A stretch of DNA of 64,000 bases from Sphingomonadales bacterium (GTDB lineage: Bacteria > Pseudomonadota > Alphaproteobacteria > Sphingomonadales > Sphingomonadaceae), in the NCBI GenBank assembly GCA_017309275.1, contig JAFKLT010000031.1, positions 1 through 64,000 of the forward strand. The letters are read 5' to 3'. Within the stretch, counting starts at the first letter, position 1. Every line of letters starts with the position of its first letter. A program made the translations under genes and the position numbers. This document shows positions 1-64,000 of the stretch, in pieces. Below the pieces are notes generated by a model that saw only the letters and a list, made by a program, of their open reading frames with translations, did not search any database and was not told the origin of the DNA.

Positions 1-137
1 GTGCCGCCCTGATGCAATATCTCGCGCCCCGCCTCGGTCGCACGCGGATCGGCGGACGATGTCACGCCCTGCGCGGCCGCGAACGAAGGGATGGCGATGA
101 CGAAAAGGCTGAAGGTCGCGAGGAGTCGTTTGATCAT
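1..137 (-). CDS. ggt: Gamma-glutamyltransferase, N-terminal fragment cut by window edge
   Basis: Only the first 45 codons are present; the gene runs off the left edge. It starts at ATG 137 with a signal peptide: Lys-Arg near the N-terminus, a hydrophobic core, and an Ala-Ala-Ala-Gln cleavage region near residues 20-23. The next visible residues (SSADPRATEAGREILHQGG) match the start of mature gamma-glutamyltranspeptidases, where a Ser-Xaa-Pro-Xaa-Ala-(T/S)-Xaa-Ala-G-Xaa-Xaa-I-L-xx-GG stretch precedes the Asn-Ala-Ala-Asp-Ala-Ala segment. The family is periplasmic, self-cleaving, and transfers or hydrolyses gamma-glutamyl groups of glutathione and related peptides. The catalytic Thr lies outside the window, so the call rests on the N-terminal motif alone. 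Confidence 0.7.
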   Translation of the reverse strand, partial: MIKRLLATFSLFVIAIPSFAAAQGVTSSADPRATEAGREILHQGG

Positions 138-184
138 GCGCGGGACTTTGGCGCGCCCCTTAAGTCTGCGCAACCCCGATGGGG

Positions 185-1255
185 TCAGTCACCCACGCCG
201 ACCGCGTCGGCGACGCGTGCGAAACCATCCTGCCCGGCAAGCCGTTCGAGCCCGTGCGCGATGCGCGCGGCAAGGCCGGGGCCCTCATAGACCATCGCCG
301 AATATATCTGGACCAGGCTGGCGCCCGCGCGGATGCGCTGCCACGCCTGCCCCGCCGACGCGATACCGCCCGCCGCGACCAGCGGCAGCTTGCCGCCGCT
401 CGCGGTGCGGAAATCCTTCACACGCTGAAGCGCCAGGTCGGCCAGCGGCGCGCCCGAAAGCCCGCCCGCTTCATCCGCATGCCGCGACGCCAGTACGGGG
501 CGCGTGATGGTGGTGTTCGAAACGATGACCGCGGCCAATCCCTTGGCAAAGGCAACCGCGACTATGTCGTCGATATCGGCGGGTTCCAGGTCGGGAGCGA
601 CCTTCAGAAACACGGGCTTTGCTGCCGCCACGGGCTGCGCCGCCGCGACGCCGTCGAGCAACGCCTCCAGCGCGCCCTTGTCCTGAAGCGCGCGCAGCCC
701 CGGCGTGTTGGGCGAACTGATGTTCACGGTCAGGTAATCGGCGAGCGGCGCCATCGCCGCGGTGCCCTTCGCATAATCGGCGATGCGGTCCGCGCTGTCC
801 TTGTTCGCGCCGATATTGATGCCCAGCGGCACCGGCAGGCCATAACCGCGCAGGCGGGCGATCCGTTCCGCCGCCCTCTCCTGCCCGCCATTGTTGAAGC
901 CCATGCGGTTGATGACCGCGCGATCCTCGACCAGCCGGAACAGCCGCGGCCGGGGATTGCCCTCCTGCGGCAATGGGGTCAGCGTCCCGACCTCGACGAA
1001 ACCGAAGCCGAAATGCGGCATCGCGTGCGCGACGCGGGCGTCCTTGTCGAACCCGGGGGCGAGCCCGACCGGGTTCGGGAAATGCAGACCCGCAACCTCT
1101 GTCGCGAGTGCCGGGCTCGTCAGCGCGCACCGTGCGCGGGGCAAGGGCTGAAGCGCATTCAAGGTCAGATTATGTGCGGCTTCGCCGTCGGTCGCATGAA
1201 CGAACGGGCGGACCAGCGCATAGGCGGTATCGGCGGCGGAAGCGAAGAGCGACAT
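185..1255 (-). CDS. pyrD: Dihydroorotate dehydrogenase (quinone), class 2
   Basis: A 356-aa protein that oxidises dihydroorotate to orotate in pyrimidine synthesis, passing electrons to membrane quinone. The N-terminal amphipathic stretch (MSLFASAADTAYALVRPF) is the membrane and quinone-binding region typical of class 2 enzymes. Further motifs are NPVGLAPGFDKD (FMN site), INRMGFNN, the NISSPNTPGLR active-site segment, and VSNTT with the phosphate-binding AAGGI near the C-terminus. The catalytic base in this class is Ser, in the SSPN segment. The reading frame is open upstream, but the ATG at 1255 gives the expected length and N-terminus. It is divergent from the DUF885 gene (67-bp gap) and lies 47 bp upstream of ggt. 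Confidence 0.95.
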   Translation of the reverse strand: MSLFASAADTAYALVRPFVHATDGEAAHNLTLNALQPLPRARCALTSPALATEVAGLHFPNPVGLAPGFDKDARVAHAMPHFGFGFVEVGTLTPLPQEGNPRPRLFRLVEDRAVINRMGFNNGGQERAAERIARLRGYGLPVPLGINIGANKDSADRIADYAKGTAAMAPLADYLTVNISSPNTPGLRALQDKGALEALLDGVAAAQPVAAAKPVFLKVAPDLEPADIDDIVAVAFAKGLAAVIVSNTTITRPVLASRHADEAGGLSGAPLADLALQRVKDFRTASGGKLPLVAAGGIASAGQAWQRIRAGASLVQIYSAMVYEGPGLAARIAHGLERLAGQDGFARVADAVGVGD

Positions 1256-1322
1256 GGCCCGCCATTGCGCGCGCGGAGGCCCTATGGCAAGCCCGTCGCT
1301 ATTCGAAAACAGGGAGATAAAA

Positions 1323-3146
1323 GTGTCGCAGCTTCGAATTGCCGCCCGTCTGTCCACCGCGCTGTTCGTGATCGCGACCGCCGCCTGCACCCCGGCCGCC
1401 GTCGGCGATGCGCCCGCGACATCCTCCACCAACGCACCGCCCGCAGCCCCCGCCGGCGCGACGCTTGCGCAATTCTTCGACAATTATGACGCGGCGCAGT
1501 TGTCGCTCAGCCCGCAGGGCAAGGCCTATCGCGGCATCCGTGACGCCGACTATGGCCGCTGGAACGACGTTAGCGACGAAGCCGAGGTCGCGAGCCATAA
1601 ATTGCAGCAGGCAAGCGCTTCGGCGATGCGGAGCAGCTTCGACCCCAAGACCCTGTCGGAAGACGAAGCGCTGTCGTTCGAGCTGTTCAACTCGCAGGCC
1701 GAGCGCGCCGAACGGCTCTTCGCCTTTCGCGACCATAGATATATCTTCGACCAGATGAACGGCGCGCAGAGCCAGCTCCCCGCCTTTCTGATCAATATCC
1801 ATCGCGTCGCCAATGTCGCGGAGGCCGAAGCCTATATCTCGCGCATTCGCGGGCTGGGGCCGGTGCTCGACGCGCTGTCCGCCCAATCGGCGGAGCGCGC
1901 GGCGAAAGGCTATGCGCCCCCGAAATGGGTTTATGCCTATGTCATCTCCGACATCGAAAATCTGATGAAGCCCGACAATGCGGTGATCGAGGATATCGGC
2001 GCCAAGGTCGGCAAGCTGGAAATCGACGCCGCCGAAAAGGCCCGGCTTATTACCGCGGCGAAGGCCGCCTGGGCCGAAAGCGCCGGCCCCGCCTATGTCC
2101 GCCTGCTTACAGAAATGAAGCGCCAGCAGGCAAACGGGCCGACGCAGGACGGCATATGGCGGATGCCCGGCGGCAAGGAATATTACGAGGCGCTGCTGTC
2201 GAACTACACGACCACCGACATGACCGCGACGCAGATTCACGATCTCGGGCTCGCCGAGGTCGCGCGCATCCACGGCGAGATGAAGACGATCATGCAAAAG
2301 GTCGGGTTCAAGGGAACGCTGCCGCAATTTTTCGAGCATCTGCGTACCAGTCCGCAATATTACTACACGACCCGTGAGGCCTATCTCGCCGACGTCGCGG
2401 CCAAGGTGAAGGCGATGGAAGCCCGCCTGCCGGCCTTCTTCAATACCCTGCCCAAGGCACCGCTGCAGGTGAAGGCCGTCGAGGCATTTCGCGAGAAGTC
2501 CGCCGGCAAGGCTTTCTATTCCTCACCCTCCCCCGATGGGTCGCGTCCGGGCACTTATTATGTGAACCTCTACGACCTGCGCGACATGTCGAAGACCGAG
2601 TTGGAAGCGCTCGCCTATCATGAAGGTGTTCCGGGGCATCACCTCCAGCGCGCGGTGCAGACCGAACTGACCGGCCTGCCGCCCTTCCGCCGTTTCGGCG
2701 GTTTCACCGCCTATACCGAAGGCTGGGGCCTCTATTCGGAGGAGCTCGCGAAGGACATGGGCTTCTATACCGATCCCTACAGCGATTTCGGCCGCCTCGG
2801 TATGGAATTGTGGCGCGCGTGCCGCCTCGTCGTCGACACCGGCATCCACGACAAGCGCTGGACCCGCGAACAGGCGATCAAATATCTGAAGGACAATACG
2901 CCGAACCCGCAGGGCGACATCGACAAGGCGATCGAGCGCTACATCGTCTATCCGGGCCAGGCCACAGCCTACATGATCGGCAAGCTCAAGATCATGGAAT
3001 TGCGAAGCCGGGCGCAGAAGGACTTGGGCGCAAAGTTCGACTACAAGGCATTCCACGACGTCGTGCTGCAATCGGGACCGGTGCCGCTCGACATCCTGGA
3101 GCGGCGCGTCGATGCCTGGATCGCGCGGGAAAAGGCAACCGGTTAA
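1323..3146 (+). CDS. DUF885 family lipoprotein, putative zinc-dependent peptidase
   Basis: A 607-aa protein. I chose the GTG at 1323: AGGGAG lies 6 bases upstream, and the resulting N-terminus is a lipoprotein signal with a hydrophobic run ending in TAAC, so Cys about residue 22 would be lipidated. The body matches the DUF885 family, whose hallmark is the His-Glu-Gly-Val-Pro-Gly-His-His motif, visible at about residues 433-440 and resembling an HExxH-type metal site. A distal Glu in the YTEGWGLYSEEL segment is a probable third ligand. Activity of the family is poorly defined; peptidase function is inferred from the metal motif. It is transcribed away from pyrD and followed by its own AT-rich spacer. 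Upstream in-frame ATGs at 1254 and 1284 exist but would bury the signal peptide. Confidence 0.85.
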   Translation: MSQLRIAARLSTALFVIATAACTPAAVGDAPATSSTNAPPAAPAGATLAQFFDNYDAAQLSLSPQGKAYRGIRDADYGRWNDVSDEAEVASHKLQQASASAMRSSFDPKTLSEDEALSFELFNSQAERAERLFAFRDHRYIFDQMNGAQSQLPAFLINIHRVANVAEAEAYISRIRGLGPVLDALSAQSAERAAKGYAPPKWVYAYVISDIENLMKPDNAVIEDIGAKVGKLEIDAAEKARLITAAKAAWAESAGPAYVRLLTEMKRQQANGPTQDGIWRMPGGKEYYEALLSNYTTTDMTATQIHDLGLAEVARIHGEMKTIMQKVGFKGTLPQFFEHLRTSPQYYYTTREAYLADVAAKVKAMEARLPAFFNTLPKAPLQVKAVEAFREKSAGKAFYSSPSPDGSRPGTYYVNLYDLRDMSKTELEALAYHEGVPGHHLQRAVQTELTGLPPFRRFGGFTAYTEGWGLYSEELAKDMGFYTDPYSDFGRLGMELWRACRLVVDTGIHDKRWTREQAIKYLKDNTPNPQGDIDKAIERYIVYPGQATAYMIGKLKIMELRSRAQKDLGAKFDYKAFHDVVLQSGPVPLDILERRVDAWIAREKATG

Positions 3147-3157
3147 ACAATTGCGGG

Positions 3158-3189
3158 TTGACGCACCGTAGCAAATAGAAAATTATATA
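3158..3189 (+). promoter_or_regulatory. Probable sigma70-type promoter of the AraC gene
   Basis: TTGACG at 3158-3163 resembles a -35 box. The following segment around 3181-3189 is the most AT-rich stretch nearby and contains overlapping TTATAT/TATATA hexamers at a spacing of 17-20 bases. It sits in the 88-bp gap between the DUF885 stop and the regulator start at 3235. The exact -10 hexamer is uncertain. Confidence 0.4.
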
Positions 3190-3234
3190 AGGATATATAG
3201 ACGCAGCAATAAAGCTGCCGAGGGTCGTCTCGTC

Positions 3235-4122
3235 ATGTCGGAAGCATCCTCTTCGCCTGCGGGCGCGGACGGCGATACACCGTTCGAACTGCAATATTTC
3301 CTGCCGGATCCGGATCTGGCGGAGATGGTGTCGAGCTTTTATTTCGTCCGTATCGACATGCCCTTGTTCGATGAAAGCGAACGCGCCGACCGTCCGCAAT
3401 TCCGCATCATGAGCCATGCCGAGGGGGAGTATATCTTCCCCGACGGACATTGTTTTCCAGCAAAGCGCGCGACGATCATCGGCCCGACGAGCGGCAGCGT
3501 GCGCGCGCGCGGGAACGGGCCGCTGCGCATCTATGGCTTCGGCATGATGCCCGCGGGCTGGGCGACGCTGATGGGCGAACATGCCGACAAGCTGACCGAC
3601 CGGGCGATGGACGCGGCCGATCTGTTCGGCGACTGGATCGACGAGGTGATAGAGGCGCTGGTGAATGCCGAGGATACGGCAGCGCGGCTCGTCATCGGCA
3701 ATAATTTCGTTCGCGAAATCCTGAAGAAGAACGAAGCCGCGCCGGTGTGGTTCACGCGCACGGTCGATCAGTGGCTGACGGAATCGCCCTCGCCGCAGGT
3801 TCATGATCTGGTCGAGGCCACGGGCATGTCGATCCGCTCGGTCGAGCGGATGACCAAGCATTATTACGGCCTGTCGCCGCGCATGCTGGCGCGCAAATAT
3901 CGCGCGGTTCGCGCCGCATCGGCGCTGGCCCGCGGCCAGACGCTCGACGACGTGCAACTCGGTGACGCCTTCTACGATCAATCGCACCTGATCCGCGAAA
4001 TGAAGCGCTTTGCGGGCGCAACGCCGGGGCAACTCGCCCGGCCTTCGCAATATACGGAAGCGACGACCAGGGGCCGCCAGCAGCTTGCCGGCAAGGTCAG
4101 CCCCTTGGTATCCGATACCTGA
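3235..4122 (+). CDS. AraC-family transcriptional regulator
   Basis: A 295-aa protein. Residues about 15-165 look like the cupin-like N-terminal effector domain common in AraC-type regulators of this group (DUF6597-like, with conserved FxFPDG and GxxxG-type segments). The C-terminal third (about 185-285) is the double helix-turn-helix: a first HTH near VHDLVEATGMSIRSVERMTK and a second near DVQLGDAFYDQSHLIREMKR, followed by the family's FAGATPGQ segment. The start ATG at 3235 is the first in frame. It is monocistronic, between the DUF885 gene and the SUF region; no target is evident. The effector is unknown. Confidence 0.85.
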   Translation: MSEASSSPAGADGDTPFELQYFLPDPDLAEMVSSFYFVRIDMPLFDESERADRPQFRIMSHAEGEYIFPDGHCFPAKRATIIGPTSGSVRARGNGPLRIYGFGMMPAGWATLMGEHADKLTDRAMDAADLFGDWIDEVIEALVNAEDTAARLVIGNNFVREILKKNEAAPVWFTRTVDQWLTESPSPQVHDLVEATGMSIRSVERMTKHYYGLSPRMLARKYRAVRAASALARGQTLDDVQLGDAFYDQSHLIREMKRFAGATPGQLARPSQYTEATTRGRQQLAGKVSPLVSDT

Positions 4123-4185
4123 CCCACGACGGGACGAAATAAAATAGCGTCGAATGACGTTTTGGCGTTTCCGTACAATCGCGAA

Positions 4186-4300
4186 TCGTCCCCCAGGCAT
4201 ATCCGACTCCTGCGACCCAGAAGAGCTCTTCCTCTGACGAGGACAGAGACCTTCATCTTGGCACCCGTTTGGCAACCGCCAGGCGGGTGCTTTTTTTTTT
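4186..4300 (+). ncRNA. Candidate small RNA ending in a strong intrinsic terminator
   Basis: The terminator at 4261-4300 lies 140 bases after the AraC stop and before the suf promoter, so it ends something transcribed from within this gap or a long 3' UTR. A TACAAT hexamer at 4174-4179 could be a -10 box, giving a transcript of about 115 nt; the -35 match is poor. Within it, CTCTG and CAGAG (around 4224-4242) can form a hairpin whose loop contains ACGAGGA, and pyrimidine-rich CTCCT/CTTCCTCT segments could pair with Shine-Dalgarno sequences. The 5' end is a guess and no known RNA family was recognised. Confidence 0.35.
4261..4300 (+). terminator. Strong rho-independent terminator
   Basis: GCACCCG (4261-4267) pairs with CGGGTGC (4284-4290) around a 16-base loop that can itself fold, and is followed by ten consecutive T residues (4291-4300). 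It is the clearest intrinsic terminator in the window. It insulates the suf promoter from upstream transcription. Confidence 0.9.
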
Positions 4301-4340
4301 GCGCCGAAAGATTTCTTGCCGGGACGAAACCCGGCATTGC

Positions 4341-4369
4341 TTGCACGGTCCGAGCGCTTTCCCTATATA
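4341..4369 (+). promoter_or_regulatory. Sigma70-type promoter of the Rrf2-suf operon
   Basis: TTGCAC at 4341-4346 and TATATA at 4364-4369 are separated by 17 bp, a near-consensus -35/-10 pair. Transcription would start within the palindrome at 4372-4388, leaving a leader of about 45-50 nt before the GTG at 4424. Confidence 0.7.
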
Positions 4370-4371
4370 AG

Positions 4372-4388
4372 TGGAGTAAATTACTCCA
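4372..4388. promoter_or_regulatory. 17-bp palindromic operator, probable Rrf2/IscR-type site
   Basis: TGGAGTAAATTACTCCA is a perfect inverted repeat (arms TGGAGTAA and TTACTCCA around a central A). It lies immediately 3' of the -10 box, where a bound repressor would block initiation. Its sequence, with an AT-rich centre and ACTCC/GGAGT arms, resembles IscR-type sites in being a short AT-centred palindrome. Autoregulation by the adjacent Rrf2 protein is inferred. Confidence 0.65.
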
Positions 4389-4423
4389 GTTAAGAATCGT
4401 TCGCAATTACAGCGAGAAGTAAC

Positions 4424-4930
4424 GTGCGCCTGTCGAACCTTGCCGATTATGCCGTGGTGCTGATGAGCGCCGCCGCCCGCCAGTGCGGGTCGGTGCCGCT
4501 GCACGCCGCGATGCTGGCCGAACAGACGGGTATTCCCGGACCGACGGCGCAAAAGCTGGTGAGCGGCCTGGCGCGCGCCGGACTTCTCGTCGCCTCGCGC
4601 GGGAGCGGCGGCGGCGTACGGCTCGCGCGGCCTGCCGCCGCGATCAGCGTCGCCGACATCATCGAAGCGGTCGAAGGCCCGATTGCCCTCACCTCCTGCG
4701 TCGCCGAAGGGCGCCATGACTGCTCGCTCGAGGGAAGCTGCAAGGTCCAGCCGCATTGGAGCGTCGTCAACGGCGCGGTGCGCGGGGCGCTGGCGCAGAT
4801 CAGCCTGGCAAGCCTGAGCGTGCAGCCGAAGCCCGCGCGCCAGGAGATTACCGAAGGGTCGGCCTTCCTTCTTCATGGGGCCGCAGAAGAGAATAGTGCT
4901 TCGACAAGCTCAGCACGAATGGGTTTTTGA
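4424..4930 (+). CDS. Rrf2-family Fe-S-dependent regulator of the SUF operon (IscR-like)
   Basis: A 168-aa protein starting at GTG 4424 (no better in-frame start). Residues 1-80 form the winged helix of the Rrf2 family ([14 protein letters not shown]; the [11 protein letters not shown] wing). Cys92, Cys100 and Cys106 with nearby His111 are positioned like the three Cys and one His that hold the [2Fe-2S] cluster of IscR, though spacing between the first two Cys is 7 rather than 5 residues. It is the first gene of the operon; its stop is 1 bp before sufB. It probably represses suf through the palindrome at 4372-4388 when its cluster is loaded. The last dozen residues are encoded by a REP-like repeat and are unlikely to be functional. 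Confidence 0.88.
4896..4920. repeat. REP-like palindromic repeat overlapping the Rrf2 3' end
   Basis: GTGCTTCGACAAGCTCAGCAC (4896-4916) followed by GAAT is a hairpin with GTGCT/AGCAC arms. The core CTTCGACAAGCTCAG recurs widely in sphingomonad and related genomes as an intergenic repeat, and its translations (VLRQAQHE on this strand, FVLSLSKH on the other) are familiar artefacts of it. Here it lies inside coding sequence, supplying about residues 158-168 of the regulator, and 11 bp before sufB. Confidence 0.75.
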
Positions 4931-4931
4931 A

Positions 4932-6410
4932 ATGGATGAAGTGAAAATCAAGGATCAGGCCGCGCACGATGCGGCGGCGAAAGTCGCCGATTACGAGCAT
5001 GGCTGGTCGTCGGCGATCGAAACCGACTTCGCGCCCAAGGGGCTGACCGAGGACACCGTCCGCTTCATCTCGGCCAAGAAGAACGAGCCCGAATGGATGC
5101 TCGAATGGCGGCTGAAGGCGTTTCGTCACTGGCTGACGATGGAGATGCCCGACTGGGCAAAGCTCAACGTGCCCCCGATCGACTATCAGGACGCCTATTA
5201 TTATGCGGCGCCGAAGGCAAAGCCGAAGCTGAACAGCCTTGACGAGGTCGACCCCGAAATCCTCGAGGTCTATAAAAAGCTCGGCATTCCGATCGAAGAG
5301 CAAAAGGTTCTCGCGGGCGTCGAGGGCGCGCGCAAGGTCGCGGTCGACGCCGTGTTCGACAGCGTCAGCGTCGCGACGACCTTTCGCGAGGAGCTGAAGC
5401 GCGCCGGCGTCATCTTCCTGTCGATCAGCGAGGCGATCCGCGAATATCCCGAGCTGGTGAAAAAGTGGCTCGGCAAGGTCGTGCCGATGCACGACAATTA
5501 TTTCGCGACGCTCAATTGCGCCGTCTTTTCGGACGGCACCTTCGTCTATGTGCCGGAGGGCGTGCGCTGTCCGATGGAGCTTTCGACCTATTTCCGGATC
5601 AATGCGGAGAATACGGGTCAGTTCGAACGCACGCTGATCGTCGCCGACAAGGGCGCCTATGTCTCCTATCTCGAAGGCTGCACCGCGCCGATGCGCGACG
5701 AGAACCAGCTCCACGCCGCGGTGGTCGAACTGGTCGCGCTCGACGATGCGGAGATCAAGTACAGTACGGTCCAGAACTGGTACCCCGGCGACGCCGAGGG
5801 CAAGGGCGGCATCTATAATTTCGTGACCAAGCGCGCACTCTGCCAGGGCAAGCGCAGCAAGGTATCGTGGACGCAGGTCGAAACCGGCAGCGCGATCACC
5901 TGGAAATATCCGAGCTGCGTGCTCAACGGCGACGACAGCGTCGGCGAATTCTATTCGGTCGCGGTCACCAACAATTATCAGCAGGCCGACACCGGCACGA
6001 AGATGATCCACAACGGCAAGCGCACCCGCTCGACCATCGTGTCGAAGGGCATCAGCGCGGGCAAGTCGAACGGCACCTACCGCGGCCTGGTTCGCGTCGC
6101 GCCGAATGCGGAGGGCGTGCGCAACTTCACCCAGTGCGACAGCCTGCTCCTCGGCGATCAGTGCGGCGCGCACACCGTCCCCTATATCGAGGTCCGCAAC
6201 CCCAGCGCGACCGTCGAGCATGAAGCGACGACGAGCAAGATCAGCGACGACCAGCTTTTCTATGCGATGCAGCGCGGGCTTTCGCAGGAAGAGGCGGTGG
6301 CGCTGATCGTCAACGGCTTTGCCAAGGAAGTGCTGCAGCAACTGCCGATGGAATTTGCGGTCGAGGCGCAGAAGCTGCTTGGCATCAGCCTTGAGGGAAG
6401 CGTCGGGTGA
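4932..6410 (+). CDS. sufB: SufB, Fe-S cluster scaffold subunit
   Basis: A 492-aa SufB, the scaffold on which SufBCD assembles iron-sulfur clusters in the cytosol. The start at ATG 4932 (MDEVKIKD) excludes an upstream in-frame extension encoded by the repeat. Family segments are clear: [12 protein letters not shown] near the N-terminus, [28 protein letters not shown], the [20 protein letters not shown] strand region, and [15 protein letters not shown] near the C-terminus. The length is normal. It follows the regulator by 1 bp. A 120-bp gap containing the next gene's ribosome site separates it from the 87-aa protein. Confidence 0.97.
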
Positions 6411-6530
6411 CGTTGCCGATTCCCCGCCCCTTCGCCGATAAAATCGGCCGCAGTCCGCAACCGGGGACATATGCCGCCGCGGCGTTGGTTTATCGTCGGG
6501 CCGAGTTCGATTCGGTCCGGAGGCAGCGCG

Positions 6531-6794
6531 ATGGCACGGGTTTTGGAATTCAACTGGTCGGAGGCCGATCTGGTCGTGCATCCGGTTCAGGCGATCACGG
6601 CTTACTCGACCCCGAATGGCGTGGTTCTGCGCCAGCAGAAAAGGTCGGACCGCGATCAGGACGATGTGGTGACCGTTCCACACCACTCCATCACACTGCT
6701 GATCCGGCGCCTGCAGCAGTTGCAGAACACCAGCGTGATCAGCGTGGACGACATGGACAATTCGGAGCTGGTGGAAATCTACGCCGCCGAATAG
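6531..6794 (+). CDS. Conserved-looking 87-aa protein inside the SUF operon
   Basis: The start is ATG 6531, with GGAGG at 6519-6523 seven bases upstream. The 87-aa product is soluble, acidic at its C-terminus and lacks Cys, so it is not itself a cluster ligand protein. It contains a Leu/Ile-rich helix (ITLLIRRLQQLQNTSVISVDDMD). I do not recognise a family. A longer overlapping frame from 6407 has the Arg/Gly-rich composition of a shadow. Its place between sufB and sufC, in the same orientation and with a good ribosome site, suggests co-expression with the SUF machinery. Confidence 0.7.
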   Translation: MARVLEFNWSEADLVVHPVQAITAYSTPNGVVLRQQKRSDRDQDDVVTVPHHSITLLIRRLQQLQNTSVISVDDMDNSELVEIYAAE

Positions 6795-6937
6795 GCGCAC
6801 CCTGCCCCGACGCCCCCCACAAGGCTTCCCGACATCCCATTGCATCGCAACCGGTGCGATCCATCCCCGCGCGGCGCCTCGCCGTCGCCCCCGACGCCGG
6901 CACCGCCGCGCCGTCCGCTTCTGCCTGAAAGTCCGAC

Positions 6938-7681
6938 ATGCTCCAGATCGAAAACCTCCACGCCAATGTTGCCGACAAGCCGATCCTGAAAGGCCTGTCG
7001 CTCACGATCAATGCGGGCGAAATCCATGCAATCATGGGCCCCAACGGCGCGGGCAAATCGACGCTGTCCTATGTTCTGGGCGGCCGTCCGGGCTATGAGG
7101 TCACCGACGGATCGGCGACCTTCGACGCTCAAGACCTGCTGGAGATGGCGCCGCACGAGCGCGCTGCCGCCGGCCTGTTCCTGGGTTTCCAATATCCGGT
7201 CGAAATTCCCGGCGTGTCGAACGTCCAGTTCCTGCGCGAAAGCCTGAACGCTCAGCGCAAGGCGCGCGGCGAGGAGCCGCTGTCGGGCGGCGATTTCCTG
7301 AAACTGGCGCGCGAGAAGGCCGGGCTGCTGAAGCTCGACATGGATATGCTCAAGCGCCCCGTGAACGTCGGCTTTTCGGGCGGCGAGAAAAAGCGGAACG
7401 AGATGGTGCAGATGGGCATCCTCGATCCCAAGCTCGCGATCCTCGACGAAACGGACTCGGGCCTCGACATCGACGCGCTGCGCATCGTCGGCGACGGGAT
7501 CAACAGCATCATGCGTCGCCCCGACAAGGCGGTCCTGCTGATCACCCACTATCAGCGGCTGCTCGACTATGTGCAGCCCGATTTCGTCCACGTCCTCGCC
7601 GCCGGCCGCATCGTCAAGTCGGGCGGCCCCGAACTCGCGCTCGAACTCGAACGCGCAGGCTATGCCGAGATCGCGGCGTGA
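6938..7681 (+). CDS. sufC: SufC, ABC-type ATPase of the SUF complex
   Basis: A 247-aa ABC ATPase that powers the SufBCD scaffold. The Walker A motif GPNGAGKS is at residues 34-41. The SufC-type signature FSGGEKKRNEM follows, then Walker B AILDETDSGLDIDAL, in which the extra acidic residue is typical of SufC, and a switch His in LLITHYQRLL. There is no membrane segment. It ends in a GTGA overlap with sufD, showing translational coupling. A 143-bp gap without an evident feature separates it from the 87-aa gene. Confidence 0.97.
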   Translation: MLQIENLHANVADKPILKGLSLTINAGEIHAIMGPNGAGKSTLSYVLGGRPGYEVTDGSATFDAQDLLEMAPHERAAAGLFLGFQYPVEIPGVSNVQFLRESLNAQRKARGEEPLSGGDFLKLAREKAGLLKLDMDMLKRPVNVGFSGGEKKRNEMVQMGILDPKLAILDETDSGLDIDALRIVGDGINSIMRRPDKAVLLITHYQRLLDYVQPDFVHVLAAGRIVKSGGPELALELERAGYAEIAA

Positions 7682-8406
7682 CGGCCACGCTTCCCTCTCG
7701 CCGCGACGAAGCCTGGCGCTATAGCGACATCGACGCGGTCGCCGCGGCGTGGCCGCTGCCCGCGCCCGAAAGCATCATCGTGCCCGCCGCGGGCAGCTTC
7801 AAACGCGCGATCGTACAGGACGAAGGCGGCATCCGTCAGATCGAACTGGTGATCGGCAAGGGCGCGGCGGCATCGCTGCATGTGCTCAATATCGGCGGCG
7901 CCTATGGCCGCATCGAACTTGCCGTGACGCTGCACGAAGGCGCGGACTTCACGCTCGGCGCCGCGCAGATCGGCGGCGGCGAGCAGACGCTCGAGATCGT
8001 CACCACTATCACCCACGCCGAACCCGGCGCGACATCGCGGCAGATGGTGCGATCGGTGCTGGCCGGCACCGCAACCGGCACTTATCTGGGCAAGGTCGCA
8101 GTTGCGCGCGGCGCGCAGCAGACCGACAGCGAACAGGATGTGAAGGCGATGCTGCTCGACCGCAGCGCCACCGCCAACGCCAAGCCCGAACTGGAAATCT
8201 TCGCCGACGACGTCAAATGCGCGCACGGCTGCGCGATCGGCGAACTCGACGCGATGAGCCTCTATTACCTCCAGTCGCGCGGCCTGCCGCCGGCCGAGGC
8301 GAAGAAGATCCTGCTCCAGGCGTTCGTTGCCGGCGTGTTCGACGGCGCCGAGGATGAGGAACAGCTACAGGCGCTCGCGCTGGCGAAGCTGGGAGAACTG
8401 GTGTGA
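7678..8406 (+). CDS. sufD: SufD, short form
   Basis: A 242-aa SufD homologue beginning at GTG 7678, overlapping the sufC stop by 4 bp. The N-terminal RRDEAWRYSDID and the C-terminal block with CAHGCAIGELD, YYLQSRGLP and A.KILLQAFVAGVFD are the family's conserved parts; this region contacts SufC and contributes to the SufB-SufD interface. SufD is commonly above 400 residues in enterobacteria, so this copy has a much reduced central beta-helix. The frame is intact on both sides, so I read it as a natural short version rather than a truncation. Confidence 0.9.
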   Translation: MTATLPSRRDEAWRYSDIDAVAAAWPLPAPESIIVPAAGSFKRAIVQDEGGIRQIELVIGKGAAASLHVLNIGGAYGRIELAVTLHEGADFTLGAAQIGGGEQTLEIVTTITHAEPGATSRQMVRSVLAGTATGTYLGKVAVARGAQQTDSEQDVKAMLLDRSATANAKPELEIFADDVKCAHGCAIGELDAMSLYYLQSRGLPPAEAKKILLQAFVAGVFDGAEDEEQLQALALAKLGELV

Positions 8407-9584
8407 CGACCACGACCGCCGCCCGCCTTTTCCCCGACGTCCGCGCCGACTTTCCCGGCCTGACTCCCGGCTGGCACTATCTCGACACCGCCGCGACCGC
8501 GCAAAAGGCGCAGGCGGTGATCGACGCGACGGTGAACGCGATGGGCCGCGACTATGCGACCGTGCACCGCGGCGTCTATGCGCGCTCGGCCGACATGACG
8601 CTCGCTTATGAAGCGGCGCGGCGGCGCATCGCCGCGTTCGTCGGCGCCCGCGAGGAGCAGGTGACGTTCGTTCGCGGCGCGACCGAGGCCATCAACCTGG
8701 TCGCCTATTCGCACCCGCGCAAAGGCCGCGTCCTGCTGTCGGTGCTGGAACATCACAGCAATATCGTGCCGTGGCAGCTCGCGGGGTGGCAAGTCGACGT
8801 GTGCCCGCTCACCGCCGACGGATGCATCGATCTGGACGCCGCCGAAAAGATGCTGACCCCCGATCACACGATGGTCGCCTTCGCGCACGTCTCGAACGTC
8901 CTCGGCAGCCCGCTCGACGTTGCTCGCGCCGCCGAGCTTGCGCACCGCGTCGGCGCCGAATTGCTGATCGACGGCTGCCAGGCGGTGCCGCGCCTGCCGG
9001 TCGATGTCGCCGCGCTCGGCTGTGACTATTATGCTTTTTCGGGTCACAAGCTTTATGGCCCCACCGGCATCGGCGTGCTGTGGAGCGACAAGCTCGACGC
9101 GCTCGCGCCATGGCAGGGCGGCGGATCGATGATCGATCGCGTGACCTTTGAACGCACGACCTATGCCCCCGCCCCCACCCGGTTCGAAGCGGGCACGCCC
9201 GCGATCATCGAAGCGCTGGGGCTGGCGGCCGCGGTCGACTATGTCGAGACGATCGGCATCGAGGCCATCCATGCGCATGAAGTCGCGCTGGTCGCATCGC
9301 TGCGCGAGCAACTGGCGCGCAAGAACAGCATCACGCTGTTCGGCCCCGAAAACAGTGCCGGGATCGTCAGCTTCGCGATGGCGGGGGTTCATCCGCACGA
9401 CATCGGCACTATCTTGGATGAAAGCGGGGTCGCGATCCGCGCCGGGCACCATTGCGCACAGCCGCTGATGGAGCATCTGGGAGTGCCCGCGACCGCGCGC
9501 GCGAGTTTCGGTGTGTACAGCAATGACGATGATGTGGCGGCGCTGATCGACGGCCTCGCCCGCGTCGAAAGGATTTTCGGATGA
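8403..9584 (+). CDS. sufS: SufS, group II cysteine desulfurase
   Basis: A 393-aa PLP enzyme that removes sulfur from L-cysteine for cluster assembly. The start GTG 8403 overlaps the sufD stop by 4 bp. Key features are the NxG/ATEAINLVA substrate region, HHSNIVPWQ, DGCQA with the PLP Asp, SGHKLYGPTG carrying the Schiff-base Lys at about residue 216, and RAGHHCAQPLM with the catalytic persulfide Cys at about residue 351. The downstream ASFGVYSND is typical of SufS. No SufE or SufU is present in the operon; the sulfur acceptor must be encoded elsewhere. Confidence 0.97.
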   Translation: MTTTTAARLFPDVRADFPGLTPGWHYLDTAATAQKAQAVIDATVNAMGRDYATVHRGVYARSADMTLAYEAARRRIAAFVGAREEQVTFVRGATEAINLVAYSHPRKGRVLLSVLEHHSNIVPWQLAGWQVDVCPLTADGCIDLDAAEKMLTPDHTMVAFAHVSNVLGSPLDVARAAELAHRVGAELLIDGCQAVPRLPVDVAALGCDYYAFSGHKLYGPTGIGVLWSDKLDALAPWQGGGSMIDRVTFERTTYAPAPTRFEAGTPAIIEALGLAAAVDYVETIGIEAIHAHEVALVASLREQLARKNSITLFGPENSAGIVSFAMAGVHPHDIGTILDESGVAIRAGHHCAQPLMEHLGVPATARASFGVYSNDDDVAALIDGLARVERIFG

Positions 9585-10051
9585 GCGAGGATCGGATGAT
9601 CAAGGTCGAGGAAGTGACGAGCGTGGAGGCGCCGCCGAAGGCGCGCGTCGAGGATGTCGAAACGGCGCCCGAGAAGCTGGAGCGCAAGCGCGACTATCTG
9701 GAAGGCTTCCTGGCGGCAAAGCCCGCGGCGGTCGAGACCGGCGCGGTCGGCGGCGATCTTTACGAAGCCGTCGTCGGCGCGCTCAAGGACATTTATGACC
9801 CGGAAATTCCGGTGAACATCTATGACCTCGGCTTGATCTACAACGTCGAGATCGACGAAGGCCATGTCGTCGTCACCATGACGCTGACGACCCCGCACTG
9901 TCCGGTCGCCGAATCGATGCCGGCCGAGGTCGAGCTGCGCGTCGGCGCGGTGCCGGGCGTCGGCGATGCCGAAGTCAATCTTGTCTGGGATCCGCCGTGG
10001 TCGCCGGAGAATATGAGCGACGAAGCCCGTCTAGAACTGGGAATGTTGTGA
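9581..10051 (+). CDS. sufT: SufT-type DUF59 (MIP18 family) Fe-S assembly protein
   Basis: A 156-aa protein overlapping sufS by ATGA. The C-terminal ~100 residues form a MIP18/DUF59 domain: ALKDIYDPEIPVNIYDLGLIY, then MTLTTPHCPVAESMP with the conserved Cys, and VNLVWDPPWSPENMSDEARLELGM. The first ~55 residues are a charged extension seen in SUF-linked members. The family helps mature Fe-S proteins, probably in cluster transfer. Its stop overlaps the start of sufA by one base. Confidence 0.92.
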   Translation: MSEDRMIKVEEVTSVEAPPKARVEDVETAPEKLERKRDYLEGFLAAKPAAVETGAVGGDLYEAVVGALKDIYDPEIPVNIYDLGLIYNVEIDEGHVVVTMTLTTPHCPVAESMPAEVELRVGAVPGVGDAEVNLVWDPPWSPENMSDEARLELGML

Positions 10052-10407
10052 TGACCGAAACCAAAACCCGCGCCCGCCCCGCCGCCGTGGCACTGACCGC
10101 CAATGCAGAGGCACGCATTACCAAGCTGATGGCATCGGCGCCCGACGGCGCGATCGGCGTCAAGCTGTCGACCCCGCGCCGTGGCTGTTCGGGCCTGGCC
10201 TATTCGGTCGACTATGTGACCGAAGAACAGAAGTTCGACGAAAAGATCGAGACTCCCGGCGGCACCTTTTACATCGACGGCGCCTCGGTATTGTATCTGA
10301 TCGGCAGCACGATGGACTGGGTCGAAGATGATTTCGCCGCCGGGTTCGTGTTCGAAAATCCGAACGCCAAGGGCGCCTGCGGCTGCGGCGAGAGCTTCAC
10401 CGTATAA
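10051..10407 (+). CDS. sufA: SufA/IscA-type A-type Fe-S carrier
   Basis: A 118-aa HesB/IscA-family carrier that receives clusters from SufBCD and delivers them to apoproteins. The three conserved Cys are visible: one in RRGCSGLAY and two in the C-terminal ACGCGESF. I used ATG 10051, which overlaps the sufT stop (TGATG); an in-frame start at 9997 lies within sufT and is unlikely. It is the last gene of the operon and converges on the extensin-like gene with only 7 bp between stops; no clear terminator is visible. Confidence 0.95.
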   Translation: MTETKTRARPAAVALTANAEARITKLMASAPDGAIGVKLSTPRRGCSGLAYSVDYVTEEQKFDEKIETPGGTFYIDGASVLYLIGSTMDWVEDDFAAGFVFENPNAKGACGCGESFTV

Positions 10408-10414
10408 AGCCCGT

Positions 10415-11131
10415 TCAGCGGCAGATCGACCAGCCCGCCATGCGCTGCGCCATATCGAAGTGGAAGTGATTGGCGTGCGCCGCATTATGATCGGGTGACA
10501 GCACCGTACTGAACAGCCCGCACGATCCGTCGCGGATTTCGTGCAGAAACTCGCTTCGCTTGTCGCCGGGCTTCCAGTCGTTGATCAAGGTGATGCGCGT
10601 CCCGTCGGCCAGAATGAAAGCCGATATGTCGATCGCATTCGCGGTCGAATGCTCGCTCTGCGCCTGTCGGCCCGCGATCTTGCGGCAGTTGTAGCTGCCC
10701 AGATTTTCAAGCTCGGCGACCTTTTGCCCGAAATATTTCTGCGCCGCCGGCTGGACGACATCCCGGTTCCACAGCGCCATCGCGGCGGTCACGGCACAGC
10801 CCGGCGCGGCATTGGCCGGGCGCATCGTCGGGACGAAGCTGTTGCCGGTCAGCACCATGCGCTGGCTCGCGCGGCACTGCCCCGTCCCGACGATCGGCCG
10901 CCGCTCATAGCCTGCCAGCGCCCGGTCGAAAGCGGCGAAGCAGGCGGCATCGTCCTGCGAAAAAGCCATCAGCTTGCGGTGCGTCGCCCATCCCTGCGGG
11001 TGCCGGAACTCGAAGCGCGCGCCCGGAAAATGCTCCGGATGCGCGCGCACCCATTCCATCGCACGGATCGCGCCGATCGTCAGCACGACGGCGATACCGA
11101 ACCAGACAAGATAGGGGCGCAGACTCGTCAC
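10415..11131 (-). CDS. Extensin-like C-terminal domain protein, membrane-anchored
   Basis: A 238-aa protein with one N-terminal membrane segment (residues about 8-24) and a periplasmic domain of the extensin-like family. The family carries a LAS/VanY-type metal site: the SEHSTANAIDIS block supplies His and Asp and the HANHFHFD block supplies His. Cys residues in GQCRA, APGCAVT, SYNCRK, DGSCG and SICR suggest disulfides, as expected outside the cytoplasm. A peptidoglycan or peptide hydrolase role is inferred from the fold. It lies 37 bp from the upstream cytochrome P450 gene on the same strand. Confidence 0.85.
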   Translation of the reverse strand: MTSLRPYLVWFGIAVVLTIGAIRAMEWVRAHPEHFPGARFEFRHPQGWATHRKLMAFSQDDAACFAAFDRALAGYERRPIVGTGQCRASQRMVLTGNSFVPTMRPANAAPGCAVTAAMALWNRDVVQPAAQKYFGQKVAELENLGSYNCRKIAGRQAQSEHSTANAIDISAFILADGTRITLINDWKPGDKRSEFLHEIRDGSCGLFSTVLSPDHNAAHANHFHFDMAQRMAGWSICR

Positions 11132-11168
11132 GCGCCCCAGATGGCGCGTGCGACACGGCCCGGCAAGC

Positions 11169-12560
11169 TCAGAGCGGTTCGAAAGTGACCGTCAGCCCAT
11201 CCTTCGGGCGCGGGATCGGCAATATCTGCCATTCGGGCGCATAGCCGTCGCGCACGACAATCCGATGCGTGGTCACCACATGGTGGAAAAATATCTTCGC
11301 CTGCATATAGGCGAAGTGCAGTCCCAGGCACATGTGGGCGCCGCCGCCGAAGGGCACCCACGCATATTTATGCCGCTCGCGCGTCGGTTCGGGCGAAAAG
11401 CGCATCGGGTCGAACTTCTCGGGCTCGGGCCAATGCTCCTCCATCATATGGGTGAAGGCGGGACTGACACCCACGCTGGTGCCCGCGGGGATGCGATAGC
11501 CGCCGAATTCGAAATCCTTGAGCGCGCGGCGCGGAAAGCTGGGCACCGGCGGGACCAGGCGCAGCGATTCCTTGAACGCCCATTCGGTCATTTCAAGTTC
11601 GCCCAGGCCGTTGTGGCCGACACCTTCGCCCGCGGGGGCGACGCTCAGCATCTCTTCGCGCAGCTTGTCCTGCCATTCGGGATGCCGGGCGAGCTGCCAC
11701 ACCATCGTCGTGATCGAACTGGTGATGGTGTCGTGCGCCGCCATCATCAGGAAGTTCATATGGTCGACGATCGCGCCGACCGACAGATACTTGCCGTCGT
11801 CGTCCTTCGCGCGGCAGATCTGGCTGAAGATATCCTCACCCGCACCCTCGCGCCGTTCGGGCACCATGCGACCGAAATAGTCGACCAGATAGGCCCTGCC
11901 CTTCGCGCCGCGTCCCATCGCGGTGAAGGGAAGCGGGCGGCGCACGACGCCGATCGACGCCTGCACCATGTCGACGAACGCCTTGTTGACCTTGTCGGCC
12001 TCGGGCCCCCAGGGGATGCCCAGAAAGCTCGTCGCGGCAAGATCGAGCGTCAGCTCCTTGATCGCGGGATAGAATTGAAAGGTCTTGCCGCTCCAGACCT
12101 GCACGCGCTCGCGAATGCCCTCGTTCAGCGAATCCGCATAGTGGCGCATCGGTTCGGGCTTGAAGGCCACCGACAGCACCTTGCGATCGGCGCGATGCTT
12201 TTCGAAATCCATCAGCATCAGCCCGCGGGGGAACAGCAGGTTCAGCACCGGTCCCCATCCCTGTTCGGACGAGAAAATCTTCTCGCGATCGAACATCACC
12301 AGTTCGTTCGCTTCGGGACCATGCAGCGCGACGCTGCGCCCGCCAAAGCTGTTGTTGCGATAGACACGGCCATATTTGGCGACCATGCGCCGGGTAAAGG
12401 TCGGATAATCGCGCAGTTGCTCCAGCGTGTTGCCGATCACCGGCATGCCGTCCTCGCCCGGTATATGGTCGAGCGCGGCATCGGGATTGCGCGGCAGCCA
12501 ATGGGCGGTGTCGGGGCCAAAACGGCCTTCGGACCAATTGATCTTTGCAGGAGCGTTCAT
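11169..12560 (-). CDS. Cytochrome P450 monooxygenase
   Basis: About 463 aa. The I-helix oxygen-activation motif AAHDTITSS, the K-helix ExxR (ESLR) and the heme loop FGGGAHMCLG with the axial Cys near residue 408 are all present, so the enzyme should be active. There is no membrane anchor. I prefer ATG 12560 (MNAPAK) because GAGGG lies 8 bases upstream; the in-frame ATG at 12593 lacks a ribosome site. No ferredoxin or reductase gene is adjacent, so redox partners are elsewhere and the substrate cannot be told. Confidence 0.92.
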   Translation of the reverse strand: MNAPAKINWSEGRFGPDTAHWLPRNPDAALDHIPGEDGMPVIGNTLEQLRDYPTFTRRMVAKYGRVYRNNSFGGRSVALHGPEANELVMFDREKIFSSEQGWGPVLNLLFPRGLMLMDFEKHRADRKVLSVAFKPEPMRHYADSLNEGIRERVQVWSGKTFQFYPAIKELTLDLAATSFLGIPWGPEADKVNKAFVDMVQASIGVVRRPLPFTAMGRGAKGRAYLVDYFGRMVPERREGAGEDIFSQICRAKDDDGKYLSVGAIVDHMNFLMMAAHDTITSSITTMVWQLARHPEWQDKLREEMLSVAPAGEGVGHNGLGELEMTEWAFKESLRLVPPVPSFPRRALKDFEFGGYRIPAGTSVGVSPAFTHMMEEHWPEPEKFDPMRFSPEPTRERHKYAWVPFGGGAHMCLGLHFAYMQAKIFFHHVVTTHRIVVRDGYAPEWQILPIPRPKDGLTVTFEPL

Positions 12561-12733
12561 CGCGGAGCCCTCGTCCAAGATTGCAGTTGGCATTTGGCTA
12601 TCGCACTACTGACATCAATGCAAGTAAGCCCTGTCCCGCATGCGGACTCCATTCACCGCAAATTCAACTCGACTCGTGCAGTCTCATGGCAAGATAACGG
12701 GTCGCATCCGTTTGGACCCTAAAGGATAAATCC

Positions 12734-13714
12734 ATGCGCAACAGTTTCCCGCGCCGTCTGTCCATCGCCCTCGGCGCCCTTGCCACGACCACCCTCGGCG
12801 GCTGCTATTACGGCGACGTCTATGGCACCAGCTATGCCTCTGGCGGCGATTGCTCGTCGCGCTATGGCGCCGACTATTACGACTATGACGGTTATGCCTA
12901 TGACGACGGCTATGGCTATGACTGCTATGACGGCGCCGATTATGGCAGCGGCTTCGCCAACATCGGCTTCGGCGGCGGCTGGTACGACAATTATTACTAC
13001 CCCGGCTATGGCCTGTGGCTCTTCGACAATTACAACAATCGCTATCCCCTGCGCGGTTCCTATCTGAACTATTGGGGTGGGCGCCGCGCGTGGTGGAAGC
13101 ATCATGGCGGGCGCGGTGACGGCAATTGGAACCGGCCCGGCCGAGGTGACGGCGACGGACGTCCCGGCCGCCCCGGCGGCTGGAACGGCCAGCCCGGCCG
13201 CGGCGACGGCAATGGCGACGGTCGACCCGATCGCCCCGGCGCTGGTCAACCCGGTCGCGGCGATGGCCCGAACGGCGCGCCGCGTCCCGGCGGCTGGGGC
13301 AATGGCGGCAACAATGGCAATCCGCCGACCAACGCAAACCCTGGCCGCCCCGATCGTCCCGGCGCAGGCCGTCCGCAGCGTCCGCCGCAGGGCGAGGGCG
13401 ACTATGTTCGTCCGCGCCCGCCGCGTGGCAACATGCCGGTCACCGAACCCGGCGATGTCTTTACCCCGCCGCCTGCCGCGCAGCGTCCGCCGCGCAACTG
13501 GGCGCCGCGCGGGCCCGAGGCCGCTCGCCCGCCGCGCCAATCGCCGGGTGGTGGGCAGCCGGGCGGCTATCGCCCTGCCCCGACCCCGCAGGCCGCGCCT
13601 TCGACGCCCGTCGTGCGCAGCGCACCGGTCGTGCGCAGCGCGCCCGAACCACGCTCGGCGCCGCCGGCAGGACGTTCGCACAGCGACCGACAGAACGACG
13701 CACGCCCCGACTAG
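12734..13714 (+). CDS. Gly/Pro/Arg-rich low-complexity lipoprotein
   Basis: A 326-aa protein with a lipoprotein signal ending in LGGC (Cys about residue 24), preceded by an AAGGA ribosome site. Residues 25-110 are rich in Tyr, Asp and Gly (repeated YGY/YDD). Residues about 120-200 carry repeats of the type PGRGDG, RPGRPG and DRPGAG, and the last 130 residues are Pro/Arg-rich with a short tandem VVRSAP repeat. No enzymatic domain is seen. Such composition suits a surface or matrix component. The antisense strand is open over the same region, as expected from biased codons. Confidence 0.75.
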   Translation: MRNSFPRRLSIALGALATTTLGGCYYGDVYGTSYASGGDCSSRYGADYYDYDGYAYDDGYGYDCYDGADYGSGFANIGFGGGWYDNYYYPGYGLWLFDNYNNRYPLRGSYLNYWGGRRAWWKHHGGRGDGNWNRPGRGDGDGRPGRPGGWNGQPGRGDGNGDGRPDRPGAGQPGRGDGPNGAPRPGGWGNGGNNGNPPTNANPGRPDRPGAGRPQRPPQGEGDYVRPRPPRGNMPVTEPGDVFTPPPAAQRPPRNWAPRGPEAARPPRQSPGGGQPGGYRPAPTPQAAPSTPVVRSAPVVRSAPEPRSAPPAGRSHSDRQNDARPD

Positions 13715-13723
13715 GCAAAACGG

Positions 13724-15037
13724 CTAGGCCGGCGCAGGCATGTCCTTCGCGCCGGCCGACACCACCGTCGCCGCCACCAGGTCGCCGACGACGTTCAGCG
13801 TCGTCCGGCACATGTCGAGAAAGCGGTCGACACCCAGGATTAGGCCGATCCCCTCGGGCGGCACGCCGACCGACGCCAGGATAAGCGCGATCACCGGCAG
13901 CGACCCCGCCGGCACGCCCGCCGTACCGATGCCGCCCAGGATGCAGATCAGCATCACGAACAGCTGCTGCTGCAGCGTCAGGTCGATCCCGAAGAATTGC
14001 GCGAGGAAGATCACCGTCACCCCCTCGAACATCGCGGTGCCATTCTGGTTGGCGGTCGCGCCGATCGTCAGGACGAAGCGCGCGACCTTGTCGGGCAGGC
14101 CCAGCTGGTCGTGCGCCACGCGCAGCGCGGTCGGCAGCGTCGCATTCGACGACGCGGTCGCAAAGGCCATGACCGACGCCTCCTGCGTCTGGCGGAAAAA
14201 GGCGATCGGTGACTTTCCGGCAAAGCTGCGCAGCAGGATCGGAAAGACGACGAACATCTGCAGCGCCAGCGCCAGCAGCACGACCCCGACGAACGCCGAC
14301 AGCCGGATGATCAGGTCCCAGCCGAACTGCGCCGCAAGGTTGAACATGAAACAGAAGACCGCGATCGGCGCGAGCTGGATGACCAGGCCGATCAGCTTCA
14401 TCGAAACCTGGAACACCCCCTCGACCACCGACTTGAACGCCGTCGCCTGGGGCGACTGCACCAGCATCAGCCCGATGCCGAAGAACAGCGCGAAGAACAT
14501 CACCGCGAGCACGTCATTCTCGTTCATCGCGGTAAAGACGTTGCTCGGCACGATCGCGACCAGCGCGTCCATCCCGGTCTTGGCCTCGCCCGCGCGGTCG
14601 GTGATCGCCTTCGCGCCCTCCGCCCCCTCGGCAATCAGGCCGTGCGCGATCGCGGGATCGACCCCCGCGCCGGGCTGAAACAGGTTCACCACGGCCAGGC
14701 TGATCGCGACCGAAATCGCCGAGACGACGACGGTGTAGAGCAAAGTCCGCGCGCCGATCGACCGCAGCGCCCGCATCTCGCCCATCTCGGCGACGCCGAC
14801 GATCAGCGCCGATACCAGCAGCGGAATGACGAGCATGAACAGCAGGCGCAGGAATATCTGCCCGAACGGCCCGGTCACATAGGTGGTGAACGCCGCGACC
14901 CACGGCGCGTCGGGCGCGGCGTAATGGACCGCCAGCCCCGCGAGCAGGCCGGCAACGAAGCCGGCGAGCATTCGCCATTGCAGTCGCCGCGCACGGCCTT
15001 CCTGTTCTTCGGGCGCGGCTATCACTGCGTCGGCCAT
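13724..15037 (-). CDS. Dicarboxylate/amino acid:cation symporter (DAACS), copy 1
   Basis: A 437-aa inner-membrane transporter of the GltP/DctA family with about eight hydrophobic segments and two re-entrant loops. The Ser-rich hairpin motif appears as FATASSNATLPTAL, and the substrate and sodium site as TIGATANQNGTAMFEGV. RFLDMCRTTLNVVGD near the C-terminus is the family's final motif. ATG 15037 has GAGGAG six bases upstream. It lies 56 bp downstream of a second DAACS gene. The substrate could be glutamate, aspartate or C4-dicarboxylates. The second copy has SSEAAMPKL where this one has SSNATLPTA. Confidence 0.92.
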   Translation of the reverse strand: MADAVIAAPEEQEGRARRLQWRMLAGFVAGLLAGLAVHYAAPDAPWVAAFTTYVTGPFGQIFLRLLFMLVIPLLVSALIVGVAEMGEMRALRSIGARTLLYTVVVSAISVAISLAVVNLFQPGAGVDPAIAHGLIAEGAEGAKAITDRAGEAKTGMDALVAIVPSNVFTAMNENDVLAVMFFALFFGIGLMLVQSPQATAFKSVVEGVFQVSMKLIGLVIQLAPIAVFCFMFNLAAQFGWDLIIRLSAFVGVVLLALALQMFVVFPILLRSFAGKSPIAFFRQTQEASVMAFATASSNATLPTALRVAHDQLGLPDKVARFVLTIGATANQNGTAMFEGVTVIFLAQFFGIDLTLQQQLFVMLICILGGIGTAGVPAGSLPVIALILASVGVPPEGIGLILGVDRFLDMCRTTLNVVGDLVAATVVSAGAKDMPAPA

Positions 15038-15093
15038 CGTCAACTCCTCGTCCGCCCCGGTTTCAGGGACGGACGAGGCGCTGAATTCGCGTC

Positions 15094-16425
15094 TTATCCG
15101 GCCACCGGCTTATCTTCCCCATCTTCTTGACGAAGATCGAGCCCGCGGGTTCCATGATGCGGCGTATGCGCCGGAGCATGCGGGCGCTCGGCAAAGGCCG
15201 CCTCGGGCTCTTCCAGCATGCCTTCCCACTTGGTGATGACGCTGGTCGCGACGGCGTTACCGACGACATTGGTCGCGGTGCGTCCCATGTCGAGGAACTG
15301 GTCGATGGCAAAGATCAGCGCGACCCCTTCGACCGGCAGGTCGAACATGGCCAGCGTCGCGGTGATGACGACCAGGCTGGCGCGCGGCACCGCGGCGATC
15401 CCCTTCGACGACACCATCAGCGTCAGCAGGATCAGGATCTGCGTCGAGATCGACAGGTCGATGCCATAGGCCTGCGCGATGAAGATCGTCGCAAAGCTGG
15501 CGTACATCATCGACCCGTCGAGGTTGAAGCTGTACCCCAGCGGCAGCACGAAGCCCGAAATTCGGCGCGGCACGCCAAAGCGGTCGAGCTGCTCGAAAAG
15601 CTTCGGCATCGCGGCTTCCGACGAAGCGGTCGAAAAGGCGATCAGCAACGGCTCGCGGATGTAGCGGATCAGCTGGATGATGCGCCCGCGCAGGAAGATC
15701 GCGCCGATGCCGAGCAACAGCACCCACAGCAGCAGCAGCGAGATATAGAATTCGGTCAGCAGCTCGGCATAAGTGCCAAGGATACCGAGGCCATATTTCG
15801 CGACCACCCCGGCCAGCGCGCCGAACACCGCGATCGGCGCAAGCCGCATCACATATCCGGTGATCTGCAGCATCAGCTCGGCGAGCGCTTCGGCTCCCTT
15901 GACCAGCGGCCGTCCCTTCTCGCCAAGCGCCGAAAGGCCGACGCCCGCGAAGAGCGCGAAGACCAGGATCTGGAGGACGTTGTTCTCCGCCATCGCCTGG
16001 AAGACATTCTTGGGAAACACATGTTCGACGAATTCGAACAGGTCGAGCTTCTTGACCTCGCCGACCGCCTGCGCCGATGCGGTCAGGTCGACCCCGACGC
16101 CGGGCTGGAGCAGATTGACCATCACCAGGCCAAGGCTGATCGAGATCAGGCTGGCGACGATGAACCATGCGATCGCGCGCGTCCCGATGCGTCCCAATGC
16201 CGAGCTGTCGCCCATGTGCGCGATGCCCGACACCAGCGTGCCGAGGATCAGCGGCGCGACCAGCATCTTGATAAGATTAAGGAAAATTGTCGACAGCGTG
16301 CCAAAGCTGCGTGTCCAATATTCGAAAGCCTGGCTGTCGGCGGGTACGGTGACCCGGACGGCATAGCCGACGATGATCCCCAGGATCATACCGATCAAAA
16401 TATAGATTGTGAGGCGACGTGCCAT
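15094..16425 (-). CDS. Dicarboxylate/amino acid:cation symporter (DAACS), copy 2
   Basis: A 443-aa paralogue of the neighbouring transporter with the same layout: a Ser-rich hairpin (AFSTASSEAAMPKL), PLGYSFNLDGSMMYASFA in the transport core, and DQFLDMGRTATNVVGNAVA near the C-terminus. The NLDG in place of NQNG and the longer His-rich tail distinguish it from copy 1, suggesting different substrates. ATG 16425 is chosen, with AGGGGAG seven bases upstream. It is probably cotranscribed with copy 1. Confidence 0.92.
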   Translation of the reverse strand: MARRLTIYILIGMILGIIVGYAVRVTVPADSQAFEYWTRSFGTLSTIFLNLIKMLVAPLILGTLVSGIAHMGDSSALGRIGTRAIAWFIVASLISISLGLVMVNLLQPGVGVDLTASAQAVGEVKKLDLFEFVEHVFPKNVFQAMAENNVLQILVFALFAGVGLSALGEKGRPLVKGAEALAELMLQITGYVMRLAPIAVFGALAGVVAKYGLGILGTYAELLTEFYISLLLLWVLLLGIGAIFLRGRIIQLIRYIREPLLIAFSTASSEAAMPKLFEQLDRFGVPRRISGFVLPLGYSFNLDGSMMYASFATIFIAQAYGIDLSISTQILILLTLMVSSKGIAAVPRASLVVITATLAMFDLPVEGVALIFAIDQFLDMGRTATNVVGNAVATSVITKWEGMLEEPEAAFAERPHAPAHTPHHGTRGLDLRQEDGEDKPVAG

Positions 16426-16533
16426 CAAGATACTCCCCTGTCCCGCCGTTGCGGGTCCCTATTGGGCCGGGGGTAACAGGGTGGCGGGCCGCGGGCAATC
16501 GCTCGATGCGAGCGCTGCTTCAGCCGCCGGTTT

Positions 16534-17610
16534 TCAGCCGCATTGCGCGCGGTGCAACAGCTTGTGATCGGCCAGGACCAGCGCCATCATCGCCTCGACC
16601 ACCGGCGCCCCGCGAATGCCGACGCACGGATCGTGGCGGCCCTTGGTGACGATATCGGTCGCCTCGCCCGCGCGGTTGACCGTCGGCACCGGGGTCAGGA
16701 TCGAGCTTGTCGGCTTGAACGCGACGCGCACGACCACCGGCTGCCCCGTCGAAATGCCGCCCGCGATGCCGCCGGCATTGTTCGACAGGAAGTCGGGACG
16801 ATTGCTGCCGTCGCTCGCCGGGCGCATCGGGTCGGCATTCTCCTCGCCGCGCAGCCGCGCCGCGTGAAAGCCCGCGCCGATCTCGACACCCTTGACCGCA
16901 TTGATCCCCATCATCGCGGCGGCAAGGTCGCTGTCGAGCTTCGCATAGATCGGCGCGCCCCAGCCGGCCGGAACGCCGCTCGCCGCGCATTCGATCACCG
17001 CGCCGAGCGAGCTGCCCCATTTGCGCGCGGCGTCCATCATCGCTTCCCAGCGTTGCGCCGCGGCGGGATCGGGACAGAAAAAGGGATTACGATCAATTTC
17101 TTCGAGGTCGAAGTTCGCAGGGTCGATGGCATCGCCGCCGATTTCGGCGACCCATGCATGGATCTGAACCTCCGGGATGATCAGCCGTGCGACGCCGCCC
17201 GCCGCAACGCGCGCGGCGGTCTCGCGCGCGCTCGATCGGCCGCCGCCGCGATAGTCGCGAATGCCGTATTTCGCGTCATAGGCGTAGTCGGCGTGGCCGG
17301 GGCGATACGCCTGCGCGATCTCGCCATAATCCTTCGACCGCTGGTCGACATTGTCGATCATCAGGCTGATCGGCGTACCCGTCGTCTTTCCGTCGAACAC
17401 GCCCGACAGGATGCGCACCTGATCGGGCTCCTGCCGCTGCGTCGTATGGCGCGACTGGCCGGGACGACGCTTGTCGAGATAGGGCTGGATATCGCCTTCG
17501 GACAGCGACAGGCGCGGCGGGCAGCCGTCGACCACTGCGCCAAGCGCCGGGCCATGGCTTTCGCCCCAGGTCGTGAATCGCAGGACGCGTCCGAAGCTGT
17601 TGAAACTCAT
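16534..17610 (-). CDS. aroC: Chorismate synthase
   Basis: A 358-aa FMN-dependent lyase that makes chorismate in the last step of the shikimate pathway. Family signatures are [17 protein letters not shown] near the N-terminus, the [17 protein letters not shown] stretch, the [14 protein letters not shown] block, [13 protein letters not shown], and the C-terminal [21 protein letters not shown] 17610 (MSFNSFGR) is the standard start. It is the last gene of the minus-strand operon that begins at the DnaJ-like gene, 4 bp after the GNAT stop. Confidence 0.97.
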
Positions 17611-17614
17611 GACT

Positions 17615-18142
17615 CTACCCCAAGCGGCCAAAGGCGGGTGCGTAATCCGCGCGGCCGCCTTGCGGCCAATCGGCGCCGCTGTCCAGCATCATCGCCATGA
17701 AATGCGGCCCCGCGAAGGGCGAGGCGAAACGCGCGGCCAGATCGGGCGAATAGCCGAAACGCGGATAATAGCCTTCATGGCCCAGCACGAAGCTGATCCG
17801 GACGCCCTGCCCGCGCAACGCATCGAGCCCGGCGCGGATCAACGCGTCGCCGATCCCCTGCCCCTGACGGTCCGGCGCGACCGAAACCGGCGCCAGCCCT
17901 GCGGCGGTCTCGGCGGCACCGTCGGCCTCGACGTCCATACGGCTGAACAGCACATGCCCGACGATCGCGTTGTCGCGTTCGGCAACCAGCGACACCATGA
18001 CGTCGCCATCGGCGTCGATCATTCGCACCAGCTCGGCCTCGCCCTGATGGCCGAACTCGGTCGCCGCAAAGGCGGAGCGGATGACGCCGTCGATCGCTTC
18101 GGCATCCGCCGCCGTCGCCGCGCGAAGGACAATGTCGCTCAT
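17615..18142 (-). CDS. GNAT family N-acetyltransferase
   Basis: A 175-aa acetyltransferase with the acetyl-CoA pyrophosphate loop [17 protein letters not shown], preceded by a GHVLFSRM strand, and the C-terminal YYPRFGYSP typical of the YhbS/COG3153 subgroup. The substrate is unknown. It lies between fabI (27-bp gap) and aroC (4-bp gap), so it is probably cotranscribed with both. Confidence 0.88.
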
Positions 18143-18169
18143 CCCCTCGCCCCTCGACGAACGCGGGAT

Positions 18170-18997
18170 TCAGGCGAGCGCGATATCCGGGGCATCTTCC
18201 TGCTTCATGCCGACGGTGTGATAGCCTGCGTCGACATGGTGCGTCTCGCCGGTCACACCGCCCGACAGGTCGCTGAGCAGATACAGCGCCGAACCGCCGA
18301 CATCGTCGATCGTAACGTTGCGGCGGAGCGGGGCATTATGCTCGTTCCATTTCAGGATCAGGCGGAAATCGCCGATACCGCTTGCCGCCAGCGTCTTGAT
18401 CGGACCGGCGGAGATGGCGTTCACGCGCACGCCCTGCGGCCCATAATCGTTGGCCAGATATTTGACGCTGGTTTCAAGCGCCGACTTGGCGACGCCCATG
18501 ACGTTATAGTGCGGAATGACCTTTTCGGCGCCATAATAGCTGAGCGTCAGCAACGAGCCGCCGCCGGTTCCCGTCTCGGGGTCGAACGGCGTCATCATCG
18601 CCGCCGCGCGCTTCGAGACCGCGGTAAAGCTGTACACACTGATGTTCATCGTCATCAGGAAGTCGTCGAGCGTCACGTCGGCATAATGGCCGCGGAGCGC
18701 CTCCTTGTTCGTGTATCCGATCGCATGCACCACGAAATCGATCGTCGGCCAGCGGGCGGCCAGCGTCGCGAACGCCGCGTCGAGATTGTCCATATCGGCC
18801 ACATCGCAATCGATAAGGAAATCGCAGCCGAGCTGGTCGGCCAGCGGCTTCACCCGCTTTTCCATCACTTCGCCCTGATAGCTGATGGCAAGCTCGGCGC
18901 CATGCGCATGCAATGCCTTTGCAATACCCCAGGCGAGCGACTTGTCGTTCGCGAGGCCCATGATCAACCCGCGCTTGCCCTTCATCAGACCCGTCAT
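18170..18997 (-). CDS. fabI: Enoyl-ACP reductase (NADH)
   Basis: A 275-aa short-chain dehydrogenase-type enzyme that reduces enoyl-ACP in fatty acid elongation. GLANDKSLAWGIAKAL is the FabI nucleotide-binding loop. The catalytic Tyr-x6-Lys is in IPHYNVMGVAKSALE, preceded by LTLSYYGAEKV, in which the first Tyr is the other active-site Tyr. AISAGPIKTLAASGI completes the substrate-binding region. It overlaps the upstream yihY-type gene by ATGA. Confidence 0.96.
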   Translation of the reverse strand: MTGLMKGKRGLIMGLANDKSLAWGIAKALHAHGAELAISYQGEVMEKRVKPLADQLGCDFLIDCDVADMDNLDAAFATLAARWPTIDFVVHAIGYTNKEALRGHYADVTLDDFLMTMNISVYSFTAVSKRAAAMMTPFDPETGTGGGSLLTLSYYGAEKVIPHYNVMGVAKSALETSVKYLANDYGPQGVRVNAISAGPIKTLAASGIGDFRLILKWNEHNAPLRRNVTIDDVGGSALYLLSDLSGGVTGETHHVDAGYHTVGMKQEDAPDIALA

Positions 18998-20079
18998 TTT
19001 TCTTCTCCGGCCTTTTTGTCTTCGACCATAATGTCGTCCACGCGCCCAATAGCGTCATGTCCCAAATCCTCAACCTCGACGAGCGCCGCGTTGAGTTCTG
19101 CACCCACCACCATACCCAATCCGACGAGGTAGAAAAAGAACAGCGCGACCATCACGCCGGCCAGGCTGCCGTATGTCACGTCGTAACTGAACAGGCTCGC
19201 AAGCAGCGGCGGCAGCGCCAGCGTGACTCCGATCCACCACAGGGTCGTGAACAGCGCGCCCGGCCATTTCGGGCAATTCTTGAGGCGCCGGTACTTGGAC
19301 GGGGTCAGCGAATAAAAGAGCAGATAGATGGCAAGGAACAGGCCCGCGCCCGAAACCACGCGCGAAATCGCGACGGTGCCCGCCGACTGATAGGCGGCGG
19401 GCAAGACGCGGGTGATGAACTGTTCGATTCCGACGATCAGCACCTGCATGCTGAACGACAGGATCATCAACACCACCGCGCCGGTGATGATGCCGATCGA
19501 CAGCAGGCGATAATGAAAGAAACCACGGCTGAAATGCGTGCCATAGGCGCGGCGCAATATGTCGCGCATCGTTTCGATGAAGCTGCCGACCGTCCACAGC
19601 GCGACGAGCGCGCCGATCCACAGGAAAATGCCGGTGCGCGCGCTCATCACCTCGCGAATCGGGCCCGCCAGCGCCTTTGCGACTGTTGGGGGCATCAGCG
19701 AAAAGACCGCCTCGATCGCCGCCTCCCCGCCCGCGCTGCCGCCGAGCAGGCTCAATGCCGCGGCGACCAGGATGAAAAAGGGAAAAAGCGCGATCAGCGC
19801 CAGATAGGCGAGATTTCCGGCGTGGATGAAACCGTCGGTATAGGTGCCGACGACGACGCGGCGCAAAATCTTGAAAGCGCGCGTGCCGGGGCCCAGCGTT
19901 TCGCGGCTGCGGTCGAGGACGCCCTGCGCCCGGGCGCGCAGCTTGACGCGCTTCGCTCGTTCGGCGCGCGCTTCGGGCGAATGCGGCGAGTGACCCTCGG
20001 CAAGATATTCCTGGCCGACTTCTTCGGCCACTTCGCGCTCCAGCGCGGCGACGATCTTTTCCTGTTTGCCCTCAGCCAC
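18994..20079 (-). CDS. YihY/BrkB family inner-membrane protein
   Basis: A 361-aa protein starting at GTG 20079, just 3 bp after the DnaJ-like stop. About 70 charged N-terminal residues precede six hydrophobic segments (AYLALIALFPFFILVAAAL; IFLWIGALVALWTVGSF; the ITGAVVLMILSFSMQVLI region and later ones), and a charged tail follows. The YLALIALFPFF and YGSLAGVMVALFFFY segments are typical of the family, once annotated as ribonuclease BN. A role as an exporter or flippase is debated; I assign none. Confidence 0.88.
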   Translation of the reverse strand: MAEGKQEKIVAALEREVAEEVGQEYLAEGHSPHSPEARAERAKRVKLRARAQGVLDRSRETLGPGTRAFKILRRVVVGTYTDGFIHAGNLAYLALIALFPFFILVAAALSLLGGSAGGEAAIEAVFSLMPPTVAKALAGPIREVMSARTGIFLWIGALVALWTVGSFIETMRDILRRAYGTHFSRGFFHYRLLSIGIITGAVVLMILSFSMQVLIVGIEQFITRVLPAAYQSAGTVAISRVVSGAGLFLAIYLLFYSLTPSKYRRLKNCPKWPGALFTTLWWIGVTLALPPLLASLFSYDVTYGSLAGVMVALFFFYLVGLGMVVGAELNAALVEVEDLGHDAIGRVDDIMVEDKKAGEEK

Positions 20080-20082
20080 GCA

Positions 20083-21030
20083 TCACACACCAAGATCCGC
20101 CCGCACCGCGCGGCCATCGGTCCATGTCTCGACCAGCTTCGAAAGCTCGGCATCCTCGGCCGGCAGGTCGATCATCAGCCTGACGAGCTGGTCGCCACGG
20201 CCCCCGCCCTTCTGGCTGAATCCCTTGCCCTTCAGGCGCATCACCTTGCCCGACGTCGAACCGGCCGGGATCGACAGCATCACCGGCCCATCGACGGTCG
20301 GCACCTTGACCTTTGCGCCGCGGACCGCCTCGTTCAGCGTGACCGGCAGGTCCAGCCGGATATTGTGGCCTTCGCGCGCATAAAAGGGGTGATCCTTGAC
20401 CGTGATCGTGACGATCCCATCGCCATTGCCGCCGGGCCCCGGCTGCCCCTTGCCCGCAAGGCGCATCTGCGTTCCGGTTTCGACGCCGGCGGGCAGCTTC
20501 AGGTCGATCGTCTTGCCGTCGGCCAGCGTGATGCGCTGCATCGCCTGGGTCGCGGCGTCGATGAAGGAAACCGACAGGCGATAGGCGACGTTCGCGCCCT
20601 TGGGCGGCGGCGCGCTGTTGCGGCCGCCGAAGCCGCCGAACGGACCGCCCCCACCGCCACCGCCGCCGCGACCACCGAACAGGCCTTCGAAAATCTCGCC
20701 GAAGTCGGCGCCGTCGCCGCCGAAACCGCCAAAGCCGCCCTGCTGGCCGCGCGGGTCGCCGCGAAAGCCGCCGCCGCCACCGCCGCCAAAACCGAAGGGC
20801 ATGGCGGGATTGCCTTCGCTATCGATCTCGCCGCGATCGAACTGGGCGCGCTTCGTCTTGTCCGACAACAGGTCATACGCCTTGGTCACGTCGGAGAATT
20901 TCTCCGCCGCGTTCGGATTGTCCTTGTTCCGGTCAGGGTGCAATTCCTTGGCAAGCTTGCGGTACGCGGATTTGATCTCCGCTTCGCTTGCGCTCTTGGA
21001 CACGCCGAGGGTGGAATAGGGATCTGCCAT
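20083..21030 (-). CDS. DnaJ-like co-chaperone without zinc finger (CbpA type)
   Basis: A 315-aa protein starting at ATG 21030 with an AGGAG site upstream. Residues 1-68 are a J-domain with the HPD triad in AKELHPDRNKDN, needed to stimulate DnaK ATPase. A long Gly/Phe-rich linker (about residues 73-135) follows, then two DnaJ C-terminal substrate-binding domains (DLKLPAGVETGTQMRLAGKGQ; DLPVTLNEAVRGAKVKVPT; SGKVMRLKGKGF). The four Cys-rich zinc repeats of true DnaJ are absent. It heads the operon continuing to yihY, fabI, GNAT and aroC. Confidence 0.92.
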   Translation of the reverse strand: MADPYSTLGVSKSASEAEIKSAYRKLAKELHPDRNKDNPNAAEKFSDVTKAYDLLSDKTKRAQFDRGEIDSEGNPAMPFGFGGGGGGGFRGDPRGQQGGFGGFGGDGADFGEIFEGLFGGRGGGGGGGGPFGGFGGRNSAPPPKGANVAYRLSVSFIDAATQAMQRITLADGKTIDLKLPAGVETGTQMRLAGKGQPGPGGNGDGIVTITVKDHPFYAREGHNIRLDLPVTLNEAVRGAKVKVPTVDGPVMLSIPAGSTSGKVMRLKGKGFSQKGGGRGDQLVRLMIDLPAEDAELSKLVETWTDGRAVRADLGV

Positions 21031-21215
21031 CTTGCTCCTGTAGCCCGATAAGTGACTGGCCGTGAAGGCCTGATTAGCGCGCGATGTGGTGCCGACCTGG
21101 TGAGCGGTCAAGTCGGATCGCCAAGGTCCGGGTGCCTTCTTCCGCCACTCCGGACCGAATGGGCGTGGCGCGCCTTTCGCTCGACCATCGCCGCGCCGCG
21201 CATTATGACGCCCGC

Positions 21216-21794
21216 ATGAGCAACGATCCCTTCGCCCTTTTCGACGTCTGGTTTGCGGAGGCGCGCGCAAGCGAGCCCAATGACGGCAATGCGATGGCGC
21301 TGGCGACGAGTACGCCCGACGGGCATCCGTCGGTGCGCATGGTGCTGCTGAAGGGACATGGTCCCGACGGCTTCGTCTTCTACACCAACCTCGACAGTCG
21401 CAAGGGCGGCGAACTGGCGGCGAACGCCAATGTCGCCCTGCTCTTCCACTGGAAATCGCTGCGCCGCCAGATTCGTATCGAGGGCAGCGTCGCGCCGGTC
21501 GACGATGCGACCGCCGACGCCTATTTCGCGACGCGCAGCCGCGACAGCCAGCTCGGCGCCTGGGCCAGCGACCAGTCGCGCCCGCTGGACGGACGCGCGA
21601 CGTTCGAGGCCCGCTTCGCGGAAATGCAGGCGCGCTTCCAGGGACAGGACGTGCCGCGCCCGCCGCGCTGGTCGGGCTGGCGCGTCACCCCCGACCGGAT
21701 CGAATTCTGGCAGGACCGCGAACATCGGCTGCACGAGCGCAACGTCTATCAGCGCGACGGCGACGGCTGGACGAAAGGACTTCTCTATCCATGA
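21216..21794 (+). CDS. pdxH: Pyridoxamine 5'-phosphate oxidase
   Basis: A 192-aa FMN enzyme that makes pyridoxal 5'-phosphate from the pyridoxine or pyridoxamine form. Motifs: [10 protein letters not shown] near the FMN site, [48 protein letters not shown], and the C-terminal [16 protein letters not shown]. The start is ATG 21216 (MSNDPFAL). It is divergent from the DnaJ operon (185-bp gap) and overlaps phzF by ATGA. It supplies the PLP used, for example, by SufS. Confidence 0.95.
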
Positions 21795-22612
21795 GTGCGC
21801 TCCGCTCGCTTCCGATCACGCGCGTCGACGCCTTCGCCGACCGTCCCTTCACCGGCAATCCGGCGGCGGTCATGCCGCTCGAGGAATGGATGAGCGACGC
21901 GATGCTCCAGGCGATCGCGGCGGAGAACAACCTGTCCGAGACCGCCTTCCTCGTCGCCGACGAGAGCGGCGAGGCCGATTACGAACTGCGCTGGTTCACC
22001 CCGACGGTCGAGGTCGCGCTCTGCGGCCATGCGACGCTCGCGAGCGGGCATGTGCTGCTGTCGGCGGCGCAGTGGCGGAACGAGATGCGCTTTCGCACGC
22101 GCAAGGCGGGCGTCCTCCAGGTGACGCGCGGCGACGAGGACAATGAATATCACATGCTGCTCCCCGCCTATCGCGTCGAGGCGAAGCCGATGCCCGACGC
22201 GCTGCGCGCGATCGGCGGCGCGCCGGTCGAATCGCTGTGGAACGAGGGCGGCTATGCCGTGATCGCCTATCACGACGCCGAGGAGGTCCGCGCCCTCTCC
22301 CCCGACTTCCGCGCGCTGAAGGCCGCCGGCGACATCGCCTATATCGCCACCGCCCCGGGTACCGGCGACCCGTCGGGCGCCGATGTCGTCAGCCGCGTCT
22401 TCGTGCCGGGCGCGGGGATCGACGAGGATCCGGTGACGGGCTCGGCGCATTGCGCGCTCACCCCCTATTGGACCACCCGCCTCGGCCGCGACCGGTTCGC
22501 CGCCTATCAGGCAAGCGCGCGCGGCGGCCATGTCGGGTGCAAGCTCGCCGGCGACCAGGTCGAACTGACCGGCCGGTGCGTCACGACGCTGGTCGGCGAG
22601 TTTCTGCTATAA
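21791..22612 (+). CDS. PhzF family isomerase/epimerase
   Basis: A 273-aa protein with the PhzF fold, a relative of diaminopimelate epimerase. The N-terminal [16 protein letters not shown] and [10 protein letters not shown] (acid-base Glu50) and the C-terminal [13 protein letters not shown] and GGHVGCKL are the defining segments. It is probably a cytosolic isomerase of unknown substrate; no phenazine genes are nearby, so phenazine synthesis is not indicated. It is translationally coupled to pdxH. Confidence 0.92.
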
Positions 22613-22647
22613 GCTGCACTCGGGCTGTTTGAGGGGGGACGGACACG

Positions 22648-23037
22648 ATGATCCTGCTGGCTTTGTTGGCGATGCGCGGTTTGGGCGGCATCAGCGACCT
22701 CCCTCCCCCCGAACATGAGCTCTACTTCCTGTTCGTTCATGACGAGGAGGAGAAGGATACCGACTGGAAGATCCAGGGGTCGGCGACCACGCCGACCGAA
22801 TGGTCGCGCGACATATTCAACGACATCGTCAAGCAATGCGGCGGCAAGAAGCTGCACAGCGGCCCCTCCGCCGGGAGGCAGATCGCCGTCATGGTCAAGA
22901 GCGGCAAGGACGATCTCGACATCGTTCGCTGCGTAAAGGCCTCGACCTCCGTCCGCTTCGCCGTAAGGATCCAGCATCGCGAATATGGCACTACGAGCTG
23001 GGAAAAATGGCCGTTTCGCGAGCTTTGGGACCGGTGA
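22648..23037 (+). CDS. Hypothetical protein, 129 aa
   Basis: The start is ATG 22648 with a purine-rich GAGGGGGGA ribosome site 8 bases upstream. The short hydrophobic N-terminus could be a weak signal peptide. The mature part is rich in Lys, Asp and Trp, with two Cys (IVKQCGGKK and DIVRCVKA) spaced as if for a disulfide. I recognise no family. It follows phzF by 35 bp on the same strand and converges on the beta-lactamase-fold gene. Confidence 0.6.
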   Translation: MILLALLAMRGLGGISDLPPPEHELYFLFVHDEEEKDTDWKIQGSATTPTEWSRDIFNDIVKQCGGKKLHSGPSAGRQIAVMVKSGKDDLDIVRCVKASTSVRFAVRIQHREYGTTSWEKWPFRELWDR

Positions 23038-23064
23038 CCGCCTAAGCTCCCGGCCCCCGGCCCG

Positions 23065-24222
23065 TCACAACGCGCCCACCAGATCCGCCAGATGCCGCCG
23101 CAGCGCGGGGAATTCATCGTCCGCGGTGATTCCCAGCCGGACGACCGTCACGCGCTGCGATGGCGAGACGATGATATATTGCCCCTGATGCCCGATACAG
23201 GCGAACAGGTCGTTCGGGCCGCGACCGGGCCACAACGCCTCGTCGGCCCCCGCCGGACGCCGCCGGTTCAGCCAGATATGCCCGCCATAGCCCGCGTCGT
23301 TCGGCGACGGCGTCAGCATGAACGTCATCCAGCTTTCGGGAAGCAGCCGCTGCCCGTTCACCACGCCATGATTGCGCAGGAATTCGCCGAACCTGGCATA
23401 GTCGCGCGCGGTCGCGTGCATGATCGACCCGCCGATCATCGTCCCGCGCGCATCGAATTCGGGCGTCAGACTGGTCATGCCCAGCGGCTCGGCGAGCCGG
23501 CCGTGGATGAACTCGCGCATCGCCTCGCGCCGCGCCTCGGGGTTCGGCGACGGGGTCAGCGTATCGGCCATGATGTCGGCCAGGATCACGCTGGTCGCCG
23601 AGCTGTAGTTGAAGACTTCGCCCGGCTGCGCGGCCGCGGGCTTGGCCTCCGCGAAACCCGCCATATCCTCCGCCCCGCCGCCAAAGAGCATCTCGACCGT
23701 GTCGCCCTTCCACACCGGATTGCCGTTTTCGACATGCTCCAGCCCCGACGCCATGTGCAGCAGGTTGCGCAGCGTGATCGCCCCGCGCGGATCGCCGCTA
23801 CGCTCCCACGCGGCGACGGGCGCGGGGCCATCCAGCGACAATTGCCCGTCGGCCACCATGATGCCGGTCAGCACGGCGGTGATGCTCTTCGCCATCGACC
23901 AGCTGATCAGTTTGCTGTCCGGCCCGAATCCCTCGCCATAACGTTCATAGATCGGCTTGCCGTCGCGCAGCACATAGAGCGCGCGCGTCTCGCCGACCGC
24001 GCTCTCGTCGTCGAACAGCGCGTCGGCCTTTGCCTTGATCACCGGGTCGAGCGCCGGAAGCGCGGGCGAGGTATCGACCGCGCGCACATCGTCGAGCGAG
24101 GCGCCGAACCGCGGCCCCGGCGCGGCGGGCGCGATGCTGCCCTGGCCCGACGCATGCGTCAGCGACCAGCCACCGAGCATCACGAGCGCGGCACTTGCCA
24201 GCATGGCTTTTTTCGTGATCAT
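23065..24222 (-). CDS. Class C beta-lactamase-fold serine hydrolase, exported
   Basis: A 385-aa protein starting at ATG 24222 with a signal peptide (hydrophobic residues 7-18). The S-x-x-K nucleophile motif is Ser109-Met-Ala-Lys112. The second motif is Tyr206-Ser-Ser in FNYSSATS, in place of the classical Tyr-x-Asn, and an HQG near residue 345 stands where the K/H-x-G third motif is expected. These features fit S12/EstB-like esterases or peptidases better than a true AmpC. Its start codon overlaps that of the divergent gene at 24221. The substrate is unknown. Confidence 0.88.
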   Translation of the reverse strand: MITKKAMLASAALVMLGGWSLTHASGQGSIAPAAPGPRFGASLDDVRAVDTSPALPALDPVIKAKADALFDDESAVGETRALYVLRDGKPIYERYGEGFGPDSKLISWSMAKSITAVLTGIMVADGQLSLDGPAPVAAWERSGDPRGAITLRNLLHMASGLEHVENGNPVWKGDTVEMLFGGGAEDMAGFAEAKPAAAQPGEVFNYSSATSVILADIMADTLTPSPNPEARREAMREFIHGRLAEPLGMTSLTPEFDARGTMIGGSIMHATARDYARFGEFLRNHGVVNGQRLLPESWMTFMLTPSPNDAGYGGHIWLNRRRPAGADEALWPGRGPNDLFACIGHQGQYIIVSPSQRVTVVRLGITADDEFPALRRHLADLVGAL

Positions 24223-24649
24223 GGGCGGTGTGACTAACACCAACCCGACCGGTCCGGCAACGGCAGACCAGAAACCATCCGCTTCTCCGCCCGAAGTGCC
24301 GCCGCATCTGCGCGGCCGCCCGCGCCGCGACGGCAAGCGTGGCGGCTGCATGCCCTGGGCGATCGGGTTCGGCGTGCTGCTCGCGATTTTCCTGGTCTGG
24401 CAATTCCCGTCGTTCAAGGCACAGGCCGAACTCGGATCGGCCTATGCCGCGCGCGTCGGCTGTTCGTGCCGCTATGTTCAGGGGCGCAGCCTCGAAAGCT
24501 GCCAGACCGATTTCGAACCCGGCATGGAACTCGTGTCGCTCAGCGAGGATCCGGCAACGAAGACCGTCACCGGCAGCGTGCCTTTGCTCGCTTCGCGCAG
24601 CGCCCGTTATGCGGGCGCGAGCGGCTGCCTGATCAATCCGGCGAACTAG
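24221..24649 (+). CDS. Small single-span membrane protein with conserved Cys
   Basis: A 142-aa protein: a Pro/Arg-rich cytoplasmic N-terminus, one membrane helix at about residues 45-61, and an outer domain with Cys81, Cys83, Cys94 and a last Cys near residue 137 that could form disulfides. I recognise no family. ATG 24221 overlaps the divergent start codon at 24222; GTG 24230 is an alternative that would remove this overlap. The 3' end overlaps the convergent 85-aa gene by 17 bp. Confidence 0.65.
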   Translation: MGGVTNTNPTGPATADQKPSASPPEVPPHLRGRPRRDGKRGGCMPWAIGFGVLLAIFLVWQFPSFKAQAELGSAYAARVGCSCRYVQGRSLESCQTDFEPGMELVSLSEDPATKTVTGSVPLLASRSARYAGASGCLINPAN

Positions 24650-24890
24650 GCCCCAGCCGCGCGGCGATCAACGCAAGCGCCGCGGGCGCCCCAAAGACGA
24701 GCAGCCAGACGATCGCTTCCTCGCCCCAGCCATAGCCCGCCGACAGCACGCCGACGAGCAGGTTGCCGACCGATATGATCAGCCACAGGACCAGAAACGC
24801 CCAGGTCGCGCGCGCCTTGTCGCGGATGAGGATGCGGAGCGCGATCAACAGGGCCAGCCCGGCGATCAGCATGACGGTGGTATGCGACAT
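24633..24890 (-). CDS. Small integral membrane protein, 85 aa
   Basis: It starts at ATG 24890 and has three hydrophobic segments (about residues 5-20, 29-50 and 57-76), with a charged loop RDKAR between the first two. Length and composition suit a small inner-membrane protein; the family is not recognised. It lies 55 bp downstream-facing from the LtrA stop on the same strand, and converges on the 24221 gene with a 17-bp overlap of coding sequence. Confidence 0.65.
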   Translation of the reverse strand: MSHTTVMLIAGLALLIALRILIRDKARATWAFLVLWLIISVGNLLVGVLSAGYGWGEEAIVWLLVFGAPAALALIAARLGPSSPD

Positions 24891-24945
24891 GATGCTGTTT
24901 TCTCCCCCCAGATAAACTTATGCGCCTGAATTTATGCGCCCGCCC

Positions 24946-26166
24946 TTATGCGCCGTTGCTCCCCAGCCGGCCGAGCCAGGGCGCCCACCGCTGCCAGCCG
25001 CCATGATAGCTTCCCCACTCCCAGATCGCGGTGAACACCAGCACGGCAAAGGTCGCGATGCCCAGCGTGATCGGCTGCCAGTGACCGAACCAGGCGGCGG
25101 CGCCGACGATGATCAGCAGCACGCACCCGATGATATGCGAAAAGGGCGGCAACGGCCGGTCGGCGGTCGAATGCTTGAAACCCATGTTGCCGATCAGGAA
25201 CAGCAGCGATCCGCCGACCGAGACCGCCAGAAAGCCCGGCTCGATATGGCCGTGGGGATGCATCAGCAGCATCTCGTCGGCGACGGCGGAGACGACCAGC
25301 CCGGCGACGATGGGAATGTGCCAATAGGTATAGGCGCGGCGTGCGAGCACCCCCGCCTCCGCGCTCGCCTCGATCACCTCGCTGCCGCGCCGCGCGCCGG
25401 TGTCGAAATAGAGCCACCAGAGCGCCGCCGACCCGAGGAAACAGGTCGCGAAGGCCAGCCAGTGCGTCCCGTCCTGCGGCAGCGCCGCAAAGGTCGCGCC
25501 CGTGATCAGCACGCCTTCGCCCAGCGAGATGATCACGAACAGCGCGCACCGTTCGGCCATATGCGCCCCGGAAATATCCCAGTCGCCGGCTTTCGACCGG
25601 CCCAGCCCCGGCGTCGGAAAGAACAGCAACGGCCCCGCATAGTCGACCAGCAGCGCCCCCGCCCAGAACAGCATGCGCGTCGCGGGGTCGGCCATCGCGC
25701 CCGCGATCCACAGCGGCAGCGAAAGCAGCGACCAGAAGGTGATGCGCATGAAATTGCGCGCGCGATGCTGATGAATGCCCCAGCTCGCCCAGACGACATA
25801 AAGCGAACGCCCGATCTGCATCGAGCAATAGGCGGCGACGAACAGCCACGCCGTCTTGCCGAAGGCATAGGGAATGGCGCTGGACAGCGCGAGCCCGGCC
25901 AGCATCAGCAGGATCAGCATCAACCGGACATTGGCGCGTTCGGGATCGAGCCAGTTCGCGACCCAGGTGGTATAGATCCACACCCACCACACCGCAAAAA
26001 GCAGCAACAGGGTCTGCAACGCGCCGACCCAGGTCAGATGCTCGAGCAGCGCATGCGACAGCTGCGTGATCGCAAAGACGAACACCAGGTCGAAAAACAG
26101 TTCGATATTGGTCACCGGCGCATGGCCGTGCGCGTCGCGCGTGCGGAACAGATTGTTGCGGATCAC
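24946..26166 (-). CDS. LtrA family membrane protein (low temperature requirement protein A)
   Basis: A 406-aa protein starting at GTG 26166, whose GTGA overlaps the stop of the upstream AraC gene; GAGGGG lies just upstream. About twelve hydrophobic segments are seen, with the family's N-terminal block VTNIELFFDLVFVFAITQLSH and the later GERCALFVIISLGEG-type segment (here AERCALFVIISLGEGVLI). The family was named from Listeria; its molecular role is unknown. Translational coupling to an AraC regulator suggests conditional expression. Confidence 0.92.
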   Translation of the reverse strand: MIRNNLFRTRDAHGHAPVTNIELFFDLVFVFAITQLSHALLEHLTWVGALQTLLLLFAVWWVWIYTTWVANWLDPERANVRLMLILLMLAGLALSSAIPYAFGKTAWLFVAAYCSMQIGRSLYVVWASWGIHQHRARNFMRITFWSLLSLPLWIAGAMADPATRMLFWAGALLVDYAGPLLFFPTPGLGRSKAGDWDISGAHMAERCALFVIISLGEGVLITGATFAALPQDGTHWLAFATCFLGSAALWWLYFDTGARRGSEVIEASAEAGVLARRAYTYWHIPIVAGLVVSAVADEMLLMHPHGHIEPGFLAVSVGGSLLFLIGNMGFKHSTADRPLPPFSHIIGCVLLIIVGAAAWFGHWQPITLGIATFAVLVFTAIWEWGSYHGGWQRWAPWLGRLGSNGA

Positions 26167-26933
26167 AGGAGCCCCTCCCTCATTGCCTGACGCCGCCAGG
26201 CACCGGGAGATATACCCAGCTTGCTGCGGAAGGCCGCACATAAATGCGCATGGCTGGAAAAGCCCGTCGCGAACGCGATTTCCGCAACCGTCAGCGGGCG
26301 ATTCATCAGGAACCAGCGCGCCCGGCGAAGGCGCTGGTTCAACAGATATTGCGCCGGCGTGCGGCCGGTCGCGCGGGCGAAATGGACGATCAGGCTGTTG
26401 ACCGACATGCCGGCCTCTGCCGCCATATCCTCGACGGTCAGATGCCCTTCGATCCGCGGCTCGATAAAGGTCATCAGATTGTCGAGACGGCGCGCGATAT
26501 CGGGCGCGACGGGGAAGCGCAGCACCCCGCCCTCCAATGCTTCGGCAATGGACTTGAGCAGCGCGTCGGCGGCCTGTGCATCGCCGCTGGCGAGCGAACG
26601 GACCAGCGCCGCCATCGCGGCGTCCTCATGCGCCGCGATCACCCGCGCTTCGGTCGCCACCGTCAACTGGTCGGCCGGAATCTCGACCTGCAGATAACGG
26701 ACGCCGCCGCCTTGCGCCGACGCGGCATAGAGACGCCCCGCCGGGATGAACCACATTTCGCCGGGAAGCGGATCGCCGAGCGAGGTGCGCCGGCCATCGA
26801 GCCATGTCTCCAGATAATGATAGCCACCGGCTTCGTGCAGGATGAGCAAATGGACATCGCGCTCGATTGTCCAATTGCTCGGGCCTTCGATCCTGTCGAC
26901 GACCGAGGCCGTCCCGAGTCCCCCCACTTCCAT
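26163..26933 (-). CDS. AraC-family transcriptional regulator
   Basis: A 256-aa regulator from ATG 26933; the frame is open further upstream only from a TTG at 26975. The N-terminal ~130 residues form a cupin-type sensing domain (LLILHEAGGYHYLETWLDG; MWFIPAGRLYAAS). The C-terminal double HTH spans about residues 160-250: VEDMAAEAGMSVNSLIVHF, then TVAEIAFATGFSSHAHLCAAF and FRSKLGISPGAWR. It overlaps ltrA by 4 bp and probably controls it. Confidence 0.88.
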   Translation of the reverse strand: MEVGGLGTASVVDRIEGPSNWTIERDVHLLILHEAGGYHYLETWLDGRRTSLGDPLPGEMWFIPAGRLYAASAQGGGVRYLQVEIPADQLTVATEARVIAAHEDAAMAALVRSLASGDAQAADALLKSIAEALEGGVLRFPVAPDIARRLDNLMTFIEPRIEGHLTVEDMAAEAGMSVNSLIVHFARATGRTPAQYLLNQRLRRARWFLMNRPLTVAEIAFATGFSSHAHLCAAFRSKLGISPGAWRRQAMREGLL

Positions 26934-27171
26934 GACCCGAATATGGCAAAGATGGGAGAATCTGAAAGCCTGCAATCCAAGCGAATCATATGGTTAAATC
27001 GCCCCTCCAATTCCCGGGGACGTCGACCAAGCACCCCTGGTCGGCTGCAACAAGCACGACCCTGGTGGGCCTGGTCGCGCCACCAAGAGACCCCTCCCGG
27101 CGGGCGGCGTCGGATCTCGCCGCCCGCCACCTTTTTCTCCGCTTCGCGAGAGGAAAAGGTGGCCCCGGCGA
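26934..27171. other. 238-bp intergenic region with two hairpins
   Basis: No gene is seen. It contains the promoter region of the AraC-ltrA operon near 26934-27000 and, nearer the hydrolase stop, two GC-rich hairpins. One is GGGCGGC/GCCGCCC around 27101-27126. The other is CCACCTTTT/AAAAGGTGG spanning about 27128-27163, which reads as the terminator of the upstream hydrolase gene. Confidence 0.5.
27128..27163 (-). terminator. Hairpin terminator after the alpha/beta hydrolase
   Basis: CCACCTTTTTCTCC at the left pairs with the GGAAAAGGTGG at the right around a GCTTCGCGAGA loop, 9 bp beyond the hydrolase stop. Read on the minus strand the right-hand flank is C/T-rich inside the stem rather than followed by a clean T-run, so termination efficiency is uncertain. 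Confidence 0.5.
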
Positions 27172-28095
27172 TCAGCCTTTCGCCAGAAATTCGTCCATTG
27201 CAGCATTTACCGCTTCGGGCTTTTCCCACGGGACGAAGTGGCCGCAGCCTGGAACCTTCACGATCGTCACGTCGGGGACGAGCGCCTCGATGCCGTCGAG
27301 GTTGCACGGCGGCAGCGCGACGTCGTCGAGCGCCCAGACGACGAGCGTCGGGATCGTGAGTTTCGGGAACGGCATCGCCGGAGGTTCGACGAAGGGTTCG
27401 TCCATCGCGGGGACGTTGGCGGGCGAGCCGCGATACCAGTTGATCATTGCGCGGCTGGTGTCGCGATTTTCCCAATCCTTGAGCAGCCGGGCGATCTCGT
27501 CGGGCGGCTGGATACCGCCGCTCGGCACCTTGCCCGCAAAGGCGTGCGCCAGGATGCCCGCAATGCCATGCTCCTCGATGATCGTGTCGCTCGCGGGGTC
27601 GCGAAAGGTCCGGATATACTGGCTCGCCGCGCGCTGTTCGGCATTGCTGAGCAGCAGGCCCTGAAAGATCGACGGATGCGGCGCGTTGGCGATCACCGCG
27701 CGCGTGACGCGGCCCGACCATTGGGGGTGCAGCCCGTTCGGCTGGCCGCCGAGCGCGACGCCCCAGGCGATCGCACCGCCCCAGTCATGGCCGACGATCG
27801 TGAATTCTTCGATGCCCAGCGCGTCGGCGACCGCGAAGATGTCGGCGATCAGCTTGTCCGGCGTATAGGATTCGACGTCCTGCGGTTTCGACGAGTTCCG
27901 ATAGCCGCGCTGGTCCGGCGCCACGCAGCGAAAGCGATCGGCAAAATGCGGAAGCTGGAAACGCCAGGTGCGGTGCGATTCGGGAAAGCCATGCAGAAAG
28001 ATCAGCGCCGGCGCGTCCTTTGGACCCATGTCGACGACGTCGAGTTCGACCCCCGTCGAAAGCGTCAACCGCACCTGCTCGAAATCGCCCGACAT
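27172..28095 (-). CDS. Alpha/beta hydrolase, epoxide hydrolase/dehalogenase type
   Basis: About 307 aa. HGFPESHRTWRFQ gives the oxyanion-hole HG-x-P motif, GHDWGG carries an Asp nucleophile at about residue 104 as in epoxide hydrolases and haloalkane dehalogenases (not a Ser), and GCGHFVPWEKP holds the catalytic His. There is no signal peptide. Two adjacent ATGs exist; I prefer 28095 because AAGGAG is then 6 bases away. The HGFPE motif points toward epoxide hydrolase, but the substrate is open. Confidence 0.88.
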   Translation of the reverse strand: MSGDFEQVRLTLSTGVELDVVDMGPKDAPALIFLHGFPESHRTWRFQLPHFADRFRCVAPDQRGYRNSSKPQDVESYTPDKLIADIFAVADALGIEEFTIVGHDWGGAIAWGVALGGQPNGLHPQWSGRVTRAVIANAPHPSIFQGLLLSNAEQRAASQYIRTFRDPASDTIIEEHGIAGILAHAFAGKVPSGGIQPPDEIARLLKDWENRDTSRAMINWYRGSPANVPAMDEPFVEPPAMPFPKLTIPTLVVWALDDVALPPCNLDGIEALVPDVTIVKVPGCGHFVPWEKPEAVNAAMDEFLAKG

Positions 28096-28163
28096 CATCC
28101 ACTCCTTCAGTTTCGTTTGAAAACGAAGGTGGCGGCATTATCGCGCGGTGACAAGCCCGTCGC

Positions 28164-28227
28164 GTCAGGGCCCGTCGATGTCGTCAGGGCCCGTCGGTGT
28201 CGCCAGGGCCCATCGACGTCGTCAGGG
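28164..28227. repeat. 19-bp tandem minisatellite ending on the pirin stop codon
   Basis: Three copies of GTCAGGGCCCGTCGATGTC lie head to tail at 28164-28182, 28183-28201 and 28202-28220, differing at one to a few positions, followed by a partial copy GTCAGGG (28221-28227). The partial copy contains the complement of the pirin TGA stop (28222-28224). A degenerate fragment precedes the array. It occupies most of the gap between pirin and the hydrolase gene. Confidence 0.85.
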
Positions 28228-29106
28228 ATAGCCGGGGGTCTTGGGCACTTCGGGGATCGGGATGAATTCTTCGCTGTCGCCGGGGACGAGCGGGAATTTG
28301 CGATCCTTCCACTCGTGCTTCGCTTCGTTGATGCGGTCGCGCGACGAGCTGACGAAATTCCACCACAGGTGGCGCGGCGTCGTGAAGGCCTCGCCGCCGA
28401 GCAACATCACGCGGGCATCGCTTTCCGCGCGCAGCGTCATCGCCTGCCCGGGCTTCAATATATAAAGGCTGTACCGTTCCAGCGTTTCGCCATCGAGGCT
28501 CGCGTCGCCCATCGCGACGATCACGGCGCGCTCGTCGGCCTCCGCTTCGATCGGCAGGGTCGCGCCGGCGTTCATCAGTATATCGGCATAGATGGTCGCG
28601 CTATGCTGCGTCGTCGGCGCGGTGGCGCCCCACAGGCTGCCCATGATGACGCGCGCCGAAACCTTGCCATCCTCGACCAGCGGCAAATCCCCCGCCGCGA
28701 CATGTTCGAACGCCGGGTCGATCTCTTCCTTGCCGTCGGGCAGCGCGAGCCAGGTCTGCATGCCCGAAATCGGCGAGCCGGTCGCGCGTTCGGCCTGCGG
28801 CGTGCGCTCGGAATGGACGATGCCGCGACCCGCGGTCATCAGATTGCACGCACCCGGCCGGATCGTCGCATAGGTGCCCAGGCTGTCGCGATGATCGATC
28901 GCGCCCTCGAAAAGATAGGTGAGCGTCGACAGGTTGATGTGCGGATGCGGCCGGACGTCCATCCCCTTGCCGATGTCGAAATGCGCCGGTCCGAACTGGT
29001 CGACGAAGATGAAGGGGCCGACCATCGTCCGCTCCTTGTCCGGCAGCGTTCGCCGCACGTCAAAGGCGCCGATATCATGGGTGGAGGGAGTGATGACGGT
29101 GAACAT
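28222..29106 (-). CDS. Pirin family protein (quercetinase-like cupin)
   Basis: A 294-aa bicupin from ATG 29106. The N-terminal metal site is shown by FDIGKGMDVRPHPHINLSTLTYLFEG (two His in HPH), followed by TAGRGIVHSER with another His and the Glu ligand. The pirin C-terminal cupin ends with LGGEAFTTPRHLWWNFVSSSRDRI. Bacterial pirins are Fe-dependent dioxygenases or regulators; which applies is not clear. It overlaps the cupin gene upstream by ATGA, in the order bolA-cupin-pirin. Confidence 0.92.
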   Translation of the reverse strand: MFTVITPSTHDIGAFDVRRTLPDKERTMVGPFIFVDQFGPAHFDIGKGMDVRPHPHINLSTLTYLFEGAIDHRDSLGTYATIRPGACNLMTAGRGIVHSERTPQAERATGSPISGMQTWLALPDGKEEIDPAFEHVAAGDLPLVEDGKVSARVIMGSLWGATAPTTQHSATIYADILMNAGATLPIEAEADERAVIVAMGDASLDGETLERYSLYILKPGQAMTLRAESDARVMLLGGEAFTTPRHLWWNFVSSSRDRINEAKHEWKDRKFPLVPGDSEEFIPIPEVPKTPGYP

Positions 29107-29471
29107 CAGCCAAGCCTTTCCAGCGTCTTCTTCGTCTTTTCGGTTTCGACATTGCCCGTATTGAGCGTCGAATTGGGTTCGAGCAGCAGGACGTGGCATT
29201 CGCCGTCCACCGCCTCCGGGCAATGTTCGGTTCCGTGCGGCACGATGATGAACTCGCCCGGCCCGACGACGACGTCGCCGGTCCGCAGCCCCATCTTCAT
29301 CCGCCCATGAACGACCAGGAACAGCTCGTCTTCGGCATCATGATGGTGCCAGTCGAACTTGCCGTCGAACTTGACCAGCTTGACCTGGAAATTGTTGATG
29401 TCGCCCGCGACGCGCGGGTTCCAATGATCGTGAAAGGTCGCGAAGGCGTCGGCCAGATTGACCTTGTCCAT
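29106..29471 (-). CDS. Single-domain cupin protein
   Basis: A 121-aa small cupin. FDWHHHDAEDELFLVVHGRM is motif 1 with metal-binding His and Glu, and GPGEFIIVPHGTEHCP is motif 2 with the last His. It is a cytosolic beta-barrel, probably metal-dependent; activity unknown. ATGA overlaps join it to bolA upstream and to pirin downstream, so the three are one translationally coupled unit. Confidence 0.9.
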   Translation of the reverse strand: MDKVNLADAFATFHDHWNPRVAGDINNFQVKLVKFDGKFDWHHHDAEDELFLVVHGRMKMGLRTGDVVVGPGEFIIVPHGTEHCPEAVDGECHVLLLEPNSTLNTGNVETEKTKKTLERLG

Positions 29472-29752
29472 CACGCCTCTCCCGGCGCTCTCGCGCGTAT
29501 CGCCAGCGCATGGACGCGCTGTCCGGGCAGGTCGCCCAGCGCCTTGTTCACCGCGCGTTGGCGCGCGACGCGATTCTGCCCCGCGAAACCTGCCCATTCG
29601 ATCGACAGGCTGAAATGCGACTCGCCCGATCCGTCGTCGCCGGCATGGCCATGATGCTTGGCGCTGTCGTTGCTGAGGATGAAATCCGCATCGGGAAAAG
29701 CCGCCGTCAGCAGCTCTTCCATTTCGTGTTGCACTGGACCTTTTTTTGTCAT
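29471..29752 (-). CDS. bolA: BolA family protein
   Basis: A 93-aa BolA from ATG 29752. The family's helix-turn segment is visible (DFILSNDSAKHHGHAGDDGSGESHFSL, with the conserved His cluster), then RVARQRAVNKALGDLPG and VHALAIRARAP. BolA proteins bind monothiol glutaredoxins and [2Fe-2S] clusters and act in cluster trafficking and cell-shape control. It is divergent from the J-domain gene at 29781 (28 bp). The bolA/J-domain/cobS/cobT neighbourhood is common in alphaproteobacteria. Confidence 0.92.
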   Translation of the reverse strand: MTKKGPVQHEMEELLTAAFPDADFILSNDSAKHHGHAGDDGSGESHFSLSIEWAGFAGQNRVARQRAVNKALGDLPGQRVHALAIRARAPGEA

Positions 29753-29780
29753 GCCCCCATGTTGGGGCCGGATACCCCGC

Positions 29781-30371
29781 ATGACAAGTCCCCGCTCTCC
29801 CCGATTCCATGGCCGCATCCCGCGCGAAGCGCCCTGCGCAGTTCCCGATTGCCGCGAACCTGGCGAATTTCGCGCGCCCGTGTCGCAGCAACGCTCGCCC
29901 GACGGCCCACCGCCCTACCGCTATCTGTGCCTCGGCCATGTTCGCGAATTCAACGCGGGCTATAATTTCTTCGAGGGGATGACCGCCGACCAGATCATGG
30001 CCGCGCAGTCGCCGACCGCCGGCTGGGAAACCGAAAGCCGTGCCTTTCGTCCCGCGGGAAGCGCCGACCTGCCCCCGCGCTGGGCCGATTTCAAGGATCC
30101 CATGGACGCCGTCGGCGCGCGCTTTCGCCAGCGGATGGACGAGGCCCGGCGCGAAGCCGCCGACCCGCGTTTCAACCGCGAAGAGCATCGCGCGCTGCAA
30201 TTGATGGGCCTGTCGCCCGACGCCGACCGCGCCGCGCTGCGTCGGCGGTACAGCGATCTGGTGCGAAAATATCACCCGGATCGCAACGGCGGCGACAGGA
30301 GTTTCGAAGCGAGACTCGGCGAGGTGGTTGCGGCATACCAGCTCCTGAGAAAGACAAAGGCCTTCGCATAA
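29781..30371 (+). CDS. J-domain protein with N-terminal zinc-finger-like segment
   Basis: A 196-aa protein. The C-terminal ~65 residues form a J-domain with His165-Pro166-Asp167 in RKYHPDRNGGD. The N-terminal half has a Cys-x4-Cys pair (CAVPDC) and a Cys-x2-His pair (LCLGHVREF) that could bind zinc. This arrangement, with the J-domain at the C-terminus, is the form found next to bolA and cobS in alphaproteobacteria. ATG 29781 is chosen over an upstream in-frame ATG at 29658 that lies inside bolA. Confidence 0.88.
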   Translation: MTSPRSPRFHGRIPREAPCAVPDCREPGEFRAPVSQQRSPDGPPPYRYLCLGHVREFNAGYNFFEGMTADQIMAAQSPTAGWETESRAFRPAGSADLPPRWADFKDPMDAVGARFRQRMDEARREAADPRFNREEHRALQLMGLSPDADRAALRRRYSDLVRKYHPDRNGGDRSFEARLGEVVAAYQLLRKTKAFA

Positions 30372-30382
30372 GGAGAGGAACG

Positions 30383-30820
30383 GTGGCTGATCTCGACGAA
30401 GCGCGGATCGAAGTCGTGCGCCGGCACATGGCGCTGGAGATCACGCACGACTGGGATGGCGTCCTCGCCACCTTCGAACATCCGCGATACGAACTGATGG
30501 GGCCCGGCACCATCTTCGACGGCGAAAGCGCGGTGCGATCCTATTTCGCCTCCTCGCGCGAGCCCTTTCCCGATCAGGCGAACGAGGTGATCGCAATCGC
30601 CGCCGACGCGGCGACCGATACGGTGCTCGTCGAATTCTGGCTGACCGGCACCCACCTAGGCCCGCTCAGGCTCGGCGTGCGGACGATCGAACCGACCGGC
30701 AAGGCCTTCCGCATCCGCATGGCGGCGAGCTTCCAGTTCGCCAAAGGCAGCGACAAGATCGTCTGCGAGCGCCCCTATTACGACCAGTCGGCGGTGATGA
30801 AAGCCCTGGGCCTACTCTGA
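30383..30820 (+). CDS. NTF2-like (SnoaL-type) protein
   Basis: A 145-aa protein starting at GTG 30383 with AAGGAGAGG just upstream, 11 bp after the J-domain stop. The N-terminal helices (ARIEVVRRHMALEITHDWDGVLATF) and the following strands (YELMGPGTIFDGESAVRSYFAS) are typical of the NTF2-like/SnoaL fold, a small cone-shaped barrel that binds small ligands. No catalytic residues can be assigned. Its TGA stop is the first part of the tandem repeat array that follows. Confidence 0.8.
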   Translation: MADLDEARIEVVRRHMALEITHDWDGVLATFEHPRYELMGPGTIFDGESAVRSYFASSREPFPDQANEVIAIAADAATDTVLVEFWLTGTHLGPLRLGVRTIEPTGKAFRIRMAASFQFAKGSDKIVCERPYYDQSAVMKALGLL

Positions 30821-30998
30821 ACATCGCCCGCGGGCGCCCCTTCCATGACCAACCGGCAGCAACGAAGCCGCCCGACCCGCTCCGAATATCACCCGCGAGC
30901 GCTACCTTTATGATCAACCGGCAGCGCGGCCTGCCCCGAATATCGCCCGCAACCGTGCCCTTTGTGATCAACCGGCGGCGCGGCCTGCTCCGAATAAG
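30819..30998. repeat. 54-bp tandem minisatellite between the NTF2-like gene and cobS
   Basis: Copy 1 (30819-30883, 65 bp with an 11-bp expansion), copy 2 (30884-30937) and copy 3 (30938-30991), the last two 54 bp each, are followed by a start of a fourth (30992-30998). Each begins GAAYATCRCCCGC, contains ATGATCAACCGGC and ends near CTGCTCC. The array starts inside the stop codon of the upstream gene. No frame through it looks like a natural protein. Confidence 0.85.
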
Positions 30999-31087
30999 GC
31001 GTTGCAAGCCGCAACCCATGACGATACCGCGACGGCGAACAGCCGCCCCGCGGCGACTCTCCATGACTAGATCCTTGGACAATAAAT

Positions 31088-32077
31088 ATGACCAACCTCC
31101 CAAACAGCCTCCCCGACCATCATGGTTCGACGCTCCTTGCGGCCCCGGACATCGAGGTCGATGCGCGCGAGGTGTTCGGCGTCGATATCGACATGAAGAT
31201 TCCGGCTTTCAGCGAAGCGGACGAGCGGGTGCCGGACCTTGACGAAGCTTATGTCTTCGACGGCGATACGACGCTCGCGATCCTGGCGGGTTTCAAGTTC
31301 AATCGCCGCGTCATGGTCCAGGGCTATCACGGCACCGGCAAGTCGACACACATCGAACAGGTCGCGGCGCGGCTGAAATGGCCCTGCATCCGTGTCAATC
31401 TCGACGCGCACATCAGCCGTATCGACCTGGTCGGCCGCGACGCGATCGTGCTGAAGGATGGTCAGCAGGTCACCGAATTCCGCGAAGGCCTGTTGCCCTG
31501 GGCGCTTCAGACGCCGACCGCGCTGGTGTTCGACGAATATGACGCAGGCCGCCCGGACGTGATGTTCGTGATCCAGCGCGTCCTGGAGGCAGAGGGCAAG
31601 CTGACCCTACTCGACCAGAATCGCGTGATCCGTCCGAATCCGCACTTCCGCCTGTTCGCAACCGCGAACACCGTCGGGCTGGGTGACACCAGCGGGCTTT
31701 ATCATGGCACGCAACAGATCAACCAAGGCCAGATGGACCGCTGGAACATCGTCGTGACGCTGAACTATCTGCCTGCGGCGACCGAAAGCGAAATCATCCT
31801 GAAAAAGGTGGCCGGCACCGACGGCACGACCGTCGCCAACATGGTGAAGGTCGCCGACCTGACCCGCCAGGGCTTCGTCAACGGCGACATTTCGACCGTG
31901 ATGTCGCCGCGTACAGTCATCAGCTGGGCACAGAATGCCGCGATCTTCAACAATCTTGGCTTCGCCTTCCGCCTGTCATTCCTCAACAAGTGCGACGAAG
32001 CTGAACGGATGATCGTCGCCGAATATTATCAGCGCGTGTTCGGCGAGGACCTGCCCGAGGGGATCATCGGCAAGTGA
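31088..32077 (+). CDS. cobS: Cobaltochelatase-type AAA+ ATPase CobS
   Basis: A 329-aa MoxR-like AAA+ protein homologous to CobS. Walker A is GYHGTGKS at residues 79-86, Walker B is [16 protein letters not shown] near residue 145, and sensor 1 is LFATANTVG. The [17 protein letters not shown] segment, [16 protein letters not shown] and the short N-terminal [12 protein letters not shown] domain are all CobS hallmarks. In cobalamin synthesis CobS and CobT power CobN to insert cobalt into hydrogenobyrinate diamide. No cobN or other corrin gene is in the window. It overlaps the next gene by GTGA. Confidence 0.94.
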
Positions 32078-33255
32078 GGCTGCTACGCCACCTGATGGTG
32101 GCGTCCGCCGCACTGGCGCTGGCCGGCTGCGTGACGCCGGTCAAATATGGCAAGGTCCGCCATGCCGACTATGTCGCCGATCCGCGTTGCACCGCGCAGC
32201 CGGGCGCGACGGTCGACGAGGCCGCGCTGCCGCTGTTTTTCGTGACGAGCCGCCTGCCCGATTGCCGCAGCGACAATATCTCGCTTCTGAACCATCGCGC
32301 CGACACGGTGCGTTTCGGCCGTTTCGCCAAGCCGCTCGAAATGGACATTGCGGGCAAGAAAAAGCTGCGCACGCCGATGGCGTTTCAGAACGAGGGCGAT
32401 TGGTGGCAGGCGCTACAAGCCGAAACCGATCGGCGGCAGGGCCGCGTCCTGCTGTACGTGCACGGCTATCGCGAGACGTTCGAGACGACGTCGAAGGACG
32501 CCGCGCAGATTGCGCGCATGACCGGCTTCGACGGACCGGTGATCGAGTATAGCTGGCCATCGCAGGGCGAAGTGCTGAAATATGCGGTCGACGAGACCAA
32601 TATGTATCACGACGTGCGCAATTTCCGTGACTTCCTGCGCACCCTGGCTGACAGGCCCTGGGTCAAAGAAATCGTGGTGGTTTCGCATTCGCTCGGGGCG
32701 CGGCTGGTGATTCCGGCAGTCGGCACGGTCGACCGCGTTTCGCGCCGCGCCGATCGCACCGGCAACATCTCCAACATCATCCTCGCCTCTCCCGACATCG
32801 ATCGCGAGACGTTCGAGCGCGACATCGTCGATGAAGTGCTGTCACCCGACCGCGTCGCGCAGGGGCGTCACATCACCATCTATGTCTCCTCGAACGACAA
32901 GGCGCTGGCGGTGTCGCGCGTGGTGCACGGTTATCCGCGGCTGGGATCCCCCTATTGCTTCGATCCTTTCGAAGCCGCGGACCTGAAAGCAAAGGGCTTG
33001 CCCGAACGCTGTTATGCTGCTGCGATCCCCGGCATCACCGTGGTCGACACGAGCGAGGTCTCACGCGGGCAGACGGGACATAGCAACTTCCTGCGCAGCG
33101 CCGTCGCCTGTCGAGATTTCGTCGACGCCGTCGCGGGGAAGCGCACGCGGCCGGACCGCGTCGCGACGCGCCTGTCGCACGTATTCTGGTTGAAACCCGA
33201 TCCCGCCGTGCCGAAGGAAGCCGACGAGGCGATCTGCAATCGCGACCCGTCCTAG
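32074..33255 (+). CDS. Alpha/beta hydrolase lipoprotein (DUF900 type)
   Basis: A 393-aa protein from GTG 32074, coupled to cobS. The N-terminal LALAGC is a lipobox (Cys about residue 19). The hydrolase domain has [15 protein letters not shown] (oxyanion region), [12 protein letters not shown] carrying the GxSxG-like Ser nucleophile (here SHSLG) and a late His in [10 protein letters not shown], matching the DUF900 group. It is probably attached to the outer or inner membrane facing the periplasm. Why it is coupled to cobS is not evident. Extra Cys residues suggest disulfides. Confidence 0.88.
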
Positions 33256-33261
33256 CTGAAC

Positions 33262-33396
33262 CTAGCCGAAGCCGCACATGATCGCGAAATTGGCGAGCCA
33301 GACGACCGGTCCCGCGCCGCTCCATAGCCACAGACCGACGACCGCCACCGCAGCGAAAAGCGCAAGCGCTATCCAGTCCTGCCGGGCAAGCCTCAT
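33262..33396 (-). CDS. 44-aa single-span membrane protein
   Basis: ATG 33396 overlaps the stop of the MFS gene by ATGA, and the frame ends in TAG at 33262. The product has a basic start (MRLARQDW), a hydrophobic helix (IALALFAAVAVVGLWLW) and a second apolar stretch ending CGFG. Translational coupling to the transporter and the membrane-protein composition support a real gene. It may be an accessory subunit of the transporter. It is too short for family recognition. Confidence 0.55.
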   Translation of the reverse strand: MRLARQDWIALALFAAVAVVGLWLWSGAGPVVWLANFAIMCGFG

Positions 33397-34610
33397 GCGG
33401 GCTGCAGCCTTTTGACGGGTGCGTCGGCGATCGGCAGGTGGACGAGACCCGCGAACAGGCCCAGCGCGATCGAAAAACCCCAGGCGATGTTGTAGCTGCC
33501 CGTCGCATCGAAGATCAGCCCGGCCATCCATGCGCCGAAGAAACTGCCAACCTGATGGCTGAGAAACACGATGCCATAGAGCATCGAGAGATAGCGGATA
33601 CCGAAGATACGGCCGACGATCCCGCTTGTGAGCGGCACCGTTCCCAACCAGAGGAACCCCATGGCGGCGGCGAATATCAGCGCGCTCATGTGGCTCAGGG
33701 GCAGGAGCAAGAAGAGCGCGATCACCGCCGAACGCGCCGTATAGAGCGCCGAGAGGACATATTTCTGGCGCAGCACGTCCCCCGCGCGACCGAACACATA
33801 GGAGCCCAGGATATTGAACAGGCCGACGAGCATCAACACCTGCGCGCCCACGCCGATGCCAAGGCCCTTGTCGTCGAGATAGGCGGGGAGATGCGTCGCA
33901 ATGAAGGCGATGTGAAAGCCGCAAACGAAGAAGCCCGCATTGAGCAGCCAGTAACCGCGATGCACCATCGCCTCGCGCAGTGCTTCGCGCGCGGTCTGCT
34001 GTTCCTCGACAAGTACTCCGGACGCTTCTGTGCGCCCAGCGACGCCGATGGCGAGCAGGCCGCACAGCGCAACCAGCCCCGCCATAATCCACAGCGTTTG
34101 ATGATAGCCTATGTCGCCAAGCAGCCAGGACGCGAGCGGCACGACCAGGAACTGGCCCAACGATCCGCCAGCCGTGACGATCCCGAACGCGCCGCTACGC
34201 TTTTCGGGGCTCACGACACGGCCGACTGCACCCAATACGACGACGAAGGTCGTCGCCGATTGCGCCATGCCGATCAGGAGGCCGAAACTGATATGCAGTC
34301 CGATCGCATCGGTGGCGAAGGCGGCGCCCACCAGCCCGGTCGCGTAGAGCAGCGCGCCCGCCAGAACGACACGCCCCGCCCCATGCTTGTCCGCCAGCGC
34401 GCCGACGAAAGGCTGCACCAGCCCGAACAGGAGATTCTGCAGCGCCATCGCCAAACCGAAGTCCGACCGGCTGATCCCGATATCAACGCTCATCTGCGGC
34501 AGGAACAAGCCGAAGCTCTGCCGCACGCCCATCGCCAGGGTGACGATGAAGGCGGCGCAGACGATGACAATCCAGGGCTTTTTCATAGGGGAGGCTGTGG
34601 GGGAGTGCAT
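33393..34610 (-). CDS. MFS transporter
   Basis: About 405 aa with twelve hydrophobic segments in two halves. The loop 2-3 motif appears as GALADKHGAGRVVLAG, the family signature for the major facilitator superfamily, and a related one in the second half near YVFGRAGDVLRQKYVL. It resembles the oxalate/formate or monocarboxylate-type group (RQSFGLFLPQMSVDIG). The start is uncertain: ATG 34610 has a weak AGG upstream, ATG 34586 gives the typical MKKPWIV N-terminus but has no ribosome site. It is oriented opposite to the cob genes that flank it. Confidence 0.88.
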   Translation of the reverse strand: MHSPTASPMKKPWIVIVCAAFIVTLAMGVRQSFGLFLPQMSVDIGISRSDFGLAMALQNLLFGLVQPFVGALADKHGAGRVVLAGALLYATGLVGAAFATDAIGLHISFGLLIGMAQSATTFVVVLGAVGRVVSPEKRSGAFGIVTAGGSLGQFLVVPLASWLLGDIGYHQTLWIMAGLVALCGLLAIGVAGRTEASGVLVEEQQTAREALREAMVHRGYWLLNAGFFVCGFHIAFIATHLPAYLDDKGLGIGVGAQVLMLVGLFNILGSYVFGRAGDVLRQKYVLSALYTARSAVIALFLLLPLSHMSALIFAAAMGFLWLGTVPLTSGIVGRIFGIRYLSMLYGIVFLSHQVGSFFGAWMAGLIFDATGSYNIAWGFSIALGLFAGLVHLPIADAPVKRLQPA

Positions 34611-34680
34611 CGCCTGCCGATGCTCCCTCGCCCGCATTTGGTCAAGCAAGCATAGCCATAGGCCGGCTTACTCTCTCTTC

Positions 34681-34754
34681 GTCATCCCCGGCATGATCCG
34701 GAAGCGCATCGGGCAACGATGAAAAGCAGGATTCGGGATCCGCGCCGGAGTGAC
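34681..34754. repeat. Degenerate REP-like inverted repeat upstream of cobT
   Basis: GTCATCCCCGGCATGATCC at the left is an imperfect inverted match to GGATCCGCGCCGGAGTGAC at the right. This form, with GTCAT-type ends, GATCC inner ends and a GC-rich middle, resembles the paired intergenic repeats of sphingomonads. It is decayed. It lies in the 194-bp divergent gap between the MFS gene and cobT. Confidence 0.5.
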
Positions 34755-34804
34755 AATGAAAGGGATTTCCATTGGCGCTCAAAGCTGGTTAGAGCCGACT
34801 CGAA

Positions 34805-36628
34805 ATGGCAAGCCAGTCTCCCCTCGACGATCTGAAGGCCGCGCTGTCGAGCGTCGCGCGTGCCGTTACGCGTGACCCGGAAGTCGAGGTCGGCTTTACC
34901 GCCGATGCGCCGGTGCAGATCGGCAAGGCGATCAAGGTCCCGACGCCCTCGCGCACGCTGCCGCGCGAGCAGGTCGCCGAAGCGCGCGGCTTTGCCGACA
35001 GCTATGCGCTGCGGATGAAGCATCACAGCGAAAAGCTTCACAATGCGTCGCGGCCAGCCGAACCGCTCGCGGCGGCGGCGTTCGACGCGATGGAGCGCGC
35101 GCGCATCGAGGCACTGGGCGCACGCAATATGGCCGGGATGCGCGCCAATCTGAGCGCCAGCCTGACCATGCGGATGCGAAGCGATCCGATCAGCCGGGCG
35201 CAAGCGAAAGAGGATGTGCCCGTCTCCTCCGCGCTGGAATTGCTGCTGCGCGAAGCGCTGACCGGCGAGCAGGCGCCGCAAGGCACCGAGACCGGCCTGT
35301 CGCTGGTTCGCGAATGGATCGCCAAGGAGGCGGGCGGCGATATCGACGCGCTCGCGATGCTGATCGACGATCAGGCTGCGTTTGCCGAGACGGCGAAGAT
35401 GGCGCTTCGGCACCTCGACCTCATCTATGGCGACGAGCCGATGGAGGAAGGCAGCGACGACGGCGGCGAAGAAGACCAGTCCGAAGCCGAGGAAAGCCAG
35501 GAAGAGCAGCAGAGCGAGGACGGCGGCAGCGGCGAGAGCCAGGTCGATGCCCGTGCCGAAATGTCGGGCGACCAGGCCGACGACGGCGACAGCGATCCCG
35601 ACGCGCAAGAGATGGATGCCGACGGCGAACCCGAAATGGGCGGCGAAGGCGACGAGGGCATGCTGCCCGTCCGTCCCAACCGCCTGCCGACCGACGTCCC
35701 CGATTTCAACTATGTCCGCTTTACCGAAAAGCATGACGAGATCATCGCCGCGACCGACCTGTGCGATGCCGACGAACTGACGCGACTGCGCGCCTATCTC
35801 GATCAGCAGATGGCGCATCTTCAGGGTGCGGTGACCAAGCTTGCAAACCGCCTCCAGCGCCGCCTGATGGCGCAGCAAAATCGCGCATGGGACTTCGACC
35901 AGGAGGAAGGCCAGCTCGACGCCGCACGGCTGGCGCGCGTCATCGTCTCGCCCGGCCATTCGCTGAGCTACAAGATCGAGCGCGATACCGACTTCCGCGA
36001 CACCGTCGTGACCCTGCTCATCGACAATTCGGGTTCGATGCGCGGGCGGCCGATCAGCATCGCCGCGATCAGCGCCGACATCCTTGCTCGCACGCTTGAG
36101 CGCTGCGGCGTGAAGACCGAAATCCTGGGGTTCACCACCCGCACCTGGAAGGGCGGCCAGAGCCGCGAGGACTGGCTGGCTGCGGGACGCCCCGCGCATC
36201 CCGGTCGCCTGAACGACCTGCGGCACATCATCTACAAGCCCGCCGACGAGCCCTATCGCCGGGCGCGCAAGTCGCTCGGCCTGATGATGCGTGAAGGGCT
36301 GCTCAAGGAAAATATCGACGGCGAAGCGCTGATGTGGGCGCACGCGCGCATCGTCAACCGTCCTGAGGAACGCCGCATCCTGATGGTCATCAGCGACGGC
36401 GCGCCGGTCGACGACAGCACCCTGTCGGTCAACCACGGCGCCTATCTCGACCAGCATCTCCGCCAGGTGATCGAATGGATCGAGACCAAATCGCCTGTGG
36501 AGCTTTGCGCGATCGGCATCGGGCACGACGTGACACGCTATTACAGCCGCGCCGTAACGATCATGGACGCCGAGCAGCTGGGCGGAACGATGGTCGAACA
36601 ACTCGCGGGGCTGTTCGACATCGACTGA
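34805..36628 (+). CDS. cobT: Cobaltochelatase-type VWA subunit CobT
   Basis: A 607-aa CobT homologue. An N-terminal helical domain (about 1-215) is followed by a highly acidic linker (about 215-285, with runs of Glu, Asp, Gln and Ser) and a C-terminal von Willebrand A domain with the MIDAS motif DNSGSM near residue 407 and ISDGAPVDD near residue 535. The acidic linker is normal for CobT and joins the AAA+-binding and VWA parts. It normally acts with CobS and CobN. Here it is separated from cobS by about 2.7 kb holding a lipoprotein hydrolase and two genes on the other strand. Confidence 0.94.
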
Positions 36629-36708
36629 GCCGATCGGGCGTTCGAATCCCGCTTGCCAAGTAAAAAAAGCGCGATAATTCTCCGCCTTGGGGAGGGGGGT
36701 CGCATTCC

Positions 36709-37398
36709 ATGATTGCAGGGGGATTTCTGCGCCGTGCCGCGGGCGCGGTCACGATCGCGCTCGCGCTTGCCGCAGCCGGGGTTTCGGCGCAGGAAGCCGC
36801 GCCGGCATCGGAAACAGTTCCGCTCGCGCCAGCGGACGATGCGACCGCCGCGACGACACTCGCCGCGGATCCGGCCGCCGCTGACGCGGTCACGGGTCTT
36901 GCGGCCGGAACGCTGATCGAAATTCGCATCGAGGAAGCGGTCAACAGCAAGACACACAAGACCGGCGATTGGTACGCCATTGCGCTGTCGCAGCCGATCA
37001 TGCTCGGCGACCGCACCCTCGTGCCCGCCGGCACGCCGGGGCGCGGCCAAGTGGTTCATTCCGCAAAGTCGAGCTGGGGCGGCAAGGCCGGCGAGCTGAT
37101 CCTCGCCGCGCGCTATCTGGAATATGAAGGCCGCCGAATTCCGCTGCGCGGCATGAAACTCGGCGGGGTCGGCGGAAACAATGAGGGATTGGCTTTCGCG
37201 GCGTCGGTCGCGGGCGGGTTGGTCGCGACGCCGCTCGTCTTCGCGCTGAACGGCAAGAATGCGGACATTCCCGCCGGGATGCTGGCAACGGCCAAGCTCG
37301 CCGAGCCCCTGCCCGCCGCTCCGGCGGTAGCAGCGGCCGTAGCCGAGCCGGCGCCGGAAAATGATGGTTCAACAATGAAAACGGGGGAACAGAAATGA
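36709..37398 (+). CDS. Exported hypothetical protein, 229 aa
   Basis: It starts at ATG 36709 with GGGGAGGGGGG upstream. A signal peptide (hydrophobic residues about 10-25, cleavage near VSAQE) precedes an Ala-rich linker, a central beta-rich domain (LIEIRIEEAVNSKTHKTGD; DRTLVPAGTPGRGQVVHSAK; ARYLEYEGRRIPLRG) and an Ala/Pro-rich tail. The domain has the look of a periplasmic OB- or barrel-like fold, but I cannot name a family. The last codons overlap the start of the next gene, so the two are coupled. Confidence 0.7.
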   Translation: MIAGGFLRRAAGAVTIALALAAAGVSAQEAAPASETVPLAPADDATAATTLAADPAAADAVTGLAAGTLIEIRIEEAVNSKTHKTGDWYAIALSQPIMLGDRTLVPAGTPGRGQVVHSAKSSWGGKAGELILAARYLEYEGRRIPLRGMKLGGVGGNNEGLAFAASVAGGLVATPLVFALNGKNADIPAGMLATAKLAEPLPAAPAVAAAVAEPAPENDGSTMKTGEQK

Positions 37399-37898
37399 TG
37401 AAGAAGATGATGGCGGCCGCATTGCTCGCCAGCATGGGTACGGTCGGAATGACCGTCGCGGCACCCGCCGCGGCCAAAGAGGAAAAGGCGGCGGTGACGC
37501 CAAGGGCTATTCCGGCGCCGCCCGAGGGCAAGGGCCAGGTCGTTTTCTATCGCCCCGGCGGCATGGGCTTTGCGCTCGGCTGCGGCGTCAATGAAAATGG
37601 CGAGCGGCTGAGCGCGCTCGGCGCAGGCAAGTATTTCATCCTCCCGACCGATCCCGGCTCGCACAGCTATACCGTCAAGAGCGAAGCAACCGACCTGCTG
37701 ACGCTCGAGGTCGAGCCCGGCGAAACCTATTATGTGAAGTGCAAGATCAAGATGGGCATCATGGTCGGCCGCCCGAACATCGCCCCCTCGACGAAAGAGG
37801 AATTCGACAAGGACGGCCAGAAGCTGAAATATGTCGATGGCGACGACATGGGACCGAAGGTTCTACCGAACCCCGACGGCGAGGCAAAAACCGACTGA
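37395..37898 (+). CDS. DUF2846 family exported protein
   Basis: A 167-aa protein with a signal peptide (Met/Ala-rich, cleavage near AAAKE). The mature domain matches DUF2846: GKGQVVFYRPGGMGFALGCGVNENGERLSALGAGKYFILPTDPG, then LEVEPGETYYVKCKIKMG. The family is periplasmic or a lipoprotein-like barrel of unknown function; the two Cys (CGV and VKCK) may pair. ATG 37395 overlaps the upstream stop. A strong hairpin follows the gene. Confidence 0.82.
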   Translation: MMKKMMAAALLASMGTVGMTVAAPAAAKEEKAAVTPRAIPAPPEGKGQVVFYRPGGMGFALGCGVNENGERLSALGAGKYFILPTDPGSHSYTVKSEATDLLTLEVEPGETYYVKCKIKMGIMVGRPNIAPSTKEEFDKDGQKLKYVDGDDMGPKVLPNPDGEAKTD

Positions 37899-37924
37899 TC
37901 AGGCGTTTACAGTATCTTTTCGGG

Positions 37925-37952
37925 ACGGCTCCGCCATCGTTGGCGGAGCCGT
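37925..37952 (+). terminator. Terminator hairpin after the DUF2846 gene
   Basis: ACGGCTCCGCCA (37925-37936) pairs perfectly with TGGCGGAGCCGT (37941-37952) around a TCGT loop, 27 bp after the stop. The flank is TTTCCG on the right and CTTTTCGGG on the left, so the T-run is short; the 12-bp stem still makes a convincing terminator. Confidence 0.7.
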
Positions 37953-38121
37953 TTCCGCATGAGGGTGACAAGCCCTTTTGCCCTCGTTACAACCGCTTCC
38001 CGGAGCAGCAGGGACTCGCGGGGCTACGACGAGCGCCGCTGCGCCATCATTGTGCTGAAGGTCGCCGGCACGGACTGTGAGCCGCACCCTTAAAGGTGCG
38101 TTCCTGAGGGGGCGACTGACT

Positions 38122-39768
38122 GTGAAAAAAGCATCCGACCTGTTTATCGATTGCCTGGAAGAAGAAGGCGTCGAATATATCTTCGGTGTTCCGGGCGAAG
38201 AGAATCTCGACTTTCTCGACAGCCTGTCGCGATCGACCAAGATCAAGCTGATTCTGACCCGCCACGAACAGGGCGCCGGCTTCATGGCCGCGACCTATGG
38301 CCGCCATACCGGCAAGACCGGCGTGTGCCTCGCGACACTCGGACCTGGCGCGACGAACTTCGTTACCGCGGCCGCCTATGCGCAACTCGGCGGCATGCCG
38401 ATGATGATGATCACCGGGCAAAAGCCGATCAAGAAGTCGAAGCAGGGCCGCTTTCAGATCCTCGACGTCTGCTCGATGATGTCACCGATCACCAAATATA
38501 CGCACCAGATGGCGTCGTCGGACAATATTCCCAGCCGCGTGCGCGAGGCCTTCCGCCTGGCCGAGGAAGAAAAGCCGGGCGCAGTCCATATCGAACTGCC
38601 CGAGGATATCGCCGACGAGCATACCGAATCGACCCCGCTGAAGCGCAGCCTTTCGCGCCGCCCCACCGCCGATGTGAAATCGATCCGCGAGGCAGTGAAA
38701 GCGCTCGAACAGGCCAAATCGCCGGTGCTGGTCATCGGGGCCGGCGCGAACCGCACCATGACCAGCCGCATGCTGCTGCAGTTCATCGAAAAGACCGGGA
38801 TCCCCTTCCTCACCACGCAGCTCGGAAAGGGCGTGATCGACGAGCGGCATCCCAAATTCCTGGGCTGCGCGGCGCTGTCCGCCGGTGACTTCGTCCATCG
38901 TGCGGTCGAGGCATCGGACTGCATCGTCAACCTTGGCCACGACGTGATCGAAAAGCCGCCCTTCTTCATGAAGCAGGGCGGGCCCAAGGTCATCCACGTG
39001 TCGAGCAAGACGGCCGAGGTCGACCCGGTCTATTTCCCCGATATCGAGGTGATCGGCGACATCGCCAACGCCGTCTGGCAGATGAAGGAAGACATCGTCC
39101 CCAACGGCGGATGGAAGTTCGACCATATGCTTGCGTTCCGCAAGGCCGAGGTCGACCATACGAAGCCGCTCGCGGAAGACGCGCGCTTCCCGATCTTCCC
39201 GCCGCATCTGGTCCAGTCGATCCGCGACTCCATGCCCGACGACGGGATCATCTGTCTCGACAACGGCGTCTACAAGATCTGGTTCGCGCGCGGCTACACC
39301 GCCTATCGGCCGAACACCGTGCTTCTCGACAATGCGCTCGCGACGATGGGGGCGGGTCTGCCCTCGGCGATGATGTCGGCAATGATCTATCCCGAACGGA
39401 AGGTCATGGCGATCTGCGGCGACGGCGGCTTCATGATGAACAGCCAGGAGATGGAGACCGCGGTGCGCCTCGGCCTCAATCTGACCGTGCTGATCCTCAA
39501 TGACTCGAGCTACGGCATGATCCGCTGGAAACAGGCGAACATGGGCTTCAAGGATTGGGGCCTGACCTATGGCAACCCCGATTTCGTCAAATATGCCGAA
39601 AGCTATGGCGCCCACGGGCACCGCGTCGAAAGCGCGGAGCACCTCAAGGAACTGCTCGCGCATACCCGCGACACGCCGGGCGTCCACCTGATCGACTGCC
39701 CCGTCGATTACTCGGAGAACGACCAGATCCTGAATATCGACATCAAGAAACTGTCGAAGGAACTATAG
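38122..39768 (+). CDS. Acetolactate-synthase-like TPP enzyme
   Basis: A 548-aa protein of the acetolactate synthase large-subunit family. The start is GTG 38122 with GAGGGGG upstream (an in-frame start at 38077 would add 15 atypical residues). Motifs: Glu in RHEQGAGFMA (TPP activation), GPGATNF, the FAD-type middle domain VLVIGAGANR, and the TPP/Mg site GDGGFMMNSQEMETAVRLGLNLTVLILNDSSYG. There is no regulatory small-subunit gene nearby, so it is more likely a catabolic or specialised enzyme than the biosynthetic IlvB. The downstream aldehyde dehydrogenase suggests both handle one pathway. Confidence 0.88.
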   Translation: MKKASDLFIDCLEEEGVEYIFGVPGEENLDFLDSLSRSTKIKLILTRHEQGAGFMAATYGRHTGKTGVCLATLGPGATNFVTAAAYAQLGGMPMMMITGQKPIKKSKQGRFQILDVCSMMSPITKYTHQMASSDNIPSRVREAFRLAEEEKPGAVHIELPEDIADEHTESTPLKRSLSRRPTADVKSIREAVKALEQAKSPVLVIGAGANRTMTSRMLLQFIEKTGIPFLTTQLGKGVIDERHPKFLGCAALSAGDFVHRAVEASDCIVNLGHDVIEKPPFFMKQGGPKVIHVSSKTAEVDPVYFPDIEVIGDIANAVWQMKEDIVPNGGWKFDHMLAFRKAEVDHTKPLAEDARFPIFPPHLVQSIRDSMPDDGIICLDNGVYKIWFARGYTAYRPNTVLLDNALATMGAGLPSAMMSAMIYPERKVMAICGDGGFMMNSQEMETAVRLGLNLTVLILNDSSYGMIRWKQANMGFKDWGLTYGNPDFVKYAESYGAHGHRVESAEHLKELLAHTRDTPGVHLIDCPVDYSENDQILNIDIKKLSKEL

Positions 39769-39783
39769 TCTTTTCTGCCTATA

Positions 39784-39801
39784 CCCCGGCGCAAGCCGGG
39801 G
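39784..39801. repeat. REP-like hairpin between the TPP enzyme and the dehydrogenase
   Basis: CCCCGGC (39784-39790) and GCCGGGG (39795-39801) around GCAA form a perfect hairpin. CCCCGGC-GCAA-GCCGGGG resembles a common sphingomonad intergenic repeat core, and a degenerate second unit follows to about 39840. It fills the 87-bp gap between two probably cotranscribed genes and could attenuate or stabilise the message. Confidence 0.6.
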
Positions 39802-39855
39802 TCCTATCTTCCCGCCTGGATTCCGGTCGGTGCCGGGATACGGAGACCTGCCGCG

Positions 39856-41289
39856 ATGAAACTAAAAGACGTCTATCCGCTCTATCTCAACAACAAGGCG
39901 GTACAGCCGAACACCGATCTTGAGGTGATCGACAAATTCACCGGTGAGGTCGCCTTCCGTACCGCACTGGCGACGCCCGACGTGATCGACGAAGCGATCG
40001 CGGGAGCCGTCCGAGCCGCTGAACCGATGGCGAAGCTCGCAAGCTTCGAAAAGCAGGACGTCCTCAACCATTGCGTCGGCCGCTTTCGCGAGCGTTTCGA
40101 CGAACTCGCCTATGCGCTCTGCGTCGAGGCGGGCAAGCCGATCGCCGATGCCGAGGGCGAGGTCGGCCGCCTCATCGACACCTTCCGCATCGCCGCCGAG
40201 GAAGCGGTGCGCAATTACGGCGAAATTCAGCCGCTCGACATCTCCGCGCGCGCCAAGGGCTATATGGGCATGTGGAAACGCGTGCCGATCGGTCCGTGCA
40301 GCTTTATCTCGCCGTTCAATTTCCCGCTGAATCTTGCGGCGCACAAGATCGCACCGGCGATCGCGATCGGCTGTCCCTTCGTGATGAAGCCGGCGTCGAT
40401 GACGCCGCTCGGCGCGATCATCATGGGCGAAGTGCTCGCCGAGTGCGATATCCTGCCCGAAGGTGCCTTCTCGATCCTGCCGGCAAGCCGCGCGGGGTCC
40501 GACCTGTTCACCACCGATGAACGCCTGAAGCTGCTGTCCTTCACCGGCTCGCCAGGTGTGGGGTGGGACCTCAAGGCAAAGGCGGGCAAGAAAAAGGTCG
40601 TGCTCGAACTCGGCGGCAACGCCGCGGTGGTCGTCGACAAGGATGCCGACCTCGACCATGCAGTCGCGCGCATCATCTTCGGCGGCTATTACCAGTCGGG
40701 CCAAAGCTGCATCCACGTCCAGCGCGTGATCATCCACGAAGATATCTACGACAGCTTCCGCGACATGCTGGCCGCGAAGGTCAAGACGTTGAAATCAGGC
40801 GATCCAAAGCTGCGCGACACCTTCATCGGCCCCATGATCTCGGTCAAGGAAGCCCAGCGCCTGAAGAGCTGGATCGACGCCGCAGTCGACGCCGGCGCGA
40901 CGCTGCTCGCCGGGGGTGGATGCGACGGCAATATGCTGGAGGCCGCGCTGTTGGAAAATGTACCCGACAATGCCGATGTGGTGCGCGAGGAAGCCTTTGG
41001 CCCGGTGGTCGTCCTGTCGAAATTCTCGAAATGGGAAGACGCGCTGGCAGAGGTCAACGACAGCAAGTTCGGCCTGCAGGCCGGGCTGTTCACGCGCGAT
41101 CTGCACAAGGTGCTGGAGGCCTGGGATCATCTCGACGTCGGCGGTATCGTCGTCAACGACGTGTCGAGCTATCGCGTCGACAACATGCCCTATGGCGGGG
41201 TCAAGGACAGCGGCCTGGGCCGCGAGGGCGTGCGCTTCGCGATCGAGGACATGAGCGAAATCAGGAACCTGGTGATCCGCCGAACCTGA
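39856..41289 (+). CDS. NAD(P)-dependent aldehyde dehydrogenase
   Basis: A 477-aa ALDH-family enzyme. SFTGSPGVGWDLKAKAGKKKVVLELGGN contains the general base Glu at about residue 251, and YYQSGQSCIHVQR contains the catalytic Cys at about residue 285. PFNFPLNLAAHKIAPAIAIGCPFVMKPA is the NAD-binding segment, and EEAFGPVV and PYGGVKDSGLGREG are C-terminal family motifs. Both key residues are present, so it should be active. It follows the TPP enzyme by 87 bp, so its aldehyde may be linked to the product or substrate of that enzyme. Confidence 0.92.
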   Translation: MKLKDVYPLYLNNKAVQPNTDLEVIDKFTGEVAFRTALATPDVIDEAIAGAVRAAEPMAKLASFEKQDVLNHCVGRFRERFDELAYALCVEAGKPIADAEGEVGRLIDTFRIAAEEAVRNYGEIQPLDISARAKGYMGMWKRVPIGPCSFISPFNFPLNLAAHKIAPAIAIGCPFVMKPASMTPLGAIIMGEVLAECDILPEGAFSILPASRAGSDLFTTDERLKLLSFTGSPGVGWDLKAKAGKKKVVLELGGNAAVVVDKDADLDHAVARIIFGGYYQSGQSCIHVQRVIIHEDIYDSFRDMLAAKVKTLKSGDPKLRDTFIGPMISVKEAQRLKSWIDAAVDAGATLLAGGGCDGNMLEAALLENVPDNADVVREEAFGPVVVLSKFSKWEDALAEVNDSKFGLQAGLFTRDLHKVLEAWDHLDVGGIVVNDVSSYRVDNMPYGGVKDSGLGREGVRFAIEDMSEIRNLVIRRT

Positions 41290-41294
41290 TGCGA

Positions 41295-41369
41295 CGGTCA
41301 CGAAACTGCCGCCAAAGCGTCTTTGAAACGTCGCGACTTTGAATCGCAGGATGTAACAAAACTCCTGTC
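41295..41369 (+). promoter_or_regulatory. Possible PhoB-type boxes upstream of plcP
   Basis: Two stretches resemble degenerate Pho boxes (two 7-mers like CTGTCAT separated by four A/T-rich bases): CGGTCAC-GAAA-CTGCCGC at 41295-41312 and ATGTAAC-AAAA-CTCCTGTC at 41351-41369. Neither is close to consensus. The proposal rests on the identity of the downstream genes, which in other alphaproteobacteria are phosphate-responsive. Confidence 0.3.
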
Positions 41370-41373
41370 TACG

Positions 41374-41399
41374 CCGGGGGCAGCAAAGGCTGCCTCCGG
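41374..41399 (+). promoter_or_regulatory. Stem-loop over the plcP ribosome-binding site
   Basis: CCGGGGGCAGC (41374-41384) pairs with GCTGCCTCCGG (41389-41399) around AAAG with one G-U pair, an 11-bp stem. The Shine-Dalgarno-like GGAG (41398-41401) ahead of ATG 41408 has its first two G bases in the stem, so the hairpin could restrict translation. It lacks a T-run and so is a poor terminator for the upstream gene. Confidence 0.45.
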
Positions 41400-41407
41400 A
41401 GTGTGAC

Positions 41408-42289
41408 ATGGCATCGATTTCGACCCTGCCGATCCCCGCCCGCTTTCCCGACCCCTTCACCACCGATCCGCATATTCCCGAACGCGTGATCGGCGAGCGC
41501 CGCAATTACCGCTCGGTATGGGTAAGCGACATCCATCTCGGCACACGCGGCTGCAACGCCGCGATGCTGATCGACTTCTTCGACCACGTCGATTGCGAGA
41601 CGCTGTATCTCGTCGGCGACATCATCGATGGCTGGCGGTTGAAGAAGCGGCATTTCTGGCCGCCCGAACATAATGACGTCGTCTGGCGCGTGCTGAAGCG
41701 CGCCAAGCGCGGCACCCGCGTCGTCTATGTTCCCGGCAACCACGACGAAATGGTCAAGCCTTTCGACGGCTTTGACTTCGGCGGCGTCGAAATCCGCCGC
41801 GAGGCGATCCACGAAACCGCCGACGGCCGTAAGCTTCTGGTCGTTCACGGCGACGAATTCGACGCGGTGATGCTCGCACATCGCTGGCTCGCCTTCGTCG
41901 GCGACGCTGCCTACACCGCGCTGATGAAGTGCAACGTGCTGGTGAACGCGGTGCGCAGCAAGCTGGGCCTGCCCTATTGGTCGCTGTCGATGGTCGCCAA
42001 GCACAAGGTGAAGAACGCCGTCCAGTTCATCGGCCGCTACGAAGAGGTGGTCGCCCACGCTGCCCGCTCGCGCGGGGTCGACGGCGTCGTTTGCGGCCAC
42101 ATCCACAGCGCCGAGATGCGGGAGATCGAGGGCGTCGACTATTATAACGACGGCGACTGGGTCGAAGGCTGCACCGCGCTGGTCGAACATCATGACGGCA
42201 CGATGGAAATCCTCCACTGGGCACAGGAAGTCGCTGCGCGAAGCGCTCCGACACCGCTCGAACTCCCCGCCCCGGCACGGGCGGCCTGA
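41408..42289 (+). CDS. plcP: PlcP-type metallophosphoesterase (phospholipase C, lipid remodelling)
   Basis: A 293-aa calcineurin-like phosphoesterase of COG2908, often annotated as UDP-2,3-diacylglucosamine hydrolase. Metal motifs: Asp41-x-His43 (SDIHLG), Asp71 (GDIIDGW), Asn111-His112 (GNHDE), His147 (HGDEFD) and His231-x-His233 (GHIHS). The size and the overlapping glycosyltransferase gene match the alphaproteobacterial PlcP-Agt pair. There PlcP cleaves membrane phospholipids to diacylglycerol under phosphate starvation, and Agt glycosylates it. I prefer PlcP over LpxH because of this pairing; a biochemical test would decide. A stem-loop and possible Pho boxes lie upstream. Confidence 0.75.
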   Translation: MASISTLPIPARFPDPFTTDPHIPERVIGERRNYRSVWVSDIHLGTRGCNAAMLIDFFDHVDCETLYLVGDIIDGWRLKKRHFWPPEHNDVVWRVLKRAKRGTRVVYVPGNHDEMVKPFDGFDFGGVEIRREAIHETADGRKLLVVHGDEFDAVMLAHRWLAFVGDAAYTALMKCNVLVNAVRSKLGLPYWSLSMVAKHKVKNAVQFIGRYEEVVAHAARSRGVDGVVCGHIHSAEMREIEGVDYYNDGDWVEGCTALVEHHDGTMEILHWAQEVAARSAPTPLELPAPARAA

Positions 42290-43356
42290 TGCGGATCCTG
42301 ATCGTCACCGATGCCTGGGATCCCCAGATCAACGGTGTCGTCCGTACATTGCAGGCAACGATCGCCGAACTGCGCACGGGGAGCCATCAGGTCGAGGTCA
42401 TCTCCCCCAATCTGTTCCGGTCCGTCCCCTGCCCGACCTATGGCGAGATTCGCCTGGCCTTCGCCGGGCGGCGTGCGGTGGGACGGCGTATCCGCGCCTT
42501 CGAGCCGCAGGCGATCCACATTTCGACCGAGGGACCGCTCGGCCTCGCGGCGCGCCGCTGGTGCCTGTTGAACGGCTTTCCCTTCACCACTGCCTATCAC
42601 ACGCGTTTTCCCGAATATGTCGCCGCGCGACTGCCCGTCTCGCCTGCCTTTGTGTGGCGCTTCATCCGCTGGTTCCACCGTCCAGCGCAGCACATCATGG
42701 TCGCGACGCGCAGCCTGGCGCGCGAGCTTGCCGATCAGGGCCTGTCGCAGACGGCCATGTGGGAACGCGGCGTCGACCATGCGTTGTTCCATGCCGACCG
42801 CGCATCGCATCCGGCATTTGATGGGCTCGTCCGGCCGATCCAGCTCTATGTCGGCCGCGTCGCGGTCGAAAAGAATATCGAGGCTTTCCTCGACACGGCA
42901 CAGCCCGGCACAAAGGTCGTCGTCGGCGACGGCCCGGCGCTCGGTGAATTGCGGGCACGCTATCCGCAGGCGCTCTTCCTGGGGAAGCTCGGCGGCGAAG
43001 AGCTTGCGTCAGCCTATGCTGGAGCCGACGTTTTCGTATTCCCCAGCCACACCGACACCTTCGGGCTCGTTATTATCGAAGCCCTCTCTTCCGGTACGCC
43101 GGTCGCCGCCTATCCGGTGCCGGGACCGGGCGATATTATCCGCGACGGCGCGGGCGCGCTCGACGACGACCTCGACCGGGCGATCGCGACCGCGCTGAGG
43201 TGCAGCCGGACCGATGCCGCCGCACTTGGCGCAAGCTATAGCTGGCCGAATTGCACCGCGCAGTTCCTGCAGGCGCTGACCTTCGTGCCAACCGAGAGTC
43301 CTGCGCCGACCGAGGCCTCCGCGGACATGACGGTCGGCCAGGCCCGCCTAGCTTAG
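42289..43356 (+). CDS. agt: GT4 glycosyltransferase, probable diacylglycerol glycosyltransferase Agt
   Basis: A 355-aa GT-B fold enzyme. RILIVTDAWDPQINGVVRTL is the start of the N-terminal Rossmann domain, YHTRFPEYVAARLP an acceptor-side segment, YVGRVAVEKNIEAFLD the start of the C-terminal domain, and DTFGLVIIEALSSGTPVAAYPVPGP the E-x7-E nucleotide-sugar motif. ATG 42289 overlaps the plcP stop, so the two are coupled. In phosphate-starved alphaproteobacteria such a protein makes mono- or glucuronosyl-diacylglycerol from PlcP product; the sugar here is unknown. Confidence 0.75.
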   Translation: MRILIVTDAWDPQINGVVRTLQATIAELRTGSHQVEVISPNLFRSVPCPTYGEIRLAFAGRRAVGRRIRAFEPQAIHISTEGPLGLAARRWCLLNGFPFTTAYHTRFPEYVAARLPVSPAFVWRFIRWFHRPAQHIMVATRSLARELADQGLSQTAMWERGVDHALFHADRASHPAFDGLVRPIQLYVGRVAVEKNIEAFLDTAQPGTKVVVGDGPALGELRARYPQALFLGKLGGEELASAYAGADVFVFPSHTDTFGLVIIEALSSGTPVAAYPVPGPGDIIRDGAGALDDDLDRAIATALRCSRTDAAALGASYSWPNCTAQFLQALTFVPTESPAPTEASADMTVGQARLA

Positions 43357-43373
43357 CCCGCCTAGTACAGAAC

Positions 43374-45821
43374 CTAGAAGGTCTTGCGCCATTCCAGCTC
43401 GACATAACGGCCGAGCGGATCGGTGTAACCCGGCTGATAGTTGAGCGGCACGACGCCATTGCCGTCGGTGATCTTGCGCTGCGCATCGAATAGATTGTCG
43501 ATCGACAGGCGCAAGCGCGATCCCTTCAGGAAGGGCAGGCTCTTCGTGATTTCCGGCTTCTGGCTGAAATCCATGAAGAAACGGAGGTTGAAGGTCGCGA
43601 GATCGCCGAAATTCAGGTCACCCGCGCTGCCGCCGACGACGGTGCTGCCGCTGTCATATTTCGCGCTGACGCGCGCGCCCATCCCCTTGTAGAAGACGCC
43701 TCCGTCGAGTTCGACGAGATGGCGGTTGCTACCGCCGCCATTCCCGGTGGCCGAGCCGTTCAGCAGGTCGAGTTCGGGCACGCCGGGTCCGATCAGCACT
43801 TTGTCGGTCAGCTTGATCGTATGATAGAGCGAAACCTGCCAGCGGCCGCCCTGCGGCTGACCGAACATGCCGCCAGGACCGCGTCCGCGGAAGCCGCCAG
43901 CGCCTGGCCCGGGCCCGCGCGGACCAGCACCGGCGCCAGGAGGCGGCCCACCCTCACCGCGCGGCGCACCGCCCGGACCACCAAGGCCGGGACCACCGGC
44001 ACCCTGTTTGGGCTGCGCAAAGCTCTTGCCGAAATTGAAACCCCAGCGGATTTGCGAATTTTCGGCGCGATCGAAATTCACCGGCCGCTGGTCGAGCGCG
44101 ATCAGCACACCATCGGCATCGCGGATCGCGCGACCGGGAAAGGCAGCCTCGATTTCAGGGGTCAGCAACGGGAACGAGTTCGCCGTGTCATAGCTCTTGT
44201 TGCGGTTATAGTTGATCGACAGGTCCAGACCCTCGATCATCGGCGGCGACCAGTTGAGCCCGACCTTGAAGTCACGGCGCTTCTCGGCAAGCAGGAACGG
44301 GTTACCGCCCGTCGTCGTCGTGATGCGCACCGTCTGGCCGGTCGCGAAATCATAATAGGTGACGTCGGGCGTCGACAACGGCGCGGCGCCGAGCTGCGTG
44401 ACGCTGGGTGCCGCTTCGTCGCTGTTGAAGCTGGTTACGACCGACAAATTCTTGGTCAGCACCCAATTGAGGTTCGCGCCCCAACTCTTCAGCGTCTGGA
44501 AATCGCTGGGCTTCTGAACCTGACCGCTAAGCGTCGCCGACACGCGAAACGGCCCGACGCCATATTCGGGATCGAGCAGCGGAATGTTGAGCGACGCAAA
44601 GGCGCTCGGCAGATCGCGCGAGAGGTGAGTGTTGGTCACCACCGTGTCGCGCGTCGTCGGATCGCGCGTTTCCGACCGGCTGTCATAGCGCAGCCCCGAA
44701 TAGCCCGCCGTGGCCGACAGGCGAAGCGGCCCAGCCCAGCCGTCACCGAGGGTGCCTGACAGGTTCGCGTTGCCGCCGAACGTCTGCTGGCTGCTGTCGA
44801 AGCGGTCGGTATATTCATCCGTGCCGTCGTAACGCTGGGTGAAGATCAGCGAATCGGCGTCGCCATAATTCCCCGTCACCGACCAGCGCCATTTACCGAG
44901 CAAGCCGTTGACGCTGGCGGTCGAGGTCAGGTTACGACTGCGGCTGTCGCGCTCCAGCGGATCGGAGACGCCGCCGGCGCCCGGGCCCAACAGCGACAGG
45001 CTGTCGGTCTGGTCCCAGCGCAGGTTCAGCGACGCATCGGTCGTCTTGCCCCGGCTGCGCTGGATCGTGCCGTCGAGCGAATAGGTGTCGGTCGCCGCAA
45101 GCAGGCTGCGCGCCGCAGCATTCTCCGCGTCGTTCGTCCCCGCGGTATAATCCAGATTGCGCTCGCTCTCGCGCAGCATCGTCGCATGTTCCCAACCAGC
45201 GTTCAGGTTCACGCGGCCGTTCTTGCCGATCATCAGGAAGCTCGGGTCGATCTCGCTCTGAAAGCGGCCGCCCTGCGTCGGGATACCGCCCTCGGCCTCG
45301 ACCGCGATCTGACGAAAATTCGGCTTCAGAACCAGGTTTACGACGCGCTCGTCGGCCGCATAGCCATATTGCAGCGCGACCTCTTCCGGGAAAATCTCGA
45401 CCTTCGCGATCGCCTCGGGCGGCAGGTTACGCACCTCGCCAAAACCGCCGACACGGCGCCCGTTGACGAGAATGATCGGACGGCCGCTACCACGCCCGCG
45501 CCCCGACCGCGTTTGCGGCGCCAGCGCGTCGAGCAGTTCGGACAGGTTCGACACGCCATAGCTGGCGATCGCATCCTCATCGAGTTCCGCTTCGGCCGCA
45601 ATATCGGTGTCGAGTTGCCCCGCAAGACGCGGCGCCGTGACGATGATCTCGTCCTGATCGGCCTGATCGTCGACGTCATCCGACGATGGCGCGGCCTCCG
45701 CCGGCTGGTCCGCAGCGGCGACGGCCACTTCTTCGGTTTCGGCCATCGCCGGCATCGCGATCGATGCACCTGCGGCCAGCAGGACCGCGCGAACGGAAAG
45801 GGAGAGGCGATATTTTTTCAT
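43374..45821 (-). CDS. TonB-dependent receptor with Gly/Pro-rich insert
   Basis: An 815-aa outer-membrane receptor from ATG 45821, with a signal peptide ending near MAMAE. The plug domain begins with [10 protein letters not shown] and includes [39 protein letters not shown] 22-strand barrel follows and ends in the aromatic-terminal WRKTF. At about residues 600-657 there is an unusual run of Gly and Pro ([19 protein letters not shown] and similar) interrupting the barrel, probably in an extracellular loop. The substrate is unknown. The gene is transcribed toward agt (17-bp convergent gap). Confidence 0.9.
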
Positions 45822-46018
45822 CGGGGGGAGAGGCCTTTTTCTTTTCTGTCTTGGCTTTTTTCTTGCCACATCGGGGCTTAACACTCGCTGACGCCATGTT
45901 TCGTCCGGCGTTCAGTTATGTCGCAATTGTCGCAACAATGTGTCGTGACCACGCCTGTTCCACCAACGGTCGATATCGACCGCTGGACAGCATGGGCCTT
46001 CACCCTTATCGGCCAGCC

Positions 46019-47605
46019 ATGCCGACTCCAGACTCTTCCGCCGCCCCTGAATCCATCCTGATCGTCGATTTCGGCAGCCAGGTGACTCAGTTGATCGCCC
46101 GCCGTGTTCGCGAGGCCGGCGTGTATAGCGAGATCGTACCGTTCAGCGCCGCCGAAGCCGCGCTCGAACGGATGCAGCCAAAGGGCGTGATCCTGTCGGG
46201 TTCCCCCGCCTCGGTCCCGGCGTCGGGCAGCCCCCGCGCACCGAAATCGATATTCGACAGCGGCCTGCCCATCCTCGGCATCTGTTACGGTCAACAGGTG
46301 ATGAGCCAACAGCTCGGCGGACAGGTCGAACCCGGCGGCGCAGATGGCGAACGCGACGGTGAATTCGGCCGCGCCTTCCTGACCGTCACCGAACCCTGCG
46401 TGCTCTTCGACGGCCTGTGGGAAGTCGGCGAGCGCCATCAGGTGTGGATGAGCCACGGCGACCGCGTCACCAAATTCGCCCCCGGCTTCCGCATCGTCGC
46501 GATCAGTGACGGCGCGCCTTTCGCGCTGATCGCCGACGACGAGCGCCGCTATTACGGCACGCAATTCCATCCGGAGGTCGTCCACACGCCCGACGGCGCC
46601 AAGCTGATCGCCAATTTCGTGCGCCATGTCTGCGGCTGTTCGGGCGACTGGACGATGGCCGAGTTCCGCGCCACCAAGATCGCGGAAATCCGGGCGCAGG
46701 TCGGCGACCAGCGTGTGCTTTGCGGCCTGTCGGGCGGCGTCGACAGCGCGGTCGCGGCGGTGCTGATCCACGAAGCGATCGGCGAGCAGCTCACCTGCGT
46801 CTTCGTCGACCACGGCCTGCTGCGGATGAACGAACGCGAACAGGTCGAACGCCTGTTCCGCGACCATTACAACATTCCGCTCGTCGTCGTGGACGCCGAG
46901 GAACGCTTCATGACCGGCCTTGCGGGGGTCACCGATCCCGAAGCGAAGCGCAAGTTCATCGGCGGCGAATTCATCAACGTCTTCGAAGAAGAGGCGAAGA
47001 AGATCGGCGGCGCCGACTTCCTGGCACAGGGCACGCTGTATCCGGACGTGATCGAAAGCGTCAGCTTTACCGGCGGACCCAGCGTCACGATCAAGAGCCA
47101 CCACAATGTCGGCGGCTTGCCCGAACGCATGAACATGAAGCTGGTCGAACCGCTGCGCGAACTGTTCAAGGACGAGGTACGCCTGCTCGGCAAGGAGCTG
47201 GGGCTGCCCGACATCTTCGTCGGCCGCCACCCCTTCCCCGGCCCCGGCCTCGCGATCCGCATCCCCGGCGAGGTGTCGAAGGAACGCTGCGACATCCTGC
47301 GCAAGGCCGACGCCGTCTATCTCGAGGAAATCCGCAACGCCGGCCTCTACGACGCGATCTGGCAAGCCTTTGCCGTGCTGCTTCCCGTCAAGACGGTCGG
47401 CGTGATGGGCGACGGGCGCACCTATGATCATGTCTGCGCCCTCCGCGCCGTCACCTCGACCGACGGCATGACGGCGGACATCTACCCCTTCGACGCAAGC
47501 TTCCTCTCGCGCTGCGCGACGCGTATCATCAACGAGGTTCAGGGCATCAACCGCGTGGTGTACGACTATACGTCGAAACCGCCGGGCACGATTGAGTGGG
47601 AATGA
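46019..47605 (+). CDS. guaA: GMP synthase (glutamine-hydrolysing)
   Basis: A 528-aa enzyme that converts XMP to GMP. The N-terminal glutamine amidotransferase domain has [27 protein letters not shown] (catalytic Cys) and FHPEVVHT (His/Glu). The ATP-pyrophosphatase domain has [14 protein letters not shown], and the C-terminal dimerisation domain includes [13 protein letters not shown] and [16 protein letters not shown] 46019 (MPTPDSS) is the best start; ATG 45992 in frame would add nine residues. It diverges from the receptor at 43374-45821. Confidence 0.97.
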
Positions 47606-48025
47606 AAAAATCTAGTATTTTCAATGTATTATATTTTTGACAGGTAGTTGCGCATCGCCGAGTTCGGACAGGCGGCAATTGGGAGGCGGCGTAATAAAGC
47701 TGATGCTAAGGCATCAAGCAACGACCTGCGGCTAGGCCTGCGCACCATAGGACGCAGCGTATAAACGAATGCGGCTTCGGGAAAAAGGTTACGAGCTACA
47801 GCGACAGGGTCACTATTGGCGAATATCCACGTGGCGGATTTCTTTCAGGCTTCGACATGCTGGCCGTTCCGGACGATCCCTATGATATGTTCGCACTGCC
47901 GACCCGCGCGGCCGGCTAAACCTGACTCGGGGCGGCGCCAGCGGACCGTCTATGCAAAACTTACTCCGTCCCGCCCTGATTAGGAGCAGGACGGAGAAAG
48001 CTCGGGAGCAGCAAGCGAAATTGGT
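47606..48025. other. 420-bp region with hairpins and no intact gene
   Basis: Right after guaA the sequence becomes AT-rich (47606-47645), and a hairpin TGATGC-TAAG-GCATCA follows at about 47701-47716. From about 47770 to 47920 a plus-strand frame reads as plausible protein (FGKKVTSYSDRVTIGEYPRG and beyond, ending MFALPTRAAG before a TAA). A neighbouring frame gives REKGYELQRQGHYWRIS just upstream, so this may be a frameshifted remnant of a lost gene. The family is not recognised. The receptor terminator lies at 47964-47996. Confidence 0.4.
47964..47996 (-). terminator. Hairpin terminator of the downstream TonB-dependent receptor
   Basis: CTCCGTCC (47964-47971) and GGACGGAG (47989-47996) form an 8-bp stem. 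On the minus strand it is followed by TAAGTTTTGC, a modest T-run, 29 bp beyond the receptor stop at 48026. Confidence 0.65.
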
Positions 48026-50185
48026 TCAGAAGGCTACCCCAAGAGAAGCACGGATCACGCGCGGAGCGCCGACTTCGAGGGTCTGACGCGGGTAGAAGAA
48101 CTTCTTGTCGAACAGGTTTTCCGCCTTCACCCGAAGGTTGAGACGGGTTCCATTCAGCTCGAATTCGTAGCGAGCACCCAGATCGACGAGCGTGTACCCT
48201 TCAAGCTTTATCTGGTTGAACGCATCAAGGAACGAGCCCGAAGAATATTGAACTCCGCCATTCACATGCATCCCTTCAAAGAAAGGAATACTCTGCTCAA
48301 CGAACAGCTTGGCGTTGTAGCGGGGGATGGTTACGGGGCGATAGCCGCCATAGATCGGATCGTTCTTGATGACCGGGTCAAGATACTGGAAGCCCGCGAT
48401 CACCTTGGTGTTGCGGGTCGCTTGACCCGAGACAGCGAACTCGAGCCCACGATGCTGCTGCTTGCCGTAATAGGCCGACGTGCAGCCCGGAGCATCAACG
48501 ATCCCGCTCGCACCAATGCAGAAAGAATATTCCTGGGCGATCTGGAACAGCGCCCCCGTCAGCAGCAATCGACCGAACTCGGCTTTGACGCCCAGCTCAT
48601 ACTGGGTGGCCGTCTTGGGAGGAAGTATCTCGCGAGCGTTTGTCGCCTGAAGTGGCGCCTGGTCGCCGCGGTTCACCGCATCGGAATAGGTGAAATAGGT
48701 CGAGACATTCCGCGCTGGCTTATAGATGAGACCATAAGTGGGCGAGACGACGGACGTGCTGAAATTTCCCGTGGCGTTGGCATAGTTATCATATTTCAGC
48801 CAGATCGCACGTGCGGCGCCCAGCAGCTCGAAGCCATGTCCCAGCGACACGATGTCACTGATGAAGAGCGAATTCTGCCGCGTCACGGACGTCTTGGTGG
48901 AAGTATTAAAGCGCGGGCCAGTGTAGGGCGCAACGACATATTCACCTGTATAGATGTTGCCGCCGCCGCGGGTAACGGTGAAGTAGTTCGCGTTGATGTC
49001 ATTGTTCACGGTGTCATAATATTGGTCGTAGCGCTCGATCGCGCCACCGAACGAAATATCGTGAACAAACGGACCGGTCCGCAGCTTGCCTTTGACAAGC
49101 GCGGCTACCGAGCGCGTGTCGTCGTCGGTATTGAAGTAGCGATAACGGCTCTGATAGTCGCCCGTGATGCTGGTCAGTCGCGGGAAATCCGCCGCCTGTT
49201 CGAGCCGTGCGCGCGCGATAGATCCATTGATCTTCGCAACCCAATTCTCGCCGATATCCTGGATCAGCGTCACGCTTAGCGACTTGATCTCGCTGCCATA
49301 GCGGGAATCGCGCGGCGCCAGGCTGGTCGAACCATCGATAGGTTCGGGAGCGCCGAGCGCCGTGTTATAGCCGACCTGCAGCCCCTGGATCGCACCGTTA
49401 ATGATGCGACGGGAATAAAGACCGTCGACGCGCAAACGAGTGGTGTCGGTCAGCTTGAAGCCCAGATTCAACGCTGCGGCAAGGCGGCGATTGCGCGTCG
49501 AGGCGGTTTCCTGCTCGCCGCTTTCACCAAGGATGTTGAAACGCGCGCCCACCGTCTGGTCGGCATTGACGATCGACAGGTCGGCATGGCCAAAGAACAG
49601 GCTGGGACCGGTGTAGCCGACGGTAAAGTCCGCCGCCGGCTCGCTCAGCGGTTGTTTCGCGATGAAGTTGATCGTGCCGCCGGGCGAGGCAAAGCCCGAT
49701 ACTAGCGAAGAAGCCGACGAGATGATCTGAATATTGTCGAACAATTCGATCGGCACGTTGGTACGCAACGTACCGATGCCGCCCGCACCGGGCTGACCGT
49801 CCATCAGCGTGCGGGTGATGTCGAAACCGCGAACCTGGAAAAACGCGCCGCCGGCGGCGGCATCATTGGTGCGGGTCGATGCGCCACCCTGCAACGCAAC
49901 GATACCGTCCAGCGAGCGGACCTGAAGATTCTGAAGGGTTTCGGCTGTATAGACCTGAACGGCCATCGGCGTGTCGAGAATCGATTTGTTGCCAAGAACG
50001 TCGACGCCGGCCGAGATGGCACCCGGGGTGCTCCGCGTGGCGCTGACGATGATCTCATCAACATTGCTCCGCTCTTCGACATCGGATGAACTGCCCTGCG
50101 CTATCGCCGGCGTGACGACCAGCGCCGCCAGCACAGCAGCCGCACCGACGCTTGAGCGCAAGCCTCGAGGTGAAATCTTCTTCAT
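48026..50185 (-). CDS. TonB-dependent siderophore-type receptor
   Basis: A 719-aa outer-membrane receptor from ATG 50185 (AGGGG 8 bases upstream), signal peptide ending near AIAQG. The plug includes VDEIIVSATRSTPG, LDTPMAVQVYTAETLQNLQVRSLDGIV, FFQVRGFDITRTLMDGQPG and the VPIELFDNIQIISSASSLVSGFASPGGTINFIAKQP segment typical of ferrichrome/FhuE-type siderophore receptors. The barrel ends with a Phe (ASLGVAF). It lies downstream of the D-amino-acid operon in the same orientation but after an AT-rich gap. It could import a siderophore or a D-residue-containing peptide. Confidence 0.92.
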   Translation of the reverse strand: MKKISPRGLRSSVGAAAVLAALVVTPAIAQGSSSDVEERSNVDEIIVSATRSTPGAISAGVDVLGNKSILDTPMAVQVYTAETLQNLQVRSLDGIVALQGGASTRTNDAAAGGAFFQVRGFDITRTLMDGQPGAGGIGTLRTNVPIELFDNIQIISSASSLVSGFASPGGTINFIAKQPLSEPAADFTVGYTGPSLFFGHADLSIVNADQTVGARFNILGESGEQETASTRNRRLAAALNLGFKLTDTTRLRVDGLYSRRIINGAIQGLQVGYNTALGAPEPIDGSTSLAPRDSRYGSEIKSLSVTLIQDIGENWVAKINGSIARARLEQAADFPRLTSITGDYQSRYRYFNTDDDTRSVAALVKGKLRTGPFVHDISFGGAIERYDQYYDTVNNDINANYFTVTRGGGNIYTGEYVVAPYTGPRFNTSTKTSVTRQNSLFISDIVSLGHGFELLGAARAIWLKYDNYANATGNFSTSVVSPTYGLIYKPARNVSTYFTYSDAVNRGDQAPLQATNAREILPPKTATQYELGVKAEFGRLLLTGALFQIAQEYSFCIGASGIVDAPGCTSAYYGKQQHRGLEFAVSGQATRNTKVIAGFQYLDPVIKNDPIYGGYRPVTIPRYNAKLFVEQSIPFFEGMHVNGGVQYSSGSFLDAFNQIKLEGYTLVDLGARYEFELNGTRLNLRVKAENLFDKKFFYPRQTLEVGAPRVIRASLGVAF

Positions 50186-50378
50186 ACCAGACCCCTAATT
50201 TTGGCAATTCTACGAACATCATACCAATATATTTATGATCTCATGGCGATTTTCTAAACTATTTCCTAAAAGGAATTTTTTGAAACTTATGTAGTTAAGT
50301 CTAATATTTCAATATTATGTATTTTGTTATGCAATTATCATAATGAATCTATTAGATATTACGATCCGAAACTGATGT
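50186..50378. promoter_or_regulatory. AT-rich promoter region of the TonB-dependent receptor
   Basis: This 193-bp gap is strikingly AT-rich against GC-rich neighbours, from about 50215 to 50375. It must hold the promoter of the receptor (minus strand). Read on the minus strand, 50340-50334 gives TGATAAT, one perfect half of a Fur box, but the second half (GCATAAC) is poor. No confident -35/-10 pair can be fixed. Confidence 0.5.
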
Positions 50379-51884
50379 TCATTTTGATTTTGTTGCTTCA
50401 AGTACCAATCCATCTTCACGATAGATCAAACCCGATGGCTGACCGTCATAACCGTTGACGATCTCGATGCGGCGGCCGCTGGTTCGTTCGAACACGAAAT
50501 GGTTCGGGTCGAGAGGAATTAGGCGCATGGGTTCACTGTCGGCAGCGCTGACCAGCGAAAGGCCCTTATCATCCGCACTGATCCGGAACCGCAGCGGCTG
50601 GTTGGTTGTCCGCAGGCGCTGGGACAGAATTGTATCGGCCGACGACACGACATAATCGCCGGCAATGCGCTGCAGCTCGCCCGCGCCAAACCGCACTGGT
50701 GGCGCTTCGAGATAATCGCCTGTCGTCCAATTTTCCGCCTTCGCTATGGCGCGCGCAACCTCATATCGAAACTTGCTGCCGCCCGGACTGTTCGTGAACA
50801 GGACGAGTCCGTCGCCGGTCGCCAGATTCATCTCCATCCAAGCGCGATAGGAATCGTTCGATCCGCTGTGATAGAATTGACGGCGCGTCCCTTCGCCTCT
50901 CAGAAACGGTCCCGCCCCCGTGCGGCTTCCTGCCACTTCGGTCAGCATAGCGCGCGCATGAAGCGGATCGATCAGCGCGCCAGGTTTGCCCCGGGCGGCG
51001 TCATACAGCGCGATCATCAGCCGAGCGTAATCGCTCGGCGTCGTCCACAGCCCGGAAGCCGCGATTTCCGGCATCGCTTCCCAGCCGCGCGGCAACGCCC
51101 TCTCCGCACCCTTGGCATCATGCGCCTTCGCAACCCTGCCAGCGAAGGCCTCCGGCAGGGGGTTGACGTAAGTGCTTGCCGTCATGCCCAGCGGCCGGAA
51201 CAACAGGTCGCTGGCCAGCTGCTCAAAGGGAACGCCGGTCAGGTCTTCCATGACGAGCCTGGCAACCTCGGTCCCGCCACCCGAATAACTCGAACCGCTG
51301 CCCGGCGTATAGAATGCCCTAACTGGATCGTTCTTCGCAGGGCCTGCTCCGTCCAGCGTCTGCAGCAGCGTCGGCAGCGTTTCACCCGGCGCATAATCGT
51401 CAAAACCGTTCACCGTCAGACCGGCGGTGTGGGACAACAGCCCGCGCATCGTGATCGGGCGCACGCTGGTGTAGGGGCTGCGCGGAACCGTCCAGCGCTT
51501 CAGATACATATTGACGTCGGCGTCGATATCCAGCCTGCCCGCCGATCCGAGTTCCATCGCCATCATCGCGGCCCCGATCTTGCTGAGCGAGCCGACGGAA
51601 AACAGCGTATCGGCGTCCACCGGCTCGTTCCGGCCCGCACGCCGCGTTCCATATCCCTTTGCCCAGGCGATCCGTCCGCCGCGAATGACCACGATACTGA
51701 CGCCTGGAATATTCCAGAACGCCATCCGCTCCTCGACCGTCCAGCGCTGCTGCGCCGAACCAACCTCCTGCACCGTCGGACCAAATCCGGTCTCGAACCG
51801 TGCGATGGCGGGATCCTGCGTCCGCGCGTGAACTGGCGCAGCGCACAGCAGGCTAGCGATCACCGCATATCTGAGCATCCCCAT
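50379..51884 (-). CDS. S12-type serine hydrolase (beta-lactamase fold), exported, copy 1
   Basis: A 501-aa protein from ATG 51884 with GGGAG upstream and a signal peptide (cleavage near HARTQ). The catalytic S-x-x-K is Ser99-Leu-Ser-Lys102, the second motif is Tyr200-Ser-Gly (the family usually has Tyr-x-Asn), and HSGSN in the later half stands for the third motif. A C-terminal beta-rich domain (about 390-501) follows, as in S12 D-aminopeptidase-like enzymes. It is the last gene of the dgcA operon, 3 bp after the esterase-like gene. Release of D-residues from peptides is inferred. Confidence 0.85.
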   Translation of the reverse strand: MGMLRYAVIASLLCAAPVHARTQDPAIARFETGFGPTVQEVGSAQQRWTVEERMAFWNIPGVSIVVIRGGRIAWAKGYGTRRAGRNEPVDADTLFSVGSLSKIGAAMMAMELGSAGRLDIDADVNMYLKRWTVPRSPYTSVRPITMRGLLSHTAGLTVNGFDDYAPGETLPTLLQTLDGAGPAKNDPVRAFYTPGSGSSYSGGGTEVARLVMEDLTGVPFEQLASDLLFRPLGMTASTYVNPLPEAFAGRVAKAHDAKGAERALPRGWEAMPEIAASGLWTTPSDYARLMIALYDAARGKPGALIDPLHARAMLTEVAGSRTGAGPFLRGEGTRRQFYHSGSNDSYRAWMEMNLATGDGLVLFTNSPGGSKFRYEVARAIAKAENWTTGDYLEAPPVRFGAGELQRIAGDYVVSSADTILSQRLRTTNQPLRFRISADDKGLSLVSAADSEPMRLIPLDPNHFVFERTSGRRIEIVNGYDGQPSGLIYREDGLVLEATKSK

Positions 51885-51887
51885 GGT

Positions 51888-53222
51888 TCAGACTCCCGGC
51901 TCGCAAGGAAATGCTTCGGGCTGGACCGGCTGTGCGGCGAGCGGCACCTGCGGCGTGAGCGAGCGGACGAAGATCAGTCCGTCAAACGCCGAGGACGGTA
52001 TCAGCGTATCCATCTGGCTTTTCGTGTTGAGGTTGCGGAACTGCGCTGGGGTGGTCAGCCAACGGCTGGCCGCAGCTGAAGCCCCATCGTCCTTCAGCGA
52101 CAGGAAATAGCGGTCGGGGCCGACCCCGGCGAGCAAAGCGTTCGCGGTTCCCTTGGCCGTTGGCGAGATGCGATAGGCCGCGTTCGCAGGGTGGAATATC
52201 CCCAATATGTCACGAGCCTCGCCACCCTCGAACACTGTCGCCACCGACTGGAAGCGGTCGCCCAGATAATCATGCACCAACTCGCCGAAGCTGCTGTGCA
52301 GCATAAACGGGTCGGCGGGCTGCTGTCGCCATTTGGTGACGTGCATATTATGTGCGAACACGAACACCCGGCCTTCCGGGCCCTCGCGTTCCAGCACCCA
52401 GCGCAGCGTCTCGGCAGCGGCAATATCGCGCCCCTGGTTGATCATGCGAAGGTTGGCGGCAAACTGGCGCGCGGCCACCGCCAAGCGATAATTCTCGAAA
52501 TAGTCCTTGCTTGACGTCGCGGCGATCCAGGGCTTCTGGTTGCGTTCGAACAGCGACACAAGATCCTGCGCCGCTACCGTCATCTCTCGGCGTTCGCCTT
52601 CGGACAGCGTAGCATAGGCCATGCGATTGAACGACGGGCCTATGGCCGCCAGCCGGTCTCGCAGCTCAACCATATGATCGGGGGCGACGCGGGTGAGATA
52701 GGCCGATGTGGCGGCCAGCAACGGCGCGCCGTCGGGCCGCATGCAACCCACCATCTCCAGCCCATAGAAATGGACCTTCCGTTTGGTCGTCGGGCGCGCA
52801 TTATATGAACGCATCCATTCCAGAAGCGCCAGATTTTCCGCATAGGCGCCCGGCGTCCAGGAAAATACGCCCTTGGCCGCTGTCGCCGGATCGACGTCAC
52901 CGCCCAGAACATAATCATTGGCCGCGATCGATCCGCCGTAGCCCGTCTCTGCGGCGATCGCGGTATAGCCCTTCTTCTCGACAAGATAGGCGAACAGGCG
53001 ATTGCGCAGCGTCCAGAATTCGCGGGCGTCATGCCCCTCCTCGCCAAAGGCAAAGACCTGCGCGCGCTCCGCCAGCTTGCCGATCGGGGCCAGGTCATTG
53101 TCGTTCGGGCCGATGTCGACGCTCGCGACAGGCGTCGCTCGATCGCGAACCCATGCGCGAACGGCGGCATCGTCGGCCGACACACTGGACAGGGACAGGA
53201 TGAGGGCGGTCAGGGCTGGCAT
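51888..53222 (-). CDS. Erythromycin-esterase-family protein, copy 1
   Basis: A 444-aa protein from ATG 53222 (AGGAGA upstream) with a short signal peptide. The fold is that of the Ere family: AFGEEGHDAREFWTLRNRLFAYLVEKKGYTAIAAETGYG, then VFVFAHNMHVTK with a conserved His and the C-terminal VGPDRYFLSLK. The first active-site His is kept (GEEGH), but the second His found in copy 2 (HNSHE) is Arg here (HDARE). The paralogue at 56988-58334 shares most blocks. Being exported and in a D-amino-acid operon, it is unlikely to be a macrolide-resistance esterase. Confidence 0.85.
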   Translation of the reverse strand: MPALTALILSLSSVSADDAAVRAWVRDRATPVASVDIGPNDNDLAPIGKLAERAQVFAFGEEGHDAREFWTLRNRLFAYLVEKKGYTAIAAETGYGGSIAANDYVLGGDVDPATAAKGVFSWTPGAYAENLALLEWMRSYNARPTTKRKVHFYGLEMVGCMRPDGAPLLAATSAYLTRVAPDHMVELRDRLAAIGPSFNRMAYATLSEGERREMTVAAQDLVSLFERNQKPWIAATSSKDYFENYRLAVAARQFAANLRMINQGRDIAAAETLRWVLEREGPEGRVFVFAHNMHVTKWRQQPADPFMLHSSFGELVHDYLGDRFQSVATVFEGGEARDILGIFHPANAAYRISPTAKGTANALLAGVGPDRYFLSLKDDGASAAASRWLTTPAQFRNLNTKSQMDTLIPSSAFDGLIFVRSLTPQVPLAAQPVQPEAFPCEPGV

Positions 53223-53231
53223 GCTCTTCTC

Positions 53232-54662
53232 CTAGGCGGATATTGCAAGAGTGGCGGCAGAGGTTTCGGGCCAACGGTCGCTCCAGGGTGCCGCTGCCTC
53301 CAGTTCCAGAGCAAGCGCCAGCAGCAGATTGTCCTGTCCGCGCGCCGCGGTGAACATGGACCCTACCGGCATCCCGTCCAGCGCCGCGGTGACAGGCAGC
53401 GAGATCGACGGATTGCCGGTCACATTCTGGACCGGCGTATAGGGGATGACATCCATCATATCATCGAGCAGAGCGCGCCAGGGCCGCATCCCGGAAAAGC
53501 GCTCGATGGCAACCCCATGTTCCGCCATGACCGGCGACAGGATCACGTCGAACGTCCCGAACAGCGCCTCATACGCCGGCGGAATGTCGCCGAACAGGCG
53601 ATAGGAACGCTCGAGATCGAGACCGCCCAACGTATCGGCCCATTCGGACAGACCGATCGGCCAGTCCTCCAGCATCGCGCCGAGCGGCCGGTCCGGAAAG
53701 CGGTTGCGGCAGAAATCCGCCACATCGGCGCCGAGATAGGCCCAGAGCGTCTTGAACGCCGCGATGAAATTGTCGCCGTCGAACGGCAGGGCGACGGGTT
53801 CGACCCGATGCCCAAGCCCCTCGCACAGGGCAGCGGTGCGCTCGATTGCCTCGGATACGGCCGGGTGCGGTTGCGCGCGACCCGGCGCTTCCAGCATCAG
53901 GCCAATCCGCAACCGCCCGTCCGGGCCACGATCGACGGGCGACACATTCCCGTCGGCGTGCACGGCGGCAAAGACCCACGCAACGTCGCGAACCGATCGC
54001 GCCAGCACCCCGTCGCTGCACAATATATCGTCGAACAGGTGCCGTGCCCGCGCGCGTACATTAGCACCGCGGCTCGCCTTCAGCCCAACAAGGCCGCAAC
54101 AGGACGCCGGTATGCGGATCGACCCCGCCGCATCGCTAGCATGCGCCACGGGGACCATGCCCGACGCAACCGCCGATCCCGCGCCGCCGCTCGACCCGCC
54201 GGTGGTATGCCCTGCATTCCACGGATTGCGCGTGACACCATACCGCCGGCTCTCGTTGGACGGCAGCAATCCGAATTCGGACATCGTCGTCTTGCCGAGC
54301 GGGATCAGCCCCTGCTCCTCCAGCCGCGCGACAAAGGGAAACATCGCCGATGCTGGGCTGTCGTCGAGCGCCGCCGACGCCGAACGCGACGGCATGCCCG
54401 GATAGGACACCGAATCCTTCAGCAGATAGGGTACACCGGCCAGCCCGCCGGTACCGCCGACAGCGGCGCGCGACCGGGCCGCCGCAAAGTCCGTATGGCT
54501 GACGGCGTTCAGCACCGGGTCGAGCGCCTCGATCCGCGTTATCGCGGCCTCGACCAGCTCTCCCGCCGAGACCTCGCCGCGCCGGACGAGCGCCGCCTGG
54601 TCATGCGCATCGAGCAGGCCAAGCGCGGCAGCGTCACCGGTGCGGATCGACGTCTCGCTCAT
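53232..54662 (-). CDS. Amidase (amidase signature family)
   Basis: A 476-aa cytosolic amidase. The catalytic triad is complete: Lys82 in GVPYLLKDS, the cis-Ser at residue 157/158 in TTGGSSGGAGSAVASG, and the nucleophile Ser181 in SDAAGSIRIPA. PVQNVTGNPSISLP and GSMFTAARGQDNLLLALALELE are C-terminal features. No signal peptide. Its ATG overlaps the dgcN stop, so it is coupled to dgcN; it may hydrolyse an N-acyl or amide form of a D-amino acid. It lies 9 bp before the esterase-like gene. Confidence 0.9.
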   Translation of the reverse strand: MSETSIRTGDAAALGLLDAHDQAALVRRGEVSAGELVEAAITRIEALDPVLNAVSHTDFAAARSRAAVGGTGGLAGVPYLLKDSVSYPGMPSRSASAALDDSPASAMFPFVARLEEQGLIPLGKTTMSEFGLLPSNESRRYGVTRNPWNAGHTTGGSSGGAGSAVASGMVPVAHASDAAGSIRIPASCCGLVGLKASRGANVRARARHLFDDILCSDGVLARSVRDVAWVFAAVHADGNVSPVDRGPDGRLRIGLMLEAPGRAQPHPAVSEAIERTAALCEGLGHRVEPVALPFDGDNFIAAFKTLWAYLGADVADFCRNRFPDRPLGAMLEDWPIGLSEWADTLGGLDLERSYRLFGDIPPAYEALFGTFDVILSPVMAEHGVAIERFSGMRPWRALLDDMMDVIPYTPVQNVTGNPSISLPVTAALDGMPVGSMFTAARGQDNLLLALALELEAAAPWSDRWPETSAATLAISA

Positions 54663-55672
54663 CCCTGCGCGCCGCCATGCTGCATGGCGAGGGCATCGAC
54701 GATCGCGCCGACGCCGGTCCGGAACGGATCGACACAGGGCAGTTGCAACGCTTCCGCCGTCCGTGCCAGCAGATCCGCCGCATCTTCCTCCGAAAGCTTC
54801 GAGGTGTTTAGGCTGACGCCCACGACCTTCGCCCCCTTGTTGGTCAACGCCGCCGCCGCTTCATAGGCCTGCACGCAGGCCTCCAGCGTCGGCTGCGGAT
54901 AATATTCGAACTCGCCGATCGTCGTGCGCGTCGGATCGGCGCACAGCACCATCGCGTCGGGCTGGCTGCCATGAACAAGGCCCAGCGTCACGCCGGCATA
55001 GGCGGGGTGGAACAGCGACCCCTGCCCCTCGATCAGGTCCCAGTGATCCGCATCATTTGCGGGCGACAACGTCGCCGCCGCCGCCGACACGAAATCGGAG
55101 ATCACGGCATCAACGGAAATGCCTTGGCCAGCAATGAAGATACCGGTCTGGCCGGTGGCACGGAAATCGGCCGCCCAGCCCCGCTCGCGCATTTCGCGTT
55201 CCAGCGACAACGCGGTGTACATCTTGCCTACCGCGCAATCGGCGCCGACGGTCAGCAGGCGCTTGCCCGACCGAAAGGCGAAGTCGCCGATCGGAAAATC
55301 TTCGGTCGGATGGCGCACGTCGTGCAGCTTGCGGCCGAGCTGGTCGGCCTTGGCCTTCAGCGACGGAATGTCGTTCAGTTTGGTGTGCAGTCCGCTGGCG
55401 ATGTCCATGCCTAGGTCGAGCGCGCGCTCGATCCACTCCATCCACGCTGGCGGCAGCAGGCCTCCGGCCGGTGCGGCCCCCACGAGCAGCGAACGGGCAC
55501 CCGCCGCCACCGCTTCTTCCAGGTCCATTTCCGGCAGACGCATGTCGAGCGCCGACCCGGGGAAACGCAGCTGTCCCACGCACAGGTCCGGCCGCCAGTC
55601 GCGCACGCCCTGCGCCGTTTTGGCATGCGGGGCGTCGCCGAGGAACAACAGATAAGGTGTAGGAACTTGCAT
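54659..55672 (-). CDS. dgcN: DgcN, D-glutamate N-acetyltransferase family (DUF1611)
   Basis: A 337-aa DUF1611 protein from ATG 55672, with GGAGG just upstream. The N-terminal domain (1-130) precedes a P-loop-like segment with GADCAVGK at residues 143-150. GQTGIFIAGQGI and the DHWDLIEGQGSLFHPAYAGVTLGL block are typical of the family. DgcN proteins acetylate D-glutamate and are encoded beside DgcA, the N-acetyl-D-glutamate racemase; both features are present here. It is cytosolic, 24 bp after dgcA, and coupled to the amidase. Confidence 0.85.
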   Translation of the reverse strand: MQVPTPYLLFLGDAPHAKTAQGVRDWRPDLCVGQLRFPGSALDMRLPEMDLEEAVAAGARSLLVGAAPAGGLLPPAWMEWIERALDLGMDIASGLHTKLNDIPSLKAKADQLGRKLHDVRHPTEDFPIGDFAFRSGKRLLTVGADCAVGKMYTALSLEREMRERGWAADFRATGQTGIFIAGQGISVDAVISDFVSAAAATLSPANDADHWDLIEGQGSLFHPAYAGVTLGLVHGSQPDAMVLCADPTRTTIGEFEYYPQPTLEACVQAYEAAAALTNKGAKVVGVSLNTSKLSEEDAADLLARTAEALQLPCVDPFRTGVGAIVDALAMQHGGAQG

Positions 55673-55696
55673 TTCGCCTCCCGAATTATGAATGGA

Positions 55697-56680
55697 TCAG
55701 CCCCAGAGCATCGACTGAGGCGGAGAAACTTTGCCGTCCGCATAGGTCAGCGACGGCGCGCGATCGCTGCCGATCAGCAGCGGAGCATCGAGGTCCACAA
55801 AACGACAGGTCTGTGCGATCACCGTGGCCGGCGCCATCGCGAGCGAGGTGCCGAGCATGCAGCCGACCATCACGTCCAGCCCACGCGCCCGAGCGCCGCT
55901 CGCCAGCGCCAGCGCCTCTGTCAGGCCGCCGGTCTTGTCGAGCTTGATATTGATTACATCGTACAGCGCGGCGAGCCGGTCCAGATCGCGGCTGGTGTGA
56001 CAGGATTCGTCCGCTCCGACAGGGATCAGATGCGCCAACTCAGCGATCGGATTATCCTCGCCCGCGCGCAGTGGCTGCTCGACCATCTCGATCCCGAGCT
56101 CGGCCAGCAGCGGCATATATTCGCGCAACTCGTCAAAGCTCCAGCCTTCATTGACGTCGACGATAAGGCGCTTTTCCGGCACCGAGGCGCGCACAGCGCG
56201 CAGCCGGTCGCCGTCGCCCACCGCCCCCAGCTTCAGTTTCAATATAGGGTGAGCGGTGGCCGCCCGCGCCGCCGCCGCCATGACATCGGGAGCATCCAGA
56301 CTGACCGTCATCACGGTTTCGATCGCCTGCAGCGGCGGCATTCCCAAAAGCTCCGCGATCGACTTGCCCGCCCGCTTGGCCCGCAGGTCCCAAAAGGCGC
56401 AATCGACGGCGTTGCGCGCGGCACCCGCCGGCGCGGCGGCGATGAGCGCCGCGGGATCGGAAGTCTCGGCAAGGTCCGCCAGCAGCCCCCTGATATCGCG
56501 CACCACCTGTTCCAGGCTTTCGCCGAAATGCGGAACCGGACAAGATTCGCCGCGCCCCCTCACCTCGCCATCGCCCAGTTCGACCAGAACGACCGTCACA
56601 TCATGGATCACACCGCGCGAAATGATGAAAGGCTTGGCGAGCGGCCACTGCTCTTGCGCGACGGTTGCGAACGATATCAC
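55697..56680 (-). CDS. dgcA: DgcA, N-acetyl-D-glutamate racemase (enolase superfamily)
   Basis: A 327-aa enolase-superfamily enzyme of the dipeptide-epimerase branch. The acid-base pair is Lys148-x-Lys150 (LKLKLG) and Lys246 (INIKLDKTGG); metal ligands are Asp175 (VDVNEGW), Glu201 (VEQPL) and Asp224 (GADES). Such proteins are annotated as L-Ala-D/L-Glu epimerases, but next to DgcN they racemise N-acetyl-D-glutamate. The start is GTG 56680; the only nearby ATG is out of frame. It heads the five-gene operon. Confidence 0.85.
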   Translation of the reverse strand: MISFATVAQEQWPLAKPFIISRGVIHDVTVVLVELGDGEVRGRGESCPVPHFGESLEQVVRDIRGLLADLAETSDPAALIAAAPAGAARNAVDCAFWDLRAKRAGKSIAELLGMPPLQAIETVMTVSLDAPDVMAAAARAATAHPILKLKLGAVGDGDRLRAVRASVPEKRLIVDVNEGWSFDELREYMPLLAELGIEMVEQPLRAGEDNPIAELAHLIPVGADESCHTSRDLDRLAALYDVINIKLDKTGGLTEALALASGARARGLDVMVGCMLGTSLAMAPATVIAQTCRFVDLDAPLLIGSDRAPSLTYADGKVSPPQSMLWG

Positions 56681-56987
56681 AAAAATCTCATTTCCTGATG
56701 AATGTTATATTTCTATCACTCATCGAGGCGCCGATGTAAAGTCACTTTTGCGCCATCGTCGGAGGGTTTATTTCGCGGACGGCAAAACCCACGTATTCGC
56801 GCCCGTATGGAGCCGGCAGCCTGTGCGATGCACTTACGCGGGAGATCGGCCCGAGCGCACGCCGGTCACCTCTCCACCGGCCTCGACCGGTGGCTTCTCT
56901 GCCCCCTCCACAACGCGCAACGGCGGATGCCAGAGTGTCGCAATCGCCTATGTCATGTAGCGATTCTGGGCAGGGCCCGGCCGAAAT
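56681..56987. other. 307-bp intergenic region upstream of dgcA
   Basis: No gene is seen. It lies between the dgcA start and the second esterase-like stop, both on the minus strand. The first ~50 bases upstream of dgcA are AT-rich and probably hold its promoter. CCACCGG-CCTCGA-CCGGTGG at about 56876-56895 forms a 7-bp hairpin that could help end transcription of the esterase-like gene. No repressor gene lies here. Confidence 0.5.
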
Positions 56988-58334
56988 TCAAACACGCGGC
57001 GTACCGGGTTCACAGCGGAACGGGTCAGGTCCGGCATCCTGATCGGCGGCGAGCCGTTGCGGCGAAAGCATCCGCACGAAGTACAGCGCATCGAAGGCAG
57101 CGATCGCGTTCATATCGTCGCCCCCCTCAAGAGAGTTGATATTACGGACGTGGCGCGGAACCGAAAGCCAATCGCGCACCGCGTCCGGCATGGCCTTTCG
57201 ATGCAGGTTGATAAGGAACTGGTCGCCTTTCAACGATGCGACGACGGCATTCAGGCTGCCCGACTTGGAGGCCGGAACGGCGTAGGTCGCGTTCAGCGCA
57301 TGGAAGGAACCCAGAATGTCGCGGGCCGATCCGCTATCATAGAGCGAACCTATCGTGACATATTGGTCACCCAGATAGCTTTTCGTGAATTCGCCAAGGC
57401 TGCTCCGAATCGGCGTCCCCGCACTTGAAACCTCGCGCGATTTGGCGACATGCCCATTGTGGGCGAATATAAATACACGCCCGTCTCTTCCCTCGCGATC
57501 AAGCACCCAGCGCAAGGTCTCGGCGGCGGCGATATCCCGTCCCCGATTGCCCATCCGGAAATGGGCGGCGAGTTGACGAACGGCGACGGCAAGCCGGTAC
57601 GCCCGAAAATAGTCGTCTGAGGATGTTTTATCTATCCAGACGACCTGCCAGCGCTCGAAGAGCGATACCAGGTCCTGCGCGGCGACGCTAAGGTCGCGTC
57701 GCTGCGTTTCGGGCAGGCTGCCATAGCCTTCGCGACTGAACGATGTCAGGAGTGGCGCAAAACGTGCCCGAAGCTCGGCGCCCTGCGCCGAATCCATCCG
57801 GTTGACGTAGGACAGCGCCGCATCGACGATCGGCTGCCCGTCAGCCCGCATGCAACCGGCCATCTCCAGCCCGTAAAAGCGCACCTTACGCTTCGTCGTG
57901 GGTCGGCCGTTGTACGCGCGCATCCATTGCACCAGCTCGAGATTTTCGTCGAAGGTCGATCTGGACCAGGAGAAGACGCCCCTTGCTGCCAAGGCGGGAG
58001 AAACATCCTCGCCCATGACATAGCGGTCGGTGGCAATCGACGGACCATATCCCGTTTCGGCCGCGATGGCCGTGAAACCGCGATGTTCGACGAGATAGGC
58101 GAACAACCTGTTCCGAAACGACCAAAGCTCGTGGGAATTGTGCGTACCTTCGCCAAAGGCGACCACGCGAGCCCCGGTCACGACATTATCGAGTGGCGCA
58201 AGCTCCGCAGCGGAGCCGCCGATCACAAGGGGGCTTATCGGCTCCGCGTTCGCCTGCATCCAGTGGGCCGCGCCATCGTCTCCGGACAGACTCCCCATAG
58301 CCGCAAGCAACGCAAAATAGGTCAACCGGATCAC
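56988..58334 (-). CDS. Erythromycin-esterase-family protein, copy 2
   Basis: A 448-aa protein. I chose GTG 58334, with GGAAGG 12 bases away, because it gives a signal peptide (VIRLTYFALLAAMGSLSG) aligned with that of copy 1; the frame is open to a TTG at 58424. Blocks VVAFGEGTHNSHELWSFRNRLFAYLVEHRGF, FYGLEMAGCMRADGQ and VFIFAHNGHVAKS are shared with copy 1. Both active-site His of the GEGTHNSHE motif are present, unlike copy 1. It is divergent from the S12 hydrolase at 58575, sharing a 240-bp control region. Confidence 0.85.
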   Translation of the reverse strand: MIRLTYFALLAAMGSLSGDDGAAHWMQANAEPISPLVIGGSAAELAPLDNVVTGARVVAFGEGTHNSHELWSFRNRLFAYLVEHRGFTAIAAETGYGPSIATDRYVMGEDVSPALAARGVFSWSRSTFDENLELVQWMRAYNGRPTTKRKVRFYGLEMAGCMRADGQPIVDAALSYVNRMDSAQGAELRARFAPLLTSFSREGYGSLPETQRRDLSVAAQDLVSLFERWQVVWIDKTSSDDYFRAYRLAVAVRQLAAHFRMGNRGRDIAAAETLRWVLDREGRDGRVFIFAHNGHVAKSREVSSAGTPIRSSLGEFTKSYLGDQYVTIGSLYDSGSARDILGSFHALNATYAVPASKSGSLNAVVASLKGDQFLINLHRKAMPDAVRDWLSVPRHVRNINSLEGGDDMNAIAAFDALYFVRMLSPQRLAADQDAGPDPFRCEPGTPRV

Positions 58335-58574
58335 AGATCGCCACCTTCCCGATGGAAAAATATCCGTGAAGGTGTCACGAACCGTGCGGCCACGCAATTT
58401 CACCAACCCGCGCGGAAAGCTCAATATAGCATTTAGCGCAGCCTAACTTGTCGCTGTCGACACAATCGTCAAACCCATGACAGGGCCACTGATCATGCGG
58501 GAACCGGAATGAGTCAGGATCGCAATCGGAGCGAGGGAGCGGTTTCGTCGACGTTCGGCCAGCGGAGGAAAACA

Positions 58575-60290
58575 ATGAGCGGATGGCGCACGACGCAATG
58601 GTGGACTTTGTCGCCGGTCCTCCTTGCCATGATGGCGCATCCGACAGATGCGCGTCAGCCCGACTCTCCAGCCCGCCAGGCGGAGCGCTATTTCGCCTCG
58701 CTGGACAAGCCTGATGCGCCAGGCTGTGTACTCGGAGCAAATCAGAATGGTCATGGGATATTCCGCGGCGCATTCGGGCTCGCCGATACCGCCACCGGCC
58801 GTCGCAACATGCCGGACGAGATTCTCGGCGTCGGCTCGGTCACAAAGCAATTCGCCGCGACTGCGGTGGCGATGGCGGCCCGCGAGGGGCATTTTTCGCT
58901 CGATGATCCGATCAGCCGATATCTGCCGGAGATGGCGAACGCACCCGCGATCACGATCGAACAGTTGGTGCATCACACCAGCGGCTTGCGCGATATAGGG
59001 CGGCTGATCGAACTGACCGGACGACCTGGCGACTATCACGACCTTGACAGCCGCGTCGCCCTCCTCGGTCGTCAGCGCGCCACCAACTTCACGCCGGGCC
59101 AAGAATTTCGATATAATAATTCGGGCTATATTCTGCTCGCAGCGTTGATCGAACGAACGACGGGGGAAGCGTTCGCAACCTATGTCCGGAACCATATTTT
59201 CCAGCCGCTCGGAATGCGGTCGAGTTATTTTGGTGAGAATTCCCGCGGCGATCGCGATCGGGCGCTGCCCTACCGGCTCGCAGATGGGCGCTGGGTGCGC
59301 ACCGATGGGCCGTTCGCCACCCAAGGAGGCTGGGGGGCAACGGGCCTGATGACAAGCCTGGACGATTTCGGACACTGGGCAGACAATCTTGTTTCCGGCC
59401 ATAGTGCGCTTGCGGGTGGACAGACGCTGATCGCGAAATTGAAGGAGCCAGGGAAGCTCACCGACGGCGAGAGCATTCCATACGGATTTGGCTTGCGGCT
59501 GGTGCCTTATCGCGGGTTGCCGATGATCGGCCATGGCGGCTCGGCGGACGGGTATAAAGCAGCGACGATGATCTTTCCGGACCGCAAACTTGCGGTGTTC
59601 GGTTTCTGCAACAACGGAGAATATGCCGACACCATCGTCGAGCGACTGGCCGACATCTTTCTCGAACTGCCTGGCGATGCAAAGGACGACGCCCCATCGC
59701 CATCCGCGCGACCAATGGGGGTTGCCATGTCCCTGTCCGAATTGCAGCAATTCGAAGGCGTTTATCGCGAGCCAAGTTTGCGGCTCCCGCTGACCGTCAC
59801 GGCCGAGGCCGAAGGCCTGCGGGTGACCGGTGCCAACCAGCCGGCACTCTTCGTTCCGATCGGCCCGACACGGTTTCGCGGCAAGACCGACGACATCATG
59901 GCGTTTGAACAGGGGAACTCCAGCAGCGAGATGGTCCTCGTCCAGGAAAAAGGCGTCCAGTTCCACTTCGGAACAGCCCGCTTCGAGCGGATCCATCCGG
60001 TCCAGCCGACACCCGAAGAATTACAGGCCTATACCGGGCGCTACACCAGCACCGAACTCGGCGCGAGCTACGATTTCTTTGTCGAAGGCGGCGCTTTACG
60101 GGCCCGCATCGTCAACAGCGAACAGCCGCGAACCTTCGTCTTCCGTCCGATGATCGCCGATGAGTTTGTGGCCATTCCGGACCGACTCGTGCTGCGCTTC
60201 GAACGCGTTGGCGACCGTCCGGCGGGGTTTGTATTAACGCATCAGTTCGGCTGGATCACCGACGTCCGCTTCGAACGGGATCCACGCTGA
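58575..60290 (+). CDS. S12-type serine hydrolase, exported, copy 2
   Basis: A 571-aa protein from ATG 58575 (GGAGGAAA seven bases upstream), signal peptide ending near TDARQ. The triad motifs are textbook: Ser88-Val-Thr-Lys91, Tyr180-Asn-Asn182 and His320-Gly-Gly. A C-terminal ~200-residue beta domain follows. This layout matches S12 D-aminopeptidases and D-Ala-D-Ala carboxypeptidase-like enzymes, which cut next to D-residues. It is the only plus-strand gene in the last 16 kb and converges on the S33 gene (47-bp gap). Confidence 0.88.
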   Translation: MSGWRTTQWWTLSPVLLAMMAHPTDARQPDSPARQAERYFASLDKPDAPGCVLGANQNGHGIFRGAFGLADTATGRRNMPDEILGVGSVTKQFAATAVAMAAREGHFSLDDPISRYLPEMANAPAITIEQLVHHTSGLRDIGRLIELTGRPGDYHDLDSRVALLGRQRATNFTPGQEFRYNNSGYILLAALIERTTGEAFATYVRNHIFQPLGMRSSYFGENSRGDRDRALPYRLADGRWVRTDGPFATQGGWGATGLMTSLDDFGHWADNLVSGHSALAGGQTLIAKLKEPGKLTDGESIPYGFGLRLVPYRGLPMIGHGGSADGYKAATMIFPDRKLAVFGFCNNGEYADTIVERLADIFLELPGDAKDDAPSPSARPMGVAMSLSELQQFEGVYREPSLRLPLTVTAEAEGLRVTGANQPALFVPIGPTRFRGKTDDIMAFEQGNSSSEMVLVQEKGVQFHFGTARFERIHPVQPTPEELQAYTGRYTSTELGASYDFFVEGGALRARIVNSEQPRTFVFRPMIADEFVAIPDRLVLRFERVGDRPAGFVLTHQFGWITDVRFERDPR

Positions 60291-60337
60291 GTAAAAAGGG
60301 CCTGCCGACATTGTCGACGTCCCCGGCAAAGCTGGCG

Positions 60338-61840
60338 CTATTTCGCGATTCGAACGACCTGCCCCGCCTCGATATTGTCGGCGGCAAAGAATCGGGCAAC
60401 CTCGCGCACCTGCAAATTCACCTGCGGTTGTGCAGGATCGTAGATATTGTGCGACTTGCCCACGAAGACCAGCATCTGCGCCCGCGGATAGAAGCGGCGA
60501 ACGGCCATTGCGCCATCAAGCGGCGTCTGCACGTCGCGCTCGCCGTTGTAGATCAGCGTATCGCCGGTGAAGACGTGCCAATCCGAATCCTGAATGGGTT
60601 TCCGCACATAGGGCCGGAGAATGCCTTCGCAAGGAAAGGACATTGTGAAGTCCTCGAACCGATCGAAGACATCTTTGGCAGGCCTTGCCGCAACTGGGGT
60701 CAGAGGACGGAAGGCACATTGTTGCATAATGCCGGAAAGCTTGCCCTCGATCAGCGATCGATGCTGGCCCAGGCGCCACATAGTGGCTCGGGGCGCAACC
60801 CAGCTGAAATCGCCCTTTGCCATCTGGGCGATTGCACCCGTAAGTTCGGACCACCGGCTTACAGGTAGTTCGGTAGTCGCCCATCCGAGTTGATGCAGCA
60901 CGTCATAGGAGCCGAGCCTGACGGTGACGGGCGTTCCGTCCGGTGCCGTGGTATCGACGTCGACAGGCGCGGCATCCAGCTTGCGGAGGATGGCGTCGAG
61001 ATCGCTGCCGAGTTGAGGTGTGGGGGGTATACCTTCGACGGCGTCGCCGGCTTGCAGCATGCGAAACGCCTTGGCGACGGATTGCTCGCCGTCATCGACA
61101 CCCTGGACGCCGCCGATAGCGAGCCGCTCGACGGCCTGCGGATGGCGCTCCGCATAAAAGCGCGCGATACTGGATCCTGCACTGAAACCCCATATGTTGA
61201 TCTTGCTGTATCCGAGCGCCTTTCGCAGGTCGTCCACATCGTCAGCCGACTGGGCATAGTCATAGCCGCGAAGGTCGCGGCCCGAGGCGCGATAATAATC
61301 GACGCATCGCCGGATACCGTCGGTCATGCCCGAACGCACCTGCTCGATTTTGGTCCAAGGCTGGTCGAGCGGAAAGGCGAATGGTTCCGGGCAGTGCAAA
61401 CTGGGAATGCTCGCCGACGGGCTCCCGGAACCGCGCTGGTCGAACAGGATGACGTCCGCCACGGCCCGCAGCACCTCCAGATCCCTAAATTTCTGCGGCG
61501 TGATCCAGGTGTCGATATTGGCGTGACCCGGCCCGCCGATCACATAGACGATCGGCGCCTTCGGTCGAGACGCGGTGCTGGGAATGATCCAGAATCCGAT
61601 GCCGATGGTCGCACTCCTCGGATCCGCGCGGTTCTCCGGCACGAAAAGCATCCCGCGCTTCGCCGGCAGGCGGTTCATATAGGCGCTTCCCTCCTGACGG
61701 CCGACAAACGCGGAATCATAAAGGGTCAGGGTCTGCGGCTTCACGGAGGCCGGACGACGAGGCTTCCCCTGCGCGGCTCCAACCGCAGTCGTACAGAGCA
61801 TCGCCGCCAGCGCGGCGCCAAGCATGTAAGCATGTTTCAT
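60338..61840 (-). CDS. Exported S33-type alpha/beta-hydrolase peptidase
   Basis: A 500-aa protein. ATG 61840 is used, with AAGGA seven bases away. It has a signal peptide (cleavage near VGAAQ). VIGGPGHANID gives the GGPG oxyanion motif, ILFDQRGSGSP follows, INIWGFSAGSSIARFYAE carries the nucleophile in GFSAG, and the C-terminal part includes LIYNGERDVQTPLDGA (Asp) and GKSHNIYDP (His). This suits tripeptidyl- or prolyl-aminopeptidase-like enzymes of family S33. It lies downstream of the third S12 gene on the same strand. Confidence 0.88.
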   Translation of the reverse strand: MKHAYMLGAALAAMLCTTAVGAAQGKPRRPASVKPQTLTLYDSAFVGRQEGSAYMNRLPAKRGMLFVPENRADPRSATIGIGFWIIPSTASRPKAPIVYVIGGPGHANIDTWITPQKFRDLEVLRAVADVILFDQRGSGSPSASIPSLHCPEPFAFPLDQPWTKIEQVRSGMTDGIRRCVDYYRASGRDLRGYDYAQSADDVDDLRKALGYSKINIWGFSAGSSIARFYAERHPQAVERLAIGGVQGVDDGEQSVAKAFRMLQAGDAVEGIPPTPQLGSDLDAILRKLDAAPVDVDTTAPDGTPVTVRLGSYDVLHQLGWATTELPVSRWSELTGAIAQMAKGDFSWVAPRATMWRLGQHRSLIEGKLSGIMQQCAFRPLTPVAARPAKDVFDRFEDFTMSFPCEGILRPYVRKPIQDSDWHVFTGDTLIYNGERDVQTPLDGAMAVRRFYPRAQMLVFVGKSHNIYDPAQPQVNLQVREVARFFAADNIEAGQVVRIAK

Positions 61841-61912
61841 GGGATGGTCCTTCATTCTGAACGGCGGCGGGCGGAACAGCGTCTCAAATTACCGCGCGCG
61901 CGTCGCAAATCG

Positions 61913-63610
61913 CTACATCAGGCGTTGCAACAGCGAGCCGCAATTGCACATTTCGAACGGGCGGCCGTTGACGGCACTGCCGAACCAATATCGCTTGACG
62001 CCGCCCGGATCATCGACCGGCGACCAGAAGCCGCCCGGCCGCAGCACGATCTCCCCCGTCCCCTCCAGATGCAGCGCGTTGCCGCGCACAAAGACGGTCG
62101 ATCGGTCAATGCCAGACACATAGACCCCGGCGAAAGGCACCAAGGCCGGGTTCGCCGCGGGCGGCGGCACGGGAGCACCGCGCACCAAAAGCGTTTCGCC
62201 CCACCAGATCCGGTCCACAGGGCCGTCACCACCAGGCTCATACTGGAGGAGCTTCGCGCCAAAACCAGGGTGATCGGTCGCCAGCGACCCCTTATCCGCC
62301 TGCTCGATCCTGCCGCTCATCCCTTCAGCCCGAAGGGTCAGGCCTCCAGCAGTGCTGACGAGTTCCAGGCTGCGGCCATCGGACGCGGCATAGCGCCCGA
62401 CAAGCCGCTGCGGAGCTTTGACGACACGGAACGCGGAAGGATCGGGCGGGGCCGGAAGCGGCGCGCCGCTTTTCGCGGCCCGGAGCAATTGGATGGCATA
62501 AGCAGTCACCTTGCTGGGCCGATATCGGATGAGCCGCCCGTTGACGCTGGCGAAGCACGCCACTCCTGCTTCCGGGTCGACATGGAGGGAGGACGAAAAT
62601 GTCGCGACGCCGCCCGTATGATGCAGGACGGCACGGTCGTCGATCCTGACCATGCTCAACCCGCTCGCATAACGGCTGCCGGGGCCAGCCTCATCATTGT
62701 CCACATAGCGGGCGAGCAGCGTCCGCGCCGCCTCGTCCGACAGCAACGGCGCTCCCTTGCTTTGGCCAAGGTCCAGCAGGAAGCGAAGATAACCGGCCAT
62801 TGCTTTCGCGGAAGCGGAAACGGCACCCGCTGCGGCACTATACTCCCTGAACGGTCCGACACTCATCCGGGATCGGGTGACCAGCGGACGATCCGCCGCG
62901 AAGGGGACATAGCCGACCGCATAGCGGGCGCGGTCCTTCAGGAGAATCTGGGCCACGGCCCCATCCATCCCGAGCGGACGCAGCACAAGGTCCTCGATCA
63001 CCTCGGGATGTGGCCGCCCCGTCACCCGCGCGATTACCATTCCCAACAATACATAGCCGATATTGCTGTAGGAGTAGCGTTCGCCCGGCGGGAGACCAGT
63101 CCACAGCCGCGCCTCGGGATTACGCGGAAAAACCGGCGCATCATGCGCCAGTCCGCCGACATGATTGAGCAAGTCCCAAACGGTGATCGGCGCTTCGGGC
63201 AATGGCACGCCCGACACATAGCGGGAAACCGGCGCGCCGAGATCAACCAGGCCCTTTTCCGCTAGAATGTGCAGGCAAAGCGCCGTGATAGACTTGCTGA
63301 TCGAACCGATCTGAAACAATTGGCTGGAATCGACCGGCACCTGCGCCTCGACATCGGCCCAACCTATCCCGATCGTCTCGGTAAGACCATCGCGACCGAC
63401 GATGGTGATCGCCATGCCGGGAAAGCCGACGACAACGAGTTCCTTGCTAGCATAGCCGTGCAACGCGTCGATGGCCGGTCCGTAGATTTGCTTGACCGCA
63501 TGCGGCGTGGCGCCGCTCGAACTCGCTGTGGCCATCGTCCGCGCCGGGAGTGCGGCAACGGCAGCGGCCCCCACCGTCAGCCCCAACATATGCCGCCTGT
63601 TCGTATTCAT
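61913..63610 (-). CDS. S12-type serine hydrolase, probable Tat substrate, copy 3
   Basis: A 565-aa protein from ATG 63610 (GAGGAG eight bases upstream). The N-terminus NTNRRHMLGLTV contains a twin-arginine motif followed by a hydrophobic core, so export by Tat is likely. Catalytic motifs: Ser103-Ile-Ser-Lys106, Tyr181-Ser-Asn183, and HTGG near residue 328. The C-terminal ~190 residues form a separate beta-rich domain. It lies 72 bp upstream of the S33 gene and 32 bp downstream of the deacylase gene, probably in one operon. Confidence 0.88.
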   Translation of the reverse strand: MNTNRRHMLGLTVGAAAVAALPARTMATASSSGATPHAVKQIYGPAIDALHGYASKELVVVGFPGMAITIVGRDGLTETIGIGWADVEAQVPVDSSQLFQIGSISKSITALCLHILAEKGLVDLGAPVSRYVSGVPLPEAPITVWDLLNHVGGLAHDAPVFPRNPEARLWTGLPPGERYSYSNIGYVLLGMVIARVTGRPHPEVIEDLVLRPLGMDGAVAQILLKDRARYAVGYVPFAADRPLVTRSRMSVGPFREYSAAAGAVSASAKAMAGYLRFLLDLGQSKGAPLLSDEAARTLLARYVDNDEAGPGSRYASGLSMVRIDDRAVLHHTGGVATFSSSLHVDPEAGVACFASVNGRLIRYRPSKVTAYAIQLLRAAKSGAPLPAPPDPSAFRVVKAPQRLVGRYAASDGRSLELVSTAGGLTLRAEGMSGRIEQADKGSLATDHPGFGAKLLQYEPGGDGPVDRIWWGETLLVRGAPVPPPAANPALVPFAGVYVSGIDRSTVFVRGNALHLEGTGEIVLRPGGFWSPVDDPGGVKRYWFGSAVNGRPFEMCNCGSLLQRLM

Positions 63611-63642
63611 GGCGCATGCTCCTCATTGTTAGAAATCGGCTT

Positions 63643-64000
63643 CTACTGCCATCGCCGATCGGCTTTTTCCGCAGGTTCCCATGGCCATTCGCTGGCGGTG
63701 GCGCGACATCCTCCGCCGGGACGGCCCGTCCACGCCCGGCCGCGCACGAACCGTCCCGCCAGCGCGCCGGTTGGCTCGCCGCCGACCACGGTCGGCACCC
63801 CGTTGACCAGCACCGCCTCCACACCCTCGGCGAAACGAAACGGCTGCGCGTAGGTGGCGCGGTCGGCCATCCGCGCCGGATCGAACACGACGACATCCCC
63901 CGCAAAGCCTGACTTCAGCCATCCGCGACCGTCCAGCCGATAATGGGCGGCGGGAAGGCTCGTCATGCGCCGCACCGCCTCCTGCACTGTCAGCAGCTTT
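63643..64000 (-). CDS. N-acyl-D-amino-acid deacylase, C-terminal fragment cut by window edge
   Basis: The last ~118 residues of an amidohydrolase-superfamily D-aminoacylase; the gene begins beyond the right edge. TVQEAVRRMTSLPAAHYRLDGRGWLKSGFAGDVVVFDP is the family's final helix and beta-sandwich segment, and AEGVEAVLVNGVPTV...GRFVRGR the usual C-terminus. The metal-binding residues lie outside the window. The enzyme family removes acyl groups from N-acyl-D-amino acids. Its position upstream of the S12 and S33 genes supports a D-amino-acid theme. Confidence 0.82.
   Translation of the reverse strand, partial: KLLTVQEAVRRMTSLPAAHYRLDGRGWLKSGFAGDVVVFDPARMADRATYAQPFRFAEGVEAVLVNGVPTVVGGEPTGALAGRFVRGRAWTGRPGGGCRATASEWPWEPAEKADRRWQ

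Follow-up and report, generated by a model that had tools for sequence, protein, structure and literature searches.

A catabolic pathway for D-glutamate by way of DgcN and DgcA was reportedly described by Yu et al. in 2023. That study is cited in PMC12363236, and the pathway is also set out in the available text of PMC10845958 and PMC11747546. The locus analysed here, on contig JAFKLT010000031.1 of the Sphingomonadales bacterium assembly GCA_017309275.1 (coordinates refer to this contig unless a locus handle such as L004 precedes them; the window, i.e. the whole stretch of DNA analysed, comprises its positions 1-64,000), contains dgcN and dgcA genes of the same families, which are likewise adjacent; it differs in that the pair is joined to TonB receptors, exported S12 hydrolases, D-aminoacylases and carriers, and in that several paralogous copies are present per genome. 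For the Rhodobacteraceae strain LCG007, which grew on D-amino acids and peptidoglycan, the use of D-residue peptides has been proposed in the accessible part of PMC11747546; according to the same partial text, this strain shares the two D-Glu genes and possesses extracellular D-Ala-D-Ala carboxypeptidases, whereas its genes are spread genome-wide and accompanied by an ABC peptide importer instead of forming one TonB-S12-Dgc locus. The microcystin mlr cluster is likewise a sphingomonad system directed against a D-Glu peptide; the available portion of PMC9505733 describes MlrB once as a serine peptidase and elsewhere as a metallopeptidase. A search of the present genome for MlrC_C gave no match, and the control search was equally silent, so that this result excludes nothing. 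The polysaccharide utilisation loci offer a more general analogy: they also combine a TonB receptor, exported hydrolases, a carrier, cytoplasmic catabolism and a regulator, and they also occur in many paralogous copies; here, however, enzymes for peptides and D-amino acids replace the glycoside hydrolases.

According to the sequence-only reading, a gene set lying within about 14 kb of the window probably serves the uptake and degradation of a D-residue peptide. All of the named genes were recovered by Pfam and NCBIfam families; the extent proved too small, as the locus spans approximately 61 kb (48026 to about 109061) and thus passes the window end at 64000. The DgcN-family D-glutamate N-acetyltransferase (54659..55672, minus strand; PF07755, PF17396) scored 472.9 bits against NF041892, just under the cut-off of 480, with profile positions 1-326 of 326 covered; the one other sphingomonad DgcN copy scanned was likewise below the cut-off (451.5). 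The neighbouring gene of the same strand (55697..56680) belongs to the DgcA family of N-acetyl-D-glutamate racemases (NF042940, 433.2 bits; cut-off 400). Four DgcN copies are present in this genome.

Three S12 serine hydrolases surround this pair, and their S-x-x-K motifs, reported earlier as intact, were seen in each: SLSK at residue 99 of a protein with an export-type N-terminus (50379..51884, minus strand; PF00144, 156 bits), SVTK in the product of 58509..60290 (plus strand; 197 bits), and SISK, together with YSN and HTG, in a protein whose N-terminus appears Tat-like by eye (61913..63610, minus strand; 168 bits). The nearest solved relative of the second is 2qmi, followed by the D-aminopeptidase 1ei5 and the alkaline D-peptidase 4y7p; since both this protein (126) and the fourth S12 of the locus (142.7) remained below the cut-off of 443 of the D-aminopeptidase model PRK13128, they are termed D-aminopeptidase-like only. 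Further hydrolases are two proteins of the erythromycin-esterase fold (51888..53222 and 56988..58424, both minus strand; PF05139, 159 and 163 bits; the latter closest to 2rad/3b55), which are all the PF05139 matches of the genome and can be assigned to the fold family only, as the Ere cut-off was not reached (EreB 54 and 44 versus 750), an amidase-signature hydrolase without export-type N-terminus (53232..54662, minus strand; PF01425, 269 bits), and a TAP/S33-like alpha/beta hydrolase with an export-type N-terminus (60338..61855, minus strand; PF00561, PF08386). Many members of the S12 and PF05139 families are not peptidases. A close relative of the amidase (457 bits) is found with DgcN and the carrier within one 13-kb stretch of a Steroidobacter MAG (L020). 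By hydropathy and by eye, seven export-type N-termini were counted instead of the six given before. Approximately 26 S12 genes over the cut-off are present in the 5.1-Mb genome, and seven of these lie within 10 kb of a DgcN copy (binomial p ~2e-8), which argues against a chance grouping.

Genes of the S12, class A beta-lactamase-like and penicillin-acylase types might alternatively act on beta-lactams in catabolism or resistance; the families PF00144 and PF01804 are present, and one protein at a related locus exceeds the class A cut-off (224.6 versus 200). The best class C beta-lactamase scores of the S12 proteins in the window are only 51, 65 and 78 bits against cut-offs of 750-850 (general model 415), the acylase of the locus is closest to PvdQ and not to penicillin G acylase, and DgcN, DgcA and the D-aminoacylases would have no known role. 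This route, which we consider very improbable, was set aside on account of the class C scores and the acylase.

The left border of the locus is formed by an open reading frame (45686..47605, plus strand; start set mechanically) that we take to be guaA, encoding GMP synthase, and the island starts directly behind it. The C-terminal 199 amino acids of guaA are present in all 30 of 30 genomes of the genus at 94-100% identity, and an integrase or its arm domain directly follows in 6 of the 29 other genomes; within the genus, the 3' end of guaA acts as a hotspot of integration. The third-position GC of the island (0.739 versus 0.809 in the flanks, with genes called by our own GC-based rule and block limits chosen after inspection of the data) is even along the whole 61-kb block. 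A distinct composition and a site beside an integration hotspot, as expected of an integrated island, were both found. No 14-base copy of the guaA end was detected as a direct repeat in 160 kb, the island genes covered by the Pfam scans (a part of the total) included no integrase, and visual inspection of the six reading frames of 47606-48026 revealed no remnant of one. The block beside guaA is probably a horizontally acquired catabolic island, the left part of which is the gene set of the window. A hotspot could also have gathered unrelated catabolic genes lacking any joint function, and many island members do not co-recur elsewhere; yet the even composition over 61 kb, the company of DgcN at other loci and the reassembly of the set in other genera (see below) make such a heap improbable.

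Beyond the window, the island encodes a D-serine ammonia-lyase (DsdA-like), a relative of D-threo-3-hydroxyaspartate dehydratase (DTHADH), a second D-aminoacylase, two kinds of carriers, and M20, S58 and FAD oxidoreductase genes. Its acylase is labelled PvdQ-like, because it scored 607.8 against an equivalog cut-off of 950 while PvdQ is its nearest solved relative. The TonB-dependent receptor said to adjoin the set was confirmed at 48026..50185 (minus strand; PF00593, PF07715) and is of the siderophore type (TIGR01783 262.9 versus 223.5); a second receptor (L004:12455-14719) also exceeds this cut-off of 223.5 with 353.4, the FhuA/FoxA-like one of the two lying beyond the window, whereas a third (99586-102705) had no TIGR01783 match at E 1e-20. 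A BhcD-like reductase (411 of 500 bits), a beta-aspartyl-peptidase-like protein (277 of 567) and a PepSY_TM protein are further members. A lasso-peptide route was rejected in view of a gene resembling the lasso peptide epimerase MslH at only 256 versus 700 and an S9 representative at 83.7 of 400 for lasso isopeptidase; the S9 cluster occurs at 9 of 60 DgcN loci and 2 of 40 controls.

This inventory bears on a narrower form of the explanation preferred below, in which a single acylated non-ribosomal peptide is the food, either a lipopeptide siderophore containing beta-hydroxyaspartate or a cyclic lipopeptide of the Pseudomonas type that contains D-Glu, D-Thr and D-Ser. In this scheme, the acylase would remove the fatty acid, an esterase open the lactone, and the other enzymes break the peptide. 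Viscosin, pyoverdine and ornibactin are compounds of the kind considered. The PvdQ-like acylase, the DTHADH-like and DsdA-like enzymes, the BhcD-like reductase, both receptors over the TIGR01783 cut-off (including the FhuA/FoxA-like one), the PepSY_TM and the beta-aspartyl-peptidase-like protein, all in one block of distinct composition, are consistent with it. As judged by their nearest relatives, these specificities are putative; none of the carriers and enzymes is evidently specific to one compound, and no precedent was met among the papers listed. We regard this form as rather doubtful.

The co-occurrence proposed for the set was examined across the family. S12 and/or D-aminoacylase genes were present within approximately 10 kb at 71 of 81 other DgcN loci from 49 family genomes (several loci stem from one genome and are interdependent, and some end at contig ends, e.g. 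L120 with 4.5 kb and L234 with 3.6 kb), versus 3 of 45 same-genome control positions, which were chosen by hand at round coordinates and not by a program; the remaining 10 DgcN loci had neither gene. DgcN, DgcA, S12 and D-aminoacylase are thus strongly linked, while the amidase (4 loci), the esterase-fold (1) and S33 (0; phmmer E 1e-10) stand outside this core. The esterase-fold, S33, M20, DsdA, S58 and FAD oxidoreductase genes each recurred at one or none of the 81 loci and may serve another substrate, although the zeros among the last five are lower bounds, as a single-query phmmer misses distant members; the beta-aspartyl-peptidase was excluded from the counts because its query joined after the first scan. 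In other genera, S12, DgcN, DgcA, D-aminoacylase, RpiR and TonB receptor genes are found together again, joined in one case (G067 C12) by an amidase and a DTHADH relative and in another (G174 C10) by a gene of the esterase fold. To judge from gene content, smaller versions of what looks like a D-peptide kit recur in many relatives. Two clusters of no Pfam match (represented by L125:6663-7883 and L159:4951-5970) each occurred at 5 of 60 loci and 0 of 40 controls.

The clusters of S13 and class A beta-lactamase-like representatives (each 5 of 60 DgcN loci, 0 of 40 controls) would fit a scavenging of muropeptides, with the D-Glu and D-Ala of wall stems as substrate and DgcN-DgcA as the core. D-Glu is a stem residue (textbook knowledge; also the available part of PMC12363236), DgcA is near to L-Ala-D/L-Glu epimerases, and growth on peptidoglycan is given for the Rhodobacteraceae strain with two D-Glu genes in the accessible text of PMC11747546. 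The stems require no enzymes for D-Ser or hydroxy-D-Asp, no PvdQ-like acylase and no siderophore-type receptors, however, and neither a muropeptide amidase nor an LD-carboxypeptidase or AmpG-type protein was matched by Pfam among the island genes scanned (10+10+10+8, a part of the island); peptidoglycan as the main substrate is accordingly unlikely.

The D-aminoacylase-type amidohydrolase whose C-terminal end lies in the window (63643..64000; whole gene approximately 63643-65421, minus strand; PF07969) has the N-acyl-D-glutamate deacylase 3gip as nearest solved relative (227.5 bits; 9g5m 227.3, D-aminoacylase 218), and 3gip is also nearest to the second one (113.7 versus 71.6 bits for the next); the former is below (174.2) and the latter above (588.1) the cut-off of 340 of subfamily PRK09061. 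Despite this kinship with 3gip and 1m7j, both island enzymes differ in bearing export-type N-termini. In BbDam, R295 binds the gamma-carboxylate (PMC12017989, available part). Among 56 aligned enzymes of over 400 amino acids, an Arg near this column, placed by numbering only, was present in 19 and in neither island enzyme; a P-R-W motif close by occurred in 14 of 18 enzymes of DAACS loci, in 0 of 10 of YkvI-like-carrier loci and in 5 of 26 of other loci, and was absent from both island enzymes, so that N-acyl-D-Glu need not be their substrate.

The carrier family at DgcN loci, presumably YkvI-like, has no Pfam or NCBIfam match and is predicted to adopt an APC/LeuT fold across the whole protein. 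Of the 33 loci with this family, 32 have the carrier gene overlapping DgcN or within 93 bases of it, and only one also contains the alternative dicarboxylate carrier; this tie and near-exclusiveness make it a candidate D-glutamate importer.

Taken together, the proposed catabolism of D-residue peptides is supported by the linkage of Dgc, S12 and D-aminoacylase genes and by the further D-amino-acid enzymes past the window, while the amidase, esterase-fold and S33 genes did not hold as general members. Judged from sequence, the island likely serves the uptake of an N-acylated, D-residue-rich peptide and its use as carbon and nitrogen source. As we infer the substrates and reactions in this strain, the compound would enter the periplasm via the TonB receptors; the exported S12 and alpha/beta hydrolases and the PvdQ-like acylase would cleave off the acyl group and hydrolyse bonds at D-residues, and the D-aminoacylases would take off the leftover N-acyl groups. 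The free D-amino acids would reach the cell interior via the APC-type and dicarboxylate carriers, where DgcN would convert D-Glu into N-acetyl-D-Glu and DgcA the latter into N-acetyl-L-Glu; D-Ser would be deaminated by the DsdA relative, and hydroxy-D-Asp or D-Ser by the DTHADH relative.

The D-amino acids of wall remains and non-ribosomal peptides are regarded as slow-turnover organic matter. It is possible, although we lean somewhat against it, that sphingomonads possess widespread 'D-peptide utilisation loci' of two to three recurrent designs, whose carriers are interchangeable and include a previously unassigned APC-type family importing D-glutamate, and that the window belongs to an extra-large, horizontally acquired member specialised for a siderophore or lipopeptide that is acylated and contains D-residues. 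If a dedicated multi-copy kit exists in such common environmental bacteria, it would show who recycles D-residue matter, and how; it would give a function to an unnamed carrier family and to numerous 'beta-lactamase-like' S12 proteins that are exported, and it would aid in finding bacteria that disarm or consume lipopeptides and siderophores.

All genes that a sequence-only reading of 50379..64000 had assigned to a D-amino-acid peptide catabolic locus (DgcA, DgcN, amidase, D-aminoacylase, S12, S33 and esterase-fold proteins) were found to be present as Pfam/NCBIfam families; the S-x-x-K motif was unbroken in all three S12 proteins of the window, G-E-x-x-H and A-H-N-x-H occurred in both esterase-fold proteins, and G-G-S-S-G-G in the amidase. 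The locus extends past 64000 to 109061 on contig C2, which begins with the window, is 200,943 bases long and belongs to a 5.1-Mb genome assembled in 121 contigs (contig coordinates equal positions in the examined stretches L004, L005 and L006 plus 61,999, 81,999 and 99,999, respectively): The first D-aminoacylase gene (end approximately 65421) is followed by the closely spaced genes of a D-threo-3-hydroxyaspartate dehydratase (DTHADH) relative (66598-67731, + strand), a sodium:dicarboxylate symporter of the SDF type (termed DAACS here; 67862-69097, +) and a second D-aminoacylase (69094-70599, +). An APC-like carrier gene (70692-71810, L004:8693-9811, − strand) adjoins that of a DsdA-like D-serine ammonia-lyase (71826-73139, −), which scored over the cut-off of one model (420 versus 246 bits) and under that of another (339.7 versus 368.25). 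After a LysR gene come an FhuA/FoxA-like receptor (74454-76718), a PvdQ-like acylase (76921-79257, +), a solute-binding protein, a fourth S12 protein (end 82268) and an RpiR regulator. Between the latter and another TonB receptor (99586-102705) lie genes for a first M20 peptidase, a PepSY_TM protein, a BhcD-like reductase, an alpha/beta hydrolase, a threonine-synthase-like enzyme, another LysR, an MslH/PGA_cap-like protein (94428-95942; distantly related to MslH, the Trp epimerase of lasso peptides, at 256 of 700 bits) and a second M20 peptidase followed by a second SDF carrier. An Asparaginase_2 family gene (102994-104022), then FAD oxidoreductase, S58 peptidase and LysR genes, and an aminotransferase gene (end 109061) complete the island.

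Of 199 family genomes searched, 49 encoded DgcN; 83 of the 86 matches had E ≤1e-30. After exclusion of three short fragments, 82 matches (the window's own set aside), taken with flanks of approximately 10 kb as far as contig ends permitted, yielded 81 loci (L156 has two matches); these are not independent, several coming from a single genome. The control set comprised 45 stretches, each 20 kb long, in 24 of these genomes. DgcA was encoded at 64/81 DgcN loci versus 0/45 controls, S12 at 50 versus 2 (p 3e-11), D-aminoacylase at 47 versus 1 (p 2e-11), the APC-like carrier at 33 versus 0 (p 2e-8), DAACS at 17 versus 0 (p 3e-4), a TonB receptor at 43 versus 8 (p 8e-5) and the PvdQ-like acylase at 8 versus 0 (p 0.03). 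S12 and/or D-aminoacylase accompanied DgcN at 71/81 loci versus 3/45 controls; neither occurred at L120, L122, L130, L152, L154, L165, L229, L234, L245 and L246 (10/81). When the first 60 loci were limited to the 19 genomes then giving controls, S12 was present at 26/38 loci versus 1/40 controls. Within the dgcA-dgcN-amidase-esterase-S12 set of the earlier reading, DgcA and S12 are linked to DgcN; the amidase (4/81 versus 1/45) and the esterase-fold protein (1/81 versus 0/45) showed no significant association, nor did the DTHADH-like protein (2/81 versus 0/45), and the S33, M20, DsdA, S58 and FAD oxidoreductase queries gave no match at the 81 loci or 45 controls, these zeros being lower bounds. 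In a set of 80 DgcN loci (two sphingomonad; flanks often cut), S12 was found 8, D-aminoacylase 11 and the carrier 1 times; given this rarity of S12 and carrier at mostly non-sphingomonad loci, their link to DgcN is mainly a family trait. Clusters built de novo from the first 60 loci and compared with 40 controls, each named from one representative, added an HTH-cupin regulator (25 versus 0; representative L161:16768-17718), a candidate D-glutamate regulator, besides LysR (11 versus 0), S9 (9 versus 2), a POT-type peptide carrier (7 versus 0), class A beta-lactamase-like (5 versus 0) and S13 proteins (5 versus 0).

The DgcN tree (74 proteins, quick method, SH-aLRT support only; the placement of two long branches, L147 and L121, is unsure) contained a clade of 15 sphingomonad rows (support 100), of which 12 have D-aminoacylase and 9 DAACS within 7 kb. 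Among the 33 rows of another clade (support 95), 27 have S12 and 25 the carrier. The window DgcN clustered with L009 and L139 (99) outside both clades. The order S12-DgcA-DgcN-carrier-S12 was found at 19/81 loci, and consecutive DgcN, DgcA and D-aminoacylase at 35/81. Minimum changes of 11 for S12, 8 for the carrier and 15 for D-aminoacylase indicate that these links were repeatedly gained or lost. The carrier family (70692-71810 and 33 DgcN loci), which adjoins DgcN, has no Pfam/NCBIfam match and shows an APC/LeuT fold in its model. A P-R-W motif, present in 14/18 D-aminoacylases at DAACS loci versus 0/10 at carrier loci, may mark N-acyl-D-Glu specificity. Four full DgcN copies each were present in G010, G140, G150, G163 and the source genome, and seven in one family genome (G085, L122-L128). 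The source genome's C39 copy reads S12-DgcA-receptor-DgcN-carrier-S12; related loci that combine the same components, with some weak receptor matches (25-37 bits), occur in genomes G067 (C12: LysR, S12, DTHADH-like, D-aminoacylase, DgcN, S12, RpiR, receptor, DgcA, amidase, receptor) and G174 (C10: esterase-fold, S12, DgcN, D-aminoacylase, receptor, RpiR, DgcA). In Pantoea/Erwinia (L081, L082, L085, L087, L088), an S58 (DmpA-like) peptidase lies near DgcN-DgcA, so that D-Glu catabolism is paired with a peptidase there as well.

The region from 48026 to 109.5 kb was probably imported as one block: Its 36 called genes with 250 aa or more had a mean third-position GC of 0.739, compared with 0.809 for 58 genes in the two flanks (p 1.7e-11, Mann-Whitney test; the block limits were set after inspection). 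It starts directly 3′ of guaA (window 47605), a gene found in 30/30 genus genomes searched, whose 3′ end is an integration hotspot in the genus (L252-L281). A tyrosine integrase comes next after guaA in 5/29 other genus genomes (L252, L257, L261, L271, L272); L270 adds a sixth case, with an integrase arm domain running to the end of the examined stretch; by eye, the 60 bases 3′ of the guaA stop were identical in one pair of genus genomes only. The 61-kb block itself yielded neither an integrase nor a direct repeat. DgcN copies occurred in 27/30 genus genomes, the best outside the source genome being 55% identical to the window DgcN.

Among the openly licensed PMC papers listed, as judged by titles and the beginnings of abstracts, no description of such loci was found, and an earlier one elsewhere is possible; DgcN, DgcA and D-glutamate are treated together there in one marine Shewanella paper. 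The nearest precedent in these texts is a strain with both D-Glu genes that is described as living on D-amino acids and peptidoglycan (PMC11747546). A survey of sphingomonad TonB receptors contains none of six terms looked for, peptidase and D-glutamate included.

As to the substrate, the nearest relatives of the encoded enzymes would indicate D-Glu (DgcN-DgcA), D-Ser (DsdA relative), hydroxy-D-Asp or D-Ser (DTHADH relative) and an N-acyl chain (PvdQ-like acylase), and the two siderophore-type receptors together with the PepSY_TM protein weakly suggest iron chelation. With these predicted specificities, beta-hydroxyaspartate siderophores or D-Glu lipopeptides would fit better than wall stems as the compounds degraded by this organism.
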